NCBI RefSeq assembly: GCF_003858635.1
Contig: NZ_RQJO01000008.1
Span: 186,001-250,000, forward strand
Reading direction: 5' to 3'
Origin: Larkinella rosea
GTDB lineage: Bacteria > Bacteroidota > Bacteroidia > Cytophagales > Spirosomataceae
Length of the DNA stretch: 64,000 nt
The notes under the pieces were generated by a model. The model did not search any database. It had not been told where the DNA came from and saw nothing but the letters and a program-made list of their open reading frames with translations. The position numbers and the translations under genes were made by a program. Below are positions 1 to 64,000 of this stretch, piece by piece (positions within the stretch are counted from its first letter, which is position 1; every line of letters starts with the position of its first letter).

Positions 1-1564
1 TTTTAAACGTCGATTGATCGACCTGAAACTTCAGTTTGTAGGCATTAACCGGGTTTTCTTCGCTCGAAACCGAATAGCCGTAACGGCTCGTGGTGGCTGT
101 AAAAACGCTGTATAGCTTCGTGTTGAAAATGTGTTTCCACTTCAGCGTCGCATTCAGGTTGTTGTAATTGTAAACCGTATCGCTGTTGAGCCGGAATGCG
201 TCCTGGCTGTAATAACCGGTCAGGTACAGCGTATTTTTTTCGTTGAATTCGTGGGTAACGTGCGCATTCAGATCGTAGAAATTCGCCCGGCTGTTTTTGA
301 ACGATTTGTTGTTCAGGCTTTTCAGCAGCCAGTCGGAATAAGTCGACCGCACGCCAATCAGAAACGACGATTTTTCCTTGATAATCGGCCCTTCGAGCGT
401 CAGACGGCCCGTCAGAACGCCAATACCGCCCGAGCCTTCCAGTTTTTTCTTGTTGCCATCGCGCGTGGTCACTTCCAGCACCGACGACAACCGCCCGCCA
501 TACCGCGACGGAATCCCGCTTTTATACAGCTCAACACTCTTGATCATGTCGGGATTGAAGGCCGAAAAGAAACCGAACAGGTGCGACGGATTGTAAACCG
601 TCGCGTCGTTATAGAGAATCAGGTTCTGGTCGGTTGAGCCGCCCCGCACGTTCAGCCCCACGCTGCTTTCGCCCACCGATTTTACGCCCGGCAGCGTTAG
701 CACCACTTTCAGCAGATCGGCTTCACCAAAGGCCGTGGGCACCTGTTTCAGCGTCCGGATGTCGAGCCGTTCCAACCCCATCTGCAAACCCGACACGTTC
801 ACGTCCTTCTCAGCTTCGATCAGCACTTCTTTCAGCGCAATCACGTCGTCTTCCATCTCAATTTCCAGCTTGCCGTCGGAATACAGCATCACCTGCCGCT
901 TCGTATCCTTCATGCCGATGCTGCGCACCTTGAGTTCGTGCCGTCCGCGCGGCAGCGTAATCGAGTAATAGCCAAACTGATCGGTGACGACACCGATGCG
1001 CGGTTTTTCGATGTAAACCGCCACGCCAATCACCGGCTCACCGGAGGCCGCATTGCGAATGTGCCCCGCCAGATTCGCATTGCCGGGCCGGATCGGATTG
1101 GTGGGTCGGCCAATGTTGAACAGTCGGGTTTCGAGCGTAATCCGCCGTTTTTCTTTCTCCGCCAGGTAATCGACAATCGTGGTGTCAGGCTCGGTCGACG
1201 TGCTGCCTCCCCGGTCAAAAAAACCGATCGGCAAATCCGTCCGGATGGCGCGTTCGGGCGTAATGAAAACCTGCTTTTTGGTGTCGATGGCGTAAAACAG
1301 ACTCGTGCCTTCGAGCACCTGCCGCAAAACCGCCGGTAACAATTGGTTGGTGTTCTGGTAATTGACCCGAATGCTGTCGACATCGCGGAGGTTATAAAAA
1401 AACCGGTAGCTGCTCTGGCTTTCAACCTCGCGCACAAACTCCACAAACGACACGTTGGTAAACGGCCCGCGAATTGGTTTCTCGGCGGTCTGCTGGCCGA
1501 AAGTGGTGGTCAGCGAAAGCACAAAACAGGAGAAGAGAAATAAGGTGCGGTAGAAATTCGTCAT
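1..1564 (-). CDS. TonB-dependent receptor with N-terminal STN-like and carboxypeptidase-regulatory domains (C-terminus beyond window)
   Basis: Outer-membrane TonB-dependent receptor, cut at its C-terminal side by the left window edge; about 520 residues are visible. Translation gives a signal peptide ending near FGQ, a secretin/STN-like segment (residues about 30-110), a CarboxypepD_reg-like beta-sandwich (about 160-250, with GEPVIGVAVYIEKPRIGVVT) and a plug domain containing VGLNVRGGSTDQNLIL and LSSVLEVTTRDGN, followed by the first barrel strands. It is not the SusC type, since no SusD partner is visible. The ATG overlaps the TGA of the upstream secreted-protein gene (ATGA, positions 1561-1564), which suggests translational coupling. 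No sigma/anti-sigma pair lies beside it in this window, although an STN-like domain often goes with one. The substrate cannot be told from sequence. Confidence 0.9.
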   Translation of the reverse strand, partial: MTNFYRTLFLFSCFVLSLTTTFGQQTAEKPIRGPFTNVSFVEFVREVESQSSYRFFYNLRDVDSIRVNYQNTNQLLPAVLRQVLEGTSLFYAIDTKKQVFITPERAIRTDLPIGFFDRGGSTSTEPDTTIVDYLAEKEKRRITLETRLFNIGRPTNPIRPGNANLAGHIRNAASGEPVIGVAVYIEKPRIGVVTDQFGYYSITLPRGRHELKVRSIGMKDTKRQVMLYSDGKLEIEMEDDVIALKEVLIEAEKDVNVSGLQMGLERLDIRTLKQVPTAFGEADLLKVVLTLPGVKSVGESSVGLNVRGGSTDQNLILYNDATVYNPSHLFGFFSAFNPDMIKSVELYKSGIPSRYGGRLSSVLEVTTRDGNKKKLEGSGGIGVLTGRLTLEGPIIKEKSSFLIGVRSTYSDWLLKSLNNKSFKNSRANFYDLNAHVTHEFNEKNTLYLTGYYSQDAFRLNSDTVYNYNNLNATLKWKHIFNTKLYSVFTATTSRYGYSVSSEENPVNAYKLKFQVDQSTFK

Positions 1565-2298
1565 AACGATCGGGTTGCTTCGTCGTACTGTTGGGCAAGT
1601 TTGACAATCGCGGCTTCGCGGTCTTTGGCGAACTTGATGCGGTTTTCGCGGAGGTATTTTCGGAGGACTTTTTTCTGATCGGCAAACAGGTTCAATACCG
1701 ACCGTTTGGATTTAACCGGATAGAAAAGGCCATTTTTCCCGATGTAGTAATAGGTTACCGACAAGTATTCTTCTTTGACGGCATTTTGCACCAGTTCCGT
1801 GTTGATGGTTTTGATCCGCCGGGCCAGCACTTTCGACCGGCCGTCGTAGAGCTGGTCGTAAAAACCGGTGCGGAGTCCGACGTTGTGGGCCGTGTCGCGC
1901 ACGATGCGAACGAAGGTGTGGTTGGGAATCGAAAACCGGCTGATTTTGATGCCCTGTAACTGAATGCGGTATACGCTGTCAATGTGCGGTACCACCACCA
2001 CATCGTCGACCAGGTCGTAAAGCAATCGGATATTTTCGTACGTTACACCGTCGTACGTCACGGTTCCGACCCGCCAGAGCGAATCGACGTAGGGATACCC
2101 TTTGATGCTTGGCAGGTGCCCGACATATTCTGCGCCATTGTACAACCGCGCCTGGTCGGCGGTGGAATAAACGTAGCGGGTGTGGGCATAGCGGACGGCT
2201 TGTTCCCGGAACGAACTATCTGCGGAAGCATTTTGCCCGAAAACCGGGCAAACCGCACTCATGGCTATCAGGATAACCAGTACTATTATACGATTCAT
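1561..2298 (-). CDS. Hypothetical secreted protein, translationally coupled to TonB receptor
   Basis: About 245 residues from the ATG at 2298, which begins a clean signal peptide (MNRIIVLVILIAMSAVCPVFGQ). A longer reading to 2430 only adds an unconvincing N-terminal extension. The mature part is rich in beta-forming, aromatic segments and ends in a basic helix (RENRIKFAKDREAAIVKLAQ). I recognise no family. Its stop codon overlaps the receptor start by 4 bp, so the two proteins probably act together at the cell envelope, for example as periplasmic partner and receptor; that is inference from context only. Confidence 0.75.
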   Translation of the reverse strand: MNRIIVLVILIAMSAVCPVFGQNASADSSFREQAVRYAHTRYVYSTADQARLYNGAEYVGHLPSIKGYPYVDSLWRVGTVTYDGVTYENIRLLYDLVDDVVVVPHIDSVYRIQLQGIKISRFSIPNHTFVRIVRDTAHNVGLRTGFYDQLYDGRSKVLARRIKTINTELVQNAVKEEYLSVTYYYIGKNGLFYPVKSKRSVLNLFADQKKVLRKYLRENRIKFAKDREAAIVKLAQQYDEATRSL

Positions 2299-2434
2299 CA
2301 GGTAAGGGTAACCAATCCGGGCGTTTAGATTGTATTTAAACCAGATTAACTTAGCAAGTATACTATTTTTTCCGATTTTTCCCGTTAATTCCGGTCGTAC
2401 TTTAGTCGTATAGACAATTTTTTGCACCAATCCG

Positions 2435-3361
2435 TTGGAAACCGTAACATCTAAATTTCCTGCTGATTTTCAGGAGCTTTTTTCCAGCGAACTTGCGCTT
2501 AAGCCGTTTGAAACGAACGGAGAGACGCCGTTCAGGCTGCTTTGCGTTGCAAACACATCAATTATTCTCCATTGTATCGATTTTGAGACGTATGAAATCG
2601 TTCGGCATCGGATGGATGTGCCGTTTTTTTTTCAGTACCTTACCGACCGTTTTTTGGCCGGTAACCTGCAACTGATTCACCTCTGGGAGGATGTCTGGCG
2701 AAGTCAGCCGGCCATTGTCGTATCGCGGCTCCGGGCGATGGCGGGCTTTTCCGAACGGATTCCGGCCCGGTTGACGCAGGTTCGACGCATCGATAAACCC
2801 ACGGCGGGGCGGTTTTTGCAGGAGAATCATTTACAGGTCGTGACGCACTCGAAATACAAATACGGGCTGTTTCTGCCCGCCCGGTATTTCCGGGTTCTGT
2901 CGAGCGGTTTTGCCATCGAACCCACTGAGGCAACGGAGTTGCTGGTGGCCGTGGCCACGTTCAGTTATCCCCGTCAGGTCATTCGGAATGGTGTTTCGCA
3001 TCGCTCGGTGGAGCTGGTGCGGTTTTCCAATCGGCTGAATGTCACGGTAGTGGGTGGTTTGGATAAACTCCTGAAAGCCTTCACGACTGACGTTCGGCCC
3101 GACGACATCATGACCTACGCCGACCGCGACTGGTCGAACGGCCGGAGTTACGAAAAACTGGGCTTTACGCGATTGGAAGAAACCGCTCCCAACCGTTTCT
3201 GGGTGCGGCCCGGCAAATGGATCCGTCACTATCCCAGCCGCCTGCCCGACGGTTTAACGGAAAACGAGCTGCCCGCCAACGGTTACATCCCGGTTTATAA
3301 TGCGGGGAGTGTTAAGTTTGTGAAAATATCTGAACTGGGATTACGCAGATTAAATGATTAA
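2435..3361 (+). CDS. Conserved hypothetical protein with phage-nuclease-like C-terminal region
   Basis: 308 residues from a TTG at 2435; no in-frame ATG lies near the start, and the first internal Met is residue 60, inside an apparently conserved segment, so TTG is preferred. The stretch around residues 190-262 (VELVRFSNRLNVTVVGGLDKLL, then MTYADRDWSNGRSYEKLGF) resembles a region known from phage-type endonuclease-associated proteins (YADRRWSxGxxYxxxGF). No catalytic motif is evident to me. The last dozen codons lie inside an inverted-repeat element (3332-3428), so the C-terminus may have been replaced or extended by that repeat. It diverges from the minus-strand secreted-protein gene. Function unknown. 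Confidence 0.7.
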   Translation: METVTSKFPADFQELFSSELALKPFETNGETPFRLLCVANTSIILHCIDFETYEIVRHRMDVPFFFQYLTDRFLAGNLQLIHLWEDVWRSQPAIVVSRLRAMAGFSERIPARLTQVRRIDKPTAGRFLQENHLQVVTHSKYKYGLFLPARYFRVLSSGFAIEPTEATELLVAVATFSYPRQVIRNGVSHRSVELVRFSNRLNVTVVGGLDKLLKAFTTDVRPDDIMTYADRDWSNGRSYEKLGFTRLEETAPNRFWVRPGKWIRHYPSRLPDGLTENELPANGYIPVYNAGSVKFVKISELGLRRLND

Positions 3362-3428
3362 CGAAGATGGCTGCCGCAATCTTACTCTTTATATCCTGTT
3401 AATCCTTTAATCCGCGTAATCCCAGTTC
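3332..3428. repeat. 31-bp imperfect inverted repeat (GAACTGGGATTACGCAGATT family)
   Basis: Left arm 3332-3362 begins GAACTGGGATTACGCAGATT. Right arm 3398-3428 is its reverse complement with about two mismatches, separated by a 35-nt loop. A further partial copy (TAATCCCAGTTCAG) lies at 3441-3454. The left arm overlaps the end of the preceding gene, including its stop codon. It may form a terminator-like or REP-like hairpin before miaA. Confidence 0.75.
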
Positions 3429-3465
3429 AAGAATATTCCCTAATCCCAGTTCAGAGAACTACCTT

Positions 3466-4392
3466 ATGCCAAAAACCGTCGTCATTCTGGGGCCGACTGC
3501 GAGCGGCAAAACGCGGCTGGCCGTGCAGGTGGCCCAGCGGCTCAATGGTGAAATCATCAGCGTGGATTCCCGGCAGGTGTACCGTAGCATGGACATCGGA
3601 ACCGGAAAAGATCTGGATGAATACCAAGTTGACAATCAATTCATTCCGTATCATTTAATCAATATTGTCGATGCCGGGGCGGAGTATAACCTCTACCAGT
3701 TTCAGCAGGATTTCAACGCCGTTTATGACCAGATTCTGGAGCGGGGCCGGGTTCCGATCCTTTGCGGTGGAACCGGTTTGTATCTCGAAGCCGTGTTGAA
3801 AGGACATCGGTATACCGCCATCCCGGTTAATGAGGAGCTGCGGGCGGAGCTGCAAAATTACACCGGTGAGGAGCTGCTTGACCGTTTTCGGCAAACCCCG
3901 TCCGATTATGCGGTTTTGGCCGACACCTCCACCCGCAAGCGCCTGATCCGTGCGATTGAAATTGCAACCTATCTGACCGAAAGCCCCTCCATCGAGCTGC
4001 CCGGCCCGGTTTTGCTCTCCGATGCGGTTATTTTCGGAATTGATTTGCCCGTCGAAATGCGTCGGCAGCGGATCTCCGATCGGTTGCAGCAACGGCTTCA
4101 GAACGGTATGATCGAGGAAGTGCAGCGATTATTGGCAAGCGGGATTCCGGCGGAAAAGCTGATTTTTTACGGCCTGGAGTATAAATTCATTACCCAATAC
4201 CTGAACGGCGAACTGGATTATCCGACTATGACCGCCCGACTGGAAACCGCCATTCACCAGTTTGCCAAACGCCAGATGACGTTTTTCCGCAAGATGGAAC
4301 GCGATGGTTTCGTCATCCACTGGCTCGACGGCCGGAAGCCACTTACTCACTTAATGGACATTGTTACAGACACTTTAGCGCTTAACTTTTAA
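3466..4392 (+). CDS. miaA: tRNA dimethylallyltransferase
   Basis: 308 residues, normal length for MiaA, which transfers the dimethylallyl group from DMAPP to N6 of adenosine 37 in tRNAs reading codons that start with U. The sequence shows the P-loop GPTASGKT (residues 9-16), the substrate-binding SVDSRQVYRSMDIGTGK segment and GGTGLYLEAVLKG, all diagnostic for the family. The ATG at 3466 follows the inverted-repeat region. The next gene makes prenyl diphosphates, so two isoprenoid-linked genes lie side by side, 41 bp apart. Confidence 0.97.
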   Translation: MPKTVVILGPTASGKTRLAVQVAQRLNGEIISVDSRQVYRSMDIGTGKDLDEYQVDNQFIPYHLINIVDAGAEYNLYQFQQDFNAVYDQILERGRVPILCGGTGLYLEAVLKGHRYTAIPVNEELRAELQNYTGEELLDRFRQTPSDYAVLADTSTRKRLIRAIEIATYLTESPSIELPGPVLLSDAVIFGIDLPVEMRRQRISDRLQQRLQNGMIEEVQRLLASGIPAEKLIFYGLEYKFITQYLNGELDYPTMTARLETAIHQFAKRQMTFFRKMERDGFVIHWLDGRKPLTHLMDIVTDTLALNF

Positions 4393-4421
4393 CTCGTAAC
4401 TCCGAATCCGTCAGTTTTCTG

Positions 4422-4429
4422 TATTTTTG
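4422..4429 (+). promoter_or_regulatory. Candidate -7 box for prenyl synthase gene
   Basis: TATTTTTG matches the Bacteroidota -7 consensus TAnnTTTG exactly and sits 4 nt before the ATG at 4434. No TTTG is visible at the -33 position. If used, transcription would begin at or next to the start codon, giving a nearly leaderless message. Confidence 0.35.
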
Positions 4430-4433
4430 GGGC

Positions 4434-5417
4434 ATGACCCAACCAACAAACCCGCTTGTTTTTTTAGAAGCGCTTCATCAGGAGATTCAACAAACCGATT
4501 ACGGCCAGCAACCCGCCGAATTATACGATCCCATCAGTTACATCATGAACCTGGGCGGCAAACGCATGCGGCCGCTGCTCACCCTCATGGCTGCCTACCT
4601 CTTCGGTGACAACTGGCAGAAAGCGCTCAAACCCGCCGTGGCGGTAGAGGTTTTTCATAATTTTACGCTCATGCACGACGACATCATGGATCAGGCGCCC
4701 CTGCGCCGGGGCCAGCCGACGGTGCACGAAAAATGGAACCACAACATCGCCATTCTCTCCGGCGATGTCATGCTGGTCAATGCCTACGAACTGCTGCTGG
4801 ATGTAGAAACCCCGTATCTGAAAAAAGTGCTGACTCGCTTCAATCGCACAGCCGCCGAAGTTTGCGAAGGCCAGCAACTCGACATGAACTTTGAAACCCG
4901 CTGGGACGTCACGGAAGCGGAATACATCGAGATGATCAAGCTGAAAACCTCGGTTTTGCTCGGTTTTGCGCTCGAAATGGGGGCCATTATTGCCGGTGCC
5001 GACGACGAAAACAGCCAATTACTCCGCGAAGGCGGCATTGACATCGGCCTGGGATTTCAGCTAAAAGACGATTTGCTGGACGTTTACGGCGATCCGGCGA
5101 AATTCGGGAAACAGGTGGGCGGGGATATTATTGCCAATAAAAAAACGTTTTTATTGATCGAAGCCCTGCAACAGGCGAGTGGCCCGTTGAAAGACGAATT
5201 GATCGGCTGGCTGCGGGTAACGGACTTTGACAAACAGGAAAAAGTCCGGGCTGTAACCGGTATTTACGACCAGTTGGGCATCCGGCAATTGACCGAAAAC
5301 CGCATCAATGACTATTTTACCCGTGGTTTTGCCAACTTCGAACAGGTTGCTACCGATCCGGCCCGCAAGGCGCTGTTGCTGGATTTTACCGAGCAACTCA
5401 TTGGGCGGGAAAGCTGA
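4434..5417 (+). CDS. Polyprenyl (farnesyl/geranylgeranyl-type) diphosphate synthase
   Basis: 327 residues, a trans-isoprenyl diphosphate synthase that condenses IPP with allylic diphosphates. The first Asp-rich motif is HDDIMDQAPLRRG (D82, D83, D86) and the second KDDLLDVYGD (D212, D213, D216), each binding the Mg2+-diphosphate. The first motif lacks the two-residue insert of bacterial FPP synthases. An aromatic residue (Phe) lies five positions before it, a feature linked to short products, so C15-C20 is the likely chain length; that is inference. Downstream of miaA on the same strand. Confidence 0.92.
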   Translation: MTQPTNPLVFLEALHQEIQQTDYGQQPAELYDPISYIMNLGGKRMRPLLTLMAAYLFGDNWQKALKPAVAVEVFHNFTLMHDDIMDQAPLRRGQPTVHEKWNHNIAILSGDVMLVNAYELLLDVETPYLKKVLTRFNRTAAEVCEGQQLDMNFETRWDVTEAEYIEMIKLKTSVLLGFALEMGAIIAGADDENSQLLREGGIDIGLGFQLKDDLLDVYGDPAKFGKQVGGDIIANKKTFLLIEALQQASGPLKDELIGWLRVTDFDKQEKVRAVTGIYDQLGIRQLTENRINDYFTRGFANFEQVATDPARKALLLDFTEQLIGRES

Positions 5418-5459
5418 CCTGATCCACACACAGTACCCACTTAACCGATCCCAATTGAT

Positions 5460-6080
5460 ATGAGCGTTACGCTTGCCATTATCGTTATAACCGTACTCGT
5501 TAGTCTCTATGCCTGGCGCAACGAATCATTCCTAGTAAGCACCATTCTGAATCCGCAAAAAGTACTCCGGCGCGGGCAGTGGTATCGGTTGCTGACCTCC
5601 GGTTTTATCCACGCCGACATGAGTCACCTGCTCTTTAATATGTTCACGCTTTATTTTTTCGGGACATTGCTCGAGCGGGTTTTTAGCATCCTTTTCGGTG
5701 AATCGGGACCGATCTATTTGCTAATTTTTTACCTGGTTGCGATTGTGGTTTCCGATATTCCCACGCTAATCCGGCAGCGCAATAACTCGAATTACAATTC
5801 ATTGGGAGCCTCGGGGGGCGTATCGGCTCTGCTGTTCGGTGCCATTATGTTTCAGCCGACCGAAAAAATTTACCTCATGGCTGTCATTGGCATACCCGGT
5901 TTTATTTTTGGGGCACTTTATATGGCGTATTCCTTCTACGAATCCCGGCGTGGACGCGGTCACATCAACCACGATGCTCACTTGTACGGGGCCGCTTTTG
6001 GAATTATTGTCGTTATTCTCCTGTACCCACCCGTTGTTTCGACTTTCGTCCAGGAAATTGCAAACTGGAGGTTGTTTTGA
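5460..6080 (+). CDS. Rhomboid family intramembrane serine protease
   Basis: 206 residues with about six hydrophobic segments, the minimal rhomboid core. The catalytic Ser is in GASGG (S118) and the partner His in HDAHLYGAAFG (H174). The conserved HADMSHLLFNMFTLYFFG segment forms the second helix region. It cleaves membrane proteins within the bilayer; substrates are unknown. It lies 42 bp after the prenyl synthase gene, possibly in one transcript, and is followed by a heptamer inverted repeat. Confidence 0.93.
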   Translation: MSVTLAIIVITVLVSLYAWRNESFLVSTILNPQKVLRRGQWYRLLTSGFIHADMSHLLFNMFTLYFFGTLLERVFSILFGESGPIYLLIFYLVAIVVSDIPTLIRQRNNSNYNSLGASGGVSALLFGAIMFQPTEKIYLMAVIGIPGFIFGALYMAYSFYESRRGRGHINHDAHLYGAAFGIIVVILLYPPVVSTFVQEIANWRLF

Positions 6081-6083
6081 GAA

Positions 6084-6125
6084 TTGACCATTGACCATTG
6101 ACTATTGACGATGGTCAATGGTCAA
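6084..6125. repeat. Perfect 15-bp inverted repeat made of TTGACCA units
   Basis: Left arm TTGACCATTGACCAT (6084-6098) and right arm ATGGTCAATGGTCAA (6111-6125) are exact complements with a 12-nt loop, and each arm is a tandem of the heptamer TTGACCA. It fills the gap between the rhomboid stop and the LytTR start codon at 6135. It could act as a terminator-like hairpin or a protein-binding site. Confidence 0.85.
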
Positions 6126-6134
6126 CTTTAAACC

Positions 6135-7034
6135 ATGTGGCATCTACTAAACCAACCCTATCCTTGTGAAGAACCGGCGCGTCGGCGGTGGGTGAAGGCG
6201 ATCTGGATTGGTGCATTTGTGGGGCTGTTTTTACTGATTTTTCAACCGTTTGACCTGAACCGGTGGCAAACGCCTTACAAAACCGTCAAAATTCTGGGTT
6301 TTGGTCTGATTTCGTTTGTCGTCACCGCTGGTCTCAGTCAGCTTCTGCCGGTTTTGTTGCCAACCCGATTTACCAACGAACGCTGGACCGTTGGGCGCGA
6401 AATTCTCTGGGTAACCACGCACATTACGCTCATTGCCGTTGCCAACTACTTCTACCTCAACTGGTTGATCGGCCGACCCTTTCGCGGCTTCGGATTGTTC
6501 GGGATGGTTGTCGTCACCTTTCTGATCGGCATTTTCCCGGTGGGTGGCTCCGTTATTGTCAATTACATCATCAGGCTTAAGAAATACAGTCAGTTGGCCC
6601 GGGAAATACCGATTCATGAACACCCGGCGCAAAACCGGATCGATGAACCGGAGCCGCATTCGATTACGATCACCGCCGAGAATGAAAAGGACAGCCTGAC
6701 TTTCGTGGCCAACGACCTGCTTTATATCGAATCCAGCGACAATTACTCGACGGTGGTCTATCTGAAGAACAACGAACCGGTCAAAGCCCTGCTTCGGAGC
6801 AGCCTGAGCCGGTTGGAAAGTCAACTTGATTCGAACAAAAATAACCGCAATGCGATTGCCCGCAATCCGATTGTCCGGTGCCACCGGTCGTACATCGTCA
6901 ATCTGGAAAAAGTGGAGAAAGTGACGGGCAACGCGCAGGGCTACAAACTGCATCTGCACAACGGGCAGCTTCAGCTTCCGGTGGCCCGGAAATACAACGA
7001 CACGCTGGTTGCCCAGTTGAAAGCGTTGTTCTAA
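6135..7034 (+). CDS. Membrane-anchored LytTR family transcriptional regulator
   Basis: 299 residues. Four hydrophobic segments span residues about 22-150, followed by a linker and a C-terminal LytTR DNA-binding domain (about 180-299) with the usual core (IESSDNYSTVVYLKNNEPVKALLR, VRCHRSYIVNLEKVEKVTG, LQLPVARKY). There is no receiver domain, so it is probably a one-component membrane-bound regulator. Three AAACGTCCC direct repeats lie just after its stop codon and before the promoter of the next gene, making that gene the likely target. Confidence 0.9.
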   Translation: MWHLLNQPYPCEEPARRRWVKAIWIGAFVGLFLLIFQPFDLNRWQTPYKTVKILGFGLISFVVTAGLSQLLPVLLPTRFTNERWTVGREILWVTTHITLIAVANYFYLNWLIGRPFRGFGLFGMVVVTFLIGIFPVGGSVIVNYIIRLKKYSQLAREIPIHEHPAQNRIDEPEPHSITITAENEKDSLTFVANDLLYIESSDNYSTVVYLKNNEPVKALLRSSLSRLESQLDSNKNNRNAIARNPIVRCHRSYIVNLEKVEKVTGNAQGYKLHLHNGQLQLPVARKYNDTLVAQLKALF

Positions 7035-7043
7035 GGTTTGTCA

Positions 7044-7091
7044 AACGTCCCAACCCCTTTGCCAAACGTCCCGAACGGTGCTAAACGTCCC
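7044..7091 (+). promoter_or_regulatory. Three direct AAACGTCCC repeats, candidate LytTR operator
   Basis: AAACGTCCC occurs at 7044, 7065 and 7083 (spacings 21 and 18 bp), each followed by A or G then A. LytTR proteins typically bind pairs of about 9-bp direct repeats roughly two helical turns apart. The array ends about 26 bp upstream of the -33 box at 7117 and directly follows a LytTR gene, as expected for an activator site. Confidence 0.55.
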
Positions 7092-7116
7092 AAAGTGTTG
7101 CTACACAGCCCTTTGA

Positions 7117-7148
7117 TTTGACCGGTTTTCAGGCTTCGCGTAGGTTTG
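7117..7148 (+). promoter_or_regulatory. Bacteroidota-type promoter for membrane protein gene
   Basis: TTTG at 7117-7120, a 20-nt spacer and TAGGTTTG at 7141-7148 form an exact match to the Bacteroidota vegetative consensus (TTTG, N19-21, TAnnTTTG). Transcription would start near 7155, upstream of the ATGs at 7173 and 7185. Confidence 0.8.
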
Positions 7149-7184
7149 TTCCAACGAATTGAACACAGCCAAATGCTTTCGGTC

Positions 7185-7883
7185 ATGAATATCCTGCTCA
7201 AAATTACGCTGATTACCCACATCGCTGCCGGTTTTCTCGCCCTGCTGGTGGGTATTATCCCGATGGTTTCCAAAAAAGGAAGCCGTCTCCACAAGCAGAC
7301 CGGTCTGGTATTTTACGGGTGTATGGCCATTGTCTGCCTGACGGCCGTTTACCTGGTTTTCTTTAAACCCAGTTCATTGTTTTTGCTGTTTATTGCTATT
7401 CTGAGCTTTTACTTCTGCTTTTCGGGTCGGCGCATTCTCCGGCTGAAAAAAGCGCAAAGTCAGTTTACGGTAACGGATCGGCTGGCGGCTTATCTGGCGT
7501 TGGGCGCTTCGCTGGTGATGTTCGGGCTGGGCATTCAGGCGGTTTTCGGGTGGCTGACGACGGGGAGTATCTCCGTTTTCGGGATGCTGTATTTCTTCTT
7601 CGCCGGACTCCTGTTTTCCAATGCCTGGTACGACGTTACTTTAATCCGGAATCCGGAAAAAGCACGATATGGTAAAATGGAGTGGTTTTTCGGGCATATC
7701 ACCCGGATGTGCGGTTCGTATATTGCCACGCTGACGGCTTTTGCCGTGGTCAACACCCGGTATTTACCGGATCATCATTTCATGGTGGATATTGCCGCCT
7801 GGACGCTGCCGGGCATCATCGGCGGCATGTTGATCGGCCGCACGATCCGGTATTACATGCAGCCACGTACCCACGGACTTTAG
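7185..7883 (+). CDS. DUF2306-like multi-pass membrane protein
   Basis: About 232 residues from the ATG at 7185 (MNILLKITLITHIAAGFLALL). An ATG at 7173 is also possible, whereas the TTG at 7146 overlaps the promoter and is rejected. Six or so hydrophobic segments; THIAAGFLALLVGIIP followed by KKGSRLHKQTGLVF matches the DUF2306 pattern of a His-containing first helix and a short basic loop. Function is unknown. Its promoter lies next to a candidate LytTR operator, so it is probably controlled by the preceding regulator. A long REP-like palindrome follows its 3' end. Confidence 0.8.
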   Translation: MNILLKITLITHIAAGFLALLVGIIPMVSKKGSRLHKQTGLVFYGCMAIVCLTAVYLVFFKPSSLFLLFIAILSFYFCFSGRRILRLKKAQSQFTVTDRLAAYLALGASLVMFGLGIQAVFGWLTTGSISVFGMLYFFFAGLLFSNAWYDVTLIRNPEKARYGKMEWFFGHITRMCGSYIATLTAFAVVNTRYLPDHHFMVDIAAWTLPGIIGGMLIGRTIRYYMQPRTHGL

Positions 7884-7944
7884 TCCGTGTTTTTGTTCTA
7901 TAATTTGGGGAGACAACAAAAACACGGACTAAAGTCCGTGGGTA
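7868..7944. repeat. REP-like element, copy 1: perfect 30-bp inverted repeat with palindromic arms
   Basis: Left arm 7868-7897 (starts TACCCACGGACTTTAGTCCG) and right arm 7915-7944 are exact complements around a 17-nt loop. Each arm contains the smaller palindrome CACGGACTTTAGTCCGTG. It overlaps the last codons of the membrane protein gene and lies between convergent genes, so it may also terminate transcription. Related copies lie at 37831-37894 and 62484-62558. Confidence 0.92.
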
Positions 7945-7950
7945 CATGCG

Positions 7951-8724
7951 TTATTTGAAAAATCCTTTGGGGTCGGGCATTTTCTCGCGGAGTTCCTGCA
8001 GGTAAACGAAGTCAACCGAAGCCAAGTCCAGTGTACGGCCTTTGTGCAGATTCTCCCAGGCTGCGGCATAATCGCCTTTCGCATAATTCGCCCACGACAA
8101 CCGCATGAATGTATTGGCGTTCGTTTCGTCGTACTTCAACGCTTTGTTGAGCACGGCAATGGCGTCTTCGAGCAGTTCGTTGTCTTTGTTTTCCTTGTAT
8201 TGCTTGAGTTCGACCGTCGCCAGATCAGTCATCAGAACGGCATTACTGTCCGCCACTTCCAGTCCTTTTTTCAGGAGCCGAATGGCTTCGGGCGTTTTGC
8301 CCTGCTGGTAGCTGATGACCCCAAGACCCCAGTAGGTATCGGAATTTTTGTCGTTCAGGAGCCAGGCCAGGTTGAAGCGGTAGGTCGCCGTATCCAGTTT
8401 CCCTTCTGTCAGGTATTCCCAGGCGCGGGTCGAGAAGAACTGGCTGGCTTCGGTCCGGTTGGCAAAACTCTGGTCACATTCGTTTAAAAACCGTACTTCC
8501 CAGGCAATATGTTCGGTTGATTTTGCCTTTTCTCCAAACAAAGGCGTCACCATCGGGTTTATAGCAGCAGGGTTGGTCTCTTTCGAAACCTCCACAACAG
8601 TATCATTTTTACCGGCTTCGATCTTCCGGGCCGAACTTACCAGTGACCCAGTCTGCGCAGCTACGCCCAATGGAAGGCAAAGCAACAGACCGAAAAACCG
8701 TATTCCTTTTGTCCGATTATTCAT
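7951..8724 (-). CDS. Secreted tetratricopeptide-repeat protein
   Basis: 257 residues. The signal peptide MNNRTKGIRFFGLLLCLPLGVAAQ is followed by a spacer and, from about residue 100 on, TPR-like helical pairs (YRFNLAWLLNDKNSDTYWGLGVISYQQGKTPEAIRLLKKGL; AIAVLNKALKYDETNANTFMRLSWANYAKGDYAAAW). It probably serves as a periplasmic or surface scaffold; the partner is unknown. A near-consensus promoter lies upstream. Its 3' end faces the REP-like palindrome. Confidence 0.85.
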   Translation of the reverse strand: MNNRTKGIRFFGLLLCLPLGVAAQTGSLVSSARKIEAGKNDTVVEVSKETNPAAINPMVTPLFGEKAKSTEHIAWEVRFLNECDQSFANRTEASQFFSTRAWEYLTEGKLDTATYRFNLAWLLNDKNSDTYWGLGVISYQQGKTPEAIRLLKKGLEVADSNAVLMTDLATVELKQYKENKDNELLEDAIAVLNKALKYDETNANTFMRLSWANYAKGDYAAAWENLHKGRTLDLASVDFVYLQELREKMPDPKGFFK

Positions 8725-8750
8725 GTGACGTTCAACGTACTAGCCCCTAT

Positions 8751-8780
8751 AAAACGTAAGGGCATCTAATTTAGTACAAA
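8751..8780 (-). promoter_or_regulatory. Candidate promoter for TPR protein gene
   Basis: On the minus strand, TTTG (8780-8777), an 18-nt spacer and TACGTTTT (8758-8751) match the Bacteroidota consensus at all but one -7 position, with a slightly short spacer. It is placed 27 bp before the ATG at 8724. Confidence 0.5.
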
Positions 8781-8794
8781 AAAATGAAAAACGG

Positions 8795-10186
8795 TTACGT
8801 CTTCCGGCGACGGAGCGAACCGGTTTTGGGTTTGCCGCTGCGGGTCGTCGGACTTTGGGCTGATTTTCCGCGGGTCGACGTGCTGCGGGGAGATGCGGAT
8901 GTACTTCGGGCGGATGCGGGAGTTTTTTTGCCTTTGACGGGCACTCCTTTTTTCTCGTGAAATGCGCCTTTAAAAGTTGGATCTGCTTTTTTGCGCTGAT
9001 CGTCAATCTCTTTCAAAAATTCCTGCTGCTCCTCAAACGGTGTTTCGGTAACCGGAACCGCTTCGGGGATGGGTTCGCGCGGAATCTGCATCCGAATGAT
9101 TTTCTCGATCTGCCGGACGTGGTATTCCTCCGGCATCGTCACAAACGTGATGGCTTCGCCGGTGTGGTTGGCGCGGCCCGTGCGGCCAATTCGGTGGACG
9201 TAATCTTCGTAAATCAGCGGGACATCGAAATTAATGACGTGGCTGACCTGGTTGACATCAATGCCCCGGGCGGTTACGTCGGTGGTCACCAGCACGCGAA
9301 TATTGCCTTCCTTAAAAGCTTCCATCGCATTGATCCGCGTATTCTGGCCTTTGTTGGCGTGCAGAACCCGGATTCGGTCGTCGGCAATAATTTTGCGGGC
9401 TAAAAATTTATAGATGTTGTTGGCGGTTTCCTTGGATCGCGCGAAGACAATGACCCGGTTGGCGGCTTCAAAGCTCATCAAATACGCCAGCAGGTCGATT
9501 TTAGTCCGGAAATTGGGAACGGCATAGATTTTCTGTGTCACCATGTCCGCCGTCGATGCCTGGGGCGTTACCTCGACGCGCATCGGAAATTCCAGAAATT
9601 CGTAGGAAAGTTCTTCGACTTTGGGCGGGAACGTGGCCGAGAACAGCATGTTCTGCCGCTTGACCGGAATAACTTCCAGAATCTTCCGAATCTGGGGCAT
9701 GAAACCCATGTCCATGATTTTGTCCGCTTCGTCCAGGATCATGGTGTTCAGCAACTTCACCACAATTTCGCCCCGCGAATACAGATCGGAAAACCGCCCC
9801 GGCGTGGCTACCAGAATATCAACGCCTTTCTGAATGGCTTCAATCTGCATTTTGGGGCCAATTCCGCCGTAGATCGCTACGTGCCGGATGTCGGTGTATT
9901 TCGCCAGTTCCGTGATCGCTTTGTCGATCTGCATCGCCAGTTCGCGCGTCGGCGCCAGAATCAGCGCCCGCGGATGCTGCCCCTGCGCATACTTGATTTT
10001 CATGAGCAGCGGCAGCAGATAAGCCGCCGTTTTGCCGGTACCGGTCTGGGCAATGCCCAACACGTCGTGCCCCGCCATCGCCAGCGGAATCGCCTGCTGC
10101 TGAATGGGCGTCGGTTGTGTATACCCAGCCTCTTCGACGGCGTTCAGGAGCTGTCGGTTGAGCTTAAAATCTTCGAAAGAGCTCAC
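8795..10186 (-). CDS. DEAD-box ATP-dependent RNA helicase (RhlE-like)
   Basis: 463 residues. All core motifs are visible: Q motif (GYTQPTPIQQQAIP), motif I AQTGTGKT, PTRELA, motif II DEAD, motif III SAT, and motif VI HRIGRTGR. A basic, Lys/Arg/Ser/Pro-rich tail of about 80 residues follows, typical of RhlE-type proteins that unwind RNA in ribosome assembly or mRNA decay. The start is GTG at 10186: an in-frame stop lies shortly upstream and no ATG fits. The start codon lies at the edge of a 35-bp inverted repeat. Confidence 0.95.
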   Translation of the reverse strand: MSSFEDFKLNRQLLNAVEEAGYTQPTPIQQQAIPLAMAGHDVLGIAQTGTGKTAAYLLPLLMKIKYAQGQHPRALILAPTRELAMQIDKAITELAKYTDIRHVAIYGGIGPKMQIEAIQKGVDILVATPGRFSDLYSRGEIVVKLLNTMILDEADKIMDMGFMPQIRKILEVIPVKRQNMLFSATFPPKVEELSYEFLEFPMRVEVTPQASTADMVTQKIYAVPNFRTKIDLLAYLMSFEAANRVIVFARSKETANNIYKFLARKIIADDRIRVLHANKGQNTRINAMEAFKEGNIRVLVTTDVTARGIDVNQVSHVINFDVPLIYEDYVHRIGRTGRANHTGEAITFVTMPEEYHVRQIEKIIRMQIPREPIPEAVPVTETPFEEQQEFLKEIDDQRKKADPTFKGAFHEKKGVPVKGKKTPASARSTSASPRSTSTRGKSAQSPTTRSGKPKTGSLRRRKT

Positions 10187-10320
10187 TATGATAGTTATGA
10201 TTTAAAATGATGACGGTGATAGATATGATCCTGACGATGAAATGATCTGGTTGACGTTTCAAAAAATCATCCGCACCATAATACAATCACCGTCATCATT
10301 TTAAATCATAAATATCATAG
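10186..10320. repeat. 35-bp inverted repeat filling the helicase/kinase intergenic gap
   Basis: Arms 10186-10220 and 10286-10320 are complementary at 34 of 35 positions (core AAATGATGACGGTGAT), with a 65-nt loop. The left arm begins at the helicase start codon and the right arm ends next to the stop codon of the fructosamine-kinase-like gene at 10322. The loop repeats ATGAT and TGACG words, so the element is partly simple-sequence. The two genes are co-directional, so this could be a terminator, an mRNA stability hairpin or a mobile palindromic element. Confidence 0.85.
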
Positions 10321-10321
10321 T

Positions 10322-11200
10322 CTAGAAACGTTTCAACACCCGCTCAATACCGCTTAAATAACCGGTTCCGAACAGATTCAGGTGTACCAGCAGCGGATAC
10401 AGATTATAAATCGGGACCCGTTCCTGAAAACCGTCTTCCAGCGGAAACGCTTCGTCGTAGGCATCGTAAAACCGCTCGTCAAAACCGCCGAAAAGCGTAG
10501 TAAATGCCAGTTCAGCTTCGCGCAAACCATAATAAACCGCCGGATCGATGAGGGCGGCATCGCCCTTTTCGTTCACCATCACATTGCCCGACCACAGATC
10601 GCCGTGTAACAAAGCCGGTCGTTCAACCGGTAGTAAATCGGGGAGACGCTGATATAATTTTTGAAACTGATCGTACATCTCCTTTGAAATAAGTCCTTTG
10701 TAAAGGGCCATTCCGGCCAGCGGCTGGAGTCGCTGTTCGATGTAAAACGTGATCCCGTTGTCTGTTAATGTGTTGCTTTGCGGCAGCGATCCGATGTAAT
10801 TATCAAAGCTCAGGCCGTATTTGGATTGGGTGTGTGAATGTAACAACGCCAGCGACTGTCCGAATGATTCCCAGTAGTCGGTTTTAGCCACCACCGGATC
10901 GATGTATTCCAGCACCAGATAGGATTTATCGCGGTATTTTCCGTAGCCATGCACTTCGGGAATGTAAATCGCTTCGGTAGAGCGGAGCAGATCGAGCCCG
11001 CAGGCTTCCCACTCGAACATATCAGTGCGCTCGTCGGGGTTCCATTTAACAAAAAACAGCCCTTCCGACGAAAAAACCTGCGCAGCCGTGCTGACGTTAC
11101 CACCCATCAAAAACCGGGCTTCCAGCACTTCGACCGACCGGCCCAGGGTCTGGAAAAGGAGCCCTTCAAAAAAATCAAACTGTTCTTCTCCCAGCCACAT
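10322..11200 (-). CDS. Fructosamine kinase family protein
   Basis: 292 residues from the ATG at 11200; a GTG sits one codon upstream. It belongs to the fructosamine/ketosamine-3-kinase family, which phosphorylates sugars attached to amines by glycation and so helps to remove them. Visible motifs are the ATP-binding beta segment FFVKWNPDERTDMFEWEACGLDLL, the catalytic HGDLWSGNVM (Brenner-type HxDxxxxN) and the metal-binding LIDPAVYYGLREAELAFTTLFGGF. Length fits the family. It diverges from anmK, with about 80 bp between the start codons. Confidence 0.93.
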   Translation of the reverse strand: MWLGEEQFDFFEGLLFQTLGRSVEVLEARFLMGGNVSTAAQVFSSEGLFFVKWNPDERTDMFEWEACGLDLLRSTEAIYIPEVHGYGKYRDKSYLVLEYIDPVVAKTDYWESFGQSLALLHSHTQSKYGLSFDNYIGSLPQSNTLTDNGITFYIEQRLQPLAGMALYKGLISKEMYDQFQKLYQRLPDLLPVERPALLHGDLWSGNVMVNEKGDAALIDPAVYYGLREAELAFTTLFGGFDERFYDAYDEAFPLEDGFQERVPIYNLYPLLVHLNLFGTGYLSGIERVLKRF

Positions 11201-11283
11201 CACGCGTTATGGTTTCGGTTGTCGTGGTTTACGTTTCGATTTACAGTTTCCAGTTGGTACTTTTGCCCACCTCATCCCCAGCT

Positions 11284-12483
11284 ATGAATATCCAGATACA
11301 ACACCTCTATGAACTGGCGCAACGCCCGGAACGTCGGATCATCGGACTGATGTCGGGCACCTCCATGGACGGTCTGGACGTGGCACTCTGTCGCATTAAA
11401 GACAGTGGCCCCCAAACCGACGTTGCGTTGACCCATTTTGAAACCGTACCGTATTCCGACAACCTGAAGGCGGAAATACGGAAAGTTTTTGCCAAAAAAG
11501 AAATTGATTTTCAACATCTGTGTCTGCTCAATGCCTGGATTGGACGGATTCACGGCCAAATGGTCACGGATTGTCTGCAACGCTGGAACCTGACACCTGC
11601 CGACGTCGACCTCGTGGCCAGTCACGGCCAGACGGTTTTTCACGCGCCCAAAAGCCAGCACCGGCTCGCTGATTTTCCAAATGCGACGCTCCAAATCGGT
11701 GACGGCGACCACGTTGCGGTGACAACGGGTATCATTACGTTGAGTGATTTCCGCCAGAAACACATTGCCAAAGGGGGCGAAGGTGCTCCGCTGGCGGTTT
11801 ACGGCGATTATTTTATTTTTTCGAAGAAAGACGAAAACCGGCTGATGCTCAACATGGGCGGCATTGCCAATTTTACTTATCTGCCGGGAAATCTGAACGC
11901 CGAGGAGGTTTTTACGACCGACACGGGTCCCGGCAATACGCTCATTGATGCCTTTGCGCGACAGCTTTTCAACCAGCCCTACGACGCCAACGGACAGATT
12001 GCCGCCCGCGGAACGGTGCATCCGGCCTTGTTACAGGCCTTGAAAGAGCACCCGTTTTTTACGGCACCCTTCCCCAAAACCACCGGTCCCGAAGTTTTTA
12101 ACCCGGATTATGTGGCGCAGGCCCGGCAACGCAGCGGAACCGACGTTGACCTGACGCCCGAAGATTTGCTGGCGACCCTGACCCGGTTCAGTGCCGAAAC
12201 CATCGTGGAAGCGATCCGGAAAGTGATCAAACCGGGGGAAGACTACACGGTTTACCGGAGCGGGGGCGGCATGCACAACCCGGTTTTGACCGGCGCCATT
12301 CAGGAACTGCTACCCGGTTTTCGCTTTGCCAATACCGACGAACTGGGTCTTTCCGGCGATGCCAAAGAAGCCATTTTATTTGCCGTTCTGGCCAACGAAG
12401 CCGTTGCGGGCGGGCATACCTCGTTCGGAAACCGGCAGGGCGTTCCGACGGTTTCGATGGGTAAAATATCTTTTCCGAATTAA
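11284..12483 (+). CDS. anmK: Anhydro-N-acetylmuramic acid kinase
   Basis: 399 residues from the ATG at 11284; the upstream extension to 11209 is not family-like. AnmK cleaves and phosphorylates 1,6-anhydroMurNAc to MurNAc-6-phosphate in peptidoglycan recycling. The ATP-binding GLMSGTSMDGLDVALC lies near residue 20, and SHGQTVFH, NMGGIANFTYL, TDTGPGNTLIDAF and GGGMHNPVL match the ASKHA-fold family. It is followed after 4 bp by the 2-hydroxyglutarate oxidase gene, so the two are probably co-transcribed. Confidence 0.96.
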   Translation: MNIQIQHLYELAQRPERRIIGLMSGTSMDGLDVALCRIKDSGPQTDVALTHFETVPYSDNLKAEIRKVFAKKEIDFQHLCLLNAWIGRIHGQMVTDCLQRWNLTPADVDLVASHGQTVFHAPKSQHRLADFPNATLQIGDGDHVAVTTGIITLSDFRQKHIAKGGEGAPLAVYGDYFIFSKKDENRLMLNMGGIANFTYLPGNLNAEEVFTTDTGPGNTLIDAFARQLFNQPYDANGQIAARGTVHPALLQALKEHPFFTAPFPKTTGPEVFNPDYVAQARQRSGTDVDLTPEDLLATLTRFSAETIVEAIRKVIKPGEDYTVYRSGGGMHNPVLTGAIQELLPGFRFANTDELGLSGDAKEAILFAVLANEAVAGGHTSFGNRQGVPTVSMGKISFPN

Positions 12484-12487
12484 AAAC

Positions 12488-13684
12488 ATGACTGACATCA
12501 TCATCATCGGGGGCGGCATTGTGGGGCTGGCGACGGCCCTGCAAATCAAGCGGCAACGCCCCGGCCTTTCGGTAACGGTTCTGGAAAAAGAAAACCGGCT
12601 GGCAGCCCACCAGACCGGTCACAACAGTGGCGTCATTCACTCGGGATTATACTACAAACCGGGGAGTCTGAAAGCCACCAACTGCATTCGCGGCTACTGG
12701 ATGCTGCTCGAGTTCTGCGAAAAAGAAAACGTTCCCTACGAACTTTGCGGGAAGATTGTGGTAGCGACCAAACCGGAAGAGATACCACAGCTCAATAACC
12801 TTTACGAACGCGGCCGGCAGAACGGACTGGAAGGGTTGAAAAAACTGACGCAGGCCGAAATGCACGAAATCGAACCGCACGTGCGGGGTGTTGAAGGCAT
12901 GTGGGTGCCGCAAACGGGCATCATCGACTACGTGCAGGTCTGCGAGAAATACGCCGGGAAATTCCGGGAACTGGGTGGCGAGATCCGGTTGGGCGAGAAA
13001 GTGACGCAGATCACGACCGGCAATACGCTCTCGGTGGTGCTGACCGATCAAGCGACCTACGAAACCAAACTGGTGATCAACTGCGCCGGATTGTATTCCG
13101 ACAAAATTGCCCAACTGACGCAACGAGACCCGATCAATCTGCGGATCATTCCGTTTCGGGGGGAGTATTTCAAAATCCGGCCCGAGAAACAATACCTGGT
13201 CCGAAACCTCATTTATCCCGTTCCGGACCCCAATTTTCCGTTTTTGGGCGTTCACTTTACGCGGATGGTACACGGTGGCATCGAAGCCGGGCCGAATGCG
13301 GTGCTGGCGTTTCAGCGGGAAGGCTACCGGAAATCGGATATTAATCTGAAAGAAATGTACGAAACGCTGAGTTGGTCCGGTTTTCAGAAAGTGGCCGCCA
13401 AATACTGGGAAACCGGTCTGGGCGAAATGTACCGGTCGTTTTCGAAATCGGCTTTTACCAAGGCGTTGCAGGAACTGATTCCGGAAATTCAGGAAGACGA
13501 TCTCGTGGAAGGCGGTTCGGGCGTTCGGGCTCAGGCCTGCGACCGCACGGGCGGTTTACTCGACGACTTTGCCATTCTGGAAACTGAGCGGGCCATCAAC
13601 GTCTGCAACGCGCCCTCACCAGCCGCAACTTCATCACTGTCAATTGGGTTGACCGTGTCGGAAAAAGCGCTGAGCCGGTTTTGA
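12488..13684 (+). CDS. lhgO: L-2-hydroxyglutarate oxidase (LhgO-type FAD oxidoreductase)
   Basis: 398 residues from the ATG at 12488; the longer in-frame reading overlaps anmK and is rejected. It is a DAO-type FAD protein oxidising L-2-hydroxyglutarate to 2-oxoglutarate. The N-terminal dinucleotide site IIIIGGGIVGLATALQIKRQ and the following AAHQTGHNSGVIHSGLYYKPGSLKA are characteristic of the LhgO family, as are PFRGEYFKI and the C-terminal GVRAQACDRTGGLLDDF. It lies 4 bp after anmK. Confidence 0.93.
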   Translation: MTDIIIIGGGIVGLATALQIKRQRPGLSVTVLEKENRLAAHQTGHNSGVIHSGLYYKPGSLKATNCIRGYWMLLEFCEKENVPYELCGKIVVATKPEEIPQLNNLYERGRQNGLEGLKKLTQAEMHEIEPHVRGVEGMWVPQTGIIDYVQVCEKYAGKFRELGGEIRLGEKVTQITTGNTLSVVLTDQATYETKLVINCAGLYSDKIAQLTQRDPINLRIIPFRGEYFKIRPEKQYLVRNLIYPVPDPNFPFLGVHFTRMVHGGIEAGPNAVLAFQREGYRKSDINLKEMYETLSWSGFQKVAAKYWETGLGEMYRSFSKSAFTKALQELIPEIQEDDLVEGGSGVRAQACDRTGGLLDDFAILETERAINVCNAPSPAATSSLSIGLTVSEKALSRF

Positions 13685-13735
13685 AAGGCCGGATAATTAG
13701 AAAAACCTTAAAAATAGAAATAATGTAAAAATCCA

Positions 13736-13768
13736 CTTGTTACCTTGGTCATTTGCTTCGTAACTTGC
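13736..13768 (+). promoter_or_regulatory. Candidate promoter for OmpA-like lipoprotein
   Basis: CTTG (13736-13739), a 21-nt spacer and TAACTTGC (13761-13768) resemble the Bacteroidota consensus with one mismatch in each box. A leader of about 45 nt ending in AT-rich sequence precedes the ATG at 13818. Confidence 0.5.
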
Positions 13769-13817
13769 AGAGCTTTAGCGTTAACCCTAAATAATTTTAT
13801 TATCCCTAACAAAAAAT

Positions 13818-14657
13818 ATGAAAAATTTCCTGTTTGCCATTGCCCTCTTAACCGTAATTACCTCTTGCAAAAGCAAAAAGCGACTAGCTGAATTGCAAAC
13901 CGTTCATGACAAAGTAAAAATTGAATTGGAAGATTGCGCCAAAAAGACGGCCAGTCTACAAAGTACGATCGGCACAAAAGACGCAGAGTTGCTCACCAAA
14001 AACAACCAGATTTCTGATTTACAGAGCCAGCTGGATTACCTGAAAAAGACCAACACGAACATCCTGGATCGGATGGCCGATCTGTCGATTGTCAGCAAAG
14101 CCGGTGCCGAAAGCATCCGTCGTTCCCTGGAAACGCTCTCGAATGTATCTTCTTCGGCACAACGCCGGGATTCGATCAACCTGTTGTTAGTGAAAAACCT
14201 GAAACGGTCACTTTCTGACATCAACGACAGCGATGTACAGGTGGAGGTGAAGAAAGGTGTGGTATACGTTTCGATTTCCGACAAACTGCTGTTCCCTTCG
14301 GCCAGCTACGTCGTCAACAAGCAAGCGGAGACGGTTTTGGGTAAAGTAGCCCAGGTGATCAACGATCACAGCAACCTCGATGTGCTGGTAGAAGGGCACA
14401 CGGATGTGTACCCAATCTCGACGCAATTCCTGAAAGACAACTGGGATTTGAGCGTTATGCGGGCAACTTCGGTGGTTCGGACGCTGCAAACGCAGTTTAG
14501 CGTGGCTCCGTCTCGTTTGACGGCTGGTGGACGTTCTGAATATATTCCGAAAGCGGATAACACGACCGAAGCCGGTCGTCAGACCAACCGCCGGACCGAA
14601 ATCGTGCTGTTGCCGAAGCTGGACGAGTTCTTCAACCTGCTGACGGAGAAGAAATAA
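13818..14657 (+). CDS. OmpA family lipoprotein with coiled coil
   Basis: 279 residues. The lipoprotein signal MKNFLFAIALLTVITSC puts the lipid-bearing Cys at residue 17. Residues about 25-110 form a long coiled coil (KRLAELQTVHDKVKIELEDC onward). The C-terminal OmpA-like peptidoglycan-binding domain (about 150-265) shows LLFPSASYVVNKQAETVL, VLVEGHTDVYPI and NRRTEIVLLP. It probably links the outer membrane to peptidoglycan. A strong bidirectional terminator follows. Confidence 0.94.
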   Translation: MKNFLFAIALLTVITSCKSKKRLAELQTVHDKVKIELEDCAKKTASLQSTIGTKDAELLTKNNQISDLQSQLDYLKKTNTNILDRMADLSIVSKAGAESIRRSLETLSNVSSSAQRRDSINLLLVKNLKRSLSDINDSDVQVEVKKGVVYVSISDKLLFPSASYVVNKQAETVLGKVAQVINDHSNLDVLVEGHTDVYPISTQFLKDNWDLSVMRATSVVRTLQTQFSVAPSRLTAGGRSEYIPKADNTTEAGRQTNRRTEIVLLPKLDEFFNLLTEKK

Positions 14658-14709
14658 GCATAGGGCGTAAGGCGCGGGGTTTCGCGTTGCCGCCAAACAT
14701 ACTTCTGGA

Positions 14710-14745
14710 GTGGCCGGTGGGAAATTTCTCACCGGCCACTTTTTT
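14710..14745 (+). terminator. Rho-independent, probably bidirectional terminator
   Basis: The 10-bp perfect stem GTGGCCGGTG (14710-14719) and CACCGGCCAC (14730-14739) is followed by a T run at 14740-14745. It sits between convergent genes (OmpA-like on plus, aldose-epimerase-like on minus). Confidence 0.9.
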
Positions 14746-15610
14746 ATACGCCAATCGTAAAACCGGTTTCAAAAAAACCGTTCGGTTCCGCGTGCTGAAT
14801 GGCTTCTTTTTCTTCGAACGGCACGGGCGTTCCTTCGCTGTCGGCGCAGCCCAGCCAGGGTTCGATGCAGACAAACGAAGCCCCCGGTTTATTCCACAGA
14901 CCGAAATACGGGAAGGCCGGAAAACTGACCGTTACGGCATGGTCATGATTGCGGCTCCGGATCGTCACGCTCCGCGACTCCGGATTTTTGAATACCAGCG
15001 CGTCGTCTTTGAATAAATCTTTGACCAAAGGCAGTTGCCGGTCGACGGTCAAAATCGGCTGGGTTTCGCCCGTAAAATAGCCCTGGGGCGACAACATATG
15101 GCGTTCCAGCGGTTCTTCCTTCTGGAATTCCAGGTAATAATCTTCGTAGTTCTCGTTCGGCAGAAACGGCACGGCAAAAGCCGGGTGCGCACCCACCGAA
15201 AAATACATCCGCTGGTCTTCCTGATTGATCACCCGGTAAATAATCGTCAGCACTTGATTTTCAATTAAATATTCGATCTGCAACTCAAACCGGTAAGGAA
15301 AAACCGCACGTGTTTTCTCGTTGGCTTGCAGCGAAAAAACCGCCTTCGTTGGTGTGGCTTCCACCACCGTAAATTCGGAATGGCGGGCAAAACCGTGCCG
15401 CTCCATCGGATACGGTTTTCCGTCGACGATGATCTGATTGTTGAGACAGCCGCCTACTACCGGAAATAAATTCGGCGCGTGCCAGGGCCAGACCGCCGGA
15501 TCGGCCTGCCAGAGGTGTTCGATCCCCGTCTGTTTGTTATAAATAGAAGTCAGTTCGGCACCTTTCGGGCGAATGGCTACGGTGATAAAGTCGTTTTCGA
15601 GTATGGTCAT
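14744..15610 (-). CDS. Aldose 1-epimerase family protein
   Basis: 288 residues of the galactose-mutarotase/LacX-like superfamily, which interconverts alpha and beta anomers of sugars or sugar phosphates. Evidence is GAELTSIYNKQTGIEHLW near the N-terminus, the substrate-site MERHGFARHSEF, and VGAHPAFAVPF with its conserved His. No signal peptide, so cytoplasmic. The precise sugar is not evident. It diverges from the MFS transporter gene and converges on the OmpA-like gene. Confidence 0.88.
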   Translation of the reverse strand: MTILENDFITVAIRPKGAELTSIYNKQTGIEHLWQADPAVWPWHAPNLFPVVGGCLNNQIIVDGKPYPMERHGFARHSEFTVVEATPTKAVFSLQANEKTRAVFPYRFELQIEYLIENQVLTIIYRVINQEDQRMYFSVGAHPAFAVPFLPNENYEDYYLEFQKEEPLERHMLSPQGYFTGETQPILTVDRQLPLVKDLFKDDALVFKNPESRSVTIRSRNHDHAVTVSFPAFPYFGLWNKPGASFVCIEPWLGCADSEGTPVPFEEKEAIQHAEPNGFFETGFTIGV

Positions 15611-15658
15611 GTCTGAAATGGTTTCCGCAACTTAATGACAAAAATGGGCAGAAAGCCG

Positions 15659-15666
15659 TAACTTTG
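15659..15666 (+). promoter_or_regulatory. Candidate -7 box for MFS gene
   Basis: TAACTTTG matches TAnnTTTG exactly, 16 nt before the ATG at 15683. The -33 region has no clear TTTG. Confidence 0.5.
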
Positions 15667-15682
15667 GGCAAAATTTTACCGC

Positions 15683-16933
15683 ATGGCTCCACAACGCAAC
15701 CGGGCGCTGACGTTTATCTTCATTACCATTCTCATCGACTGCACCGGTATTGGGGTTATTGCCCCGATTGTTCCCCGACTCATTGAAGAACTGACCGGCG
15801 GAGATCTCAGCGAGGCATCACAGTACGGCGGCTGGCTCACGTTTTCCTATGCCATCATGCAATTCGTGTTTGCACCTATTCTGGGCGGTTTGAGCGACCG
15901 CTTCGGCCGACGACCGGTGCTGCTCATTTCACTTTTCGGCCTGGGCGCCGATTACGTGTTTTGTGCGTTTGCGCCCACCATCGCCTGGTTGTTTGTCGCG
16001 CGGTTTGTTGCCGGGGTTTGCGGAGCCAGTTTCACGACCGCAGCCGCGTACATTGCCGACGTCAGTCCGCCGGAAAAACGGGCGCAGAATTTTGGTCTGG
16101 TCGGAGCCGCTTTTGGACTGGGCTTCATCGTGGGGCCGATTATCGGCGGGATTTTCAGCCAGTACGGCAGCCGGGTTCCGTTCATGATTTCGGCCGGACT
16201 TTCGCTGCTGAATTTCATCTACGGTTATTTCATCCTCCCGGAATCGCTGTCGCTGGAAAACCGCCGGGCGTTCGACTGGAAACGGGCCAATCCGGTGGGT
16301 TCGCTGAAACGCCTGAGACGTTATCCGGCTATCGTCGGGCTGGTCAGCACGATGGTGTTGCTCTACATTGCCGGTCAGGCGCCCCAATCGGTCTGGACGT
16401 ACTACGTTATCGAAAAATTCCACTGGAACGAAGCCTGGGTAGGGTATTCGCTCGGGTTCATTGGCCTGACGGTCGCCATTGTGCAGGGCGGTCTGATTCG
16501 GGTGGCCATTCCGAAACTGGGTCAGAAACGGGCGGTTTTTACGGGGTTGACCTGCTCCATCATCGGTTTTACGCTGTTTGCGTTTGCGAGCCAGGGCTGG
16601 ATGATGTTTGCCTTCATGATTCCGTATGCGCTGGGTGGTTTGGCCGGCCCGGCCGTGCAGGGCATTATTTCGACGCACGTTCCGCCCAACGAACAGGGCG
16701 AATTGCAGGGAGCGCTGACGAGTCTGGCGAGCATGACGTCCATTGTGGGGCCCTTGTTAATGACCAACTTGTTTGCGTATTTTACGAAACCCGAAGCGCC
16801 GGTGTATTTTCCGGGCGCGCCCTTTCTGATGGGCGCCGTGTTGACGCTGCTTGGCGTCATTTTAATTGCGAAGGCCTTGGGAACAGATCATTCGATGGTA
16901 CCCAAAACGGAAGAATCGACTTCCGGCCTTTAA
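15683..16933 (+). CDS. MFS transporter, TetA-like (TCR/Tet family)
   Basis: 416 residues with about 12 transmembrane segments. [17 protein letters not shown] is the loop 2-3 signature of the major facilitator superfamily. The overall pattern ([21 protein letters not shown] at the N-terminus; [21 protein letters not shown] after helix 4) is that of TetA-type drug/H+ antiporters, which in Bacteroidota are often of unknown substrate. Tetracycline resistance should not be assumed. The next gene starts 3 bp after the stop codon. Confidence 0.92.
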
Positions 16934-16936
16934 CCT

Positions 16937-17452
16937 ATGCATTACCATACGGTTTACGACATCGCAGCCAAAGGCTACGAAGAATGGCTCATGGCCTACA
17001 TTGCAGCCGGCCTGGCGACCGCCACGCTGGTGGTTTTTCTTTTTTTTCGGACCTGGAAACACCGGAAAATCCTGCTGACGGTTTTCTGCGTCTTCACCGC
17101 CGTAGCCGTTGCGCTGCCCTATTGGGATTATACCCGGCTGAAAAAGAAGCTGGAATCCAACGATTGCCTGAAAACCGAGGGCATCGTAACCGGCTACTGG
17201 GAGAAAAAATGGCGCGACAAAGATGCCAGCAACAAATGGCACGACTATCACTACGAAGGATTTACGGTTAACTCCGTCAAGTTTGGCTACTACATTACGG
17301 GCGGAGGTAGTGCCGCCGGTTTTCAGAACAACGACGCTGTTCGGGTACCCATCCGCGACGGCATGCGGATGCGCGTGCATTATTACGACGAACCCATCAT
17401 TACCGACGGAACCGTCGACAACCGGATTTTGAAGATTGAGGTGGCGGAATAA
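16937..17452 (+). CDS. Hypothetical membrane protein
   Basis: 171 residues. Two hydrophobic helices (about 19-39 and 46-62: YIAAGLATATLVVFLFF; ILLTVFCVFTAVAVALPYW) are followed by a basic linker and a beta-rich soluble domain of about 100 residues. No family recognised. It starts 3 bp after the MFS transporter stop, so it is probably in the same transcript and could modify or assist the transporter. Confidence 0.75.
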   Translation: MHYHTVYDIAAKGYEEWLMAYIAAGLATATLVVFLFFRTWKHRKILLTVFCVFTAVAVALPYWDYTRLKKKLESNDCLKTEGIVTGYWEKKWRDKDASNKWHDYHYEGFTVNSVKFGYYITGGGSAAGFQNNDAVRVPIRDGMRMRVHYYDEPIITDGTVDNRILKIEVAE

Positions 17453-17628
17453 GTGACTGGCATAGATCATTTATTCCAATACGATCCTGGCGGTATACGT
17501 AGAAGTACCTGTTTTTAAGAAACCGTAAATTTCCTCTACCAAAACGCGGTTCGATCTGCCAACTTTGTAGCGTCGAAAGACACAGCAACAACAACTACTG
17601 AACAACAAAGAACAACAACAAGTACTAC

Positions 17629-18321
17629 ATGGAAAAGCAAGCCTGGGCCGAATCGTGGGAAGAGACAAACAGCCGCTTCCACCGCCAGGACGTTCATCCG
17701 TACGTGCTGAAACACCTGACGCCCTTTGCGTTAATGGAAAAATCGATTCTGGTGCCGCTCTGCGGTCGGTCGCTGGATCTGGTGTATTTCAGCCAATTTG
17801 CGGAACGCGTTGTGGGCGTGGAAAAGGTCGAAGGCGTTATCCTGCAATTCTTTGCGGAAAACCAGCTTGCGTATGAAAAAGTCGGGGAGCGGTATATCTC
17901 GAACAATCTGACCATCTTTTGCAAAGATCTGTTCGCACTAACGCCCGAGGAAGCCGGAGAGATTGACCTCGTTTACGACCGGGCTTCGTTGGCTGCGTTA
18001 CCGCTTCCCATGCGGGTCGGGTACCTGCAAAAAATGGAAGAGCTGACCTCTCCCGGAACGGAATATTTTCTGAACACGCTGGAATATGCGCCGGAAATGA
18101 ACGCGGCACCCTACAGCATCGCTCCGGAAGAGGTTTACGGGTATTTTCCGAATTACGTCATTAAGCACGTCGAAAGCCCCGAAGTTCCTTACCACCGCCT
18201 GATGCGGAAATTTAACCTGCATTACCTGCGCGAACACGGTTTTCTGATGCGCAAACTGCACGACGCGTCGTATGCGTCGCTGGTGGAAGCCGCCAGCCGG
18301 AGTTTCTACGAGTTTTCGTAA
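17629..18321 (+). CDS. TPMT-family SAM-dependent methyltransferase
   Basis: 230 residues. ILVPLCGRSLDLVYFSQFAERVVGVEKVEGVILQFFAEN (about 38-78) is the SAM-binding signature of the thiopurine S-methyltransferase family, and W-x-x-x-F near the N-terminus also fits. DLVYDRASLAALPLPMRVGYL matches motif IV and post-motif. Bacterial members methylate thiol, selenium or tellurium compounds or are uncharacterised, so the substrate is open. The leader (17580-17628) is A/C-rich with repeated ACAACA, which may ease translation initiation. Its stop lies 8 bp from the stop of the convergent GH99-like gene, with no terminator between. Confidence 0.88.
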   Translation: MEKQAWAESWEETNSRFHRQDVHPYVLKHLTPFALMEKSILVPLCGRSLDLVYFSQFAERVVGVEKVEGVILQFFAENQLAYEKVGERYISNNLTIFCKDLFALTPEEAGEIDLVYDRASLAALPLPMRVGYLQKMEELTSPGTEYFLNTLEYAPEMNAAPYSIAPEEVYGYFPNYVIKHVESPEVPYHRLMRKFNLHYLREHGFLMRKLHDASYASLVEAASRSFYEFS

Positions 18322-18329
18322 CAATCCTT

Positions 18330-19616
18330 CTACTTTTTCCGGACCGGTTTTTGGGGCGAATAGCCCTTTTTGCCGTGGAACCAGCTGGTAGCCTGGCCCG
18401 TCAGCCAGAGGTAATAATCGGAATCCAGCCCGGGTTCGATGCCCACAAATTTGCCGTCGCCGTTCAGCGGTAACTCATTTTCCCGTTTCGTCTTGAAAAT
18501 GGCCGTTCCTTCGTCCACTTCGTCGAACATCGCCACGTACAGACTTTGCGCCCCGGCCTGGTGAGCCCCCGCCACCTGCTGCCACAGAAAATCGCCTTTC
18601 AAACGCGGAATCTGGTTGTAGACGTTGGGACTGTTTTTGAGGTTTCCCCAACTGAATCCCGGAAAAACCAGCGGCACGTAATCGACTTGATTGGTTTTGC
18701 ACCAATCAATATCGCCCGCCAGCGTATTTCCCGAAACCGTCGCGTAGGTGTTGGGATTATACCGCCCAACGGCCCAGGGCATAATGATGTCGGCACTTTT
18801 GATGAGCGGATGCAGCAGTTCCGACGGTTCGGTATCCTTCGTCATCGTTCGCCAGTAATACGGCACGCCCAGCAAAACCGCCGTTTTCTTCGTCGGTCCT
18901 TTCACTTTCTCCATCAATCCCTGAATATCGGCCACGGTGTACCGGCGGTTGTCGTTAAAACCGACACCCCAAATCGCCAGCAGTGGTTTTCCGTTGTGCC
19001 GCAGATAGGTCGGATTTTCCTTGTTATTAAACAGCGCAAAAAGCTGTTGCAACTCGCTCCAGTCGTTCGCCAGCAAATCCATATCCGCCGAGGTCGAACC
19101 GCTGAGGTCGTACATGATGGAGATGGCCCGTTTGTGCTTTTTAGCCGCTTTCAGGGCGTTGGCCAGCACTTTGTTGAAATGCCGCTTGCCTTTTTCCGAC
19201 TTGATTTCGGACAAAAACCGCTGCATAAAAACCCCGTCGATGCCGTACTCTTTCATCCATTTGAAATGCAGGTCGACGCTGGTTTCGTCGTACGGACTAT
19301 ACACTGATGCGGTTTCGCCGTTAGCGTAGTTGAAAGCCGTCGGGTAAGTGGTCGGGTAGTCCTTTACATCGGGCCAGAAGTCGATCGACGCAAAACCGGG
19401 TTCGAATTTTCCGCGTTTCTGATAGTGGTGCCAGCCGCGGTCGGACGCATCGCCCTGAGCCGAAAACCAGCCCTGATAACCGGCCATAACCAGACCCTTG
19501 TAGCTAGTGTACAGGCAGCCGGTTTCGTCGTATTTAACTTCGACAGTCTGACTTTGGGCGTCGAAACCGGAAAGTAAGGCCAATAAAATCCCGGCCAGGA
19601 AAATGAGCTTTTTCAT
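18330..19616 (-). CDS. Secreted GH99/GH71-like glycoside hydrolase
   Basis: 428 residues from the ATG at 19616 (a TTG three codons earlier is less likely). Signal peptide MKKLIFLAGILLALLSGFDAQSQ. The fold pattern is that of GH71/GH99-like endo-acting mannosidases: GLVMAGYQGWF near the start, HFKWMKEYGIDGVFMQRFLSE, RAISIMYDLSGS, PLLAIWGVGFNDN and SLYVAMFDEVDEGTAIFKT. GH99 enzymes are endo-alpha-mannosidases or mannanases; activity here is not proven. It closes the minus-strand arm of the first glycan locus, behind a PVC-type cytochrome and a GH95 fucosidase. Confidence 0.85.
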   Translation of the reverse strand: MKKLIFLAGILLALLSGFDAQSQTVEVKYDETGCLYTSYKGLVMAGYQGWFSAQGDASDRGWHHYQKRGKFEPGFASIDFWPDVKDYPTTYPTAFNYANGETASVYSPYDETSVDLHFKWMKEYGIDGVFMQRFLSEIKSEKGKRHFNKVLANALKAAKKHKRAISIMYDLSGSTSADMDLLANDWSELQQLFALFNNKENPTYLRHNGKPLLAIWGVGFNDNRRYTVADIQGLMEKVKGPTKKTAVLLGVPYYWRTMTKDTEPSELLHPLIKSADIIMPWAVGRYNPNTYATVSGNTLAGDIDWCKTNQVDYVPLVFPGFSWGNLKNSPNVYNQIPRLKGDFLWQQVAGAHQAGAQSLYVAMFDEVDEGTAIFKTKRENELPLNGDGKFVGIEPGLDSDYYLWLTGQATSWFHGKKGYSPQKPVRKK

Positions 19617-19704
19617 GGAATTCAAGTAAAATCGTGTGTGTCAGGCTTGGTTTGTCAGCTTCTGCGGGTTAAAAATTATCCGTTAGGATTCAATAAGCGG
19701 TTTT

Positions 19705-21945
19705 TCATTTCTGATCCGGTTTTATGAGCTCGTCCAGCGTCCAAGCCTTCGAGCGTCCGGCAGTTTGCTCCCGAACGGCTTTGACATCGGCGGGTCGTAC
19801 GCCAACGCCCTGATTCGATCCAAATTCGTAGCGGATGTAACTCAGCACGGAAGCCAGCCACTCGTCGTCGTTGGCGCCCATCGCGGGCATCACGTCCGGG
19901 TACGTTTGGCCGTCGATCGGGCCGGACAAGCCGTGCAGTAAAATGCGGATCGCGATGTCTTTATTGCGGTTCCGAACGCGTTTCGAATCCACCAGCGGAG
20001 GAGCGGCTTTGCTTTCCAGTCCTTTGCCATCCGGCCCGTGGCAGGTCGTACACAGCGACTTATAAATTGTCGAACCGTTCAGCACCAGCTTCCGATCGAT
20101 TTCGTCGAGGCTGCCGAGTCGCCGTCCAAACTTCTTAACGTCTTCATTTTTGTCCAGGCTTCGCTGCGCACGGGCCACCATTTCATTGCCGGGTGCCAGC
20201 GTAATGATTTCCTGCGCCAGCGTTCTGGCTTTTGAATCCGGGCTGTACGATAATGAAAGAACCAATTGCGTGCGGACGTCGAAACTCGGATCGGTTTTCA
20301 AATCACCCAGCCGGGCCAGCAGAGTCGCATCGTTTTGTTTCAGATACGGTTCACTGAGCCGAACAGCGGTTTTTCTGACCTGCGCATCTTCGTCCGTCAA
20401 CGCTTTCAGCACAATGGTTTTATCCAGTGCATTCAACCCTTCCAGCGTCCACAACGCATGAATCCGGCCCAGGTCCGAAGCCGGTTTCTGGCCCGTTGCG
20501 ATGGTTTTCAGGGTGGGAACCACGGTTTGGTCGTTCCGGACAATCAGCTCTTTCTGGGCGTTATCGCGCCACCAGCCGTTCGCGTGATCGAGGTAGCTGA
20601 CCAGTTTGGCACTGGTTTCGTCGAGCATCTGCGGTTTCGGGCCGGGTTTGAGTCCGTCGTGAACCAGCCGGTAAATCCGTCCGTGCTGAATATTTTTGTC
20701 CAGTCCCAAACGTGTAATCTGGGGCCGCAGGTAACTGTCCGGGCGCGTCCAGTTACCTTCCTGAATAATACCCCGGTGCATATCGACCAGATACAGACAA
20801 CCGTCCGGACCGGTATACATGTTGACGACCCGGAAATTCATGTCGGTCGACGCAATGAATTCTTCTTTCTGGTACGCGTTTTCGAGTGTCGTTTTGCCCG
20901 CTACATTGCCGACTTTCGCCCGGCGGATCAGCCGACCGACCGGTTCCGAGATCAGCAAATCGCCCGACAAATCCGTCGGCAGCCGATCGCCCCGAAAAAC
21001 CACCTGCCCGCAACTGGCCGTGAAATGGTTCAGAGTGGTATCCGCCGGACGAATGCGCTGCACCCCACCCTGCACGTCCGGCGTTTTGATGATCGGCCAG
21101 ACGGCGTTGAATTCCTGGCTGTACTGATCGCTGAATTCCATCCGCCCGTAGATCGGATTGATCTGGAAACCCAGGGCCGGAACTTCGCCCCCCGCCGACG
21201 AGAAATACAGCCGCCCGTAATTGTCGTGCGTCAACCCCCACTGACCACCGGAACCGCTGGGAATCGTATCGGCTTTCAATACGCCACCGGTATACCGAAA
21301 CCGCACCGGGTCGACGGTCACGTAAATCCAGTTGTCGAGGTTCCAGTCCAGACCGCTGCGCTGGTGTTCCAGGTTGCCGGGGGCTTTTTTGCCCGGATTA
21401 AAAACCGGTTTTTTCTGATCGGCCACGCCGTCGCCGTTCGTGTCCTTGTAGCTGTAAATGTCGTAGGTATCGGTTTCGTTGACCAGCAACTCGTGACCGA
21501 CGCACAGCAACATGCGGGGTAACAGCAGTTTATCGATAAAAACGGAGCTTTTGTCCATTTTTCCATCGTTGTTGGTATCCTCCAGCAGCATCACCCGGCT
21601 CGTCGGATCATGTTCGTGGGAGCCGTCCACATCCTGCATGTAGGTGTTCATTTCCACCACGTACATGCGGGCGTTGCCATCCCAGGCCACCGCCACCGGT
21701 TCGTGAATCATCGGTTCGCTGGCCACCAGTTCGAGGTGATAGCCTTTCGGTAACCGAAACGATTTCAGGCTTTGTTCGGGCGTTAAATGAGCCGGTGACG
21801 GATTCTCAGTAAACGCCGGTACGGTTTGTTCGGATTGGCTCGTAGCGGTTTGGACGGAATTTGGGGCATTTTGCCGGGCTACCTGACAGGTAACGGCCAG
21901 CAACGACGCGGCCAGCACACTGCTGAGCCAGATTGTTTTTTTCAT
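19705..21945 (-). CDS. PVC-type heme-binding CxxCH protein (membrane-bound dehydrogenase-like)
   Basis: 746 residues from the ATG at 21945 (TTG at 21960 rejected). An N-terminal secretion signal with a possible but non-standard lipobox (LLAVTC) is followed by a beta-propeller of the membrane-bound dehydrogenase type (about 60-430; LPKGYHLELVASEPMIHEPVAVAWDGNARMYVVEM), a HEAT-like helical region (about 440-590) and a C-terminal cytochrome c domain with CTTCH (C632, C635, H636) and a candidate distal Met (PAMGANDDEWLASVLSYIR). Such proteins are thought to oxidise sugars or related compounds and pass electrons to heme c. It starts 27 bp after the GH95 stop codon. Confidence 0.9.
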   Translation of the reverse strand: MKKTIWLSSVLAASLLAVTCQVARQNAPNSVQTATSQSEQTVPAFTENPSPAHLTPEQSLKSFRLPKGYHLELVASEPMIHEPVAVAWDGNARMYVVEMNTYMQDVDGSHEHDPTSRVMLLEDTNNDGKMDKSSVFIDKLLLPRMLLCVGHELLVNETDTYDIYSYKDTNGDGVADQKKPVFNPGKKAPGNLEHQRSGLDWNLDNWIYVTVDPVRFRYTGGVLKADTIPSGSGGQWGLTHDNYGRLYFSSAGGEVPALGFQINPIYGRMEFSDQYSQEFNAVWPIIKTPDVQGGVQRIRPADTTLNHFTASCGQVVFRGDRLPTDLSGDLLISEPVGRLIRRAKVGNVAGKTTLENAYQKEEFIASTDMNFRVVNMYTGPDGCLYLVDMHRGIIQEGNWTRPDSYLRPQITRLGLDKNIQHGRIYRLVHDGLKPGPKPQMLDETSAKLVSYLDHANGWWRDNAQKELIVRNDQTVVPTLKTIATGQKPASDLGRIHALWTLEGLNALDKTIVLKALTDEDAQVRKTAVRLSEPYLKQNDATLLARLGDLKTDPSFDVRTQLVLSLSYSPDSKARTLAQEIITLAPGNEMVARAQRSLDKNEDVKKFGRRLGSLDEIDRKLVLNGSTIYKSLCTTCHGPDGKGLESKAAPPLVDSKRVRNRNKDIAIRILLHGLSGPIDGQTYPDVMPAMGANDDEWLASVLSYIRYEFGSNQGVGVRPADVKAVREQTAGRSKAWTLDELIKPDQK

Positions 21946-21972
21946 GGGTTTAGAAGACAAATGTCATGGCGA

Positions 21973-24447
21973 CTACAACGTCAATTGATAGCTTTTTCCG
22001 CTTTGCGTCGGGAAATCATACACGAAGGTTTCCTTCAGCGGCAGCGGGTTGAGTGTGGCCTGGGATGAAATCAAGGGTTTGGCGGTTTCTTCGGGCTGGT
22101 AAAACGGATTCGGATTGGTACCCTGAGCGGTTTTTAGTGCTACTCCGTTCGCTTTCAGGATATTCGGAACCCGAATCCGGCAGTTCCCCCCTTGGTTCGA
22201 CTTAATGGTCAATTTCGCAATTTTGCCGTCTTTCCATTCCATCGATACCAGTTCAAAACCGCCCCGTGCCCGCAAACCGCTGACTTTGCCATCCTTCCAG
22301 ACGTCGGGCAGGGCGGGCAGCAGGTGAACGGTTCCGTCGTGGCTTTGCAGCAGCATTTCGGCCACGCCCGCCGTACAGCCAAAGTTTCCGTCGATCTGGA
22401 ACGGCGGATGTGCGTCGAACAGGTTGGTGTAGGTGCCGCCCCCGCCTTTTTTGCCGGGCGCATTGACGGGCGAAAGCTGGTCAGTGATGAGTTTATACGC
22501 CCGGTTTCCGTCGAGGAGCCGCGCCCACCAGTTTACTTTCCAGCCCATCGACCAGCCCGTTGAAACGTCGCCCCGATGTTCGAGCGAGGTGCGGGCCGCG
22601 CTGAACAGTTCGGGCGTGCGGTAGGCCGACAGTTGCCCAGACGGGTACAAACCGTACAGGTGCGAAATGTGGCGGTGTTGGTCTTTCGGGTTGTCGAGGT
22701 CTTCCAGCCATTCCTGCAACTGCCCAAACTGGCCGACCTGCATCGGGGCCAGCCGGGCGCGTTTTTCTTTCAGAATTTTGACAAAATCCGCATCCGTATT
22801 CAGGGCTTCTGCCGACCGCAGGGCCGCCGTGAAAATGTCGAAAACCAGTTGATTATCCATCGTATGTCCCGCGCCAATCGTGACGTTCGGGCGGCTGGTC
22901 GGCGCGTTTTCGGGCGACATACTGGGGCTCACGACCAGCCAGTGGTGCGTCGGTTCTTCGATCAGAAAATCGACGAAGAATTGAGCGGCTCCCTTGATGG
23001 CCGGATAAACCGATTTCAGATAGGTTTTATCGCCGGAATACCGGTATTTCTCCCAGGCATGCTGGCTCAGCCAGGCGCCACTCATCGGCCACATGGCATA
23101 GAAAACCGGATCGACCAGCCCGGTAATCCGCCACAAATCGGTGTTGTGGTGGGCCACCCAGCCGCCTGCGCCGTACATGGTTCTGGCGGTTTCCTGCCCG
23201 GTTTGCGATAAATCCTTGACCATCTGAATCAGCGGCTCGTGCAGTTCAGTCAGGTTCGTGACCTCCGCGGGCCAGTAATTCATTTCGGTGTTGATGTTAA
23301 TCGTGTATTTGCTGTCCCAGGGCGGATTCATTTGCTGATTCCAGATGCCCTGCAAGGTCGCAGGCTGCCCCCCTACGCCGTTACGTCCGGGTTGCGAGCA
23401 GGAAATCAGCAAATACCGCCCAAACTGGAAATACAGCGAAACCAGTTGCGGATCGTTGCCGGAGGCAAACTGCCGGATTCGCTCGTCGGTGGGTAATTTG
23501 GCGGCATCGGTTGTGCCCAAATCCAGTTTCACCCGGTTAAAGTACGTTTGATAAGCCACGACGTGATCTTTCAAAACCGTATTGAAAGGTCGCGAAATCA
23601 CCCGGTTTAGCGGTTCTTCGGCTTTGGCTTGCGGATTGGCCGTCAGGGTTTTGTAATCCACAAAATTGGTCCCGATCGACACATAAAGCGTAGCGGCATT
23701 CGCGCCCGTTACCACCACCGACGTATCGTTGCGGCTGAGCCGACCACCTTCCGGCAACACCCTGACGTGCGCCTTGAACCGCACCTGCCCTTTAACACCT
23801 TCGTGGTCGCTGGTCATGCCCGTTAAAACCAGCTTGTTCGTGCCCTCGGTCTGGCGTTCGGTTTTTTGCGGACTGTTCAGAAAAGCCGTGAAGGTCAATT
23901 TGCCCGGCTGGCTGGCCGTCAGCCGAACGGCAATGACCTGATCGGGTACGGAAGCAAGCACCTGCCGGGTATATTTAACACCCGCAACGGTATAAGACGT
24001 GGTCGAAACGGCCCGCTCCAGATCCAGTTCCCGGTAATAATCGGTGAAGGATTCATGACCGGCGAACGCCAGATTCAGGTTGCCGACGGGCTGGAACATC
24101 ATGCCCTGTGCCTTTTTAGACTCGACTTTCTCGGCCGCCAGTTTCTGGGCTTCGGCGTGTTTTCCTTCAAAAATCAGCTTCCGGATGGTCGGTAAAGCCG
24201 CCAGCGCGTCGGGATTGTCGTTGCGGTTTGGCCCCCCCGACCAGACCGACGATTCGTTCAGTTTGATGATTTCCTGCTCCGGATTCCCGTAGACCATACC
24301 GCCCAGCCGCCCATTGCCGACGGGCAGGGCATCCGTCCAGGTTTTACCGGCGGGTTTGTTGTACCAAAGTTTCAGGGAAGCCGGTGGCTGCGCGTGACCG
24401 ATCAAGGTAAAGCCGAACAGAAACAGGCTGATGACTACGATTTTCAT
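21973..24447 (-). CDS. Glycoside hydrolase family 95 (alpha-L-fucosidase type)
   Basis: 824 residues with signal peptide [20 protein letters not shown]. The N-terminal [28 protein letters not shown] and [14 protein letters not shown] are classic GH95. The catalytic region contains [11 protein letters not shown], where the family's reacting Asn residues lie, and the downstream [16 protein letters not shown], which holds the Asp of the base pair. The family includes inverting alpha-1,2-L-fucosidases and alpha-L-galactosidases. First enzyme gene of the minus-strand arm, downstream of the TPR-like gene, so the locus probably handles fucosylated or galactosylated glycan. Confidence 0.95.
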
Positions 24448-24559
24448 GGGGTTTATTAACCAAAAAATGAGTAACGGTTTGCGAACGGTTTTCGCTGCAG
24501 AAAAGCTTTCCGCAAAACCGGTTAGCCTACCGGGAATAAAAGGAGCAGAACGGGTTTAC

Positions 24560-24994
24560 CTACCGCCTTTCCAACGGGTCTTTCGTTCTTTCCAGCCCAT
24601 TTCGGATGCCCGATCGGATCATTTTTCCGTAGCCCTCATCCGGCAAACGATCCGCAAAAGACTGCGCCAGTTGGTAATGTTCTCGGGCCCGATCAAAATC
24701 CCGCAAATCTTCATACCCTTTCCCCACATTCAAATAAAGGGACGGATAGGCTTCCCGGGACGTTTCAGTTTCTTCCAGCAGAGCCAGCCGGAGCGCGGTT
24801 TCGTCCCATTTCAACTTGTCGGCCACGCTCGGTTGCTGACGGGCCACGTAATGGGCGGCAACAAACTTTTCAAAAGGAGTAATGGCTTCTGCCCAGGCCC
24901 GCTGAAAGAATTGACATGCTTTTTCAGGCTCGCCCTCGTGATTCATTCCTTCCGCACACAATTGCACGATTTTATTGTCGGGATCGAACGGCAT
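24560..24994 (-). CDS. Small TPR-like cytoplasmic protein
   Basis: 144 residues, no signal peptide. Two or three helical-hairpin repeats are visible (KACQFFQRAWAEAITPFEKFVAAHYVA; YLNVGKGYEDLRDFDRAREHYQLAQSFAD). Similar short proteins are common in Bacteroidota and are sometimes mislabelled as rRNA methyltransferases, but no methyltransferase motif is present. It lies 112 bp upstream of the GH95 gene. The candidate TTAAG operator/promoter about 490 bp further upstream points at it. Confidence 0.7.
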   Translation of the reverse strand: MPFDPDNKIVQLCAEGMNHEGEPEKACQFFQRAWAEAITPFEKFVAAHYVARQQPSVADKLKWDETALRLALLEETETSREAYPSLYLNVGKGYEDLRDFDRAREHYQLAQSFADRLPDEGYGKMIRSGIRNGLERTKDPLERR

Positions 24995-25127
24995 GGATGT
25001 CAGTTAAGAAAACGTTTAAGGTTTAAATTTTGGTTTAATCATTTGATATATAGACGATTATGCTCTTTACGAAACTATAATTACAGACCAAAACCAACCA
25101 GCTATTGATTATTCCGGAGCGGTTATG

Positions 25128-25410
25128 AATCAGTTGCGGCACAAACTCCGTCTAATCTGTGTTCCTGTCACTTTTCCGGCAACGCAAACACGGTGTATTG
25201 TTGAGACAAAAAACAGCCGTCGGTCCTCGCTTTCCCAGTAATTGACGCCCCGCCAGATGATCTTGTTCAGGTTGGCGCAAATCCAGATTTCGATCTCCGT
25301 CGTTGCGTTGTTTTTTGCCAGAACGTACAATTACGCCCTTGGCCATAAGCGGGTTGAACAGATACTCGATCTTGTCGAGACAGAAATACGTTCCGGTTCA
25401 ACGACTTGAT
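25128..25410 (-). pseudogene. Decayed fragment of a PQQ-dependent (quinoprotein glucose-type) dehydrogenase
   Basis: No intact frame spans this stretch, but pieces in different frames line up with the N-terminal part of pyrroloquinoline-quinone-dependent dehydrogenases: FNPLMAKGVI (one frame, about 25340), YVLAKNNATTEIEIW, then WRGVNYWESEDRRLFF and TGTQIRRSLCRN before a stop (another frame). In intact enzymes this reads like NPLMVDGVIY, TGKEIW, RGVNYWES and TGKxIxSFGxNG. At least two frameshifts and a premature stop are needed, and the remaining roughly 600 residues are absent. It lies between the minus-strand TTAAG operator and the TPR-like gene, so a former sugar dehydrogenase of this locus has been lost. 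Identification is from remembered family motifs. Confidence 0.55.
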
Positions 25411-25486
25411 CAGCCCAGGAATAGGCATGAAAAAAGGGGTTGGAATCGTTTTGAAAAATCCGATATTTTTCTGGATTTATCGGGTA

Positions 25487-25531
25487 CAAATTACGTGTAG
25501 CCATCTTAAGAAAATCTTAATAAATACTTAA
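25487..25531 (-). promoter_or_regulatory. Triple TTAAG operator (11-bp phased) with -7-like box, pointing to the GH95 arm
   Basis: On the minus strand TTAAG occurs at 25531-25527, 25520-25516 and 25509-25505, an exact 11-bp period. After 11 more nt comes TAATTTG (25493-25487), close to the TAnnTTTG -7 box. The same arrangement, in the same relative orientation and with the same 11-nt gap, precedes SusC at 28463-28507. Over the 27-bp core the two sites agree at 24 positions. Direct repeats at 11 bp are the usual layout for OmpR/SARP winged-helix proteins, and the gene between the two sites encodes such a domain. Confidence 0.6.
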
Positions 25532-25644
25532 CGGGCTGGAAAATCGGCAGATTTCAGCAAAAGATAGTAAGAAATTTTGGGCTTAGGGAGATTCGGGTGT
25601 TTTACCCGGAATACAAAAAAAAGCCCCAAAACCGTTGAACTGTC

Positions 25645-28245
25645 CTAGTCGATAATGGCCGAGAAAGGCTGCTCGTATTCTTCGCCGTAAATGGCTTTGT
25701 AGTCGCGGGTAAATTTCTCGAACGTGTTCTTGGCCAGTGTGTGTTTGCCCATGAGCGACAGCGCCTTACACTTTAGAATAATGGCGTCTTCGTTGACGGG
25801 ATCGTAATAAAAAATGAAGTTGGTGAGTTCGATCAGAAATTCCGGATCGTCACTAATGTTCAGTTTTTCCGCGTATTGCAGGAACGTATTAATGATTTTG
25901 TTGGAACTGTCGGCTTTGAAATCGTCCAGCCAGTAGTATTCGGTATTCAGTAAAAAAGAACCTCGCTTGGTGATTTCGCCCAGCTCGAAAATGGTTTGTT
26001 TCGTCAGGGCAGATTTGTGGTTGATAATCGCCATGTAGCGCTCGTAATCGACGTAAAGCTGACTGAAATCGAACTCCACTTTCCAGTAACCCGACTCTTT
26101 GGAGAGTGAACAAAAACCGACTTTATCCAGAATAGTGCGCAGTTTGGCGATATTGACCGAGCGGTTATTGCCCGCGTCGCGCCCGGACTTGTCGGGCCAC
26201 AGAATTTCGTTGAGTTTTTCGGACGGAACCCCGCGCTGCTTGTCGATGCTGTTGAGCGCCAGCAGCAGAAAAAGCTCTTTCAGCAGGGGCGTAAACGACT
26301 TGGTGATGTCGCAGCCGTCGTGGTCGAGCACCTGAAAATTACCGAAAAAGAAAATGCTCGCTTTCGGCGTTGGCTCGGTTTGCAAAGCGCGGGCTGCCGG
26401 GCGATTTTCCGGCGTTGGCAGCGGTTTTTCTTCGGGAAGTCCGACGGCCATTTCGGCCTTCTTTCGGCTTCCACCCCGGCGGTTTTTATTTTTACGGTAA
26501 TACAGAAATACGAGCACGCCTACACCCAAAAACGCCAATCCCAGTAAGCCGTAGTTAACCGACGATTGCTGATCCGGAACCGAATGCGTCTCCAGCGTAT
26601 TCGGCGGAAACGAAATCGAATACAGCTTTACGTCCGTCGTGTTGTTCGGTTCATTGCGATAGAGCACCACCGCAATCAGCTTCTGGCTAATCGGGCAATA
26701 ATACAGGTCCGAATACGAGTGAATATCGTGGAATTGGTACGGAATGGAATGGCCCACCAACTCATACCTTGGTTCTGACAACGAGCCGCGAATCAATTGG
26801 AGTTGCGATTTAAACTGCTGATTAGGGAAAATAAGTCCATAAAAAACCTTCGCTTTCGGATCGATCACGAGGGAATTAGCAAACGCAAAATCCGATTTTG
26901 GAACGTTTAATTCGTAGATTTTCCGGAATGTATTGTCCTTCACCCGGTATTCCAGAAGATCGTAATTACTCTTGGGATTGAGCATTTGTTCGCCCGTCAG
27001 ACTGCCATAACCGCCGATCAGATAAGCCGTATCAGCAGAAGGATTGACACCCAAAGCGGCAAGGTAACGAGGTGTGTATACGTTATCAATTGTCGGAACG
27101 GTTTCCCATTGCCTGGTCGCAAACCGATACCGATGAATGCGGTTTTTATATGTTAACTGGCCGTAGCCACCCAGAATATACAATGCAGAATCAGTGCTGG
27201 AAATAAACTGATTGGCGTGCCAGTATTCCGTTACCTTGATAGGACTGGGCGTAATGGTTTCGGCGGTCCAGCTGCGCGAAACCGGGTCATACACTGAAAC
27301 CGCTTTCTGGTCTACAAAATAGTCGTACAGGCGGGCAGTATACGGATTGTAAATGGCTTGGCTGCCCAGAAAGAAGCTCTGGGGTGGGTTTTTGTGCAAT
27401 TGCACCGAGCCTTGTCGGTTGCGAACGGCGTATTGATACAACGCATTCGAGCCAATCACGTACACGGTTTCGGACTTTGGATCAAAGGCGACGCTCGTCC
27501 GGCCTTTCAGCGATAATTGGTCCGTTAATTTCCATTCGTTGTGCAGCGATTTGATCCAGACCGGATTTTTAACGGTAGCAATTCGGCCGGAAATATCATC
27601 TTTAGCGGTTATTCCCCCGACTTCGTTCAACGGCCAGTGGTAAACCGGTTCGTCATTTTCAGACAGGATTATATCTTTCAGATTCATCGGCGGCACGTCT
27701 TTCGATTTGAATCGATTAAATTCATTTCCACCGAAAAACAATTTAAAACAACTCCGCTCTTTAAAATGGATTTTATCCGTGATCACCAGCCTGTCGTTCA
27801 CATAAACGCGCATCGCCTGGCTTTTCAAATCCAGTTGAAGTTTAAAGTGATTCCAGTGGTGGTATAAATGCGCCGAGTCGATTTTAATCACGGATTGCGA
27901 AAACCGCTCGCCAATAATCATTTTAAAATTCAGTGATTTCTGGTCGTAAAGCAGATCGAGGTTCTGCGCATCGTCCTGAATCATCCGGAAAATGTAGCCG
28001 AAATACGTTTTGTAGCCGCCCGTCAGCGATAGATCAAATGACAGTTCAAGATTGCCGTCGAGGCACAGTGGTTTTTCGGGTGCCAGATCCAGCGACGTCC
28101 GGTTGTCCTGCATTTCTTCCTGACCCACAAACCGCAACCCGTAGGACTGAGCCCGAAGCGAAACCGTCGCCGACAGCAGGGCGATTACCGTAAAAAAGAA
28201 GGAACGTCGTAAAAAGCTGGATCGTGATCGGTTAAAGCCCTCCAT
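25645..28245 (-). CDS. Membrane-spanning sensor-regulator: LamG-like and beta-propeller ectodomain with cytoplasmic SARP/OmpR-like winged helix
   Basis: About 866 residues from the ATG at 28245 (an ATG at 28305 would give a 20-residue longer, less signal-like start). Order: signal peptide (RRSFFFTVIALLSATVSLRAQ); concanavalin/LamG-like domain to about residue 220 (LELSFDLSLTGGYKTYFGYIF; MRVYVNDRLVITDKIHF); kelch-like propeller to about 570 (ILGGYGQLTYKNRIHRYRF; YLIGGYGSLTG); one transmembrane helix (LLGLAFLGVGVLVFLYY) with a basic stop; cytoplasmic winged helix (IFFFGNFQVLDHDG, TPLLKELFLLLAL, LNEILWP, NNRSVNIAKLRTIL) and a BTAD-like helical tail. It has no kinase or receiver, so it probably senses glycan outside and binds DNA inside directly. 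It sits between the two arms of the first glycan locus, flanked by matching TTAAG triplets. Confidence 0.85.
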   Translation of the reverse strand: MEGFNRSRSSFLRRSFFFTVIALLSATVSLRAQSYGLRFVGQEEMQDNRTSLDLAPEKPLCLDGNLELSFDLSLTGGYKTYFGYIFRMIQDDAQNLDLLYDQKSLNFKMIIGERFSQSVIKIDSAHLYHHWNHFKLQLDLKSQAMRVYVNDRLVITDKIHFKERSCFKLFFGGNEFNRFKSKDVPPMNLKDIILSENDEPVYHWPLNEVGGITAKDDISGRIATVKNPVWIKSLHNEWKLTDQLSLKGRTSVAFDPKSETVYVIGSNALYQYAVRNRQGSVQLHKNPPQSFFLGSQAIYNPYTARLYDYFVDQKAVSVYDPVSRSWTAETITPSPIKVTEYWHANQFISSTDSALYILGGYGQLTYKNRIHRYRFATRQWETVPTIDNVYTPRYLAALGVNPSADTAYLIGGYGSLTGEQMLNPKSNYDLLEYRVKDNTFRKIYELNVPKSDFAFANSLVIDPKAKVFYGLIFPNQQFKSQLQLIRGSLSEPRYELVGHSIPYQFHDIHSYSDLYYCPISQKLIAVVLYRNEPNNTTDVKLYSISFPPNTLETHSVPDQQSSVNYGLLGLAFLGVGVLVFLYYRKNKNRRGGSRKKAEMAVGLPEEKPLPTPENRPAARALQTEPTPKASIFFFGNFQVLDHDGCDITKSFTPLLKELFLLLALNSIDKQRGVPSEKLNEILWPDKSGRDAGNNRSVNIAKLRTILDKVGFCSLSKESGYWKVEFDFSQLYVDYERYMAIINHKSALTKQTIFELGEITKRGSFLLNTEYYWLDDFKADSSNKIINTFLQYAEKLNISDDPEFLIELTNFIFYYDPVNEDAIILKCKALSLMGKHTLAKNTFEKFTRDYKAIYGEEYEQPFSAIID

Positions 28246-28462
28246 TATTCGGGTTGTCCCGCCCGCCAGTCGGTATTGGTTGACTATTTGAGCGTCGCCT
28301 TTCATTGTACGGCTTATTTTTTCGGGACGAATGGCGTTCCCAATGCCCCTAAGTTATCCAATATTCCCCTTCTGTCAAAGCCAGCGAAGTGCTCAACCCG
28401 CTGAAGTAAATTAGAAAAAAACCATAATAAAATTGATAAAACGCAGATAGAAGCCCTCTTAA

Positions 28463-28507
28463 TTAAGCAATTATTAAGATTTTTTTAAGCCCTGACGGCG
28501 TTCTTCG
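28463..28507 (+). promoter_or_regulatory. Triple TTAAG operator (11-bp phased) upstream of SusC
   Basis: TTAAG starts at 28463, 28474 and 28485, exactly 11 bp apart. After another 11 nt comes TTCTTCG (28501-28507), a weak -7-like element. It mirrors the site at 25487-25531. The repeats take the place of a -33 box, as for class II activator sites. A weak core promoter behind a repeat array fits activation by the neighbouring winged-helix regulator. Transcription would begin near 28513, which favours 28539 as the SusC start codon. Confidence 0.6.
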
Positions 28508-28538
28508 CCCCATGTTTAATCCAACAAAATCAGGGTTT

Positions 28539-31500
28539 ATGCAAAAAAATTTATCTGACTTAAAAACCGTGTGCGGGCCTTTCGGGCACCTTGCGCGGGT
28601 GTTCCTGCTCAGCGGCTTGTCGGCAACGCTGCCCGCTCAGGCGCAGGAACTGCTGGCCCACCGGGCCAATCTGCCACCGGTTTCGGTGATCAAACCGGCT
28701 TATTCGCAAACCGGTGCAACGGCAGGCAAATTGCAGGACCGCACGGTTACGGGGAAAGTTTCCGACGAAAAAGGGGCGGTTTTGCCGGGCGTGAACATCG
28801 TCATCAAAGGCACCACGCGCGGAACAACCACCAACGAAAAAGGGGTTTATTCGCTCAGCATCCCGAACGGACCCACCACACTGGTCTATTCGTTTGTCGG
28901 CTACCTTTCCTACGAAGTGAGTGTCGAAAACCGCAGTTCGCTTGACGTGACGCTGAAGGAAGACGCGCAGGCGCTGGGCGAAGTCGTAGTGGTCGGTTAC
29001 GGCACGCAGCGAAAAGTAAACGTCACCGGTGCCATTGCGACCGTTGCCAGTAAAGAGCTGGTGATCAACTCCAACAACGACGTAACCAACACGCTGACTG
29101 GCCGGGCGCCGGGCGTTCGGGTGGTGCAGTTGTCGAGCCAGCCCGGTAAATACGACTCCCAAATCGATATTCGCGGATTTAGTTACACCGATCCGAACGA
29201 CATCAATGGCAACCAGACCGGCGGACCGCTGATCATCGTGGATGGCGTGCAACGGGACAAGGCCGGTTTTGATCGGCTGGACCCGAACGAAATCGAAAGC
29301 GTTTCGATCCTGAAAGATGCGACGGCAGCCATTTATGGCGTCAAAGCGGCCAACGGCGTGGTGCTGGTAACGACCAAGAAAGGCAGCCAGGGCAAGGTGC
29401 AGGTCAATTACACGACGCACGTGGGGCAGCAGATTATCACCCGCTACCCGGCTTTGTCAAACGCTTTTCAATACGCTACCCTGTACAACGAACAGCAGGT
29501 CAACAACAACATCAGCAACCGCGCTGAGCTAACACCACCCAAGTATTCGGCCGCACAACTGGCCGATTTTGAGAGCGGCAAGGCCACAAGCACCGATTTT
29601 TTGAAGGCGGTTTTGCGCGATCGGGCGTCGCAGCAGCAGCACAACCTGACCATCAACGGCGGGACGGAAAAGCTGCGGTATTTTGCCTCCGCCGGTTTTT
29701 TTGGCGAGGGCGGTTTGTTCAATTCCGATATTTTGATGGGGAAAAAATACAACCTCCGGCTCAATGTCGACGCTGAACTGACCAAAGGGCTGACGATGGG
29801 CGCGAACATCGCGTTGATCAACTCGATCAGCCGGGAGCCGAGCCAGGCCATGTGGTCTTTGCTGAAAAACACTTGGCAGTGGGACCCCACCGAACCGCTC
29901 TATTCCAACAACGACCCGGCTTACCTGCGGCAACCGCTCAGTGCGCTGAGCCATCCCGTTGCCGATTTTTCGGAAGCCTACAGCGGCTATAACCGGAACG
30001 ACGAAAAATTCCTGACCTCCACTTTTCAGTTGGGATACGTGGTTCCGTTCGTGAAGGGGCTGAGCGTTAAGGCGCAGTATGCGTACGATGTGAATTACAA
30101 TTTCCGGAAGCAATTCACCAAAAAATACAACCAGTACGAATACCTGTTCGACGCGGCCACGCAGACGTATTACCAAAAACCGTATTTGCATTTAGCTCCC
30201 TCACGCATCAGCGAAGCGTTTGGGCAGGGAAAACGCAACGATCTCCAGTTGTCGTTCAATTACCAGAACAGCTTCGGAAAACACAATATCGGTGCTCTGG
30301 GCCTGTACGAGCAGATCGACCGGGTGAACAACAGCAACAACGCTTCCACGCAGTTTATCATCGACGCCGTTGATCAGCTCGCAGCCGGGAGCCGCAAAAC
30401 CGATGCCATTGGATCCGGGTACAGTTCGAGCGCCAACATGAGTTACGTCGGCAAAGTGAATTACGATTACGCCGGAAAGTACCTGATCGAAGCCGGTTTT
30501 CGCTACGACGGCTCATCGAGTTTTCCGAAAAACAGCCGCTGGGGCTTTTTCCCGTATTTCTCGGCGGGCTGGCGGCTTTCCGAAGAGGTCTTTGTTCGCA
30601 ACAACCTGCCCTTCGTTTCCAATCTGAAACTGCGCGGGTCGTACGGTGTGCTGGGCGACGATGGCATTGCGGGCGCGTCGTTCCAGTTCCTGACCGGTTA
30701 TACATATCCGAGCAGCGGTTATCAGTTTGGAACGACCTTCGTAGGCGGGCTGGGTTTCAAAAACTCGGCGAACCCGAACATTACCTGGTATACCTCGACG
30801 ACCACCAATTTTGGTCTGGAAGGCTCACTCTGGAACAATTTGCTGACGTTCGAAGCCGATGTGTTCCGCCGGGATCGCGACGGTTTATTAGGCGACCGCA
30901 TCTCGACCATTCCGGCGACGTACGGCGTCAACCTGCCGCAAGTCAATCTGAATCAGGATCGTACGCAGGGCTTTGAGCTTGTTCTGGGCCACCGTAACAA
31001 GTTCCGGGATATTAATTACTCGATTTCGGCCAACATGAGTTACGCCCGGACACAATACCGTTACCGTGAAGAAACGCCCGCCAACAGCGACTATGATTTC
31101 TGGCGAAACCGCAACGCCGGACGGTTCAACGACGTGGTGTGGGGTTACAAAACCGATGGACAATTTACGAGCCTCGAGGAAATCCGGAACTGGCCCATTA
31201 TGGACGGCGCCGGAAACCGCACGATCCTGCCCGGTGACATTCGGTACGTGGACCTGAACGGCGACGGGATCATCAACAACCTCGACGAAACCGTCATCGG
31301 GCGCGGACAGAGCAAACCGGCCATTTATTTCGGTACAAACATTACCGTTTCGTGGAAAGGCTTCGACATTTCGATGCTGTTGCAGGGCGCCACCATGTAT
31401 CAGGTAGCCTATCAGGATCAATTGTCGCGACCGTTCTATTTTGCTACGGCCAACCCGATCAGCGCCTTCAATGACCGCTGGCACCGCTCCGATATCGTGG

Positions 31501-31814
31501 ATGCCACCAGTGAGTGGATTCCGGGGAAATATCCGTCGACCGGCCAGCGGCAGAACTACAAAAGCAACGAATTCTGGCGGTTCGATGCCACGTACCTGCG
31601 TGTGAAAAGCCTGGAAGTCGGTTACAGTCTGCCGAAAACGCTGTTGAGCAAAGCCCACATCAAAGGATTACGCGTCTTCGGAAACGGTTACAACCTGTTT
31701 ACTTTTTCGAAAGGACTCGACTTCGTGGACCCGGAATACACGGATGACCGGCTGTACAGTTACAACTATCCGCTGACCATGAACGTAAACCTGGGTCTCC
31801 AACTTTCTTTTTGA
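28539..31814 (+). CDS. SusC/RagA family TonB-linked outer membrane protein
   Basis: About 1091 residues from the ATG at 28539; the ATG at 28512 would precede the likely transcription start. After the signal peptide (cleavage near PAQAQ) comes a CarboxypepD_reg domain (VTGKVSDEKGAVLPGVNIVIKGTTRGTTTN), the SusC signature EVVVVGYGTQRKVNVTGAI, a plug with the GGPLIIVDGVQRD box, KDATAAIYGVKAANGVVLVTTK, and a 22-strand-type barrel to the C-terminus. There is no STN domain, so no FecR-type signalling is expected, in line with the winged-helix regulator next door. With SusD it imports large oligosaccharides across the outer membrane. Confidence 0.96.
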   Translation: MQKNLSDLKTVCGPFGHLARVFLLSGLSATLPAQAQELLAHRANLPPVSVIKPAYSQTGATAGKLQDRTVTGKVSDEKGAVLPGVNIVIKGTTRGTTTNEKGVYSLSIPNGPTTLVYSFVGYLSYEVSVENRSSLDVTLKEDAQALGEVVVVGYGTQRKVNVTGAIATVASKELVINSNNDVTNTLTGRAPGVRVVQLSSQPGKYDSQIDIRGFSYTDPNDINGNQTGGPLIIVDGVQRDKAGFDRLDPNEIESVSILKDATAAIYGVKAANGVVLVTTKKGSQGKVQVNYTTHVGQQIITRYPALSNAFQYATLYNEQQVNNNISNRAELTPPKYSAAQLADFESGKATSTDFLKAVLRDRASQQQHNLTINGGTEKLRYFASAGFFGEGGLFNSDILMGKKYNLRLNVDAELTKGLTMGANIALINSISREPSQAMWSLLKNTWQWDPTEPLYSNNDPAYLRQPLSALSHPVADFSEAYSGYNRNDEKFLTSTFQLGYVVPFVKGLSVKAQYAYDVNYNFRKQFTKKYNQYEYLFDAATQTYYQKPYLHLAPSRISEAFGQGKRNDLQLSFNYQNSFGKHNIGALGLYEQIDRVNNSNNASTQFIIDAVDQLAAGSRKTDAIGSGYSSSANMSYVGKVNYDYAGKYLIEAGFRYDGSSSFPKNSRWGFFPYFSAGWRLSEEVFVRNNLPFVSNLKLRGSYGVLGDDGIAGASFQFLTGYTYPSSGYQFGTTFVGGLGFKNSANPNITWYTSTTTNFGLEGSLWNNLLTFEADVFRRDRDGLLGDRISTIPATYGVNLPQVNLNQDRTQGFELVLGHRNKFRDINYSISANMSYARTQYRYREETPANSDYDFWRNRNAGRFNDVVWGYKTDGQFTSLEEIRNWPIMDGAGNRTILPGDIRYVDLNGDGIINNLDETVIGRGQSKPAIYFGTNITVSWKGFDISMLLQGATMYQVAYQDQLSRPFYFATANPISAFNDRWHRSDIVDATSEWIPGKYPSTGQRQNYKSNEFWRFDATYLRVKSLEVGYSLPKTLLSKAHIKGLRVFGNGYNLFTFSKGLDFVDPEYTDDRLYSYNYPLTMNVNLGLQLSF

Positions 31815-31822
31815 AATCCAAA

Positions 31823-33613
31823 ATGAAGAATATCAAAACATACCTTGCCTTGCTGTTGACGGTCGGTTTGTCGGCCTGCAACGATAGTTTTCTGGATAAA
31901 AAACCGGTTGACCTGTTGACCGCCGAACAGGTGTACAACAGTCCGGAGGCCGTGGAAGCCTACTTCGCTACTTTATACAAGGACTTGCCCATTGAGGATT
32001 TCAGCTTCTGCAACGGGCGGTTTGGCGAATTTCCGGCCAACGGCGATGGGTACACCGCCAACTGGACCTGGGAAACCACCAACTCGACCAATGCCGCCAA
32101 CAACGACGAAAACTGGGGGAAACTCTACCGGGCGGTTCGGAACGTGAACACGTTTATCAAGGAAATTGCGACGGTAGCCCTCCCCGAAGCCACCAAAAAC
32201 GCGTACGTCGCCGAAGCCCGGTTTGTACGGGCGTATTATTACCAGGAACTGGTCAAATACTGGGGTGGAGTGCCGATTTTGCTGGAACCCCAACAGGTCG
32301 ACGACAGCAATACGCAATCCCTGAACCTGCCGCGCAGCAAAGAAGCTGAAGTCTGGGATCTGGTGAAATCCGATCTGGATTTTGCCGTGGCTAACCTACC
32401 GGTTTCCAGTGTGTATGGACGCGCCAACAAGTACGTGGCGCTGGCGCTGCTTTCGCGTTCGATGCTGCATGCCGGTTCCATCGCCAAATTCGGAACGGTT
32501 CAGCTGGACGGTTTGGTGGGCATCGATCCGTCGAAGGCAACACCTTATCTGCAAGCGGCTTACGATGCGTCAAAGGCGATTATTGACGGCGGGAAATACA
32601 GCCTTTTCAATAAATACCCGACTGATAAAGCGCTGAATTTTCAGATGCTGTTTTTTGAATTACAGGGTAATTCAGAAGCTATTTTCTGCAAAGGCTGGGA
32701 TTATGAATCGACCCGCCGGACGCACTCGCAGGATCTGATGGCGTTGCCGGAAGCCATTCGCTCGCCGATCGGTTACGCCAACCGCCTGACGCCAACGCTG
32801 GATATGGTTGAGCGGTTTGAGTACATGGATGGGACACCCGGAACGCTGAACATCGGGACGCCCGGAGCCTACGTCCATTACGCCAATCCGCAGGATGTTT
32901 TCAAAAATAAAGATCCCCGGTTTTTCGGTTCGGTCATTTCGACGGGCAGTTCATTCAAAGGTGTCGAGATTACCGGCCAGCGGGGGGTGATTTACAATGG
33001 GGTAAAATACAACGGCACGGCGCTCAATCAGTATTTCGACATCGATAAGAAACAGATTGTAGCCAATCCGACCGCCAATTCGGTGCGCGCGACCGGGAAC
33101 TCCAACAACGGCGCGAGCGTGTTCTGGCTGAAAAAGTGGCTTGATCCGGCCCGGCCCGCCAATTTATGCGTGGACTGGAGTTCGGAAACCGACTGGCTGG
33201 ACATGCGCCTGGGCGAAGTGCTGCTCAATTTTGCGGAGGCTTCGTTTGAACTGGGAAAACCGGCCGCCGAAGCCCTCGATGCCGTCAATCAATTGCGTAC
33301 CCGCGCGGGCATTGCCAAACTGACAACCATCGACCGTAGCAAAATCCGGAACGAACGCAATGTAGAACTGGCTTTCGAAAACCGCACCTTCTGGGATTTG
33401 AGAAGATGGCGCACCCTTACCACCGAATTCAGCGGCTGGATTCCGAGCGGACTTTACATCTATTACGACGCGAACGCCAAAGATTACGTCTTTGAAAGAA
33501 CACCAAACGGCGGTGGCAAAACCTACCAGCTCAAAGACTACTACTTCCAAATCCCTTCGTCTGAACGTAGCAAAGCGGGCTCATTATTAGGAAACGGAAA
33601 CCCAGGTTACTAA
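31823..33613 (+). CDS. SusD/RagB family nutrient-binding lipoprotein
   Basis: 596 residues from the ATG at 31823, 8 bp after the SusC stop (a TTG at 31811 is rejected). Lipoprotein signal ending LLTVGLSAC, then NDSFLDKKPVDLLTAEQVYNSPEAVEAYFATLY typical of SusD N-termini. TPR-like helices follow (FVRAYYYQELVKYWGGVPIL), and the C-terminus has the family WDLRRWR and FQIPSSE motifs. It forms the lid of the SusC transporter and binds glycan at the cell surface. Confidence 0.96.
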   Translation: MKNIKTYLALLLTVGLSACNDSFLDKKPVDLLTAEQVYNSPEAVEAYFATLYKDLPIEDFSFCNGRFGEFPANGDGYTANWTWETTNSTNAANNDENWGKLYRAVRNVNTFIKEIATVALPEATKNAYVAEARFVRAYYYQELVKYWGGVPILLEPQQVDDSNTQSLNLPRSKEAEVWDLVKSDLDFAVANLPVSSVYGRANKYVALALLSRSMLHAGSIAKFGTVQLDGLVGIDPSKATPYLQAAYDASKAIIDGGKYSLFNKYPTDKALNFQMLFFELQGNSEAIFCKGWDYESTRRTHSQDLMALPEAIRSPIGYANRLTPTLDMVERFEYMDGTPGTLNIGTPGAYVHYANPQDVFKNKDPRFFGSVISTGSSFKGVEITGQRGVIYNGVKYNGTALNQYFDIDKKQIVANPTANSVRATGNSNNGASVFWLKKWLDPARPANLCVDWSSETDWLDMRLGEVLLNFAEASFELGKPAAEALDAVNQLRTRAGIAKLTTIDRSKIRNERNVELAFENRTFWDLRRWRTLTTEFSGWIPSGLYIYYDANAKDYVFERTPNGGGKTYQLKDYYFQIPSSERSKAGSLLGNGNPGY

Positions 33614-33626
33614 AAACCGTATACGT

Positions 33627-34361
33627 ATGAAATCGATCAAATTAGCATTTCTCCTTCCCATTCTGCTGATTGGTGCCCTCAGTGGCTGCAAGAACTGGGA
33701 TAATTTTGTGGCCCCGGATGCGGGCGTTTACGGAAAAATTACGGATGCCGAAAACGGTCAGCCGCTCGAACTCCGGCAGCCCGGTGGTGGCACGGTGCGG
33801 TTTATTCAGTGGGACAAGGTGAAGTATCCAAATCCCGGCACCACCGATATTGAACTGAAAGCCAACGGCGAATTTTCGGCCACGCAGTTTTTTGCGGGTA
33901 CGTACAAAGCCCTCCCGCGCGACGGCGCTTTTCTGTACCAACCCGCCGATTCGGTGATGGTCGACCTTGGCAACGGTGATCGCAAGGAAGTAAATTTCAA
34001 GGTGACGCCGTTCTATCGGGTTACGGCTAATGTAACCGATAGTACATTTACGTATACGATAACAAAACCGGCGGCCAATACGACGACCAAAATATCCCAG
34101 ATCATTTTCATGATCAACAATTATTCGAAAGTCGATGAAAGTATTAGCTCCAATGCGTCGGGGTATTTTATCAATCTCTGGCGGCAGGATATTGCGAGCA
34201 GCGTAACCGATGCCAGCATTGTGGGCGCTCCCCGGACGTTTACGTTCAAATGGTCCGAGACGCATTTGCCGAAGGGGGAGTATTATTTCCGGGTCGGGGT
34301 TCGTACAACCGCCGTTGCCAAATACAATTACAGCCCGGTTGTGAAAGCTACGGTGCGGTAA
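33627..34361 (+). CDS. DUF3823 domain lipoprotein of the SusCD operon
   Basis: 244 residues; lipoprotein signal MKSIKLAFLLPILLIGALSGC. The mature part starts NWDNFVAPDAGVYGKITDAENGQPLELRQPGG, the form of the DUF3823 N-terminal carboxypeptidase-like fold, followed by a second beta-sandwich. Such proteins sit beside SusD and probably bind glycan at the surface. It starts 13 bp after SusD, and a terminator follows, so it is the last gene of the plus-strand arm. Confidence 0.85.
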   Translation: MKSIKLAFLLPILLIGALSGCKNWDNFVAPDAGVYGKITDAENGQPLELRQPGGGTVRFIQWDKVKYPNPGTTDIELKANGEFSATQFFAGTYKALPRDGAFLYQPADSVMVDLGNGDRKEVNFKVTPFYRVTANVTDSTFTYTITKPAANTTTKISQIIFMINNYSKVDESISSNASGYFINLWRQDIASSVTDASIVGAPRTFTFKWSETHLPKGEYYFRVGVRTTAVAKYNYSPVVKATVR

Positions 34362-34390
34362 GCCAAGTTTGATTTTTCCTAAACCCGTTA

Positions 34391-34425
34391 TACCCCTGAT
34401 CAACAAAGGTCAGGGGTATTTTTTA
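34391..34425 (+). terminator. Terminator after SusC-SusD-DUF3823 operon
   Basis: Stem TACCCCTGA (34391-34399) with TCAGGGGTA (34410-34418), a 10-nt loop, then a T run to 34424. It separates the glycan operon from the Cys-leader operon. Confidence 0.88.
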
Positions 34426-34540
34426 TCAAACAGATAAGCAGGTTTTATATTCTATACTTTCTATCACCATATAAGTATCTCCTAATCAGTATGTTATTTT
34501 AAACTATTTAATTAATAGAATAAATAGTTTAAGTATACTA

Positions 34541-34571
34541 TTGACATTGCCGAAGAAACGGTTTTCCTTTG
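34541..34571 (+). promoter_or_regulatory. Promoter for Cys-leader operon
   Basis: TTGA (34541-34544), a 19-nt spacer and TTCCTTTG (34564-34571, one mismatch to TAnnTTTG). Transcription would start near 34577, placing the leader peptide ORF 44 nt into the message. The 100 bp upstream is very AT-rich. Confidence 0.6.
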
Positions 34572-34620
34572 TATCCACAAAATCAGTTTATCCAACGGAT
34601 AGATATTAATTCCATCGACT

Positions 34621-34680
34621 ATGATTCTGTTCGATCTCCGTCTGATTGCTCCTCTTTGTTGCTGCTGTTGTTGCCGCTAA
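34621..34680 (+). CDS. 19-residue leader peptide with six consecutive cysteines
   Basis: ATG at 34621 and TAA at 34678 frame a peptide MILFDLRLIAPLCCCCCCR. The six Cys codons (TGT TGC TGC TGT TGT TGC) are placed one codon before the stop. A run of one amino acid near the end of a tiny ORF, 44 nt into a transcript and followed by alternative hairpins, is the hallmark of amino-acid attenuation. Polycysteine upstream ORFs are known to control sulfur genes in actinobacteria, whereas I know of no described case of this form in Bacteroidota. It lies 138 bp before the phytanoyl-CoA-dioxygenase-family gene, which it probably regulates in response to Cys-tRNA supply. Confidence 0.7.
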   Translation: MILFDLRLIAPLCCCCCCR

Positions 34681-34818
34681 GGCATACCTTCTATTCTTCC
34701 CATTCCTTTTTCAGGGACTTATGACGTTTCGGCCGGGAGGGTCGGCACGCCCGGTATTGTATACCCCACAATTTTCACTTCCTGATACGAGTTTAACAAC
34801 CAGTAACGCTATTGGCTT
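34681..34818 (+). promoter_or_regulatory. Attenuator-like leader with mutually exclusive hairpins
   Basis: Three pairings compete. CCGGG (34733-34737) can pair with CCCGG (34750-34754). GGTAT (34753-34757) can instead pair with ATACC (34761-34765) through a TGT loop. The upstream ATACC (34684-34688), just past the peptide's stop, can also pair with GGTAT. A ribosome stalled on the Cys run would cover the upstream ATACC and shift the balance. No T run follows, so control of translation rather than of termination may be involved. Confidence 0.45.
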
Positions 34819-35700
34819 ATGAAATCGTTTGCCCCATTTCATTTCGAAAACAACCTGACCGACGAACAACGCGTATTCTTCCAAAAACACGGGATTATTC
34901 AATTTAAACAGTTTGTCGAAAAAGAGACTGTCGCGCTGTTTCTGCGGGAAATTCAGAACGTGCAAAAGGAATTTCTAACTACTGACGTCAAAAAAGTAAA
35001 CGGCATTCCGCTGAAATTCGGATTCGACGAAACCGGTCGCACCTTGATTCAGCGGCTGGCCTTCACGTCACAGTACAGCAAAGTGCTGAGCGAATTTTTG
35101 AAAGATCCGCGCTTTCCGGTTTTACTGGAACTACTCGGCCCTTACGAAGGCCGGATTGGCGAAAACGAAAAAGACGGTTTGGTAGTCAATCATTACGTCA
35201 ACTCGCCCTTTAGTCAGTTCAAGCAACTGGGCTGGCATACCGACAGCCCGCGCGATCTGTTTATGGGTTCGCGCATTCAGCCGATGCTGAACGTTGGTTT
35301 GCATCTGGACGATTGCCCGATCGAAAATGGCGGTTTGCGCGTTCTGGCGGGCACTCATACGCAGGGCCTGATTGGCCTGTTCTTCAAGAAGAAATACTTC
35401 ATCGATAACGAACCCGACCCGGCCGAGGTTGGCTTTAACATCGAAGCGGGTGATTTAACGATTCACGACGGGCGATTGTGGCACCGGGTTCAGCAATCGC
35501 CCGTCGTTGGGGCGCAGAGCCGTCGCCGGGTGATGTACATTCCGTTTATTACGGGCGCTTATCAGCCGAAAAATGCGGATAGTCCAACGCCTTTTTACCA
35601 TAAATTGGCCGGTTTGAAACAAAAACGGGATGCGGCTCAGGCCGAACACAGCGACCGGTTTGCTCTGAGAAACCTGAGTTGGAGTCGTTTGCTGGGCTAA
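34819..35700 (+). CDS. Phytanoyl-CoA dioxygenase family Fe(II)/2-oxoglutarate oxygenase
   Basis: 293 residues. The metal-binding HxD is in GWHTDSPRD (H140, D142). The distal His is in DLTIHDGRLWHRVQQSP (H222 most likely, H216 nearby), and an Arg suited to 2-oxoglutarate lies in SRRRVMYIPF. The family hydroxylates very varied small molecules. A polycysteine leader upstream suggests a sulfur link, for example releasing sulfur from an organosulfur compound as TauD does; that is inference. An SDR gene follows after 27 bp and is probably co-transcribed. Confidence 0.9.
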   Translation: MKSFAPFHFENNLTDEQRVFFQKHGIIQFKQFVEKETVALFLREIQNVQKEFLTTDVKKVNGIPLKFGFDETGRTLIQRLAFTSQYSKVLSEFLKDPRFPVLLELLGPYEGRIGENEKDGLVVNHYVNSPFSQFKQLGWHTDSPRDLFMGSRIQPMLNVGLHLDDCPIENGGLRVLAGTHTQGLIGLFFKKKYFIDNEPDPAEVGFNIEAGDLTIHDGRLWHRVQQSPVVGAQSRRRVMYIPFITGAYQPKNADSPTPFYHKLAGLKQKRDAAQAEHSDRFALRNLSWSRLLG

Positions 35701-35727
35701 GTTCTCCTCCATACAACCTGAAAAATT

Positions 35728-36513
35728 ATGCCTTCTGCTTTGATAACGGGTGCTGCCAAAGGCATCGGACGCGCTATTGCCGGTGAGCTGGCCCAACGCA
35801 AATACGATCTGTTTCTGATCGACATCGACGAATACGAACTCCTTCGGACGGCCCGCCGTCTGGAGGAACAATACGGTATTTTTACGTACACGCTGACGCT
35901 CGATTTGTCGCAACCGGAGGTAGCGCAGACGATTCAATCGTGGTATGAACAGTTTCGGAAGGACTTGACGGTGGTGGTCAACAACGCCGGTTTTGGTCTG
36001 AACGGTTCGTTCGAGCAGATTCCGATTGCCGAACAGCTGGAATTGATTAATGTCAATATCAAGGCACTGGTCGAAATTTCGTACGCGTTTATTCCGATTC
36101 TGAAACAGCAGTCGAAGGCGTATTTACTGAACGTGGGCAGTACCACGGCTTACCAGACTGTTCCGTATGTGTCGATTTACGCAGCTTCGAAAGCGTTTGT
36201 GGTTTCTTTCACGCGCGGACTGCGCCACGAACTCCGAAATTCCAATCTGTCCGTCAGTTGCCTGAGCCCGGGAAGCACCGATACCGACTTTGTGAATCGC
36301 GCCCGCATGGGGGAGTCGATCAGGAAAACCGCAGCGAAGGTCAACATGAGTCCGGAAGCCGTCGCTAAAATTGCCGTAAAGGGGGTATTTCGGGGTGATT
36401 CGGAAATCATTCCCGGTTTTATCAACCAGGTGGGCGCTTTTCTCCCGCGGGTAATCCCCAAAGCGTTTATCGAAAAAGTAGTCGGCGATATTTACGAGCC
36501 GAAGGATAATTAG
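35728..36513 (+). CDS. SDR family NAD(P)-dependent oxidoreductase
   Basis: 261 residues, classical short-chain dehydrogenase. The cofactor site is TGAAKGIGRAIA near the N-terminus, NNAGFG follows at about residue 88, the catalytic Ser is in LNVGSTTAYQ and the catalytic YAASK is near residue 151. DIDEYEL after beta-2 suggests NAD preference. In an operon with the dioxygenase gene, it may oxidise or reduce that enzyme's product. Confidence 0.93.
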   Translation: MPSALITGAAKGIGRAIAGELAQRKYDLFLIDIDEYELLRTARRLEEQYGIFTYTLTLDLSQPEVAQTIQSWYEQFRKDLTVVVNNAGFGLNGSFEQIPIAEQLELINVNIKALVEISYAFIPILKQQSKAYLLNVGSTTAYQTVPYVSIYAASKAFVVSFTRGLRHELRNSNLSVSCLSPGSTDTDFVNRARMGESIRKTAAKVNMSPEAVAKIAVKGVFRGDSEIIPGFINQVGAFLPRVIPKAFIEKVVGDIYEPKDN

Positions 36514-36590
36514 TTTACGGTTTTCGGTAGCTGACGCGTTAGTCTTCTTGCGCTAGCCACCGAAAACGGAAAACCGACTACCATAAACCG
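36514..36590. repeat. Inverted repeat GTTTTCGGTAGCT between convergent genes
   Basis: GTTTTCGGTAGCT (36520-36532) pairs with AGCCACCGAAAAC (36555-36567) at 12 of 13 positions with a 22-nt loop. Related fragments (AAAACCGACTACC, ATAAACCG) follow to 36590. Likely terminator-like structure and/or repeat element between the SDR gene and the convergent membrane protein gene. Confidence 0.6.
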
Positions 36591-36593
36591 ATC

Positions 36594-37784
36594 TTATACC
36601 CGAATAAAAATTTTCTTCTTATACATCCAGTATAGAATCAGCCAGAAAATCAGCAGGGCAGCCCCTCCGCTGGCGAGGGGTTCATACGGCCCGAATTGTT
36701 CGAACACGTGTTGCCCCAAAATCGTCTTGAGGAAGTTGATGATGAAATGGTCGATCAGGTGAACCAGGCAGTAAATAGCAATGGAATTCATTCCGATGAC
36801 TACGAACGGAAACGCCCAGCCGCGCCATTGCCGCACATCTATTATATAGTAGAAGAACGATAACAGGAAAAAACACCAGCCACCGCTGAACAATACCCAG
36901 CCGGGTGTCCAGATTCGCTTGATCGACGGACTGATGCCGGTGATCGTTAACAGCCAGCCCGCAGCCAGCCCGATTGCCCCAGCAATCAAAAACCGCTTCA
37001 GGAGTTCGGTATATGGCAAACCCGCCCGCAACCAGCGCCCGGCCTGCAGGCCCAGCACCATCGTTCCCAACGTTGGAATAAAACTCAGGGTTGCATAGCC
37101 TCCACCGTTGAAAAGGAACGTTTTGGCGCGTGGAAACAGATTCAGAAACCAGGTGTCGAACGCCCAGGCCAGGTTGCTGTTTTTATTGAAATGAGCCGCA
37201 ATACCGGTTTTGTGATACGGCCAGTCGGCCGGAACGCCCACCGCTTCGTACGAAAAACCGGGGCCGGGGAGCGGATAGAGCACAAAGGCGAGCCAGTAGC
37301 CGACCAGAATGGCTCCCAGCGCGATCCAAACCGTTCGGGTGGGGCGAAAGCCCAGTAAAAACAGAAAGGGATATCCGAGCCCGATTTGCGTCAGCGTGTC
37401 TTCAAAGGTGAAATTGATTTGTTCACGGCCCACCGACCGCAGGAAAATACCAAGTAGAATCAGGATCAGCGAGCGCCGGAGTGTTTTGGCGAACAACTGG
37501 CTAAACGATTTTTCTTTGGCCTGTTGGCTGGCAATGGAATAGGGGAGTGCAACGCCAACCAGAAACGAAAACGACGGTTGAATCAAATCGTGGAGCGTAC
37601 AGCCAAACCATTCGACGTGGCTCTGATGATGGTCCATAAAGCGCCAGAATGCGCTTTCGGGCAGCGCTTCCGAGATTCGGCCGTAGTGAAGGATTTCGGC
37701 GGCCATTAAAAACATAACAAAGCCGCGGTACGCGTCCATCGACATCAGTCGACCGGCACGAAATTCAGGTAGTACGGTAGCCAA
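36594..37784 (-). CDS. HGSNAT/NagX-like multi-pass membrane protein (DUF5009 type)
   Basis: 396 residues with about 10-11 transmembrane segments. The N-terminal [26 protein letters not shown] and [25 protein letters not shown] match the family of heparan-alpha-glucosaminide N-acetyltransferase-like proteins, including its early conserved His residues. Members acetylate amino sugars or are uncharacterised. No operon partner is evident; it faces the SDR gene 3' end. Confidence 0.85.
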
Positions 37785-37830
37785 GGTGGTTCAGGATTAG
37801 GAAACCGCAAGAAAAGCAATTTTTCTGACG

Positions 37831-37894
37831 TACCCACGGACTTTAGTCCGTGTTTTTTAATGAAATACGGAGACGTTACCAAAAAACAAGGACT
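37831..37894. repeat. REP-like element, copy 2 (right arm truncated)
   Basis: The left arm TACCCACGGACTTTAGTCCG (37831-37850) is identical to copy 1. The right arm keeps only AACAAGGACTAAA (37886-37898), where the end of the MutM-like gene begins. GGAGAC in the loop is shared with copy 1. The TAG stop of that gene lies within the element. Confidence 0.8.
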
Positions 37895-38747
37895 AAACGG
37901 GAGTGCCTGCCGGTCCGTGGATACGTTGATCGTTCGGGCAGAAATACGTTGTTCGGCCGCCGACCTCGATTTTCTCGATCCGGGTTCCGCAGCGGGGGCA
38001 GAATTTGTGCGCTTCCACGTCGTCGTATGGCGAATTGTCCCACTCCCGGACATGGATCAGGAAACCGGGTGGAAAATCACGGTAGGCGGCTTCGTGGCGG
38101 ATGGCGGTGGTCAACACCAGTTGGATGGCTTCGTGAATTCGGCGAATCGCTGCGTCGGTCAGTTGTTCGGTGCGGTTTTCGGGATGAATTTGAGCCTGAA
38201 AAAGTACTTCATCGACAATCCAGTTGCCCAAACCGGCCACGGTGCTCTGGTCCATCAAAACCGGTTTTATTTGGGCTTTTTTACGCCGGAGTTGGCCCGT
38301 TAGCTCAGAAAAACTAATCTCCAGCCCGTCTTTGCCAATCTTTTTTCGTTTTAAATAAGTATCTATGTTATCGATTAAGCCAATTCGCTCGAATTTTCGC
38401 GGGCAGATGAAACCCAAATTGAAGCCGTTTCGGAAGTGAAAAACGATGCGGGCATACCTGGGCCGATCGAGTGATGAATGGTAATAGTCCAGATCGCCCG
38501 TCATGCCAAAATGCATGTGGAGAATAACCGGTTTGATTGATTCGCCCGGCCCGTCGGTCAGCACGAAGAGGTTTTTGCCAATCCGTTGCGTACCGGTAAA
38601 CCAGCGACCGACGAGGGTTTCGTGGAGTGTAGTAAAATCGGTTGTCAGTAGTTTCGGATCCTCTACTTCGATGGCGTCGATGGGTTGCTCCAGGGAGGAA
38701 GCTTCGAGATAACGGCGGTAAATTTCGACTTCGGGTAATTCGGGCAT
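37893..38747 (-). CDS. DNA-formamidopyrimidine glycosylase family protein (MutM/Nei-like)
   Basis: 284 residues. PELPEVE at the N-terminus gives the catalytic Pro and Glu of base-excision glycosylases for oxidised bases. Other family features are ILHMHFGMTGDL, a helix-two-turn-helix (VAGLGNWIVDEVLFQAQIHP) and a C-terminal zinc finger. The finger has CPRC and then FCPND, so the expected fourth Cys is Asp; a nearby His (RIH) might serve instead. The last residues and the stop overlap a truncated REP-like element, so the 3' end may have been altered by it. Between MutM and Nei I cannot choose. Confidence 0.88.
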   Translation of the reverse strand: MPELPEVEIYRRYLEASSLEQPIDAIEVEDPKLLTTDFTTLHETLVGRWFTGTQRIGKNLFVLTDGPGESIKPVILHMHFGMTGDLDYYHSSLDRPRYARIVFHFRNGFNLGFICPRKFERIGLIDNIDTYLKRKKIGKDGLEISFSELTGQLRRKKAQIKPVLMDQSTVAGLGNWIVDEVLFQAQIHPENRTEQLTDAAIRRIHEAIQLVLTTAIRHEAAYRDFPPGFLIHVREWDNSPYDDVEAHKFCPRCGTRIEKIEVGGRTTYFCPNDQRIHGPAGTPV

Positions 38748-39041
38748 AAGTTGGGAATTAGGGACTTTTTACAGGTATTTTAGTATTTTATATAACATTT
38801 TTTGCCCAAAACTGGTTATAAATAATGGAGCAGGCGGCAACCCAGGTGGCAGAATTCTAAAAGTCGGGTTTTTGTAAAAATTATTTTCCGATACACTAAC
38901 CTCATAGAACCTCCCGTTATGGTTACAATATATTCGGTTTAATTTGTCTTTTTTTAACCCTAACATGATTGAATGACAATAATTTACTTGTTTATTTCTA
39001 GTTAATTCTGTCTAATTCATTTCAAACCGCACAAAGTAGTT

Positions 39042-39980
39042 ATGGAAAACAATAAGCCAAAAGCAAACGGAGCGCTCGTCGCAGCCTTAGTTATTATGAC
39101 CATTCTGGCCGGTGTGTCCAGTTATCTGTTATACGAACAGAAAGAAGTGGGTAAAAATCAGGAAGCAACGATTGCCACCCGCGTAGAGGAGTTAGCAACT
39201 ACCCGAACCCGATTGGATTCGATCTCAACGGCTCTGGACGCTAAAATTGCTGAAGTAAAAAAACTGGGTGGTGATATCACTGATTTAGAGCGTGTGAAAG
39301 CAGACCTGGAGCGTGACAAAGCAAGTCTCCGGAAAGGGCAACGCATTTCAATCGCGAAGTATGAAGCTAAAATCAAGCAATACGAAGCTTATCTGGTCGA
39401 AAAAGATACCCTGATTGCACAGTTGAAAAACGAAAATCAGGTGTTGGTTACGAACAACCAGTCGCTGACAGACGCTAACACGACGCTGCAAACCGAAAAG
39501 CAATCTCTGCAGGATTCGGTTTCCACTATTTCAACCGTCAATAAAGATTTGTCGGACAAAGTAACTCGGGCAGCCGCGCTGAAAGCTCAGAATGTTCGTG
39601 TATTTGCGCTGAACGCGAAAGGCAAACAACGTGATGCTACGGAAGATGAAGTAAAAGCAAAACGGGTTGATAAACTGAAAGTGGTTTACATGCTGCCCGA
39701 AAACCCGCTAACGAAGCAGGAAGAAAAAGAAGTATTTGTCCGGGTGCTTGACCCGTCGGGTGCTGTTGTTTCCGACATGGCCAATGGCTCAGGTACGTTC
39801 CAGGTTAATGGGCAGGAGCAGATCTATACCGTGAAGCAAACCGTTCCGTTTACGAACAACAACCAGAACGTTGAACTAACCTATAACCGGGGTACGGTTC
39901 CCTACAAAGCGGGTAAATACACGATTGAGTTTTACTCGGAAGGCTTCCGGATCGGCGAAGGTTCGTTTGCCATCAAGTAA
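39042..39980 (+). CDS. Hypothetical inner-membrane-anchored coiled-coil protein
   Basis: 312 residues. One N-terminal transmembrane helix (GALVAALVIMTILAGVSSYLLY), a coiled coil over about residues 30-185 rich in Leu, Glu, Lys and Thr, and a C-terminal beta-rich domain of about 120 residues (VFVRVLDPSGAVVSDMANGSG; YTIEFYSEGFRIGEGSF). No family name known to me. It stands alone, with a strong terminator after it. It is probably an envelope scaffold with its coiled coil in the periplasm. Confidence 0.85.
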   Translation: MENNKPKANGALVAALVIMTILAGVSSYLLYEQKEVGKNQEATIATRVEELATTRTRLDSISTALDAKIAEVKKLGGDITDLERVKADLERDKASLRKGQRISIAKYEAKIKQYEAYLVEKDTLIAQLKNENQVLVTNNQSLTDANTTLQTEKQSLQDSVSTISTVNKDLSDKVTRAAALKAQNVRVFALNAKGKQRDATEDEVKAKRVDKLKVVYMLPENPLTKQEEKEVFVRVLDPSGAVVSDMANGSGTFQVNGQEQIYTVKQTVPFTNNNQNVELTYNRGTVPYKAGKYTIEFYSEGFRIGEGSFAIK

Positions 39981-39997
39981 GACACTGGAAACACACC

Positions 39998-40036
39998 ATA
40001 AAAAAGGCGCGATACCCAACGGTATCGCGCCTTTTT
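39998..40036 (+). terminator. Strong bidirectional terminator
   Basis: Stem AAGGCGCGATACC (from 40003) with GGTATCGCGCCTT, a loop of about four nt, an A run before and a T run after (40031-40036). It serves the coiled-coil protein gene on plus and the convergent LytTR gene on minus. Confidence 0.93.
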
Positions 40037-40055
40037 TATGCTATAAATGGCTTGG

Positions 40056-40412
40056 TTAGGAAATCAATGATTTTTGTACGCGATTCCATTTCTGGAGAAT
40101 CGTCTTCGTTTTCTGACGACTAACGGCCAGTACACGACCGGAAATCAGTTCGACCAGCGGCAGTGGAAAGTGGGGTATTTCGGCCGGATAAAACCGGTAG
40201 ATGATGGCTGGATTGATCAGATAGCTTTCGTTGATGCGCCAGAAATGAGGCAATTGTTTTTCCCAGGTATTCAGCGACTCCGTAACGGGGACGCACTGAA
40301 GGGAATCGTTATCAAAACTAATAACCCACGTCTGCGATCTTTCACAATGAAGGTAAAATATACTTTGCAGGTCAATGGATTCGTTACAGATAGGTTTCTT
40401 ACGAGTTAACAT
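40056..40412 (-). CDS. Stand-alone LytTR DNA-binding protein
   Basis: 118 residues, essentially only a LytTR domain: ESIDLQSIFYLHCERSQTWVISF, HFWRINESYLINPAIIYRF and VLAVSRQKTKTILQKW line up with the strands and recognition segments of LytTR proteins. No receiver or membrane part. First of three LytTR genes within 2 kb; the next minus-strand one lies 85 bp upstream. Confidence 0.75.
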   Translation of the reverse strand: MLTRKKPICNESIDLQSIFYLHCERSQTWVISFDNDSLQCVPVTESLNTWEKQLPHFWRINESYLINPAIIYRFYPAEIPHFPLPLVELISGRVLAVSRQKTKTILQKWNRVQKSLIS

Positions 40413-40497
40413 GGGATACGATTCTGACAGAGAAATAGTTACATCCTGCGCATTAACCTTCGGATAAGAAAAGGCCTAATGTCCGTTTATTCACGTT

Positions 40498-40875
40498 TCA
40501 TGCATTACTTAATAACTCTGAAATTTCCTCCCAGCGACGTCGGGAGACCGGCACTACGGTTCCGTTGGTCAAATGAATGGCGCCCAGACCGGTTTTTAAG
40601 CGTTCCAATCGGTCGACATACTGGCAGTTTACGATGCTGTTACGGTGTACCCGGATGAAGTCGTCGGCGGGCAGTTTGATGGCCAGTTGCTTCAGTGTTT
40701 TGGGCATGATAATGGACGGGCGATTGCGCCAATGTAACCAGGTATAGTTACCGTCTCCCTGCAAACAGACTAAGTCCGAAGTTTGAAATACGTGCTGCCG
40801 GGAACCCCGGAAATACAGTTGCAGTGCTGAATCAGAGGCTGTTGACCCCGTTGATGTGGAAGTAGGAATTAACAT
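40498..40875 (-). CDS. Stand-alone LytTR DNA-binding protein
   Basis: 125 residues with a LytTR domain (LVCLQGDGNYTWLHWRNRPSIIM, FIRVHRNSIVNCQYVDRLERL, GTVVPVSRRRWEEI) behind a short Ser/Thr-rich N-terminus. It diverges from the response regulator gene, with 210 bp between that contain repeated GGTAAGGGA. It probably controls itself or the two-component genes opposite. Confidence 0.85.
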   Translation of the reverse strand: MLIPTSTSTGSTASDSALQLYFRGSRQHVFQTSDLVCLQGDGNYTWLHWRNRPSIIMPKTLKQLAIKLPADDFIRVHRNSIVNCQYVDRLERLKTGLGAIHLTNGTVVPVSRRRWEEISELLSNA

Positions 40876-41085
40876 ACACTCAATTTCTGGGTAAGGGATA
40901 CAAATACAGGCACTTATTGAATAATTGTATAAATATGCCTCATTTACAAAAAAGATATTATGAAATGGTTACTAACGACCGATCTTGGTATTCGAACGAC
41001 GGTTTTTGGTAAGGGAATAAAAAGAATATGTATACCTTTTTATATTAGTTATTAACTGGTAATTTACCAATCTGTTAGTAATGGT
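40876..41085. promoter_or_regulatory. Divergent regulatory region between LytTR genes
   Basis: GGTAAGGGA occurs twice in direct orientation (40890-40898 and 41008-41016). GGTAATTTACC (41058-41068) is a near-palindrome with the same GGTAA half, 18 bp before the response regulator ATG. TTACTAAC (about 40969) and GTTAGTAA (about 41073) form a loose inverted pair. These may be LytTR sites; no -7 consensus stands out. Confidence 0.4.
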
Positions 41086-41868
41086 ATGGAAAGGGATCAA
41101 ATCCACATTTTAGTCATTGAAGACGAGGCTGTTCTCGCCATGGATTTGTCCGATACCCTCGAAGACGAAGGCTATTATGTCGTCGGTATTGCCGGTAGTG
41201 GGCGCAAAGCATTGGAATTATTCAAAACCCAGCGCGTTGATCTGGTGGTGTGCGATATTCAGTTGAAAGGCGACTGGGACGGTATCGAAACGATTGGGCA
41301 GATTCAGGCAATCCGTCCTGTTCCGGTTATTTATACCACTGCTTTGTCTGATAAAGCCACGCTCGATCGCGCCAAACAAACCCTTCCGGCGGCTTATTTA
41401 ACCAAGCCGATCATCATCAGCAATCTTCGGATTGCGATGGAATTAGCGCTCCATAATTTTAGTCATAAGACTGATCCGGTGCCTCCTGAGGAACCCGCCG
41501 ACATTAACAGTATTCTGGAAAAAGATGCTCCTTCGCGGGAAACCATCCTGCGCATCGACAATCTTATTTTTATAAAACACAACTATCAGTTTGTTAAAAT
41601 TTTGCTGGAAGACATCCTGATTCTGGAAGCTGACGGTGCTTACACGACGATCGTTACCAATGACCGGAAATACGCGATCCGGTTAACAATCAGCACATTG
41701 CTGGAACGTTTAAGTGAAATGCAACTGACCCGGGTACACCGGTCTTTTGCGGTTCATATCAAAAAAGTGGAAGGATTTACCGACCGTGAGATAACGGTGG
41801 GCAAGCATGTTGTTCCGCTGGGCCGACAATACAAGCACGCGTTTATTCAACAATTTCAGATCTGGTAA
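41086..41868 (+). CDS. LytTR-type response regulator
   Basis: 260 residues. An N-terminal receiver domain (1-120; acidic pair in VIEDEAV, phosphoacceptor D57 in VVCDIQL, T/S and K107 in LTKP) is joined to a C-terminal LytTR domain (about 155-260; ILILEADGAYTTIVTND, LTRVHRSFAVHIKKVEGF, VVPLGRQYKHAF). The TPR histidine kinase follows after 38 bp and is the likely partner. Confidence 0.95.
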   Translation: MERDQIHILVIEDEAVLAMDLSDTLEDEGYYVVGIAGSGRKALELFKTQRVDLVVCDIQLKGDWDGIETIGQIQAIRPVPVIYTTALSDKATLDRAKQTLPAAYLTKPIIISNLRIAMELALHNFSHKTDPVPPEEPADINSILEKDAPSRETILRIDNLIFIKHNYQFVKILLEDILILEADGAYTTIVTNDRKYAIRLTISTLLERLSEMQLTRVHRSFAVHIKKVEGFTDREITVGKHVVPLGRQYKHAFIQQFQIW

Positions 41869-41906
41869 CCAAACCGGTTTTGGCGCCTGGCGTTATTTTG
41901 CGATTC

Positions 41907-43763
41907 ATGAAATGGCTTTTTCTTCTCTGGGCAAGTTTCCTTGTACGGCAATCTACCTACGCCCAACTGACCGCACTCACCGCTTTTGACAGCCTGAAGG
42001 CACAGCTGGCTCATAAACCAGACACAATCCGAATTGCTGAATACCAGGATTTTGCCGACGAAATGACGCGCAGAGGCCGGGTTGGCGATTCACAACAGGC
42101 ATTGAATGAGGCCCTTTCCATTGCCGAAAATGCAAAAAATGAGAAATACATTAGCCGGGTGTACATCACGTTCGGGCGCCTTGAAATTGACCAGGGTAAT
42201 TTTGCGCAGGCACTGAATTACTTTCAAAAAGCGCTCGATTACCTCAAGGGCATTCCTGCCGTGAAGCAGCGGGTTAACATCATGAGTCGAATCGGACAGA
42301 CTTATTTTTTGGTCAATGACTTGAAACAGGCAGAATATTATTACGGTTTGGCGCTTAAAATGGCCGAGCAAAATAAGCTGGACGTTTTGAAAGCCGACGT
42401 CTATTCCGAACTCGCCAATCTGGAAGACTCCCGCCATAATTCAGATAAAGCGCTGGATTACAATAAAAAAGCGGTTGAGATTTACAAAGCCAACGGGGAA
42501 GATTACATGTGGATTTATTTCAATCGGGCCATTGAGTTCAAAAATGCCGGGTTATATAAAGAGTCGGAGAAGATTTACCGCGAATGCCTTGAGTACGCCG
42601 AAAAAAATAAGGACGAATACCTGAAAGGGTACGTTTACGTAAATCTTCCCAATACGCTCATCTTCCTCGATCGCCTGGATGAGGCTGAGGATTATGCCAA
42701 ATTAGCCCTGAAATGGGCTGAAACCGGTCCGGAGCAGCATAAAATCAAAGAAGAAATCTTTGACATTTTAACCCGTATCTACGAAAAACGGGGAAAATAC
42801 GATCAGGCGCTGGCGTATTCCCGCCGGAAAGCCGTATACCACGACAGCACCCTAAATGCTGAAAAAAACCGCCAGTTGATCATGGCCGAAAGCCGTTATC
42901 AGGCGCGGGAAAAAGAGAATCAAATCCGGAAGCTCGACGAAGAAAATAGCCGGAAAGCGCAGCAATTGGCCTGGCTAAGTGGAGGTCTGACAATTGTGGT
43001 GGCTCTTTTGGGAATTTTGCTCTGGCAATACCGCACCATCCAAAAGACAAACGGTCGGCTGACGAAGAGTAATCGCGTGATATCGGAAAGCAACGAGAAA
43101 ATTACCGAACAATCCAGGCAGTTGAAAAACCTGTTGCGGGAGTTAAATCACCGCGTCAAAAACAATCTGGCCATCGTATCCAGTCTGCTGCGGTTGCAGT
43201 CGAAACGGCTCGAAGACGAAAGCGCCGTGCAGGCCGTTCGGGCCGGGCAGCAGCGCGTCGAAGCGATGGCGCTGATTCACCAGCGGCTTTATATGACCGA
43301 CAATGTGTCGTCTATCAACATCCGCGAATACATCACGGATCTTTTCAACGGTCTGCTAATTGCCTATGGGTACGATAAAAATTCGTTTGATCGGGAATTG
43401 CTCATCGAGCAGGAGGAACTCGATGTCGATTTATCGATTTTACTGGGACTTATTCTAAATGAAATTCTGACCAATGCCTTCAAATATGCCTACGAAAACG
43501 TTTCGCGGCCCTTTCTCCGCATTCGGCTGTCGGCCGATTATACCGAAGACCCGAACGTGGTCCGTCCTAGACTGACGCTTGAAGTACAGGATAACGGCTC
43601 CGGCATCGATCTACAGCGGTGGGAGCGACCCAATAATTCGTTCGGGCAGCGGCTGATCAAGTCACTCAGCGAACAGACGGGCGGCCAGCTGGAAGTCAGC
43701 AACAGAAACGGCACCTGCTATCGACTCGTCATCCCGCCTTTGTACCTTTCGGAAGCTGCCTGA
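41907..43763 (+). CDS. TPR-containing sensor histidine kinase (HisKA_2 type)
   Basis: 618 residues from the ATG at 41907 (the TTG at 41880 is less likely). Signal peptide (MKWLFLLWASFLVRQSTYAQ), five to seven periplasmic TPR units (about 50-320), a coiled linker, one transmembrane helix (LAWLSGGLTIVVALLGILLW), then the phosphoacceptor segment LRELNHRVKNNLAIVSSLLRLQ (H415), which is HisKA_2, and an ATPase domain with NEILTNAFKYAY (N box) and VQDNGSGID (G1). It should phosphorylate the response regulator upstream. The TPR ectodomain suggests sensing of a protein or peptide. Confidence 0.95.
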   Translation: MKWLFLLWASFLVRQSTYAQLTALTAFDSLKAQLAHKPDTIRIAEYQDFADEMTRRGRVGDSQQALNEALSIAENAKNEKYISRVYITFGRLEIDQGNFAQALNYFQKALDYLKGIPAVKQRVNIMSRIGQTYFLVNDLKQAEYYYGLALKMAEQNKLDVLKADVYSELANLEDSRHNSDKALDYNKKAVEIYKANGEDYMWIYFNRAIEFKNAGLYKESEKIYRECLEYAEKNKDEYLKGYVYVNLPNTLIFLDRLDEAEDYAKLALKWAETGPEQHKIKEEIFDILTRIYEKRGKYDQALAYSRRKAVYHDSTLNAEKNRQLIMAESRYQAREKENQIRKLDEENSRKAQQLAWLSGGLTIVVALLGILLWQYRTIQKTNGRLTKSNRVISESNEKITEQSRQLKNLLRELNHRVKNNLAIVSSLLRLQSKRLEDESAVQAVRAGQQRVEAMALIHQRLYMTDNVSSINIREYITDLFNGLLIAYGYDKNSFDRELLIEQEELDVDLSILLGLILNEILTNAFKYAYENVSRPFLRIRLSADYTEDPNVVRPRLTLEVQDNGSGIDLQRWERPNNSFGQRLIKSLSEQTGGQLEVSNRNGTCYRLVIPPLYLSEAA

Positions 43764-43788
43764 CCGGGCAAAACCGGGCGATTTTCGC

Positions 43789-44685
43789 TTAGAATGAATA
43801 CAGGAAACCGATTGCCAGCCCCTGGCTGTACTGAATTGCGTTGTCCTGATCTTTATCGTAAAGCAAAATGCCGGTTAAATTGACATTGACGTACTTGTTG
43901 ATTTTGGCGGTCAACGACACATCGAGCCGGTGGTCGATAGCGTTCAGGGTGGCGTAGTTGGCAAAAAGCTGGTAACGCGCTTTGAGGTTCAGATTTTCGG
44001 CGATGTTCTTGTCCAAATTGGCGATGAGCTGGAAAGCAAATTCATTCCGTACGGTTTTACCGGGCTCTACCCCATAGCGCGTCGGTTCGCCGATCGAAAT
44101 CGAGTCGTCGGTTACGAACGTTTGCCGAATTGTCCCCAGGCCAAATTGCAGGTTAAAATATGTTGTCGGTTTGTATTCCAGACCTACCGACTCGGTCAGG
44201 TAAGCGGGTGCGAAAAAGTTAGAAATCAACACGGATCGTTCTCCTCCGCTGGTCAGGGTCTCATACCGGTAGCCGGTTGCAAACTGCGACTGAAAGTTGA
44301 GGTTCCCAAAAGCAAGCCAAACCGGGTTTAAGCGATGCCCCACCTTGGTGTCCAGAAAAATCCGGTCGACACTTTTGCGAGCGCCCTGCCCCTGATTTTT
44401 CAGCATTCCATACTGCAACTGTATTTCGCTGGTCCAGTTAAAACGTCGCTGCATGTAGTCCGACTTGGCGTTCAAAAAAGCACCCAGCGCAACGGAGTTA
44501 ACCCCACCGCCTTTCCAGTTGCTGCTAAACGAACCCTGGTTGAGGTTAATACCAAACTGAGCTGTGCGTTTCCAGTAAACTGTATCGAGTGGGACAACCT
44601 TAATGGAGTCGAGCCGGGTTGGTTTTTGGGCCATTGACAAAATACTCCCGCAAATGAAAAACAGGATAAACGCCGATTTTTTCAT
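43789..44685 (-). CDS. DUF3078 domain secreted protein
   Basis: 298 residues from the ATG at 44685, which starts the signal peptide MKKSAFILFFICGSILSMAQ (the longer frame to 44730 overlaps the upstream gene). WKRTAQFGINLNQGSFSSNWKGGGVNSVALGAFLNAK is the DUF3078 hallmark, followed by repeated amphipathic beta-strands suggesting an outer-membrane barrel of about 12 strands. Function unknown. It follows the mechanosensitive-channel-like gene and converges on the histidine kinase with 25 bp between. Confidence 0.9.
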   Translation of the reverse strand: MKKSAFILFFICGSILSMAQKPTRLDSIKVVPLDTVYWKRTAQFGINLNQGSFSSNWKGGGVNSVALGAFLNAKSDYMQRRFNWTSEIQLQYGMLKNQGQGARKSVDRIFLDTKVGHRLNPVWLAFGNLNFQSQFATGYRYETLTSGGERSVLISNFFAPAYLTESVGLEYKPTTYFNLQFGLGTIRQTFVTDDSISIGEPTRYGVEPGKTVRNEFAFQLIANLDKNIAENLNLKARYQLFANYATLNAIDHRLDVSLTAKINKYVNVNLTGILLYDKDQDNAIQYSQGLAIGFLYSF

Positions 44686-44722
44686 GAAGTGCATCGATTT
44701 GAAACGGAACAATGCGATAAAA

Positions 44723-45550
44723 TTAGTCAAATACCTCGACGTTGTGCGACTGGAGGTTTTGAAGTGGAATGATCGTAACGGTGTCGCCGGTCTGGAGCGT
44801 CACGGAGGTGTTATCGATTCGGATGATGGTGCCTTTGGTTTCACCAACCCGAATGATTTGGCCTTCGTAAAACCGGTTTTTGCTGTAGAAGGAAGACAGG
44901 ATATTCGCCATGACATCGCGGGAAGCAAAACCATAGCCGATGGCAAAGGCAAAGATAACGCCCCCGATCAGCAGATTAAAGCTCGATTCCAGTAATTCCG
45001 TATTGATGCCGGCCTGGCCGAGTGCACTGATGAGGGTAATGATCAGGAAGAAAAAAAACACAATCATACCGAGTAATTTCCCGGAAGCGATATTGAACGA
45101 CTGGCAAAGCGTGATGACGGCTCCTTTCAGCGCATCCGCGATCAGCACACCGACTTGCAGCATAATGGCTGCTGCAATCAGTCGGGGAATGAAGTCCACC
45201 AGCGATTTGACCATTTCCGTGATGGCCGAAACGCCCAGTGTTTCGGTAGCGGCCATCAGAAAAACCAGCAGGACGAAATAATACAGGATTTTCGCAACGA
45301 TGTCGCTGAGTTTGATCTCGGTTTTAAGCCGTTTAATGAAATCGATCTCCGTCAGCCGATCGCCGATCCGGTTCAGACCGACGCGTTCCAGCACTTTCGA
45401 CACCAGTACCGCCAGCCCTTTGGCCACCGCGAATCCAACCGCAATGATAAATGCCGCTCCAATAATGCGGGGGACAAAATCGATAAACTGGTTAATAAGT
45501 GAGGTAAATGTATTGATCAAAATATCGATGAAAGCGGGAATCCGATTCAT
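44723..45550 (-). CDS. Mechanosensitive ion channel-like protein (conserved TM helix repeats)
   Basis: 275 residues with two copies of the mechanosensitive-channel conserved TM helix (FVPRIIGAAFIIAVGFAVAKGLAVLVSKVLERVGL; FIPRLIAAAIMLQVGVLIADALKGAVITL), further TM helices, and a short MscS-like beta region at the C-terminus (YEGQIIRVGETKGTIIRIDNTSVTLQ, TVTIIPLQNL). It is probably a pressure- or osmolarity-gated inner-membrane channel. The stop codon is 37 bp before the DUF3078 ATG. Confidence 0.9.
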   Translation of the reverse strand: MNRIPAFIDILINTFTSLINQFIDFVPRIIGAAFIIAVGFAVAKGLAVLVSKVLERVGLNRIGDRLTEIDFIKRLKTEIKLSDIVAKILYYFVLLVFLMAATETLGVSAITEMVKSLVDFIPRLIAAAIMLQVGVLIADALKGAVITLCQSFNIASGKLLGMIVFFFFLIITLISALGQAGINTELLESSFNLLIGGVIFAFAIGYGFASRDVMANILSSFYSKNRFYEGQIIRVGETKGTIIRIDNTSVTLQTGDTVTIIPLQNLQSHNVEVFD

Positions 45551-45566
45551 GGCAAGGTCTACGGGG

Positions 45567-45767
45567 TTACGAATGGGATGATCTACTGGGCAGATTAATA
45601 ATGGAAAGCAGCGCAGACGCTACACTGAACAAATCATCGACGTAAACCTCCACAACAGAAAGCGAATTACGGATCAGATCAATTTCAGAAATAAGTTCTT
45701 CCTTTACGTTGGGCGGACAGGCGTCCGGAAGTTCAATTTCTTTAAACGCTTTATAAATGGATTCCAT
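45567..45767 (-). CDS. Small hypothetical protein downstream of ECF sigma factor
   Basis: 66 residues from the ATG at 45767 (a longer frame to 45821 would overlap the sigma gene). It is acidic and helical (MESIYKAFKEIELPDACPPNVKEELISEIDLIRNSLSVV begins it; give key parts EIDLIRNSL and VYVDDLFSVASALLSIINL), with no signal peptide. It lies 28 bp after the sigma factor stop, in an anti-sigma-like position, but it resembles no anti-sigma family I know. Confidence 0.55.
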   Translation of the reverse strand: MESIYKAFKEIELPDACPPNVKEELISEIDLIRNSLSVVEVYVDDLFSVASALLSIINLPSRSSHS

Positions 45768-45795
45768 CAGATTATGAGCAGATAGAGGATCAGCT

Positions 45796-46407
45796 TTATT
45801 TATCAACTCTCGTCCAGGCAATGAATTTGGCGAGCAGCAGAGCCAGGAAGATCAGCGTTTCGAGGTAGCGTTTCTTTAGTTTTTCCTTCGCCCGTTTCAG
45901 TCGCATCTTCACGGCGCTTTCGCTCAGGTTATGCGTATCGGCAATTTCTTTGATGCTGATTTCGTCCTGGTATTTCATCAGCAGCAGGCTTTGTTCTTCA
46001 ATCGTCAGGTTGCTCAGGGCCGACTTCAGCCGGTGGGCTTCCATTTCCATCAGATCTTCATCGTGGCTATCGTCGGGCACATCCAGTTCCTCATCGACCG
46101 GCACTTCGGCTTTTTTCCGGTTCGTCCGCATCTGGTCTGTGCAATAATTGTAGGTAATCGAAAATAGCCAGGTCGAAAACCGGGATTGCTCTTTAAAGCT
46201 GCTCAGGCGCATGATCAGCCGCAGAAAAATGTCGTGCGTGAAATCTTCGGCCTTGACCGGATCCTTGGTGAACATCAAACATTTTCGGTACACTTTATCG
46301 CTGTAACGACTATACAGAAGTTCAAAGTAGCGGTTACTTTGGTTATCGACATAAAGACGCACTAACTCTTCGTCTGACATCCGCTTTACTTCCAACGATG
46401 CAATCAT
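45796..46407 (-). CDS. ECF RNA polymerase sigma factor with hydrophobic C-terminal tail
   Basis: 203 residues. Region 2 (YFELLYSRYSDKVYRKCLMFTKDPVKAEDFTHDIFLRL; FSTWLFSITYNYCTDQMR) and region 4 (LSNLTIEEQSLLLMKYQDEISIKEIADTHNLSESAVKMRLKRAKEKLKKRY) are both complete, with an acidic linker between. The last 20 residues (LETLIFLALLLAKFIAW) look like a membrane helix, unusual for ECF factors, and could tether or regulate the protein at the membrane. No FecR or other recognisable anti-sigma gene is adjacent. Confidence 0.92.
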   Translation of the reverse strand: MIASLEVKRMSDEELVRLYVDNQSNRYFELLYSRYSDKVYRKCLMFTKDPVKAEDFTHDIFLRLIMRLSSFKEQSRFSTWLFSITYNYCTDQMRTNRKKAEVPVDEELDVPDDSHDEDLMEMEAHRLKSALSNLTIEEQSLLLMKYQDEISIKEIADTHNLSESAVKMRLKRAKEKLKKRYLETLIFLALLLAKFIAWTRVDK

Positions 46408-46541
46408 TCTATAAGACGCTTAAAAATGATAAAGTCACGTGTTTCGACTTTTTTGTGATAAAAAGCACGCGTTTTGTTACTCAATACTAGTGTATTTATA
46501 TTGGATGTACAAATAAAAATAAAAAACCGTATATATCATAC

Positions 46542-46575
46542 AAAAGGCCCAGTCTAAATAGACCGGGCCTTTTGT
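46542..46575 (-). terminator. Terminator of the rpsB-tsf operon
   Basis: Stem AAAAGGCCC (46542-46550) with GGGCCTTTT (46566-46574), and an inner GTCT/AGAC stem around an AAAT loop. On the minus strand it is 33 bp after the tsf stop and ends in T-rich sequence. It may also work on plus. Confidence 0.88.
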
Positions 46576-46607
46576 ATTCCTAAAATATAAAACAGAAAAG
46601 CTACGAC

Positions 46608-47441
46608 TTACCCAATCGCTACGCGTTTGAACGCCGAGATGGTTAAGCCTTTGCTGGTTTTTTCCAGTAATTGCGCAATGGTAACGGAGGAATCTTTCAC
46701 GAATTCCTGATTCAACAGCGTATTGTCTTTGTAGAATTTCTGCAGTTTACCCATCGCAATTTTTTCCAGCATGGCTTCCGGTTTTCCTTCAGCCCGCGCC
46801 TGATCTTTTCCGATTTCAATTTCGCGTTCAACGATGGTTGAATCAACGCCATCTTTGTCGATCGCAACTGGTTTCATGGCGGCAATCTGCATGGCGATGT
46901 CTTTGCCCACTTCCGCGACGTCCGTCGTACCTGCGTTGTTCAAACCAACCAACACGCCCAATTTGCCATTGGAGTGGTTATAAGCCACAACCTGCTCGGC
47001 CGTAACTACTTCGTAAGCCGTTACGTCCAGTTTTTCGCCGAGTTTCCCGATCAGGTCGGTGATGTGCTCCTGCAACGAACGACCGTCGCCCTGCGGCAAC
47101 GCCAGCAATTCGTCTTTGGTGGCCGGTTTGGCAGCCACGGCGTTATCCAGCAGTGCCATCGCCAGATTCTGGAAATCAGCTACTTTTGATACGGGCTCGG
47201 TTTCGCAAGCGAATCCAACCACACGACCGGTTTTGCCATCCGGGCTCACGTGCGTCAGAACGATTCCTTCGGAAGTTGTATTATCAGCCCGTTTGTTGGC
47301 AATTTTCTGACCTTGCTTCCGCAGGATGTCTTTTGCTTTTTCAAAATCGCCATCGGCTTCAGTAAGCGCTTTTTTACAGTCCATCATACCGGCGCCAGTT
47401 TCCTGCCGGAGTCTGTTAACGTCTTGTGCGGTAATAGCCAT
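46608..47441 (-). CDS. tsf: Translation elongation factor Ts
   Basis: 277 residues, normal length for the shorter EF-Ts form. ITAQDVNRLRQETGAGMMDCKKALTEADGDFEKAKDILRKQG at the N-terminus (UBA domain and TDV-like region) is diagnostic, followed by the core domain that exchanges GDP on EF-Tu (GRVVGFACETEPVSKVADF). It lies 158 bp downstream of rpsB, the classical pairing. Confidence 0.98.
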   Translation of the reverse strand: MAITAQDVNRLRQETGAGMMDCKKALTEADGDFEKAKDILRKQGQKIANKRADNTTSEGIVLTHVSPDGKTGRVVGFACETEPVSKVADFQNLAMALLDNAVAAKPATKDELLALPQGDGRSLQEHITDLIGKLGEKLDVTAYEVVTAEQVVAYNHSNGKLGVLVGLNNAGTTDVAEVGKDIAMQIAAMKPVAIDKDGVDSTIVEREIEIGKDQARAEGKPEAMLEKIAMGKLQKFYKDNTLLNQEFVKDSSVTIAQLLEKTSKGLTISAFKRVAIG

Positions 47442-47599
47442 TGTTTGTGTTAATTGTCGGTTATCAAATTCGTTCTAATGAATTACGGAGGTGTCAGTTG
47501 TGGTTTTTGATACTGACAGCCTGAAACGGAATAGCCCATAGCGAGGCTACGGGCTATCCGAAAGTATTAGCTTGGCAACCACGTTGCTCCTAGATAGTC
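47442..47599 (-). promoter_or_regulatory. rpsB-tsf spacer with two hairpins
   Basis: TGTCAGT (47492-47498) pairs with ACTGACA (47512-47518), and ATAGCCC (47531-47537) pairs with GGGCTAT (47551-47557). In minus-strand mRNA these lie between rpsB and tsf without T runs, so they may set the S2/EF-Ts ratio by processing or partial attenuation. Confidence 0.45.
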
Positions 47600-48442
47600 T
47601 TAATCCTCCTGGTCTTCGGTGTCTTCAGCGACAATGGGGCTGGTTTCAGCTTCCGCTTCCACCGCGGTTTCGCCTTCTGCTTTCGCCGTTTTTACATCCT
47701 CAGCGCGTTTTACTTCTTCTTCATCCTGCAAACGCTGATCATCTTTGTCCTGCTTCCGCTCCAGAAGTCCTTCTTCAATGGCCTTTCCAATAGCCAGCGT
47801 AATCAAACGGATCGACTTGTAGGCGTCATCGTTTGCCGGGATCGGAAAATCAACATCGGAGGGGTTTGAGTTGGTATCGCACATAGCGAAAACCGGAATA
47901 CCCAGGCGTTTGGCTTCAGCGACAGCAATGTGCTCGCGCTTTACATCCACAATAAACAAAGCAGCTGGTAAACGGGTCAGATCGGCAATACCGCCCAGTA
48001 CGCGCTCCAGTTTCTCTTTCTCACGGAATACCGTCAACCGCTCGCGTTTGGCGAGACTTTTATAGGTTGCTTCGTCCTTCATCATTTTCTCGATGCCCTG
48101 CATCTTCTTCAATGACTTCCGGATCGTAGCAAAGTTGGTCAGCATTCCACCCAGCCAACGGTCGGTCACGAACGGCATTTTCAACCGGCGTGCTTCTTCC
48201 GTGACAATTTCCTGTGCCTGTTTCTTGGTTGCAACAAACATCACCTTACGGCCTGAACGAACGATACCTTTCATCGCAGCCGCTGCTTCGTCGATCGAAG
48301 CCAGCGTCTTGTTCAGGTCAATAATATGGATACCGTTTTTCTCCATGAAGATATACGGTGCCATACGGGGATCCCATTTCCGGGTAAGGTGGCCAAAATG
48401 CACACCTGCATCCAGAAGATCTTTGTACTCTACTTGTGCCAT
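47600..48442 (-). CDS. rpsB: 30S ribosomal protein S2
   Basis: 280 residues. The N-terminal LLDAGVHFGHLTRKWDPRMAPYIFMEKNGIHIIDL is the S2 signature; VTDRWLGGMLTNFATI and GIPVFAMCDTNSNPSDVDFPIPANDDAYKSI complete it. The acidic tail of about 45 residues (rich in Glu, Asp, Ala) is longer than in E. coli and common in Bacteroidota. It lies downstream of rpsI in the usual rplM-rpsI-rpsB-tsf order. Confidence 0.98.
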   Translation of the reverse strand: MAQVEYKDLLDAGVHFGHLTRKWDPRMAPYIFMEKNGIHIIDLNKTLASIDEAAAAMKGIVRSGRKVMFVATKKQAQEIVTEEARRLKMPFVTDRWLGGMLTNFATIRKSLKKMQGIEKMMKDEATYKSLAKRERLTVFREKEKLERVLGGIADLTRLPAALFIVDVKREHIAVAEAKRLGIPVFAMCDTNSNPSDVDFPIPANDDAYKSIRLITLAIGKAIEEGLLERKQDKDDQRLQDEEEVKRAEDVKTAKAEGETAVEAEAETSPIVAEDTEDQED

Positions 48443-48616
48443 TTTAATGTAAGAAATGAAAAATGAATACTAAAAATACGCAGCACCACACATCGGCATC
48501 AGGCAAGTGCGGTCTGGACAATTGAACCGTTTAAGGTCTGAAATTGAACGGTCGACGAAAACCGTACTGGAAGTACGCTCGTTGAACGGTAAACGCTGAA
48601 ACGGTAATGATAAAAA

Positions 48617-49003
48617 TTAACGTTTCGAGAACTGGAACCGGCGACGAGCTTTGGCGCGACCGTATTTTTTCCGTTCAACCATGCGGGAATCACGAGTCAG
48701 GAAGCCTTCTTTTTTCAAAGCCGGACGAAACTCGGGGTTCAGTTCACACAGCGCACGGGCAATTCCCATCCGGGTTGCTTCGGCCTGACCGGAAATGCCA
48801 CCACCGCTAACGTTTACTTTTACATCGTAACCTTCCGGCGCATTGATCGTTGCCAGCGGCTGCTTCAGAACGATTTGCAGTACTTCCGTAGGGAAATAAT
48901 TTTTGTAATCTCGGCCGTTAATAACAATGTTGCCCGTACCTATCGAAAGATACACGCGCGACACGGCTGTTTTCCGGCGACCTAATGCGTTGATTCGTTC
49001 CAT
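48617..49003 (-). CDS. rpsI: 30S ribosomal protein S9
   Basis: 128 residues. [58 protein letters not shown] and the basic C-terminus ([14 protein letters not shown]) are standard S9, whose tail reaches the ribosomal P site. It follows rplM after 84 bp that hold an inverted repeat of AGACAA words. Confidence 0.98.
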
Positions 49004-49016
49004 TTTTTAAGATATG

Positions 49017-49074
49017 AGACAAAAGACAAGAGAGAAGAGACGAACGGTATTCTTTTATCTCTTGTCTACTGTCT
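49017..49074. repeat. 17-bp inverted repeat of AGACAA words between rplM and rpsI
   Basis: AGACAAAAGACAAGAGA (49017-49033) and TCTCTTGTCTACTGTCT (49058-49074) are complementary at 15 of 17 positions with a 24-nt loop. The surrounding sequence repeats AGAGAC/AGACAA, so it is a simple-sequence-derived palindrome inside a ribosomal protein operon. Confidence 0.7.
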
Positions 49075-49087
49075 ATTCTCTAGGTTA

Positions 49088-49537
49088 TTAATAGTCCAGT
49101 TTTACTTCTTTGGGTTGCTGCGACGCGTGCGGGTGTTTGTCACCGGCGTAAACGTACAGATTGGTGAATAACCGGCTGCCCAGGCGGTTTTTCGGTAACA
49201 TACCCTTGATGGCGTGTTCCAGAATGAAAGCCGGGTTTTTCGACATCATTTCGCGGGGCGTCCGGAAACGCTGTCCACCGGGATAGCCCGTGTGACGGAC
49301 ATAAACCTTATCGGTCATTTTTTTACCGGTAAGTTTGATTTTTTCGGCATTGATGATGATGACATTGTCACCGCAATCAACGTTGGGGGTAAAACTGGCT
49401 TTGTTCTTGCCACGGATGATTTTTGCCGCCTGACTAGCCAGCCGACCTAATACCTGGTTTTCCGCGTCAATGACCACCCAGTCCTTCTGCACCGTCGCTT
49501 TGTTGGCCGAAATGGTCTTGTAGCTTAACGTATCCAC
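49088..49537 (-). CDS. rplM: 50S ribosomal protein L13
   Basis: 149 residues. KDWVVIDAENQVLGRLASQAAKIIRGKNKASFTP, YVRHTGYPGGQRFRTP and HAIKGMLPKNRLGSRLFTNLYVYAGDKHPH are standard L13. First gene of the rplM-rpsI-rpsB-tsf group, transcribed from the strong promoter at 49614-49645. Confidence 0.98.
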   Translation of the reverse strand: MDTLSYKTISANKATVQKDWVVIDAENQVLGRLASQAAKIIRGKNKASFTPNVDCGDNVIIINAEKIKLTGKKMTDKVYVRHTGYPGGQRFRTPREMMSKNPAFILEHAIKGMLPKNRLGSRLFTNLYVYAGDKHPHASQQPKEVKLDY

Positions 49538-49591
49538 TTGTTTATGGGAGATTATATATTGATAGACAATTACTTGCGCTATACATGAAAA

Positions 49592-49608
49592 GCCCCGTTC
49601 AAAAACGG
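49592..49608 (-). promoter_or_regulatory. 5'-terminal hairpin of the rplM leader
   Basis: On the minus strand CCCGTTTTTGAACGGG (about 49607-49592) folds into a short stem, followed by GCTTTT. It begins at the predicted transcription start, so the message would open with this hairpin. Leader RNAs controlling rplM by L13 binding are known in several bacteria, and this could be one. Confidence 0.4.
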
Positions 49609-49613
49609 GAGTG

Positions 49614-49645
49614 CAAATATAGAGTCTATATTTCTGAAATACAAC
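49614..49645 (-). promoter_or_regulatory. Strong promoter for rplM operon
   Basis: On the minus strand GTTG (49645-49642), a 20-nt spacer and TATATTTG (49621-49614) fit the Bacteroidota consensus with an exact -7 box and spacing. Transcription would start near 49607, giving a leader of about 70 nt. Confidence 0.8.
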
Positions 49646-49748
49646 AGAATATTAAGAAAAAGGAGGGAGCGGTGTCGGGCCGACGAATTCGGGCGTGGGG
49701 TTGGAAAAAGGAACCGGGCCGGAAAAGGGTATCCCGGCCCGGACGAAA

Positions 49749-50597
49749 TCAGGAAATAGGGGGAAAATCGGGTTGGTAATAAAACGACAGCGGGTTTTCG
49801 TACTGAAAGGAGTAGGCAATGGTTCCCATCAGTTTGGCCGGGCTGATGATTTTAAAAGGAGCGGGTTCGGATGGTTCGGCAAAGGTTGGCGTTTCGTAAC
49901 CAAAGTCGGCGCAATTCTGCCGGTAAACCGCTTCCCGGGTCGGGTGTTCGGGCGATACGACATTGAACGTTTGCCCCGGTTGCGGTTTTTCGATCAATGC
50001 CCGGATAACGCCAACGCCGTCGTCGCGGTGAATGTAATTGACGGGAACGGCCCCCGTGGTCAGCCCCTGTTTTCCGGCGACGTAGCGACCCGGAATCCGG
50101 TTGTAGCCCAGCAAACCCCCGAACCGCAAAACCGTCGAATTGCCCAATGCCAGAATGATCTGTTCAGCTTCGACAAACGCCGGTGACGCAGATTGGTCGG
50201 GTGTCACGACCTCGTCTTCAATGATTTCACGGTTCAAATCCGGGTAAATGGACGTCGAACTTACATATACTATATAGGGTATTTTTGCCCCGGTTTTCTG
50301 CAACCCGTCGGCCACCGCCTGAATCTGCCGGGGATGAAAATGGTCGCCCTCTTTTCCGGCTTTGGGTGGAATGTCGATAATCAGCACATCGGTATCCAGA
50401 AAATCGGCTAAATCGTCGCCTTCCGGCTCCGGACTGAAGCGTAATTGGTACGGTTTCAGACCTCTTTTCCAGAAACCCGGTAGCTTTTCGGGAGAGGTTG
50501 TACTGCCTTTTACGAGGTAACCGTCGTCCAGCAATTTCTCCGCCAGTGGGAAACCCAGCCAGCCACATCCTAAAATACTGATGGTTTTAACGCTCAT
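49749..50597 (-). CDS. NAD(P)-dependent epimerase/dehydratase-like SDR
   Basis: 282 residues, extended/atypical SDR. The Rossmann site is SILGCGWLGFPLAEKLL; IVYVSSTSIYPD supplies the Ser/Thr and Tyr of the active-site region, but the usual YxxxK Lys is not evident (FVEAEQIIL follows), as in SDRs annotated as YeeZ-like. Later, VNYIHRDDGVGVIRALIEKPQPGQTFNVVSPEHPTREAVY is typical of the family. The substrate is unknown. No operon partner; it ends about 100 bp beyond the rplM promoter region. Confidence 0.88.
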   Translation of the reverse strand: MSVKTISILGCGWLGFPLAEKLLDDGYLVKGSTTSPEKLPGFWKRGLKPYQLRFSPEPEGDDLADFLDTDVLIIDIPPKAGKEGDHFHPRQIQAVADGLQKTGAKIPYIVYVSSTSIYPDLNREIIEDEVVTPDQSASPAFVEAEQIILALGNSTVLRFGGLLGYNRIPGRYVAGKQGLTTGAVPVNYIHRDDGVGVIRALIEKPQPGQTFNVVSPEHPTREAVYRQNCADFGYETPTFAEPSEPAPFKIISPAKLMGTIAYSFQYENPLSFYYQPDFPPIS

Positions 50598-50803
50598 ATT
50601 GTGCCGGTTTTAGCGGATAACCAGAGGTCCTGAAAGTAAGATTACACCAGCGAACGTGATTGCCTCGCTGACTTTGGCCGCCAAAAATAGCTTTTCCGGC
50701 GGAGAATATCATTTCCTGAACCCTCCTTTACATGTCGCCTTATACAATTCCGGCACTGGACCGGACGCTACTTTTGAGCGATCGACCAGACGTCTGTACA
50801 ACA

Positions 50804-51210
50804 ATGAAAAAAGCGGGGTTCTGTTTTTCCTCACACTACTCAGTGCTTTTGTTGCCGACGAGCCAGTGAGCAAACTTACGGGTGCCGATCGCCAGGCACG
50901 TTACAAATTTGGCCATATGTCTGCCTGAAAAAACGCGACTCGGTTACGGTGATCAAGGTTTTCGTGATGGGTACTGGTTTTCGGGCTGGTATGCCGATAA
51001 ATGGCGTGGCAGAAAAGCGTTCGACGGCGTGGCGGAACGTATGAATTGAAAAACGGGAAGCCCCACGAGAAAATAGACTATCATTCCTGGGATTCGACGG
51101 CGGTTGGAAAAGTCCTGGCGATGGGCTGTACGGCTTCACGGACGCAACCTACAACGTTTCGTCTCAAATTTTTTAAAGATGGAATTTCCCCGGTGCGCTA
51201 CCTGCCCTGA
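50804..51210 (+). pseudogene. Frameshifted small secreted protein (lipocalin-like/DUF4488-like)
   Basis: Reading across frames reconstructs one protein of about 135 residues: MKK, then GVLFFLTLLSAFVADEPVSK and LTGA (signal peptide and first strand), RDSVTVIKVF, RDGYWFSGWYADK, and GGTYELKNGKPHEKIDYHSW followed by DSTAVGKVL. This order (KLTGAW, KVFKDGYW, GGTYxLxxxxYTExIxYxS, VGK) is that of small secreted lipocalin-like proteins of Bacteroidota. Frames run 2-1-0-2-1, so at least four indels have occurred. A -7-like box lies 28 nt before the ATG. Family assignment is from memory of motifs. Confidence 0.55.
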
Positions 51211-51241
51211 AAATCAATCCATTGTCTGATAATTCAGTGCC

Positions 51242-51291
51242 TTTTTTTAACTTTTTTCAGATTTTTTTAAATTCAACTAAGGTGAATTTTG
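51242..51291 (+). promoter_or_regulatory. Phased T-tracts and -7-like box upstream of ECF sigma gene
   Basis: T runs of six or seven start at 51242, 51252 and 51262, a 10-bp phase expected to bend DNA. They are followed by GAATTTTG (51284-51291), one mismatch from TAnnTTTG. The last T run is about where the -33 element should be. A leader of about 60 nt precedes the ATG at 51358. Confidence 0.5.
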
Positions 51292-51357
51292 CGAAAAGTT
51301 GTCTTTATGGATATAAGATTGACTTTTTAAGGGAGTAGGTAGGTTTTAGCCCGGACT

Positions 51358-52047
51358 ATGCAAATTCGCCAACAAATCGATTTCCCGAGTCAACCCCCGG
51401 AGGGGCAGCCCCGCCCGTTGGCGTCTTCCAGCCTGGACGACGAACTTCAGCCCGAAACCCCGGCCTTCAACGATGGCGAGCTGTTCATCCGCCGGGCTTT
51501 CGACGAAAGTCCCCGGAAAGGTTGTGAGCTGCTGTTTCGGCGGTACCACCAGGCCTTGTGCAGTCACGCCGTCCGGTTTGTCTATTTAAAAGAAACCGCC
51601 GAAGACCTGGTGAGCGACGTTTTCTGTAAATTCTGGAAGACGAAGGCCTACGCGACCATCACCTCGTCGTACCGCTACTACCTCTTCCGTAGCGTTCGGA
51701 ACGAAGCCTACAATTACCTCCGGCTGGAATTTCAAAAACTGGACGGTATCGAGACCGCCGAAATTCGGGAGGGCGCGCTCAGCCAGCGGCCGGATCAGGT
51801 ACTGCAATTTGAAGAGGTGGTGCATAAAGTGGAAGATCTGGTCGAATCGCTGCCCCCGCAATGCCGGAAAGTGTTTTTCATGAGCCGGTTTGAAGGGAAA
51901 AAATACCAGGACATTGCCACGGAACTGGGGCTTTCCGTCAAAACCGTTGAAGTCCACATCGTGAAAGCCCTCAGCATTGTCCGAAAAGGGATGAAAGATT
52001 ACTGGCTGATGCTCGTCTCCGTGATCGGACATTCGCTTTTCCTCTGA
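51358..52047 (+). CDS. FecI-like ECF sigma-70 factor
   Basis: 229 residues. Region 2 (LLFRRYHQALCSHAVRFVYLKETAEDLVSDVFCKFW; SSYRYYLFRSVRNEAYNYLR) and region 4 (SLPPQCRKVFFMSRFEGKKYQDIATELGLSVKTVEVHIVKAL) match the Bacteroidetes family of SusC-linked sigma factors. An N-terminal extension of about 40 residues is Pro/Ser-rich. A FecR anti-sigma gene follows after 71 bp, then SusC with an STN domain, the standard trans-envelope switch. Confidence 0.95.
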   Translation: MQIRQQIDFPSQPPEGQPRPLASSSLDDELQPETPAFNDGELFIRRAFDESPRKGCELLFRRYHQALCSHAVRFVYLKETAEDLVSDVFCKFWKTKAYATITSSYRYYLFRSVRNEAYNYLRLEFQKLDGIETAEIREGALSQRPDQVLQFEEVVHKVEDLVESLPPQCRKVFFMSRFEGKKYQDIATELGLSVKTVEVHIVKALSIVRKGMKDYWLMLVSVIGHSLFL

Positions 52048-52118
52048 TTTCGCGGGCGGCAACTCCGGCCGAAAACCGCTCGTTTGACCCTTCCTTCGAA
52101 CAAATAGTATGATGAAAT

Positions 52119-53120
52119 ATGGAATCTGAAGTCAACAAAAATTTGATATTTAGCTACTTCAACCGATCGGCTTCTCCGCTCCAGCGGGAGTTTATCGGGC
52201 AATGGTTGCGGGATAAAAAAAACGAGGAACTGTATTACGAATGGCTGGAAGAATGGGAAAACAGCCATCCACAATACTTGGCATCTACCGAAACCGCCCA
52301 AGAGCGATACATGGCTTTTATGGCCGAAAACCCCCATTCGGAGGAGGTTCCGGAAGTTACCCCCGCCCCCCTGAATCCGCAGCGCCCCCCCTGGACCCGC
52401 TGGCTGGTAGCCGCTTCGCTGTTCTTTTTGCTGGGGCTGGGTGCGCTGGTGTTTCGGCACGAACTTCAGTATAAGACCTACGAAACCGGTTTTGGCGAAA
52501 CGCAATCTTTCCGGTTGTCCGACGGCAGTGCGGTGATGCTAAACGCCAATTCGGCACTGAAAGTACCCCGCTGGGGATTCGGAAGCCGGACGCGCCACGT
52601 GCTGCTCACGGGGGAAGCCAATTTTTCGGTGACGCATACCGCCAACCACACCCGGTTTGTAGTCAAAACCGCCAACCATTGCCAAGTAGTCGTACTCGGC
52701 ACCGAGTTTACGGTTTTTGCCCGCAAACGCGGAGCCCGAGTCGTTCTCAACAAAGGCCAGGTGCGGTTTCAATACCAGTCCGGCACAACCTACAAACAGC
52801 TGACGATGAAACCCGGTGAACTGATCACGCTCGATCCGCAAAATAACGTCGCGCTGAAGAAGGTCCGTTCGTTGCCGCTGCACCCGACCTGGAGCGAAAA
52901 GCGGTTTGTGTTTGAAGAAACCCCGTTGCGGGAAGTGGCTTTTCTGCTCGAAGAAAATTACGGTTTACAGGTAAAAATCAAAGGCCCCGATCTGGCTGAC
53001 CGGGTGCTCATGGGCTCCTTTCGGGCTGATAACGTGGATCAGCTGCTGCAATCGATCTCTGAACTGCTGGACATCAACGTGGTTCGGCAAGGCAACCACG
53101 TTCAATTGACCAGTCATTAA
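52119..53120 (+). CDS. FecR family anti-sigma factor
   Basis: 333 residues. The cytoplasmic N-terminal part (about 1-85) should hold the sigma factor. One transmembrane helix (WLVAASLFFLLGLGALVF, about 90-108) is followed by the periplasmic FecR domain (FRLSDGSAVMLNANSALKVP, LLTGEANFSVTH, FVVKTANHCQVVVLGTEFTV) and a DUF4974-type C-terminal domain (FEETPLREVAFLLEENYGLQVKI) that contacts the STN domain of the receptor. Confidence 0.95.
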   Translation: MESEVNKNLIFSYFNRSASPLQREFIGQWLRDKKNEELYYEWLEEWENSHPQYLASTETAQERYMAFMAENPHSEEVPEVTPAPLNPQRPPWTRWLVAASLFFLLGLGALVFRHELQYKTYETGFGETQSFRLSDGSAVMLNANSALKVPRWGFGSRTRHVLLTGEANFSVTHTANHTRFVVKTANHCQVVVLGTEFTVFARKRGARVVLNKGQVRFQYQSGTTYKQLTMKPGELITLDPQNNVALKKVRSLPLHPTWSEKRFVFEETPLREVAFLLEENYGLQVKIKGPDLADRVLMGSFRADNVDQLLQSISELLDINVVRQGNHVQLTSH

Positions 53121-53156
53121 CGCAAACCATCTCAACCAGTTAACCCCTATCCAGGT

Positions 53157-56100
53157 ATGATTCATTCGCTACGAAGAGTCTCGAAAACGGGACTTTTGCT
53201 TACCCTACTGTTGTCGGAATACCCGCCGGTCTGGGCGCAGTCCGACCTGCTGGCCCGCCATGTGCAGCAGCGAAACACGAAGCTCGCTACCGGAGCGGTT
53301 CGCCAGCTAAAAGACGTTCTGGCCGACTTCAAATCCCGGTATAAGGTCGATATCCTCTTTGAACTTCGGGCGGTGGAAGGCTTTTCCGTGATGCCGGAAA
53401 CCCTCAAACCGGAGGCTGGTCTGGAAGCCAACCTGACCAGCGTGTTGCGGCCGCTGGGATTTCGGTATAAAAAAGTAAACCGCAGTTCGTACCTGGTTCT
53501 GGGCGATCGGAAATCCAGAAAAACCGCTGAACTGGAAATTCCGCTGGTCGAAATTGAACCGGTACAGCAGGCGCAGGCCGTGTTGCCGGAAAAGGCTCCA
53601 ACCGTCCTGGCGTCCTCGGCTAGTCCGGCGGAAGTGGTTGCCGTCGACCGGACGATCAGCGGTTCGGTAAAAAGCGAAACCGGCGAGGCCCTGCCCGGCG
53701 TCAGTGTGGTAGTTAAAAACACCACGCGCGGCACCTCAACCGACGGCGACGGCAATTACAAACTGAATGTGCCCGACGAAGCAACGACCCTGGTTTTTTC
53801 CTTCGTTGGGTACGTGAATCAGGAAATCGTCATTGGCAACCGTTCTACCGTTGACGTGCAGCTCGCGCCCGATCAGAAAACCCTGAACGAGGTCGTGGTG
53901 GTAGGCTACGGAGTTCAACGCAAATCGGATTTGACGGGCGCCGTCGGAACCGTCAAGGCGGAGGTGTTGCAGGAACGTCCGGCGGCTTCGCTCAACCAGG
54001 GGCTGGCGGGCCGGATTACGGGAGTCAACGTGTCGGTCAATTCCGGTCGTCCGGGTGGTCGCGCCAACATCCGCATTCGGGGAAACACGTCGGTGAGCGT
54101 GGCCAATAACCCGCTGTACGTCATCGACGGTGTAATTCTGAACGCAACCGGTTTGACCAACGGGAGCACGCCCATCGACTTCATCAATCCGAACGATATC
54201 GCGAGTATCGAAGTCCTGAAAGATGCGTCGGCCACGGCCATTTACGGCGCGCGGGGTGCGAACGGCGTGATCATGGTAACGACCAAACGGGGCAGCCAAA
54301 CCGGTGGCCGGGTGACGTACGACACGGATTTCAGCATCGGCGTGCTGCCCAAAAAGCTCGAATTGCTGAACTCGAAGGAGTTTTTACAGGTCGAAGACAT
54401 CGCATATGTCAACGCGCAGAAGTACGATCCGGTGGGCTGGGCCGGGGGCAAATACAAAGACCCCAAAACCAAACGCACAAACCCCTTGCTTTTCGATTCC
54501 AGTGGCAATCCGCTGTACAACACCGACTGGCAGGACGAAGCGTTCCAGAAGGCATTCACCCAAAACCACCAACTGTCGTTTGCGGGTGGTAACGGCAAGG
54601 ACAGCTACGGCGTTTACCTGGGGTATCGCAACGAAAACGGGCTGGTGAAAGAATCGTGGCTGAAGCGGTATGCGGGGCGGTTTGTGTTTGACAGTCAGAT
54701 CAAAAGCTGGCTGAAAGTGGGCGGGAGCCTGAGCTACAACGACCAGAACGAAAACCAGATCGACCCACTGGGTGGTGGCGGCATCATTGCCATGCGGCAG
54801 GTGCTGGAAGCGCTGCCGATCATTCCGGTGAAATACCCCGACGGCCGCTGGGGCGGCAATGAAGACTATCCGGGCATGGAAGGGGGCGGCAACCCGATCA
54901 ACATTCTGAAAGAACGGTTATTCTACATCAAAACCCAGACGATGCTGGGCAACGTATATGCCAACCTGAATCTGGCCAAAGGGCTGGAATTACGGACGAC
55001 GGTCGGGACCAACATCATCAACCAGCGGATTGATCTGTACAGCGGCCGGACGTTGAATTACATCTCCCGGAATCAGGGCGGTATCGCCAGCGTGACCAAC
55101 GAACGGCACAATTCCTGGCAGTTTGAAAACTACCTGACCTACAACCGGCGGTTTGCCGAAAAGCATGCGTTCACCGGTTTGTTGGGCCTTTCCTGGCAAC
55201 ACGTCGACCGGTTTACGGCGGTAGCGGCCACGCAGAACTTTCAGGATGACTACTTTTTGTTCAACAACCTCGGCGCGGGTTCCAACCCCCAGGCACCCAG
55301 TTCGTCGGCGGTGGCTTACGGTCTGAATTCGTACTTTGGCCGGGTTAATTACAGCCTGAAAGACAAGTACTTACTAACGCTGACCGGTCGGGTCGATGGT
55401 TCGTCCAAATTCGGTTCCGAAAACCGCTACGCCTTTTTCCCCTCGGCGGCTCTGGCTTGGCGGCTCACCGAAGAAGAATTCCTGAAAAGCATTCCGGCTA
55501 TATCCAACCTCAAACTCCGGACCAGCTACGGCGTTACGGGGAACTCCGAAATCACGGCCTATCAGGCACTCGCCGGGATGGGCAATTACTCGGTTATTTT
55601 CGGCGGAACCCGCGCCATCGGCATCGGAACGGGGCGGCTGGCGAACCCGGATTTGCGCTGGGAAAAAACGCACCAGATCGACGCCGGGCTTGAACTGGGC
55701 CTGCTCCAGAACCGGATTTCGGTGGAAGTCGATGTGTACCGGAAATTAACGACGGATATGTTGCTGAGCGCACCGGTTCCCTACAGCAGCGGTTACGAGA
55801 CGGTTTCCAAGAACGTGGGCAGCATGGAAAACCGGGGAATCGAGCTGGCGGTGAACAGCGTCAACGTCAACGCGAACGGTTTTTCCTGGAGCACGACTTT
55901 CAACGTGTCGTTCAATAAAAACAAGGTGATTGCACTCACCGGCGGCTCCGATATTTTTGTCGGTTCCACCGTTGTGCGGGAAGGCGAACCGGTTGGCTCG
56001 TTCTTCGGCTTCGTGCACCAGGGCACGTGGAGTACCTCCGAAGAATCGGAAGCGGCCAAATACCTGAAACGACCGGGTGACGTCAAATACCAGGATGTTA

Positions 56101-56651
56101 ATCAGGACGGTGTGATCAACGACAAAGACCGCGTGATCATCGGTCTCGGGATTCCGAAAACGTTCGGAACGTTTCTGAACACCTTCAAATACAGGAACTT
56201 CGATCTGACGGTCGATCTGCAATTCATGACCGGCAATGATGTGTTGTACCGGAGCGAACACTCGGCGGAAGACCGCCAGGGCATTGCCAACAGCTTCAAA
56301 ACCGTGCTGAATGCCTGGACGCCGGAAAACCAGAATACGCCCATTGCCCAGTTGCGACCGGTTTCTGCCGGGTACAACACCAACGAGGATACGCACCGCG
56401 TGAAAGATGGTTCGTTCCTGCGGGGCCGGAACCTGCTGCTGGCCTACACCTTTTCGCCCACGACCGTCGAAAAGCTAAAACTGAACCGCCTGCGGGCCTA
56501 TGCCTCCGTGCAGAACTTCTTTTTAAGTACCAAATATCCGGGCTACGATCCGGAAGTATCGACGACCGGAAATGCCTTCGATCAGGGCGTCGCGCTGTAC
56601 GATTATCCGAAACCGCGGGTATTTATGGTCGGTCTGAATATTGGTCTCTAA
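53157..56651 (+). CDS. SusC/RagA family TonB-linked outer membrane protein with STN domain
   Basis: 1164 residues. Signal peptide (cleavage near VWAQ); STN domain about 45-115 (LKDVLADFKSRYKVDILFEL; LGFRYKKVNRSSYLVLGD); CarboxypepD_reg about 175-250 (ISGSVKSETGEALPGVSVVVKNTTRGTST); EVVVVGYGVQRKSDLTGAV; plug with NPLYVIDGVILN and KDASATAIYGARGANGVIMVTTKRG; then the barrel. The STN domain marks it as the signal-transducing partner of the FecR and sigma factors just upstream. With the next gene's SusD it takes up an unknown glycan or sugar derivative. Confidence 0.97.
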   Translation: MIHSLRRVSKTGLLLTLLLSEYPPVWAQSDLLARHVQQRNTKLATGAVRQLKDVLADFKSRYKVDILFELRAVEGFSVMPETLKPEAGLEANLTSVLRPLGFRYKKVNRSSYLVLGDRKSRKTAELEIPLVEIEPVQQAQAVLPEKAPTVLASSASPAEVVAVDRTISGSVKSETGEALPGVSVVVKNTTRGTSTDGDGNYKLNVPDEATTLVFSFVGYVNQEIVIGNRSTVDVQLAPDQKTLNEVVVVGYGVQRKSDLTGAVGTVKAEVLQERPAASLNQGLAGRITGVNVSVNSGRPGGRANIRIRGNTSVSVANNPLYVIDGVILNATGLTNGSTPIDFINPNDIASIEVLKDASATAIYGARGANGVIMVTTKRGSQTGGRVTYDTDFSIGVLPKKLELLNSKEFLQVEDIAYVNAQKYDPVGWAGGKYKDPKTKRTNPLLFDSSGNPLYNTDWQDEAFQKAFTQNHQLSFAGGNGKDSYGVYLGYRNENGLVKESWLKRYAGRFVFDSQIKSWLKVGGSLSYNDQNENQIDPLGGGGIIAMRQVLEALPIIPVKYPDGRWGGNEDYPGMEGGGNPINILKERLFYIKTQTMLGNVYANLNLAKGLELRTTVGTNIINQRIDLYSGRTLNYISRNQGGIASVTNERHNSWQFENYLTYNRRFAEKHAFTGLLGLSWQHVDRFTAVAATQNFQDDYFLFNNLGAGSNPQAPSSSAVAYGLNSYFGRVNYSLKDKYLLTLTGRVDGSSKFGSENRYAFFPSAALAWRLTEEEFLKSIPAISNLKLRTSYGVTGNSEITAYQALAGMGNYSVIFGGTRAIGIGTGRLANPDLRWEKTHQIDAGLELGLLQNRISVEVDVYRKLTTDMLLSAPVPYSSGYETVSKNVGSMENRGIELAVNSVNVNANGFSWSTTFNVSFNKNKVIALTGGSDIFVGSTVVREGEPVGSFFGFVHQGTWSTSEESEAAKYLKRPGDVKYQDVNQDGVINDKDRVIIGLGIPKTFGTFLNTFKYRNFDLTVDLQFMTGNDVLYRSEHSAEDRQGIANSFKTVLNAWTPENQNTPIAQLRPVSAGYNTNEDTHRVKDGSFLRGRNLLLAYTFSPTTVEKLKLNRLRAYASVQNFFLSTKYPGYDPEVSTTGNAFDQGVALYDYPKPRVFMVGLNIGL

Positions 56652-56669
56652 CCCCCAAACTGCATCACG

Positions 56670-58175
56670 ATGAAACGAACGATAAAAACCGCCAGCCACT
56701 GGCTGCTCTGTGCCGCCCTGGTGTTGAGCGGAGCGGGTTGCTCCGACTTTCTGGACGAGGCCGATCAATCCAATTTTACGGTTGAAAATTACTTCACCAA
56801 ACCCGAACACGCCACCAGTGCCGTCAATTCGATTTACGAAAACCTGAAAACCACCACCGGGGGCGGTTTTAACGGGGCGCCGTGGATGATGCTCGAATTT
56901 GCGACCGGACTGGCCAATACCGAACTCGGACAGGCCGTCAACAGCATTTTTGTGCGCAACCTGGTCAACACCTCCGACAACGAATATGGCCGGGTGTACT
57001 GGGTGGCCAGCTACAAGGGAATCGGTAACGCCAACCTCGCCATTGCCAAAATACCGGCCATTGCGATGGACGAAGCAACCAAGAAGAAGGCGCTGGGCGA
57101 AGCCCGGTTTTTACGCGCCTGGTACTATTTTAATTTGGTCCGGATTTTTGGCAAAGTCCCCATCATCACCGATCCGGTGGGGTTAACGTCCGAAAATCTC
57201 TATCCTGAACAGGCCACGGAAGAGGCCGTTTACAAAGTAATTGTCGATGATCTGGTGGAGGCTGAAGCCTCGGGCCTGCCGTACCTCGACAAATCGGGCC
57301 GGGTGTCGCTGGGGGCGGTGAAGTCGCTGCTAGCGAGTGTTTACCTGACAATGGCCGGTTTTCCGCTGCAAAAAGGAGCGGAGTATTTCAAGAAAGCCGC
57401 CGATAAAGCCAACGAGGTGATTACGTCCAACCAGTACAGCCTGTTTACTTCGTACGACGATCTGCACGATCCGGCCAAAAAGAATATCGGCGAGAATATT
57501 TTTATGGTGCAGTTTGCGGCCAATATTCAGCCATCCGGCTGGCAGACGTCGATCATTCCGTATAATCAGGGCATTTCGGCGTATTCGGATGAAACCGGGG
57601 CGGTTTTTGCCAACAAGGAGTTTGTGGAATCATACGAAAAAGGCGACAAACGGGCCGAAGAAAAGCAGTTTTATTACCGGACTTACACGCTGAGTGACAA
57701 CCGGACCAAAACCGTGGATCTCGGCGGTTATTACATTTACAAACATTTCGATACGGCCGCCCACCTGACCACCACCAGCAGCGATCTGAACTGGCCGCTG
57801 CTGCGCTACGCCGAGGTGTTGCTGACCTACGCCGAAGCCGCCAACGAAGCCTCGGGGCCCACGGCGGATGCGCTGGAAGCCGTCAATAAAATCCGGCGCC
57901 GGGCGAATCTGCCCAACCTCACCGGCCTGACCAAAGAGCAGTTGCGTGAAGCCGTCTGGCGGGAACGCTGGTTTGAACTGAGCTTCGAAAACAAAACCTG
58001 GTTCGACATGGCGCGGCTGCGCAAAGCGTTCAACGTTTCGACCAGAACGTTTGAAAATTATGTTGGCCATAAGTTTTCGTACGGACCGGTTTTGAAAGAA
58101 CGCGAACTGCTTTTCCCGATTCCAACGGCCGAAATTCGGAATAATAACAAGCTGAAACAAAATACCGGTTATTAA
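56670..58175 (+). CDS. SusD/RagB family nutrient-binding lipoprotein
   Basis: 501 residues. Lipoprotein signal ending LVLSGAGC; SDFLDEADQSNFTVENYFTKPEHATSAVNSIYENL is typical SusD. FLRAWYYFNLVRIFGKVPIIT and the C-terminal WRERWFELSFENKTWFDMARL and LFPIPTAEI are family hallmarks. It starts 18 bp after SusC. Confidence 0.96.
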   Translation: MKRTIKTASHWLLCAALVLSGAGCSDFLDEADQSNFTVENYFTKPEHATSAVNSIYENLKTTTGGGFNGAPWMMLEFATGLANTELGQAVNSIFVRNLVNTSDNEYGRVYWVASYKGIGNANLAIAKIPAIAMDEATKKKALGEARFLRAWYYFNLVRIFGKVPIITDPVGLTSENLYPEQATEEAVYKVIVDDLVEAEASGLPYLDKSGRVSLGAVKSLLASVYLTMAGFPLQKGAEYFKKAADKANEVITSNQYSLFTSYDDLHDPAKKNIGENIFMVQFAANIQPSGWQTSIIPYNQGISAYSDETGAVFANKEFVESYEKGDKRAEEKQFYYRTYTLSDNRTKTVDLGGYYIYKHFDTAAHLTTTSSDLNWPLLRYAEVLLTYAEAANEASGPTADALEAVNKIRRRANLPNLTGLTKEQLREAVWRERWFELSFENKTWFDMARLRKAFNVSTRTFENYVGHKFSYGPVLKERELLFPIPTAEIRNNNKLKQNTGY

Positions 58176-58343
58176 CGAACCGTTTTCTGGAAAGGTTGCC
58201 CGGGCTTCTGTATCGCATCATTCATCCCTGAGCGATGCAGAAGCCCGGTTTGCTGCGCGAAAACCGGTTAAAATTTAAATTAATAGGTATATTCGGCGCT
58301 TGATCGACTTATCATAAAGAGTTTTCCCAAAACCGTACTTTGC

Positions 58344-59237
58344 ATGAAAATCAAACGCAGTGCTTTTTTGCAACAGACCTCCGGCTTGCTGGGACTCGCC
58401 GGCCTGCTGAGTCTGGCCGAAAACGAAGCCCTCGCCAACCGCCCGAAATCTGCCGGAAAACCGCATGTGGTTTTTGTGACGGGCGACCATGAATACAGTG
58501 GCGAATTGACCCTGCCGCTGATTGCCGCCGAACTGGAAAAGAATTACGGTATGCGGACCACCGTGCTGAAATCCGTGCCCGATTACAACGGCGAAAAAGA
58601 CATTCCCGGCCTGGAAGCCCTGCGCGACGCCGATCTGGCGGTTTTTTACCTGCGCTGGCGGCTGCTTCCGCAGGAACAACTGGACTACATCGACGCTTAC
58701 CTCAAATCCGGCAAACCGGTCGTCGGTTTCCGCACCACCACCCACGCCTTCAACTACCCGGAAGGTGACCCCCGGATACGCTGGAATTCCTTCGGTGAAT
58801 TTGCGTTCGGCAGTCCGCCGGGCTGGGGCGGAGCGGCCAAACACACGCACTACGGCCATAAGAGTACGACCGATGTCACGATTATTCCGGAAGAAGCCAA
58901 AAATCCGATTCTGACGGGTGTTGCGCCTTCGTTTCACGTTTCGTCCTGGCTGTACCGCGTCAAACCCGATTACCCGGCCAAAGGTGCCACGCTCCTGCTG
59001 ACGGGCAAATCCGTTAATCCCGACAAAGCCGACATCGAAAATCCGGTGGCCTGGACCTGGAAAAACCAGTGGGGCGGCCGCGCTTTCATGACGACGATGG
59101 GCCACCCGGAAGATTTTCAGGTCGAATCGTTCCAGCACCTGGTCATCAACGGCATCCACTGGGCGCTGGGCAAACCGGTTCCGAAAAAATGGAAGGGCAA
59201 AATTGACATCAACGTTCCGTACGGTCACCCAAAATGA
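58344..59237 (+). CDS. Secreted ThuA-domain protein
   Basis: 297 residues with an export signal (MKIKRSAFLQQTSGLLGLAGLLSLAENEALA, Tat-independent in look, since no RR is present). The ThuA/glutamine-amidotransferase-like fold is shown by HVVFVTGDHEYSGELTLPLIAAELEKNYG, DADLAVFYLRWRLLPQEQLDYIDAYLKSGKPVVGFRTTTHAF, and WKNQWGGRAFMTTMGHPEDF. ThuA proteins are linked to trehalose and other disaccharide catabolism; exact chemistry is unclear. A near -7 box (TACTTTG) lies just before the ATG. It is followed after 55 bp by the PVC-type cytochrome fusion. Confidence 0.92.
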   Translation: MKIKRSAFLQQTSGLLGLAGLLSLAENEALANRPKSAGKPHVVFVTGDHEYSGELTLPLIAAELEKNYGMRTTVLKSVPDYNGEKDIPGLEALRDADLAVFYLRWRLLPQEQLDYIDAYLKSGKPVVGFRTTTHAFNYPEGDPRIRWNSFGEFAFGSPPGWGGAAKHTHYGHKSTTDVTIIPEEAKNPILTGVAPSFHVSSWLYRVKPDYPAKGATLLLTGKSVNPDKADIENPVAWTWKNQWGGRAFMTTMGHPEDFQVESFQHLVINGIHWALGKPVPKKWKGKIDINVPYGHPK

Positions 59238-59292
59238 GAGCGGTTTTTGCCCGTCTGCGTGACCAAACTCACATAGCTAAACCCATTGACTA

Positions 59293-62200
59293 ATGATGAA
59301 TAAATCCCGCATATTCAGCCTCGTCGGCCTGGTGGGCGTGGTTGGATTGGCCTTTGTCGCGTTCACGGCTTTCCAAACCGGTCCACCGACGCTGACCCTC
59401 CAGAAAGGTTCGCACATCATGCTGCTCGGCAACAACCTGGGGTCGCGGATGATGAATTACGACAATTTCGAAACTGAGCTGCACGTTCGCTACCCGGAAA
59501 ATTCGCTGCACATCCGCAACATGTGCGACGGGGGCGACACGCCCGGTTTTCGGCCCCACGCCAGCCGGAATTCGCCCTGGGCATTTCCCGGTGCCGAAAA
59601 ATTTCAGACCGAATACGCCAATCCCTCCCAGAGCGAAGGCCATTTCGAAACCCCCGATCAGTGGCTGACCCGGCTGAAAACCGACATTATTGTGGCTTTT
59701 TTTGGCTACAACGAATCGTTTCAGGGACCGGAAAAGCTGGAAAACTACAAAGCCGAACTGGATGCGTTCATTAAATGGACGCTGAGCCAGAAATACAACG
59801 GCAGCTCGGCTCCGCAACTCGCCATTGTATCGCCGATCGCGTTCGAAGATTTATCGGGCAAGATGGATTTGCCGAACGGCAAGAAGGAAAACGAGAATCT
59901 GGCCTTGTACACCAAAGCTATGAAGGAGGTTGCCGACAAAAACAAGGTGCTTTTTGTCGATGCCTTCACGCCTTCGCAGCAGTGGTACGCCAGCACGGCG
60001 GGCGATCTGACCATCGACGGTTCGCAGTTGAACGAAGAAGGCTACAAAAAGCTGGGTTTGCTGCTGGTTGATCAGATCTTTGGAAAAGCACCGAAAAAAG
60101 CCGAAGCCAACCGGGCGCTGATTCACGACGCCGTGATGGAGAAAAACTGGATGTGGCACAACGACTTCAAAATTCCGAACGGTGTGCACGTGTACGGTCG
60201 GCGCTACAATCCGTTTGGGCCGGACAACTACCCCGCCGAGATCCAGAAAATCCGCGAAATGACCGACATCCGCGATCAGGCGGTTTGGCTGGCGGCATCG
60301 AAAGGGCAGAAAACGGACCTCGCGGCTGCGGACAAAAACACGTCCCCGCTGCCGCCGGTTAAAACTAACTTCAATCCGGAGAAAAACGGGAGTCTGACGT
60401 ATCTCTACGGAAAGGATGCGCTGGCGAAGCTGAAAGTACCAGCGGGCTACCAGATTGAACTTTTTGCGTCGGAAGAAGAATTTCCGGATCTGGCCAAACC
60501 CATGCAGATGTCGTTCGACAACAAAGGACGCCTGTGGGTGGCCTGTATGCCGAGTTATCCGCACTACAAACCGGGCGACACGAAACCGAACGATAAAATC
60601 ATTATTCTGGAGGATACGAACGGCGACAACAAGGCCGACAAACAGACGGTTTTTGCCGATCACCTGCACCTGCCGCTCGGTTTTGAAATCGCGAAGGAAG
60701 GTGTTTACGTGTCGCAGGGAACCAACCTGAAATTGTTCACCGATACAAACGGCGACGAAAAAGCCGACAAAGTGGAAATTCTGCTGAGCGGTTACGACGA
60801 CCACGACACCCACCACAACAGCCACGCCTTCTGCGTCGATCCTTCGGGAGCTATTTATTCGGGCGAAGGGGTTTTTCTGCATACCAACGTGGAAACATCC
60901 TACGGCCCGGTTCGGGCGACGAACGGCGGTTTTTACCGCTACACGCCCCAGCGCCACAAACTGGAGCGAACCGCCCAGCTCTCGATTCCGAATCCCTGGG
61001 GGATTGCCTTCGACGACTGGGGACAGCCATTTTTTGCCGAAACGTCCAGCCCGGATGTGCGCTGGATGATGCCGGGATCGGTGCTGCCGCGCTACGGCCA
61101 GGCCACCCACAAATCGGTTCAGTTGGTCGAAGAAGCGCACCGGGTTCGTCCGACGTCCGGTCTGGAATTTGTGTCCAGCCGCCATTTCCCCGACGAATTA
61201 CAGGGCGATTTCCTGATCAACAACACGATCGGTTTTCTGGGCATGAAGGAACACACGCTGGTGGACGACGGAACCGGTTACAAAAGCAAGCACCGCATGG
61301 ATCTGGTGGTGAGCGAAGACCGCAATTTCCGTCCCGTGGACATGGAATTTGCGCCCGATGGTTCGCTGTACCTGATCGACTGGCACAACATTCTGATCGG
61401 CCACATGCAGCACAACGCCCGCGATCCGCTGCGCGACCACTCCCACGGACGGGTTTACCGGATTACGTATCCGTCGCGGCCGCTGGTCAAACCGGCAAAA
61501 ATCGACGGCGCCACGATCGAAGAACTGCTCGACAACCTGAAACTGCCCGAATACCGCACCCGCTACCGCACCCGGCGCGAACTGCGCGGGCGGGATGTCA
61601 ATCAGGTCCTGACGAAACTAAACACCTGGGTCGCCAAACTCGACAAAAACGACCCGCGCTACGAACACCACGTGCTGGAAGCGCTGTGGGTAAGCTGGGG
61701 CATGAACAAAGTCGATCAGAAACTGCTGCGGCAAATGCTGAATGCCAAGGATTACCACGCCCGGGCCGCGGCCGTTCAGGTGGTGCGCTATACCGGCCAT
61801 CAGGTGCCCGAGCAGGCGGATTTGCTGATGCAGGCCGTGAAAGACGACAACAGCCGGGTTCGTCTGGACGCGATTGTAGCCGCTTCCTGGATTGGCAAGG
61901 AGAAAGGGCTGCCAATCCTGGCCGAAGCCGCCAAAAAACCGCTGGACGACTGGATGGTGCATGCCTATGAAACCGCCGTGGCCCACCTGAAAGGCGAGAA
62001 CGTCAAACCGCTGAAGGAGAAGGCAACGGTCTCTTCGTTGAAAGGCGCCGAACTGGCGCTCTACAACGCGGGCAAGGAAATTTACGGCAAGGAAGGTTAT
62101 TGCACGACCTGCCACCAGGCCGACGGCAAAGGGCTGGCGGCTTCCGGTTTTCCGCCCCTGAACGGCACGCCCTGGGTCATCGGGAACGAAGAACGATTGA

Positions 62201-62463
62201 TCAAAATTGCCCTAAAAGGCTTGTTGGGACCCATCGAAGTGGCGGGTAAAAATTACCCCGGTCAGGTGCCGATGACACCCTTTGGAGGTTTGCTGAACGA
62301 CAACGAACTGGCCGCCGTGCTGACCTACGTGCGGAATTCCTTCGGGAATACTGCGTCAGCCATTTCGCCGGAACAGGTCAAGAAAGTGCGGGCCGCGACC
62401 GAAAGCAAGAAGGATTTCTATGCGCCGGATCAGTTGTTGAAAGCACATCCAATGGAAAAATAA
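59293..62463 (+). CDS. SGNH-hydrolase/beta-propeller/HEAT/cytochrome c fusion (PVC-type heme protein)
   Basis: 1056 residues. Signal anchor at 1-30; SGNH-like domain about 35-270 ([12 protein letters not shown] in place of GDS; [32 protein letters not shown] near its end); membrane-bound-dehydrogenase-type propeller about 375-690 ([40 protein letters not shown]); HEAT-like repeats about 720-900; cytochrome c at the C-terminus with CTTCH (C937, C940, H941) and a later Met (PMTPFGG). It probably oxidises a sugar or glycan-derived substrate and may deacylate it as well. Last gene of the second nutrient locus, beside ThuA. Confidence 0.92.
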   Translation: [1056 protein letters not shown]

Positions 62464-62766
62464 CGGATTCATGACTTGAGGTAAACAAGTTTTAGTCTGT
62501 GCGAGTTTAATTATTCAACGAAATAATATAAATTTTCGCGGACTAAAATTTGTGGGTATGTAGAGAAAATGTTGTAAAATGAATATTTTTGGTGGGTTCT
62601 GTGTTATTAAACGGTAACGAAATCATTTTTTGTGTAGATTTGTCGTTCGGAAGTTGTTCCAACCCACCAAGAATCCCTACTTTTAAGTCTCTGCGCACCT
62701 TTTCAGGTGAATTTGGTAGTATTAGTACTCAATGTTAGTCGCACCGCCGAAGCGGTAGATTCTTGA
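62464..62766. other. 303-bp intergenic region before plsY: REP copy 3, -7 box, structured leader
   Basis: It holds a diverged REP-like copy (62484-62558) and TAGATTTG (62635-62642), an exact -7 match without a clear -33. The leader of about 120 nt has two small hairpins, CACCTTTTCAGGTG (about 62698-62711) and ACCGC-CGAA-GCGGT just before the plsY start. I see no small ORF of note. Confidence 0.5.
62484..62558. repeat. REP-like element, copy 3 (diverged)
   Basis: The left arm ACAAGTTTTAGTCTGTGCG (62484-62502) pairs imperfectly with CGCGGACTAAAATTTGTGGG (from 62537), which keeps the GGACTAAA core and the GTGGGTA boundary of copy 1. The loop is AT-rich. It follows the stop of the cytochrome fusion. 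Confidence 0.6.
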
Positions 62767-63426
62767 ATGAACGTGTTATTGATCATTGCAACAACATTAT
62801 TGGCTTACATGCTGGGTTCCATTCCGACTGCCGTTTGGTATGGAGAAGGTTTCTTTGGATTAGATATTCGTCAATACGGAAGTGGGAACGCGGGCGCGAC
62901 CAACACATTTCGCGTGCTGGGCAAACGGGCCGGAACGATCGTGATGCTGATCGATGTGCTGAAAGGCTATACGGCCACGATTTTATCTTCGCTGCTGTGG
63001 TATTTCGATGTGATCGGGACCCACGAAATACTGACATTTAAACTGGTTTTTGGCCTCGTCGCCGTCATTGGGCACGTTTTCCCGGTTTGGGCGGATTTTA
63101 AAGGTGGCAAAGGGGTTGCTTCATTGTTGGGCATGGTGTTAGCCATTCACCCCGAAGTAGCCGCGGTTTGCATTGGTATTTTTCTGGTTGTCGTCATTGC
63201 TTCACAGTACGTTTCGCTGGGTTCTATGATGGCCGCTTTAGCCTTTCCGGTGTTGTTGCTGTTGCGGGCTTTTGGTCAGAAAGAACATCCGTTGCTGATT
63301 GTCTTCGGTGTCCTCGTTTTCCTGTTTGTGGTCTTGACCCACCAGAAAAACATTACCCGACTCCTGAATGGCGAAGAAAACCGGACGCGACTCATCAAAT
63401 TCCGGAAGAAAGAAGACGAAGAATAA
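62767..63426 (+). CDS. plsY: Glycerol-3-phosphate acyltransferase PlsY
   Basis: 219 residues with five or more transmembrane segments. It transfers acyl from acyl phosphate to glycerol-3-phosphate, the first step of phospholipid synthesis. IRQYGSGNAGATNTFRVLGKRAG (motif 1), HVFPVWADFKGGKGVASLLG (motif 2) and LGSMMAALAFP are conserved PlsY motifs. A strong terminator follows. Confidence 0.97.
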   Translation: MNVLLIIATTLLAYMLGSIPTAVWYGEGFFGLDIRQYGSGNAGATNTFRVLGKRAGTIVMLIDVLKGYTATILSSLLWYFDVIGTHEILTFKLVFGLVAVIGHVFPVWADFKGGKGVASLLGMVLAIHPEVAAVCIGIFLVVVIASQYVSLGSMMAALAFPVLLLLRAFGQKEHPLLIVFGVLVFLFVVLTHQKNITRLLNGEENRTRLIKFRKKEDEE

Positions 63427-63449
63427 GTTTCAAGTCATACCGATTGCAG

Positions 63450-63487
63450 GACGCCCCGAAGTGATTAACTTCGGGGCGTCATTTTTT
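63450..63487 (+). terminator. Terminator of plsY
   Basis: A 13-bp perfect stem, GACGCCCCGAAGT (63450-63462) with ACTTCGGGGCGTC (63468-63480), a 5-nt loop, then T6 after an A (63482-63487). Confidence 0.95.
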
Positions 63488-63530
63488 GGTCGTATTCCCG
63501 TTGTCAACCCGACAAAAACCCGTTACATCC

Positions 63531-64000
63531 ATGTTATCAACCTACTTTGCGGAACATAAAGAGCGGTTTCTGAACGAACTCTTCGAACTCCTGCGGATTC
63601 CGTCCGTCAGCGCCGACTCCAAATTCAAACCGGACATGCGCCGGGCGGCTGAGTTTGTGAAAGAAAAACTGACGGCGGCCGGTCTGGACAAGGCCGGAAT
63701 CCACGAAACACCGGGACACCCGGTCGTTTACGCCGAAAAACTCATCGACGATTCACTCCCGACGGTGTTGGTTTATGGTCACTACGACGTCCAGCCCGCT
63801 GATCCCTACGAACTCTGGAATACGCCACCTTTTGAACCCACGATCCGCAACGAGCGCATTTACGCCCGCGGCTCCTGCGACGACAAAGGCCAGTTTTACA
63901 TGCATGTCAAAGCCCTCGAAGCCATGCTGGCGACCGACGGTTTGCCCTGCAACGTAAAGGTGATGATCGAAGGCGAAGAAGAAATCGGCTCCGATCACCT
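63531..64000 (+). CDS. M20 family dipeptidase (start only, continues past window)
   Basis: The ATG at 63531 opens a frame running off the right edge; 156 residues are visible. The start [30 protein letters not shown] is typical of M20 dipeptidases of the CNDP type. The first zinc ligand is in [14 protein letters not shown], the bridging Asp in [11 protein letters not shown], and the catalytic Glu pair in [13 protein letters not shown]. It hydrolyses dipeptides with a two-metal centre. No signal peptide, so cytoplasmic. Confidence 0.93.

Follow-up and report, generated by a model that had tools for sequence, protein, structure and literature searches.

A candidate membrane-tethered SARP-type regulator and its phased triplet operators at a glycan locus of Larkinella rosea

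The window analysed here, a stretch of 64,000 nucleotides from Larkinella rosea, holds a regulator gene whose product is very probably a one-component, membrane-tethered activator of the SARP type that serves loci for mannose- and fucose-containing glycans. The anatomy of the gene, the match of its C-terminus to the SARP fold, and the conservation, spacing and linkage of the triplet operators on either side of it point to this reading, and from these observations we infer DNA binding, activation, the ligand and the oligomer. The SARP fold and promoter mechanism are known mainly from actinobacterial antibiotic control, and a trait of the class is activation of transcription through sigma region 4. 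A literature search covering titles and abstract openings of the best-ranked papers for broad queries returned no description of a SARP in Bacteroidota or of a membrane SARP. If the reading is correct, it would add a further route of glycan-locus control in Bacteroidota, one whose signal path needs no kinase and whose operator code is predicted, and would mean that the SARP promoter mechanism can work on Bacteroidota promoters and when tethered to the membrane.

Table 1. Features of the regulator locus, in window coordinates
Feature	Position	Strand	Basis
GH99-like protein, weak assignment	18330..19625	-	homologue L146 match below cut-off
DUF7133/PVC-type haem-binding cytochrome protein	19705..21960	-	Pfam, NCBIfam
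GH95 enzyme, alpha-fucosidase family	21973..24447	-	Pfam Glyco_hydro_95_cat, E 2e-179
Small ORF between minus operator and GH95	24560..24994	-	weak TPR match
-7-like element TAATTTG, 11 nt past triplet	25487..25493 (runs 25493-25487)	-	
Triplet operator TTAAG x3, 11-bp period, toward GH95/cytochrome/GH99-like arm	25505-25531	-	exact word match
Membrane-spanning regulator P0001, 886 aa	25645..28305	-	one open frame; C-terminal homologues in 62/222 family genomes
BTAD-type helical domain, residues 753-885	25651..26049	-	AlphaFold, Foldseek, weak Pfam BTAD
OmpR-type winged helix, residues 649-745	26071..26361	-	AlphaFold, Foldseek EmbR/AfsR, weak Pfam Trans_reg_C
Single transmembrane helix, residues 585-606	26488..26553	-	full-length model
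Kelch-type beta-propeller, residues about 259-565	26611..27531	-	Pfam; Foldseek
N-terminal beta-sandwich, lamin-G/ConA-like, residues 57-235	27601..28137	-	AlphaFold full-length model; weak Laminin_G_3 match
Triplet operator TTAAG x3, 11-bp period, toward SusC	28463-28489	+	exact word match
-7-like element TTCTTCG, 11 nt past triplet	28501..28507	+	
SusC-type TonB-dependent transporter	28539..31814 (longest frame from 28512)	+	NCBIfam TIGR04056, 842 bits
SusD-type lipoprotein	31811..33613	+	Pfam SusD_RagB, E 7e-46
DUF3823 protein, third gene of SusCD arm	33627..34361	+	Pfam DUF3823, DUF3823_C

Domain anatomy of the regulator

The full-length AlphaFold model (pLDDT 77) places a signal helix, a sandwich, a propeller, one transmembrane helix and a C-terminal winged helix in that order, and the strongly basic stretch after the membrane helix marks the cytoplasmic side. 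Only Kelch_6, Kelch_4, Kelch_1 and Kelch_2 exceeded the Pfam cut-off, and Foldseek matched the propeller to kelch and sialidase propellers. These results bear out the propeller ectodomain and single membrane helix proposed in an earlier, sequence-only reading of the DNA; its LamG-like domain is present as a sandwich in the model, with sequence support from a weak Laminin_G_3 match in one of 16 homologues. The same reading described a regulator with neither kinase nor receiver, and no kinase, receiver or AraC domain was matched by Pfam in P0001 or in the 16 members scanned.

The C-terminal domain, modeled with 15 homologues, has a pLDDT of 92. All six of its Foldseek matches below E 0.001 are to the SARPs EmbR or AfsR, at E values of 4e-7 to 4e-6, and the next match stands at 0.07. 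The domain is placed by fold search only and not by sequence search: compared with solved structures, its sequence gave one match at chance level and none with a profile. It passes the Pfam threshold for neither Trans_reg_C nor BTAD, and among the homologues there are weak matches to these families in 5/15 and 3/15, respectively; passing these curated models is an annotation convenience and not a defining SARP trait. The predicted structure thus upholds, with confidence, the winged helix that had been described as SARP/OmpR-like, and corrects its extent to a full SARP unit that includes the BTAD-like helices. The recognition helix of the window regulator reads NNRSVNIAKLR, and across the homologues whose recognition helix was read the pattern NNR[SA]VN..K is invariant to the same degree as the TTAA core of the operator, with five second copies (L175, L176, L178, L179 and L180) left out of the comparison.

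Phased operators and their linkage to the regulator

Both triplets that had been noted beside the regulator are exact, agree at 24 of 27 positions and are followed after 11 nt by a -7-like element, which on the SusC side reads TACTTCG in two relatives. The pattern TTAAG-N6-TTAAG-N6-TTAAG occurs exactly twice in the whole 8.17-Mb genome, once on each side of the regulator, so that in this genome the triplets are not equally frequent elsewhere; a reversed-pattern control gave no exact match. The looser form, three TTAA words at period 11, is found at 11 places in the genome and its control at 4. With up to three mismatches allowed the window holds six triplet matches, several of which are overlapping readings of the two sites, and none of 100 dinucleotide shuffles of the window reaches six. 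When five genomes of the genus are aligned, the otherwise diverged DNA 3′ of the regulator has its conserved island at the operator with its -7 element; on the 5′ side the alignment has further conserved blocks besides the operator.

The spacing extends to homologue loci. In the intergenic DNA of 70 such loci (one counted twice), three TTAA words gave 138 strand-readings at period 11 and at most six at each of the other periods from 8 to 16. Exact TTAA triples are followed by a -7 element at offset 11 in 43 cases, compared with 4 at the remaining offsets from 0 to 22 combined, and control triples at periods 9, 10, 12 and 13 together gave a single -7 match. The full arrangement, a period-11 triple, exactly 11 nt and a -7 element, is present at 40 of 69 loci, which are not independent because they are confined to three genera (30, 6 and 4 loci); some of these sites are distant, as at L137, where the site lies about 10 kb from the regulator. 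The remaining 29 loci comprise 15 with an exact triple but no -7 element at offset 11, nine with a one-mismatch triple only (that of L174 unconvincing), and five for which the DNA analysed contains no triple (L131, L138, L141, L147 and L151), although the L131 site was located in a further DNA stretch. Intergenic triples of TTAA were thus counted at 55/69 loci, or 50/69 in a narrower range. Upstream of the nearest SusC gene, matches of at least 11 of 12 letters number 28/44 at period 11 and 1-9/44 at other periods from 8 to 14; the 51/410 found at period 11 for other genes is no clean gene-level control because these genes were not sorted individually. Since the nearest-SusC count missed loci with GH92 or ECF targets, all intergenic DNA was used later. 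The predicted operator rule is a set of three TTAA[G/T] words spaced at 11 bp and followed, after 11 nt, by a -7 element, and it allows target genes to be predicted in related genomes.

Among genomes with a close homologue (about 65% identity or more), all 12 carry an exact TTAAG triplet no more than 12 kb from that gene, 11 within 3 kb and one at 9.7 kb, against a rate of about 0.4 unlinked exact triplets per family genome. Distant homologues from outside the order were examined at 11 loci, of which none has an exact triple and two have a one-mismatch triple. SusC was recognised at only one of the 11, and there three TTAA words are spaced at period 12. Regulator paralogues occur in seven genomes, and their operators were compared by eye. 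The rarity of triplets away from the regulator holds for this genome and not family-wide: across the 222 genomes of the family, 90 of 112 exact triplets are unlinked to a homologue, and the proposal that the triplet is unique to the regulator was dropped, as triplets also stand beside OmpR-type two-component genes.

This last finding bears on the improbable alternative that the triplets are boxes of a conventional OmpR-type response regulator whose gene lies elsewhere, with the membrane protein a mere neighbour. Of 20 DNA stretches fetched around unlinked exact triplets, nine include, no more than about 1.6 kb away, a gene for an OmpR-type response regulator that has receiver and Trans_reg_C domains. 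However, the genome of the window has no exact triplet away from the regulator, and the triplets keep with the regulator gene although the target differs. The three genomes of the genus that lack the regulator have no exact triplet; they also have no GH99-like gene, whereas all six with the regulator possess one. In addition, the 23 triplets whose second spacer reads [ACG]NTTTN (assigned by eye) all belong to regulator-bearing genomes, 22 within 12 kb of the regulator and one 21 kb off.

The triplets might instead be repressor operators from which a ligand releases the bound, promoter-blocking protein; in favour of this, the second and third words, judged by how far they lie from the -7 element, would cover part of the -33 region. 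We consider this very improbable, for the three repeats are all placed ahead of the -7 element with constant spacing, which is the layout of SARP activation, and the model includes a BTAD-like domain. The T-rich triplet spacers would suit a structural A/T-rich promoter feature such as curved upstream DNA with no dedicated protein, but such a feature is scarcely credible given the exact period of 11, the constant TTAA words, the linkage to one family and the genome count of two.

Neighbouring genes and a proposed mechanism

The two operators had been described as pointing at SusC-SusD and at a GH95/cytochrome/GH99 arm, and the orientation, the SusCD pair, the GH95 enzyme and the cytochrome all stand. 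The GH99 identity is insecure and was dropped as a firm assignment: neither Pfam nor NCBIfam gave a match to the window gene at E 0.001, nor did the PDB at 0.01, and homologue L146 scores 18.8 bits against Glyco_hydro_99, for which the cut-off is 33. For SusC the probable start is the ATG at 28539, because relatives L085-L087 begin with the corresponding MQK and the -7 element lies too close to a start at 28512. A 244-aa frame occupies the place of the DUF3823 gene in four relatives (matched by eye). On the other arm, in three relatives a distance of 34-192 nt separates the operator from the start of the GH95 frame, and the small ORF is present in G004 (L084) and absent from L085-L087.

The gene beside the triplet varies among loci and may be SusC, GH95, GH92, ECF sigma or GH99-like; the predicted targets are genes of the SusC, GH92, GH95 and GH99-like kinds or else an ECF-sigma/FecR/SusCD operon. 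The labels ECF, FecR, SusC2, SusD2 and GH99 were spread by blastp from window proteins, and Pfam confirmed all but GH99.

In the mechanism we propose, the periplasmic sandwich and kelch propeller would sense a glycan fragment, most likely one with mannose and fucose since GH92, GH99-like, GH95 and GH29 genes are neighbours. The signal would pass through the one membrane helix to the cytoplasmic winged-helix and BTAD domains, which may line up next to one another on three TTAA[G/T] words, each offset from the next by one helical turn. The last of these words begins 16 bp ahead of the -7 element, so bound protomers would sit on a poor -33 region, where they could hold the primary sigma factor as AfsR does. 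Both arms, SusCD and GH95/cytochrome/GH99-like, would then be turned on jointly.

Relation to known regulatory systems

A winged helix followed by a BTAD domain is common to this regulator and to the SARPs AfsR and EmbR, and by literature DnrI and ActII-ORF4. In published SARP sites the repeats are spaced at 11 or 22 bp, and a gap of 8 bp separates the 3′ repeat from the -10 element (PMC10936776); some SARP sites have three repeats. Present here, as linked sequence, are 11-bp direct repeats that overlap the -35 region and whose 3′ member keeps a fixed short distance from the -10 or -7 element. The suggestion that 11-bp repeats reaching the -35 region reflect SARP-type activation fits this published geometry, activation itself being predicted. 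In contrast to known SARPs, the present protein belongs to Bacteroidota, a membrane helix joins its SARP domain to a periplasmic sandwich/kelch sensor, that domain is C-terminal instead of N-terminal, the genes served are glycan loci and not antibiotic clusters, and there is no FHA, NOD or TPR part.

Regulators of the ToxR type carry a cytoplasmic winged helix at the N-terminus and the sensor at the C-terminus and, to our knowledge, have no BTAD domain. ToxR and CadC are membrane-integrated one-component activators (PMC5430869) and likewise unite sensor, membrane anchor and winged helix in a single protein, whereas here the order is reversed to sensor, transmembrane helix, winged helix and BTAD.

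The sequence-only reading had set this control apart from SusR, hybrid two-component and FecI/FecR systems, and the domain content does differ from the latter two; the contrast with SusR is drawn from published operator spacing. SusR-like proteins also combine periplasmic sensing and SusCD targets in one protein, but the motifs predicted for SusR are paired sites at a distance of 67 or 77 bp (PMC3878776), in place of the three words at 11 bp here. Hybrid two-component systems share the periplasmic propeller sensor, with the ectodomains 3ott and 4a2m among the Foldseek matches, and the glycan-locus targets, whereas the present regulator is without histidine kinase, receiver and AraC domain. FecI/FecR likewise carries a membrane signal to SusCD genes, but our regulator has its own predicted DNA-binding domain and would act upstream of the ECF sigma factor at Spirosoma-type (g5) loci. 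At the seven loci of this type a triplet is oriented toward an ECF-sigma gene, and where the genes beyond it were examined they are FecR and SusCD; the regulator would therefore stand above a second control layer. We lean slightly toward a Bacteroidota-wide class of transmembrane SARPs in which an outside glycan assembles three SARP domains on phased words, in part as a two-tier system above an ECF-sigma/anti-sigma SusCD module. The window's own ECF/FecR pair (51358-53120) lies about 23 kb off and adjoins its own TonB receptor and SusD.

Predicted operator arrangement around the regulator and across the family

The sequence-only reading had placed a TTAAG-N6-TTAAG-N6-TTAAG triplet on each side of the regulator, and the window sequence confirms both at the coordinates claimed, with identity at 24 of 27 positions and, after each, 11 nt and then a -7-like element (see table). 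In the whole genome of 8,174,678 bases the exact triplet occurs twice, both times flanking the regulator, and its reversed control not at all; a looser word, three TTAA copies at period 11, occurs at 11 places genome-wide versus 4 for its control. The longest SusC frame, from window position 28512, begins nearly atop the predicted -7 element, and the start in the loci L085-L087 of other genomes is the equivalent of 28539.

Window features and regulator domains
Feature	Position	Basis
Minus triplet	25505-25531 (-)	window sequence
-7-like element of minus triplet	25487-25493 (-)	window sequence
Plus triplet	28463-28489 (+)	window sequence
-7-like element of plus triplet	28501-28507 (+)	window sequence
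Signal helix	N-terminal to sandwich	full-length model
Beta-sandwich	residues 57-235	full-length model
Propeller	residues about 259-565	full-length model
Single helix (followed by a basic stretch)	residues 585-606	full-length model
Linker, low confidence	between basic stretch and winged helix	full-length model
Winged helix	residues 649-745	full-length model
C-terminal helices	after winged helix, up to 885	full-length model

Triplets do accompany homologous regulators: all 12 genomes with close homologues carry at least one exact triplet within 12 kb. Across 222 genomes of the family, 22 of 112 exact triplets have a homologue no more than 12 kb away, and a reversed control in the same genomes gave 14 matches by our count. 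The three regulator-less genomes of the window's genus contain no exact TTAAG triplet and lack the GH99-like gene that all six regulator-bearing ones possess. Among 69 homologue loci (70 hits minus the weak hit L185), an intergenic TTAA triple at period 11 is exact in 55 and present with one mismatch only in 9; the intergenic DNA of the other 5 contains none, even with one mismatch. The period of the TTAA triples at homologue loci is specific: counted over 70 loci, one of them twice, strand-readings of three TTAA words number 138 at period 11, and none of the other periods between 8 and 16 yields more than 6. The -7 element, sought as TAnTTnG or TAnnTTTG, is locked to the triple at these loci, with 43 hits at offset 11 versus 4 at the remaining offsets from 0 to 22, and one hit altogether with periods 9, 10, 12 and 13. 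Triple and element at offset 11 occur together in 40 of the 69 loci (30 in g32 and 6 in the Spirosoma-type g5, both genera of the same family, and 4 in the genus of the window). Across other genera the words shift to TTAAT, single-letter differences occur, and the element often stands at offset 10. In the aligned sites the element reads TAnTTnG, a pattern that was itself part of the selection; the Bacteroidota consensus excerpted from PMC7366714 is TAnnTTTG.

Of 11 homologue loci from outside the order, none has an exact TTAA triple and two have a one-mismatch triple; the predicted operator rule is therefore shown at the level of the family and not of the phylum. SusC was recognised at one of the 11, where the TTAA words have period 12. 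At L221, from another order, a homologue of 26% identity adjoins SusC (40%) and SusD (35%), and ahead of SusC (L221:10110-10170) stand three TTAA words at period 12 rather than 11, then 11 nt, then a TATACTTG element.

A SARP-type fold and comparison with known systems

The regulator frame is uninterrupted over 886 aa, and only kelch repeats exceed the Pfam cut-off. The architecture proposed from sequence, with an ectodomain, one membrane helix and a winged helix, is borne out by the full-length model (pLDDT 77, 16 sequences). Modelled alone, the C-terminal domain reaches pLDDT 92.2, and its six Foldseek matches in the PDB with E <0.001 are all EmbR (2fez, 2ff4 twice) or AfsR (8hvr, 8k60 twice), the next-best match having E 0.07. 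Sequence models give weak support, with Trans_reg_C in 5 of 15 homologues and BTAD in 3 of 15; neither matches the window's own C-terminal domain.

In the AfsR account excerpted from PMC10936776, protomers lie side by side, one per 11-bp repeat, sigma region 4 sits on the protomers rather than in the -35 groove, and 8 bp separate the 3' repeat of SARP sites from the -10 element. The predicted operators, with 16 bp from the start of the third word to the -7 element, come near this geometry. In spacing, W703 and the basic residues at +18 and +20 from it resemble AfsR W74, R92 and R94, a comparison that is not an alignment. The SusR-like motifs described in the excerpt of PMC3878776, a pair of sites separated by 67 or 77 bp, differ from these triplets. 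Among the matches listed from the open-access literature, none describes a SARP that controls glycan loci in Bacteroidota, or a membrane SARP, and we rate the proposed system as a novel combination of familiar components.

The triplet also occurs away from the regulator. An OmpR-type response-regulator gene, called by Pfam receiver plus Trans_reg_C, lies within about 1.6 kb in 9 of 20 stretches taken around unlinked triplets, a sample that left out sites in genomes G037 and G062. Exact repeats of TTAAG, three or four words with an 11-bp period, stand near such a gene at L054, L055, L057, L058, L059, L060, L065, L067 and L072. Such repeats are apparently a box of OmpR-type two-component systems in the order, a parallel to AfsR's repeats, which the response regulator PhoP also recognises according to the excerpt of PMC10972967.

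Predicted targets and second regulator copies

The plus site points at SusC-SusD-DUF3823. The minus site, with a small ORF intervening, points at the genes for GH95, the DUF7133/cytochrome protein and the GH99-like protein; it lies 34-192 nt upstream of the GH95 start in three relatives. Within this glycan arm, window 19705-21960 encodes a PVC-type haem-binding/DUF7133/cytochrome c protein kept in L084-L087, four close relatives, at 88-98% identity. In g32, the site at first-copy loci points at a 738-761-aa gene in 22 of 35 (two such genes were tested, both GH92), and at L146 and L148, two of these loci, a second triple points at a GH99-like gene. In g5, a triplet points at an ECF-sigma gene at all seven loci (three verified by Pfam), including L083 and S. 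endophyticum (L186), where the site lies 9.7 kb from the regulator and points at ECF-FecR-SusC-SusD with a GH99-like gene further on. Genome G268 has an additional triplet (L223) that lies 21 kb from the regulator, immediately ahead of a GH99-like gene, and a one-mismatch triple at L078 points at a GH29 fucosidase. At odds with the glycan theme, one L132 site points at an AMP-binding enzyme and one L080 site at a GMC oxidoreductase. Taken together, the families GH92, GH99-like, GH95 and GH29 suggest mannose- and fucose-rich glycans.

Of the seven genomes in which a second copy of the regulator is clear, six (L175-L180) have a triple with other spacers 98 nt ahead of a SusC gene; at the seventh, L174, no convincing triple was found in the intergenic DNA. 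The predicted operators of L175-L180 are of TTAAGTCC type, unlike the first-copy operators of the same genomes, which suggests that operator letters 6-8 may separate the regulons of the two copies.

Distribution of homologues

The window's genome has one regulator copy. C-terminal homologues occur in 20 of 149 relatives, in 62 of the 222 family genomes (70 hits) and in 12 of 395 genomes sampled phylum-wide, 10 of them outside the family, of which one rests on E 2e-4 only. Close relatives include Larkinella terrae, L. knui, L. punicea, Larkinella sp. C7, Spirosoma arboris and S. endophyticum. Distant homologues also occur as adjacent pairs (L215:6849-10573, L219:7325-11819, L220:7363-11857), the second copy at L215 being a 271-aa frame with the SARP domain and no sensor. 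L185:6784-8262 encodes a protein of 492 aa that matches the SARP profile at E 2.6e-7 and differs in its N-terminal half, possibly a related regulator with another input.
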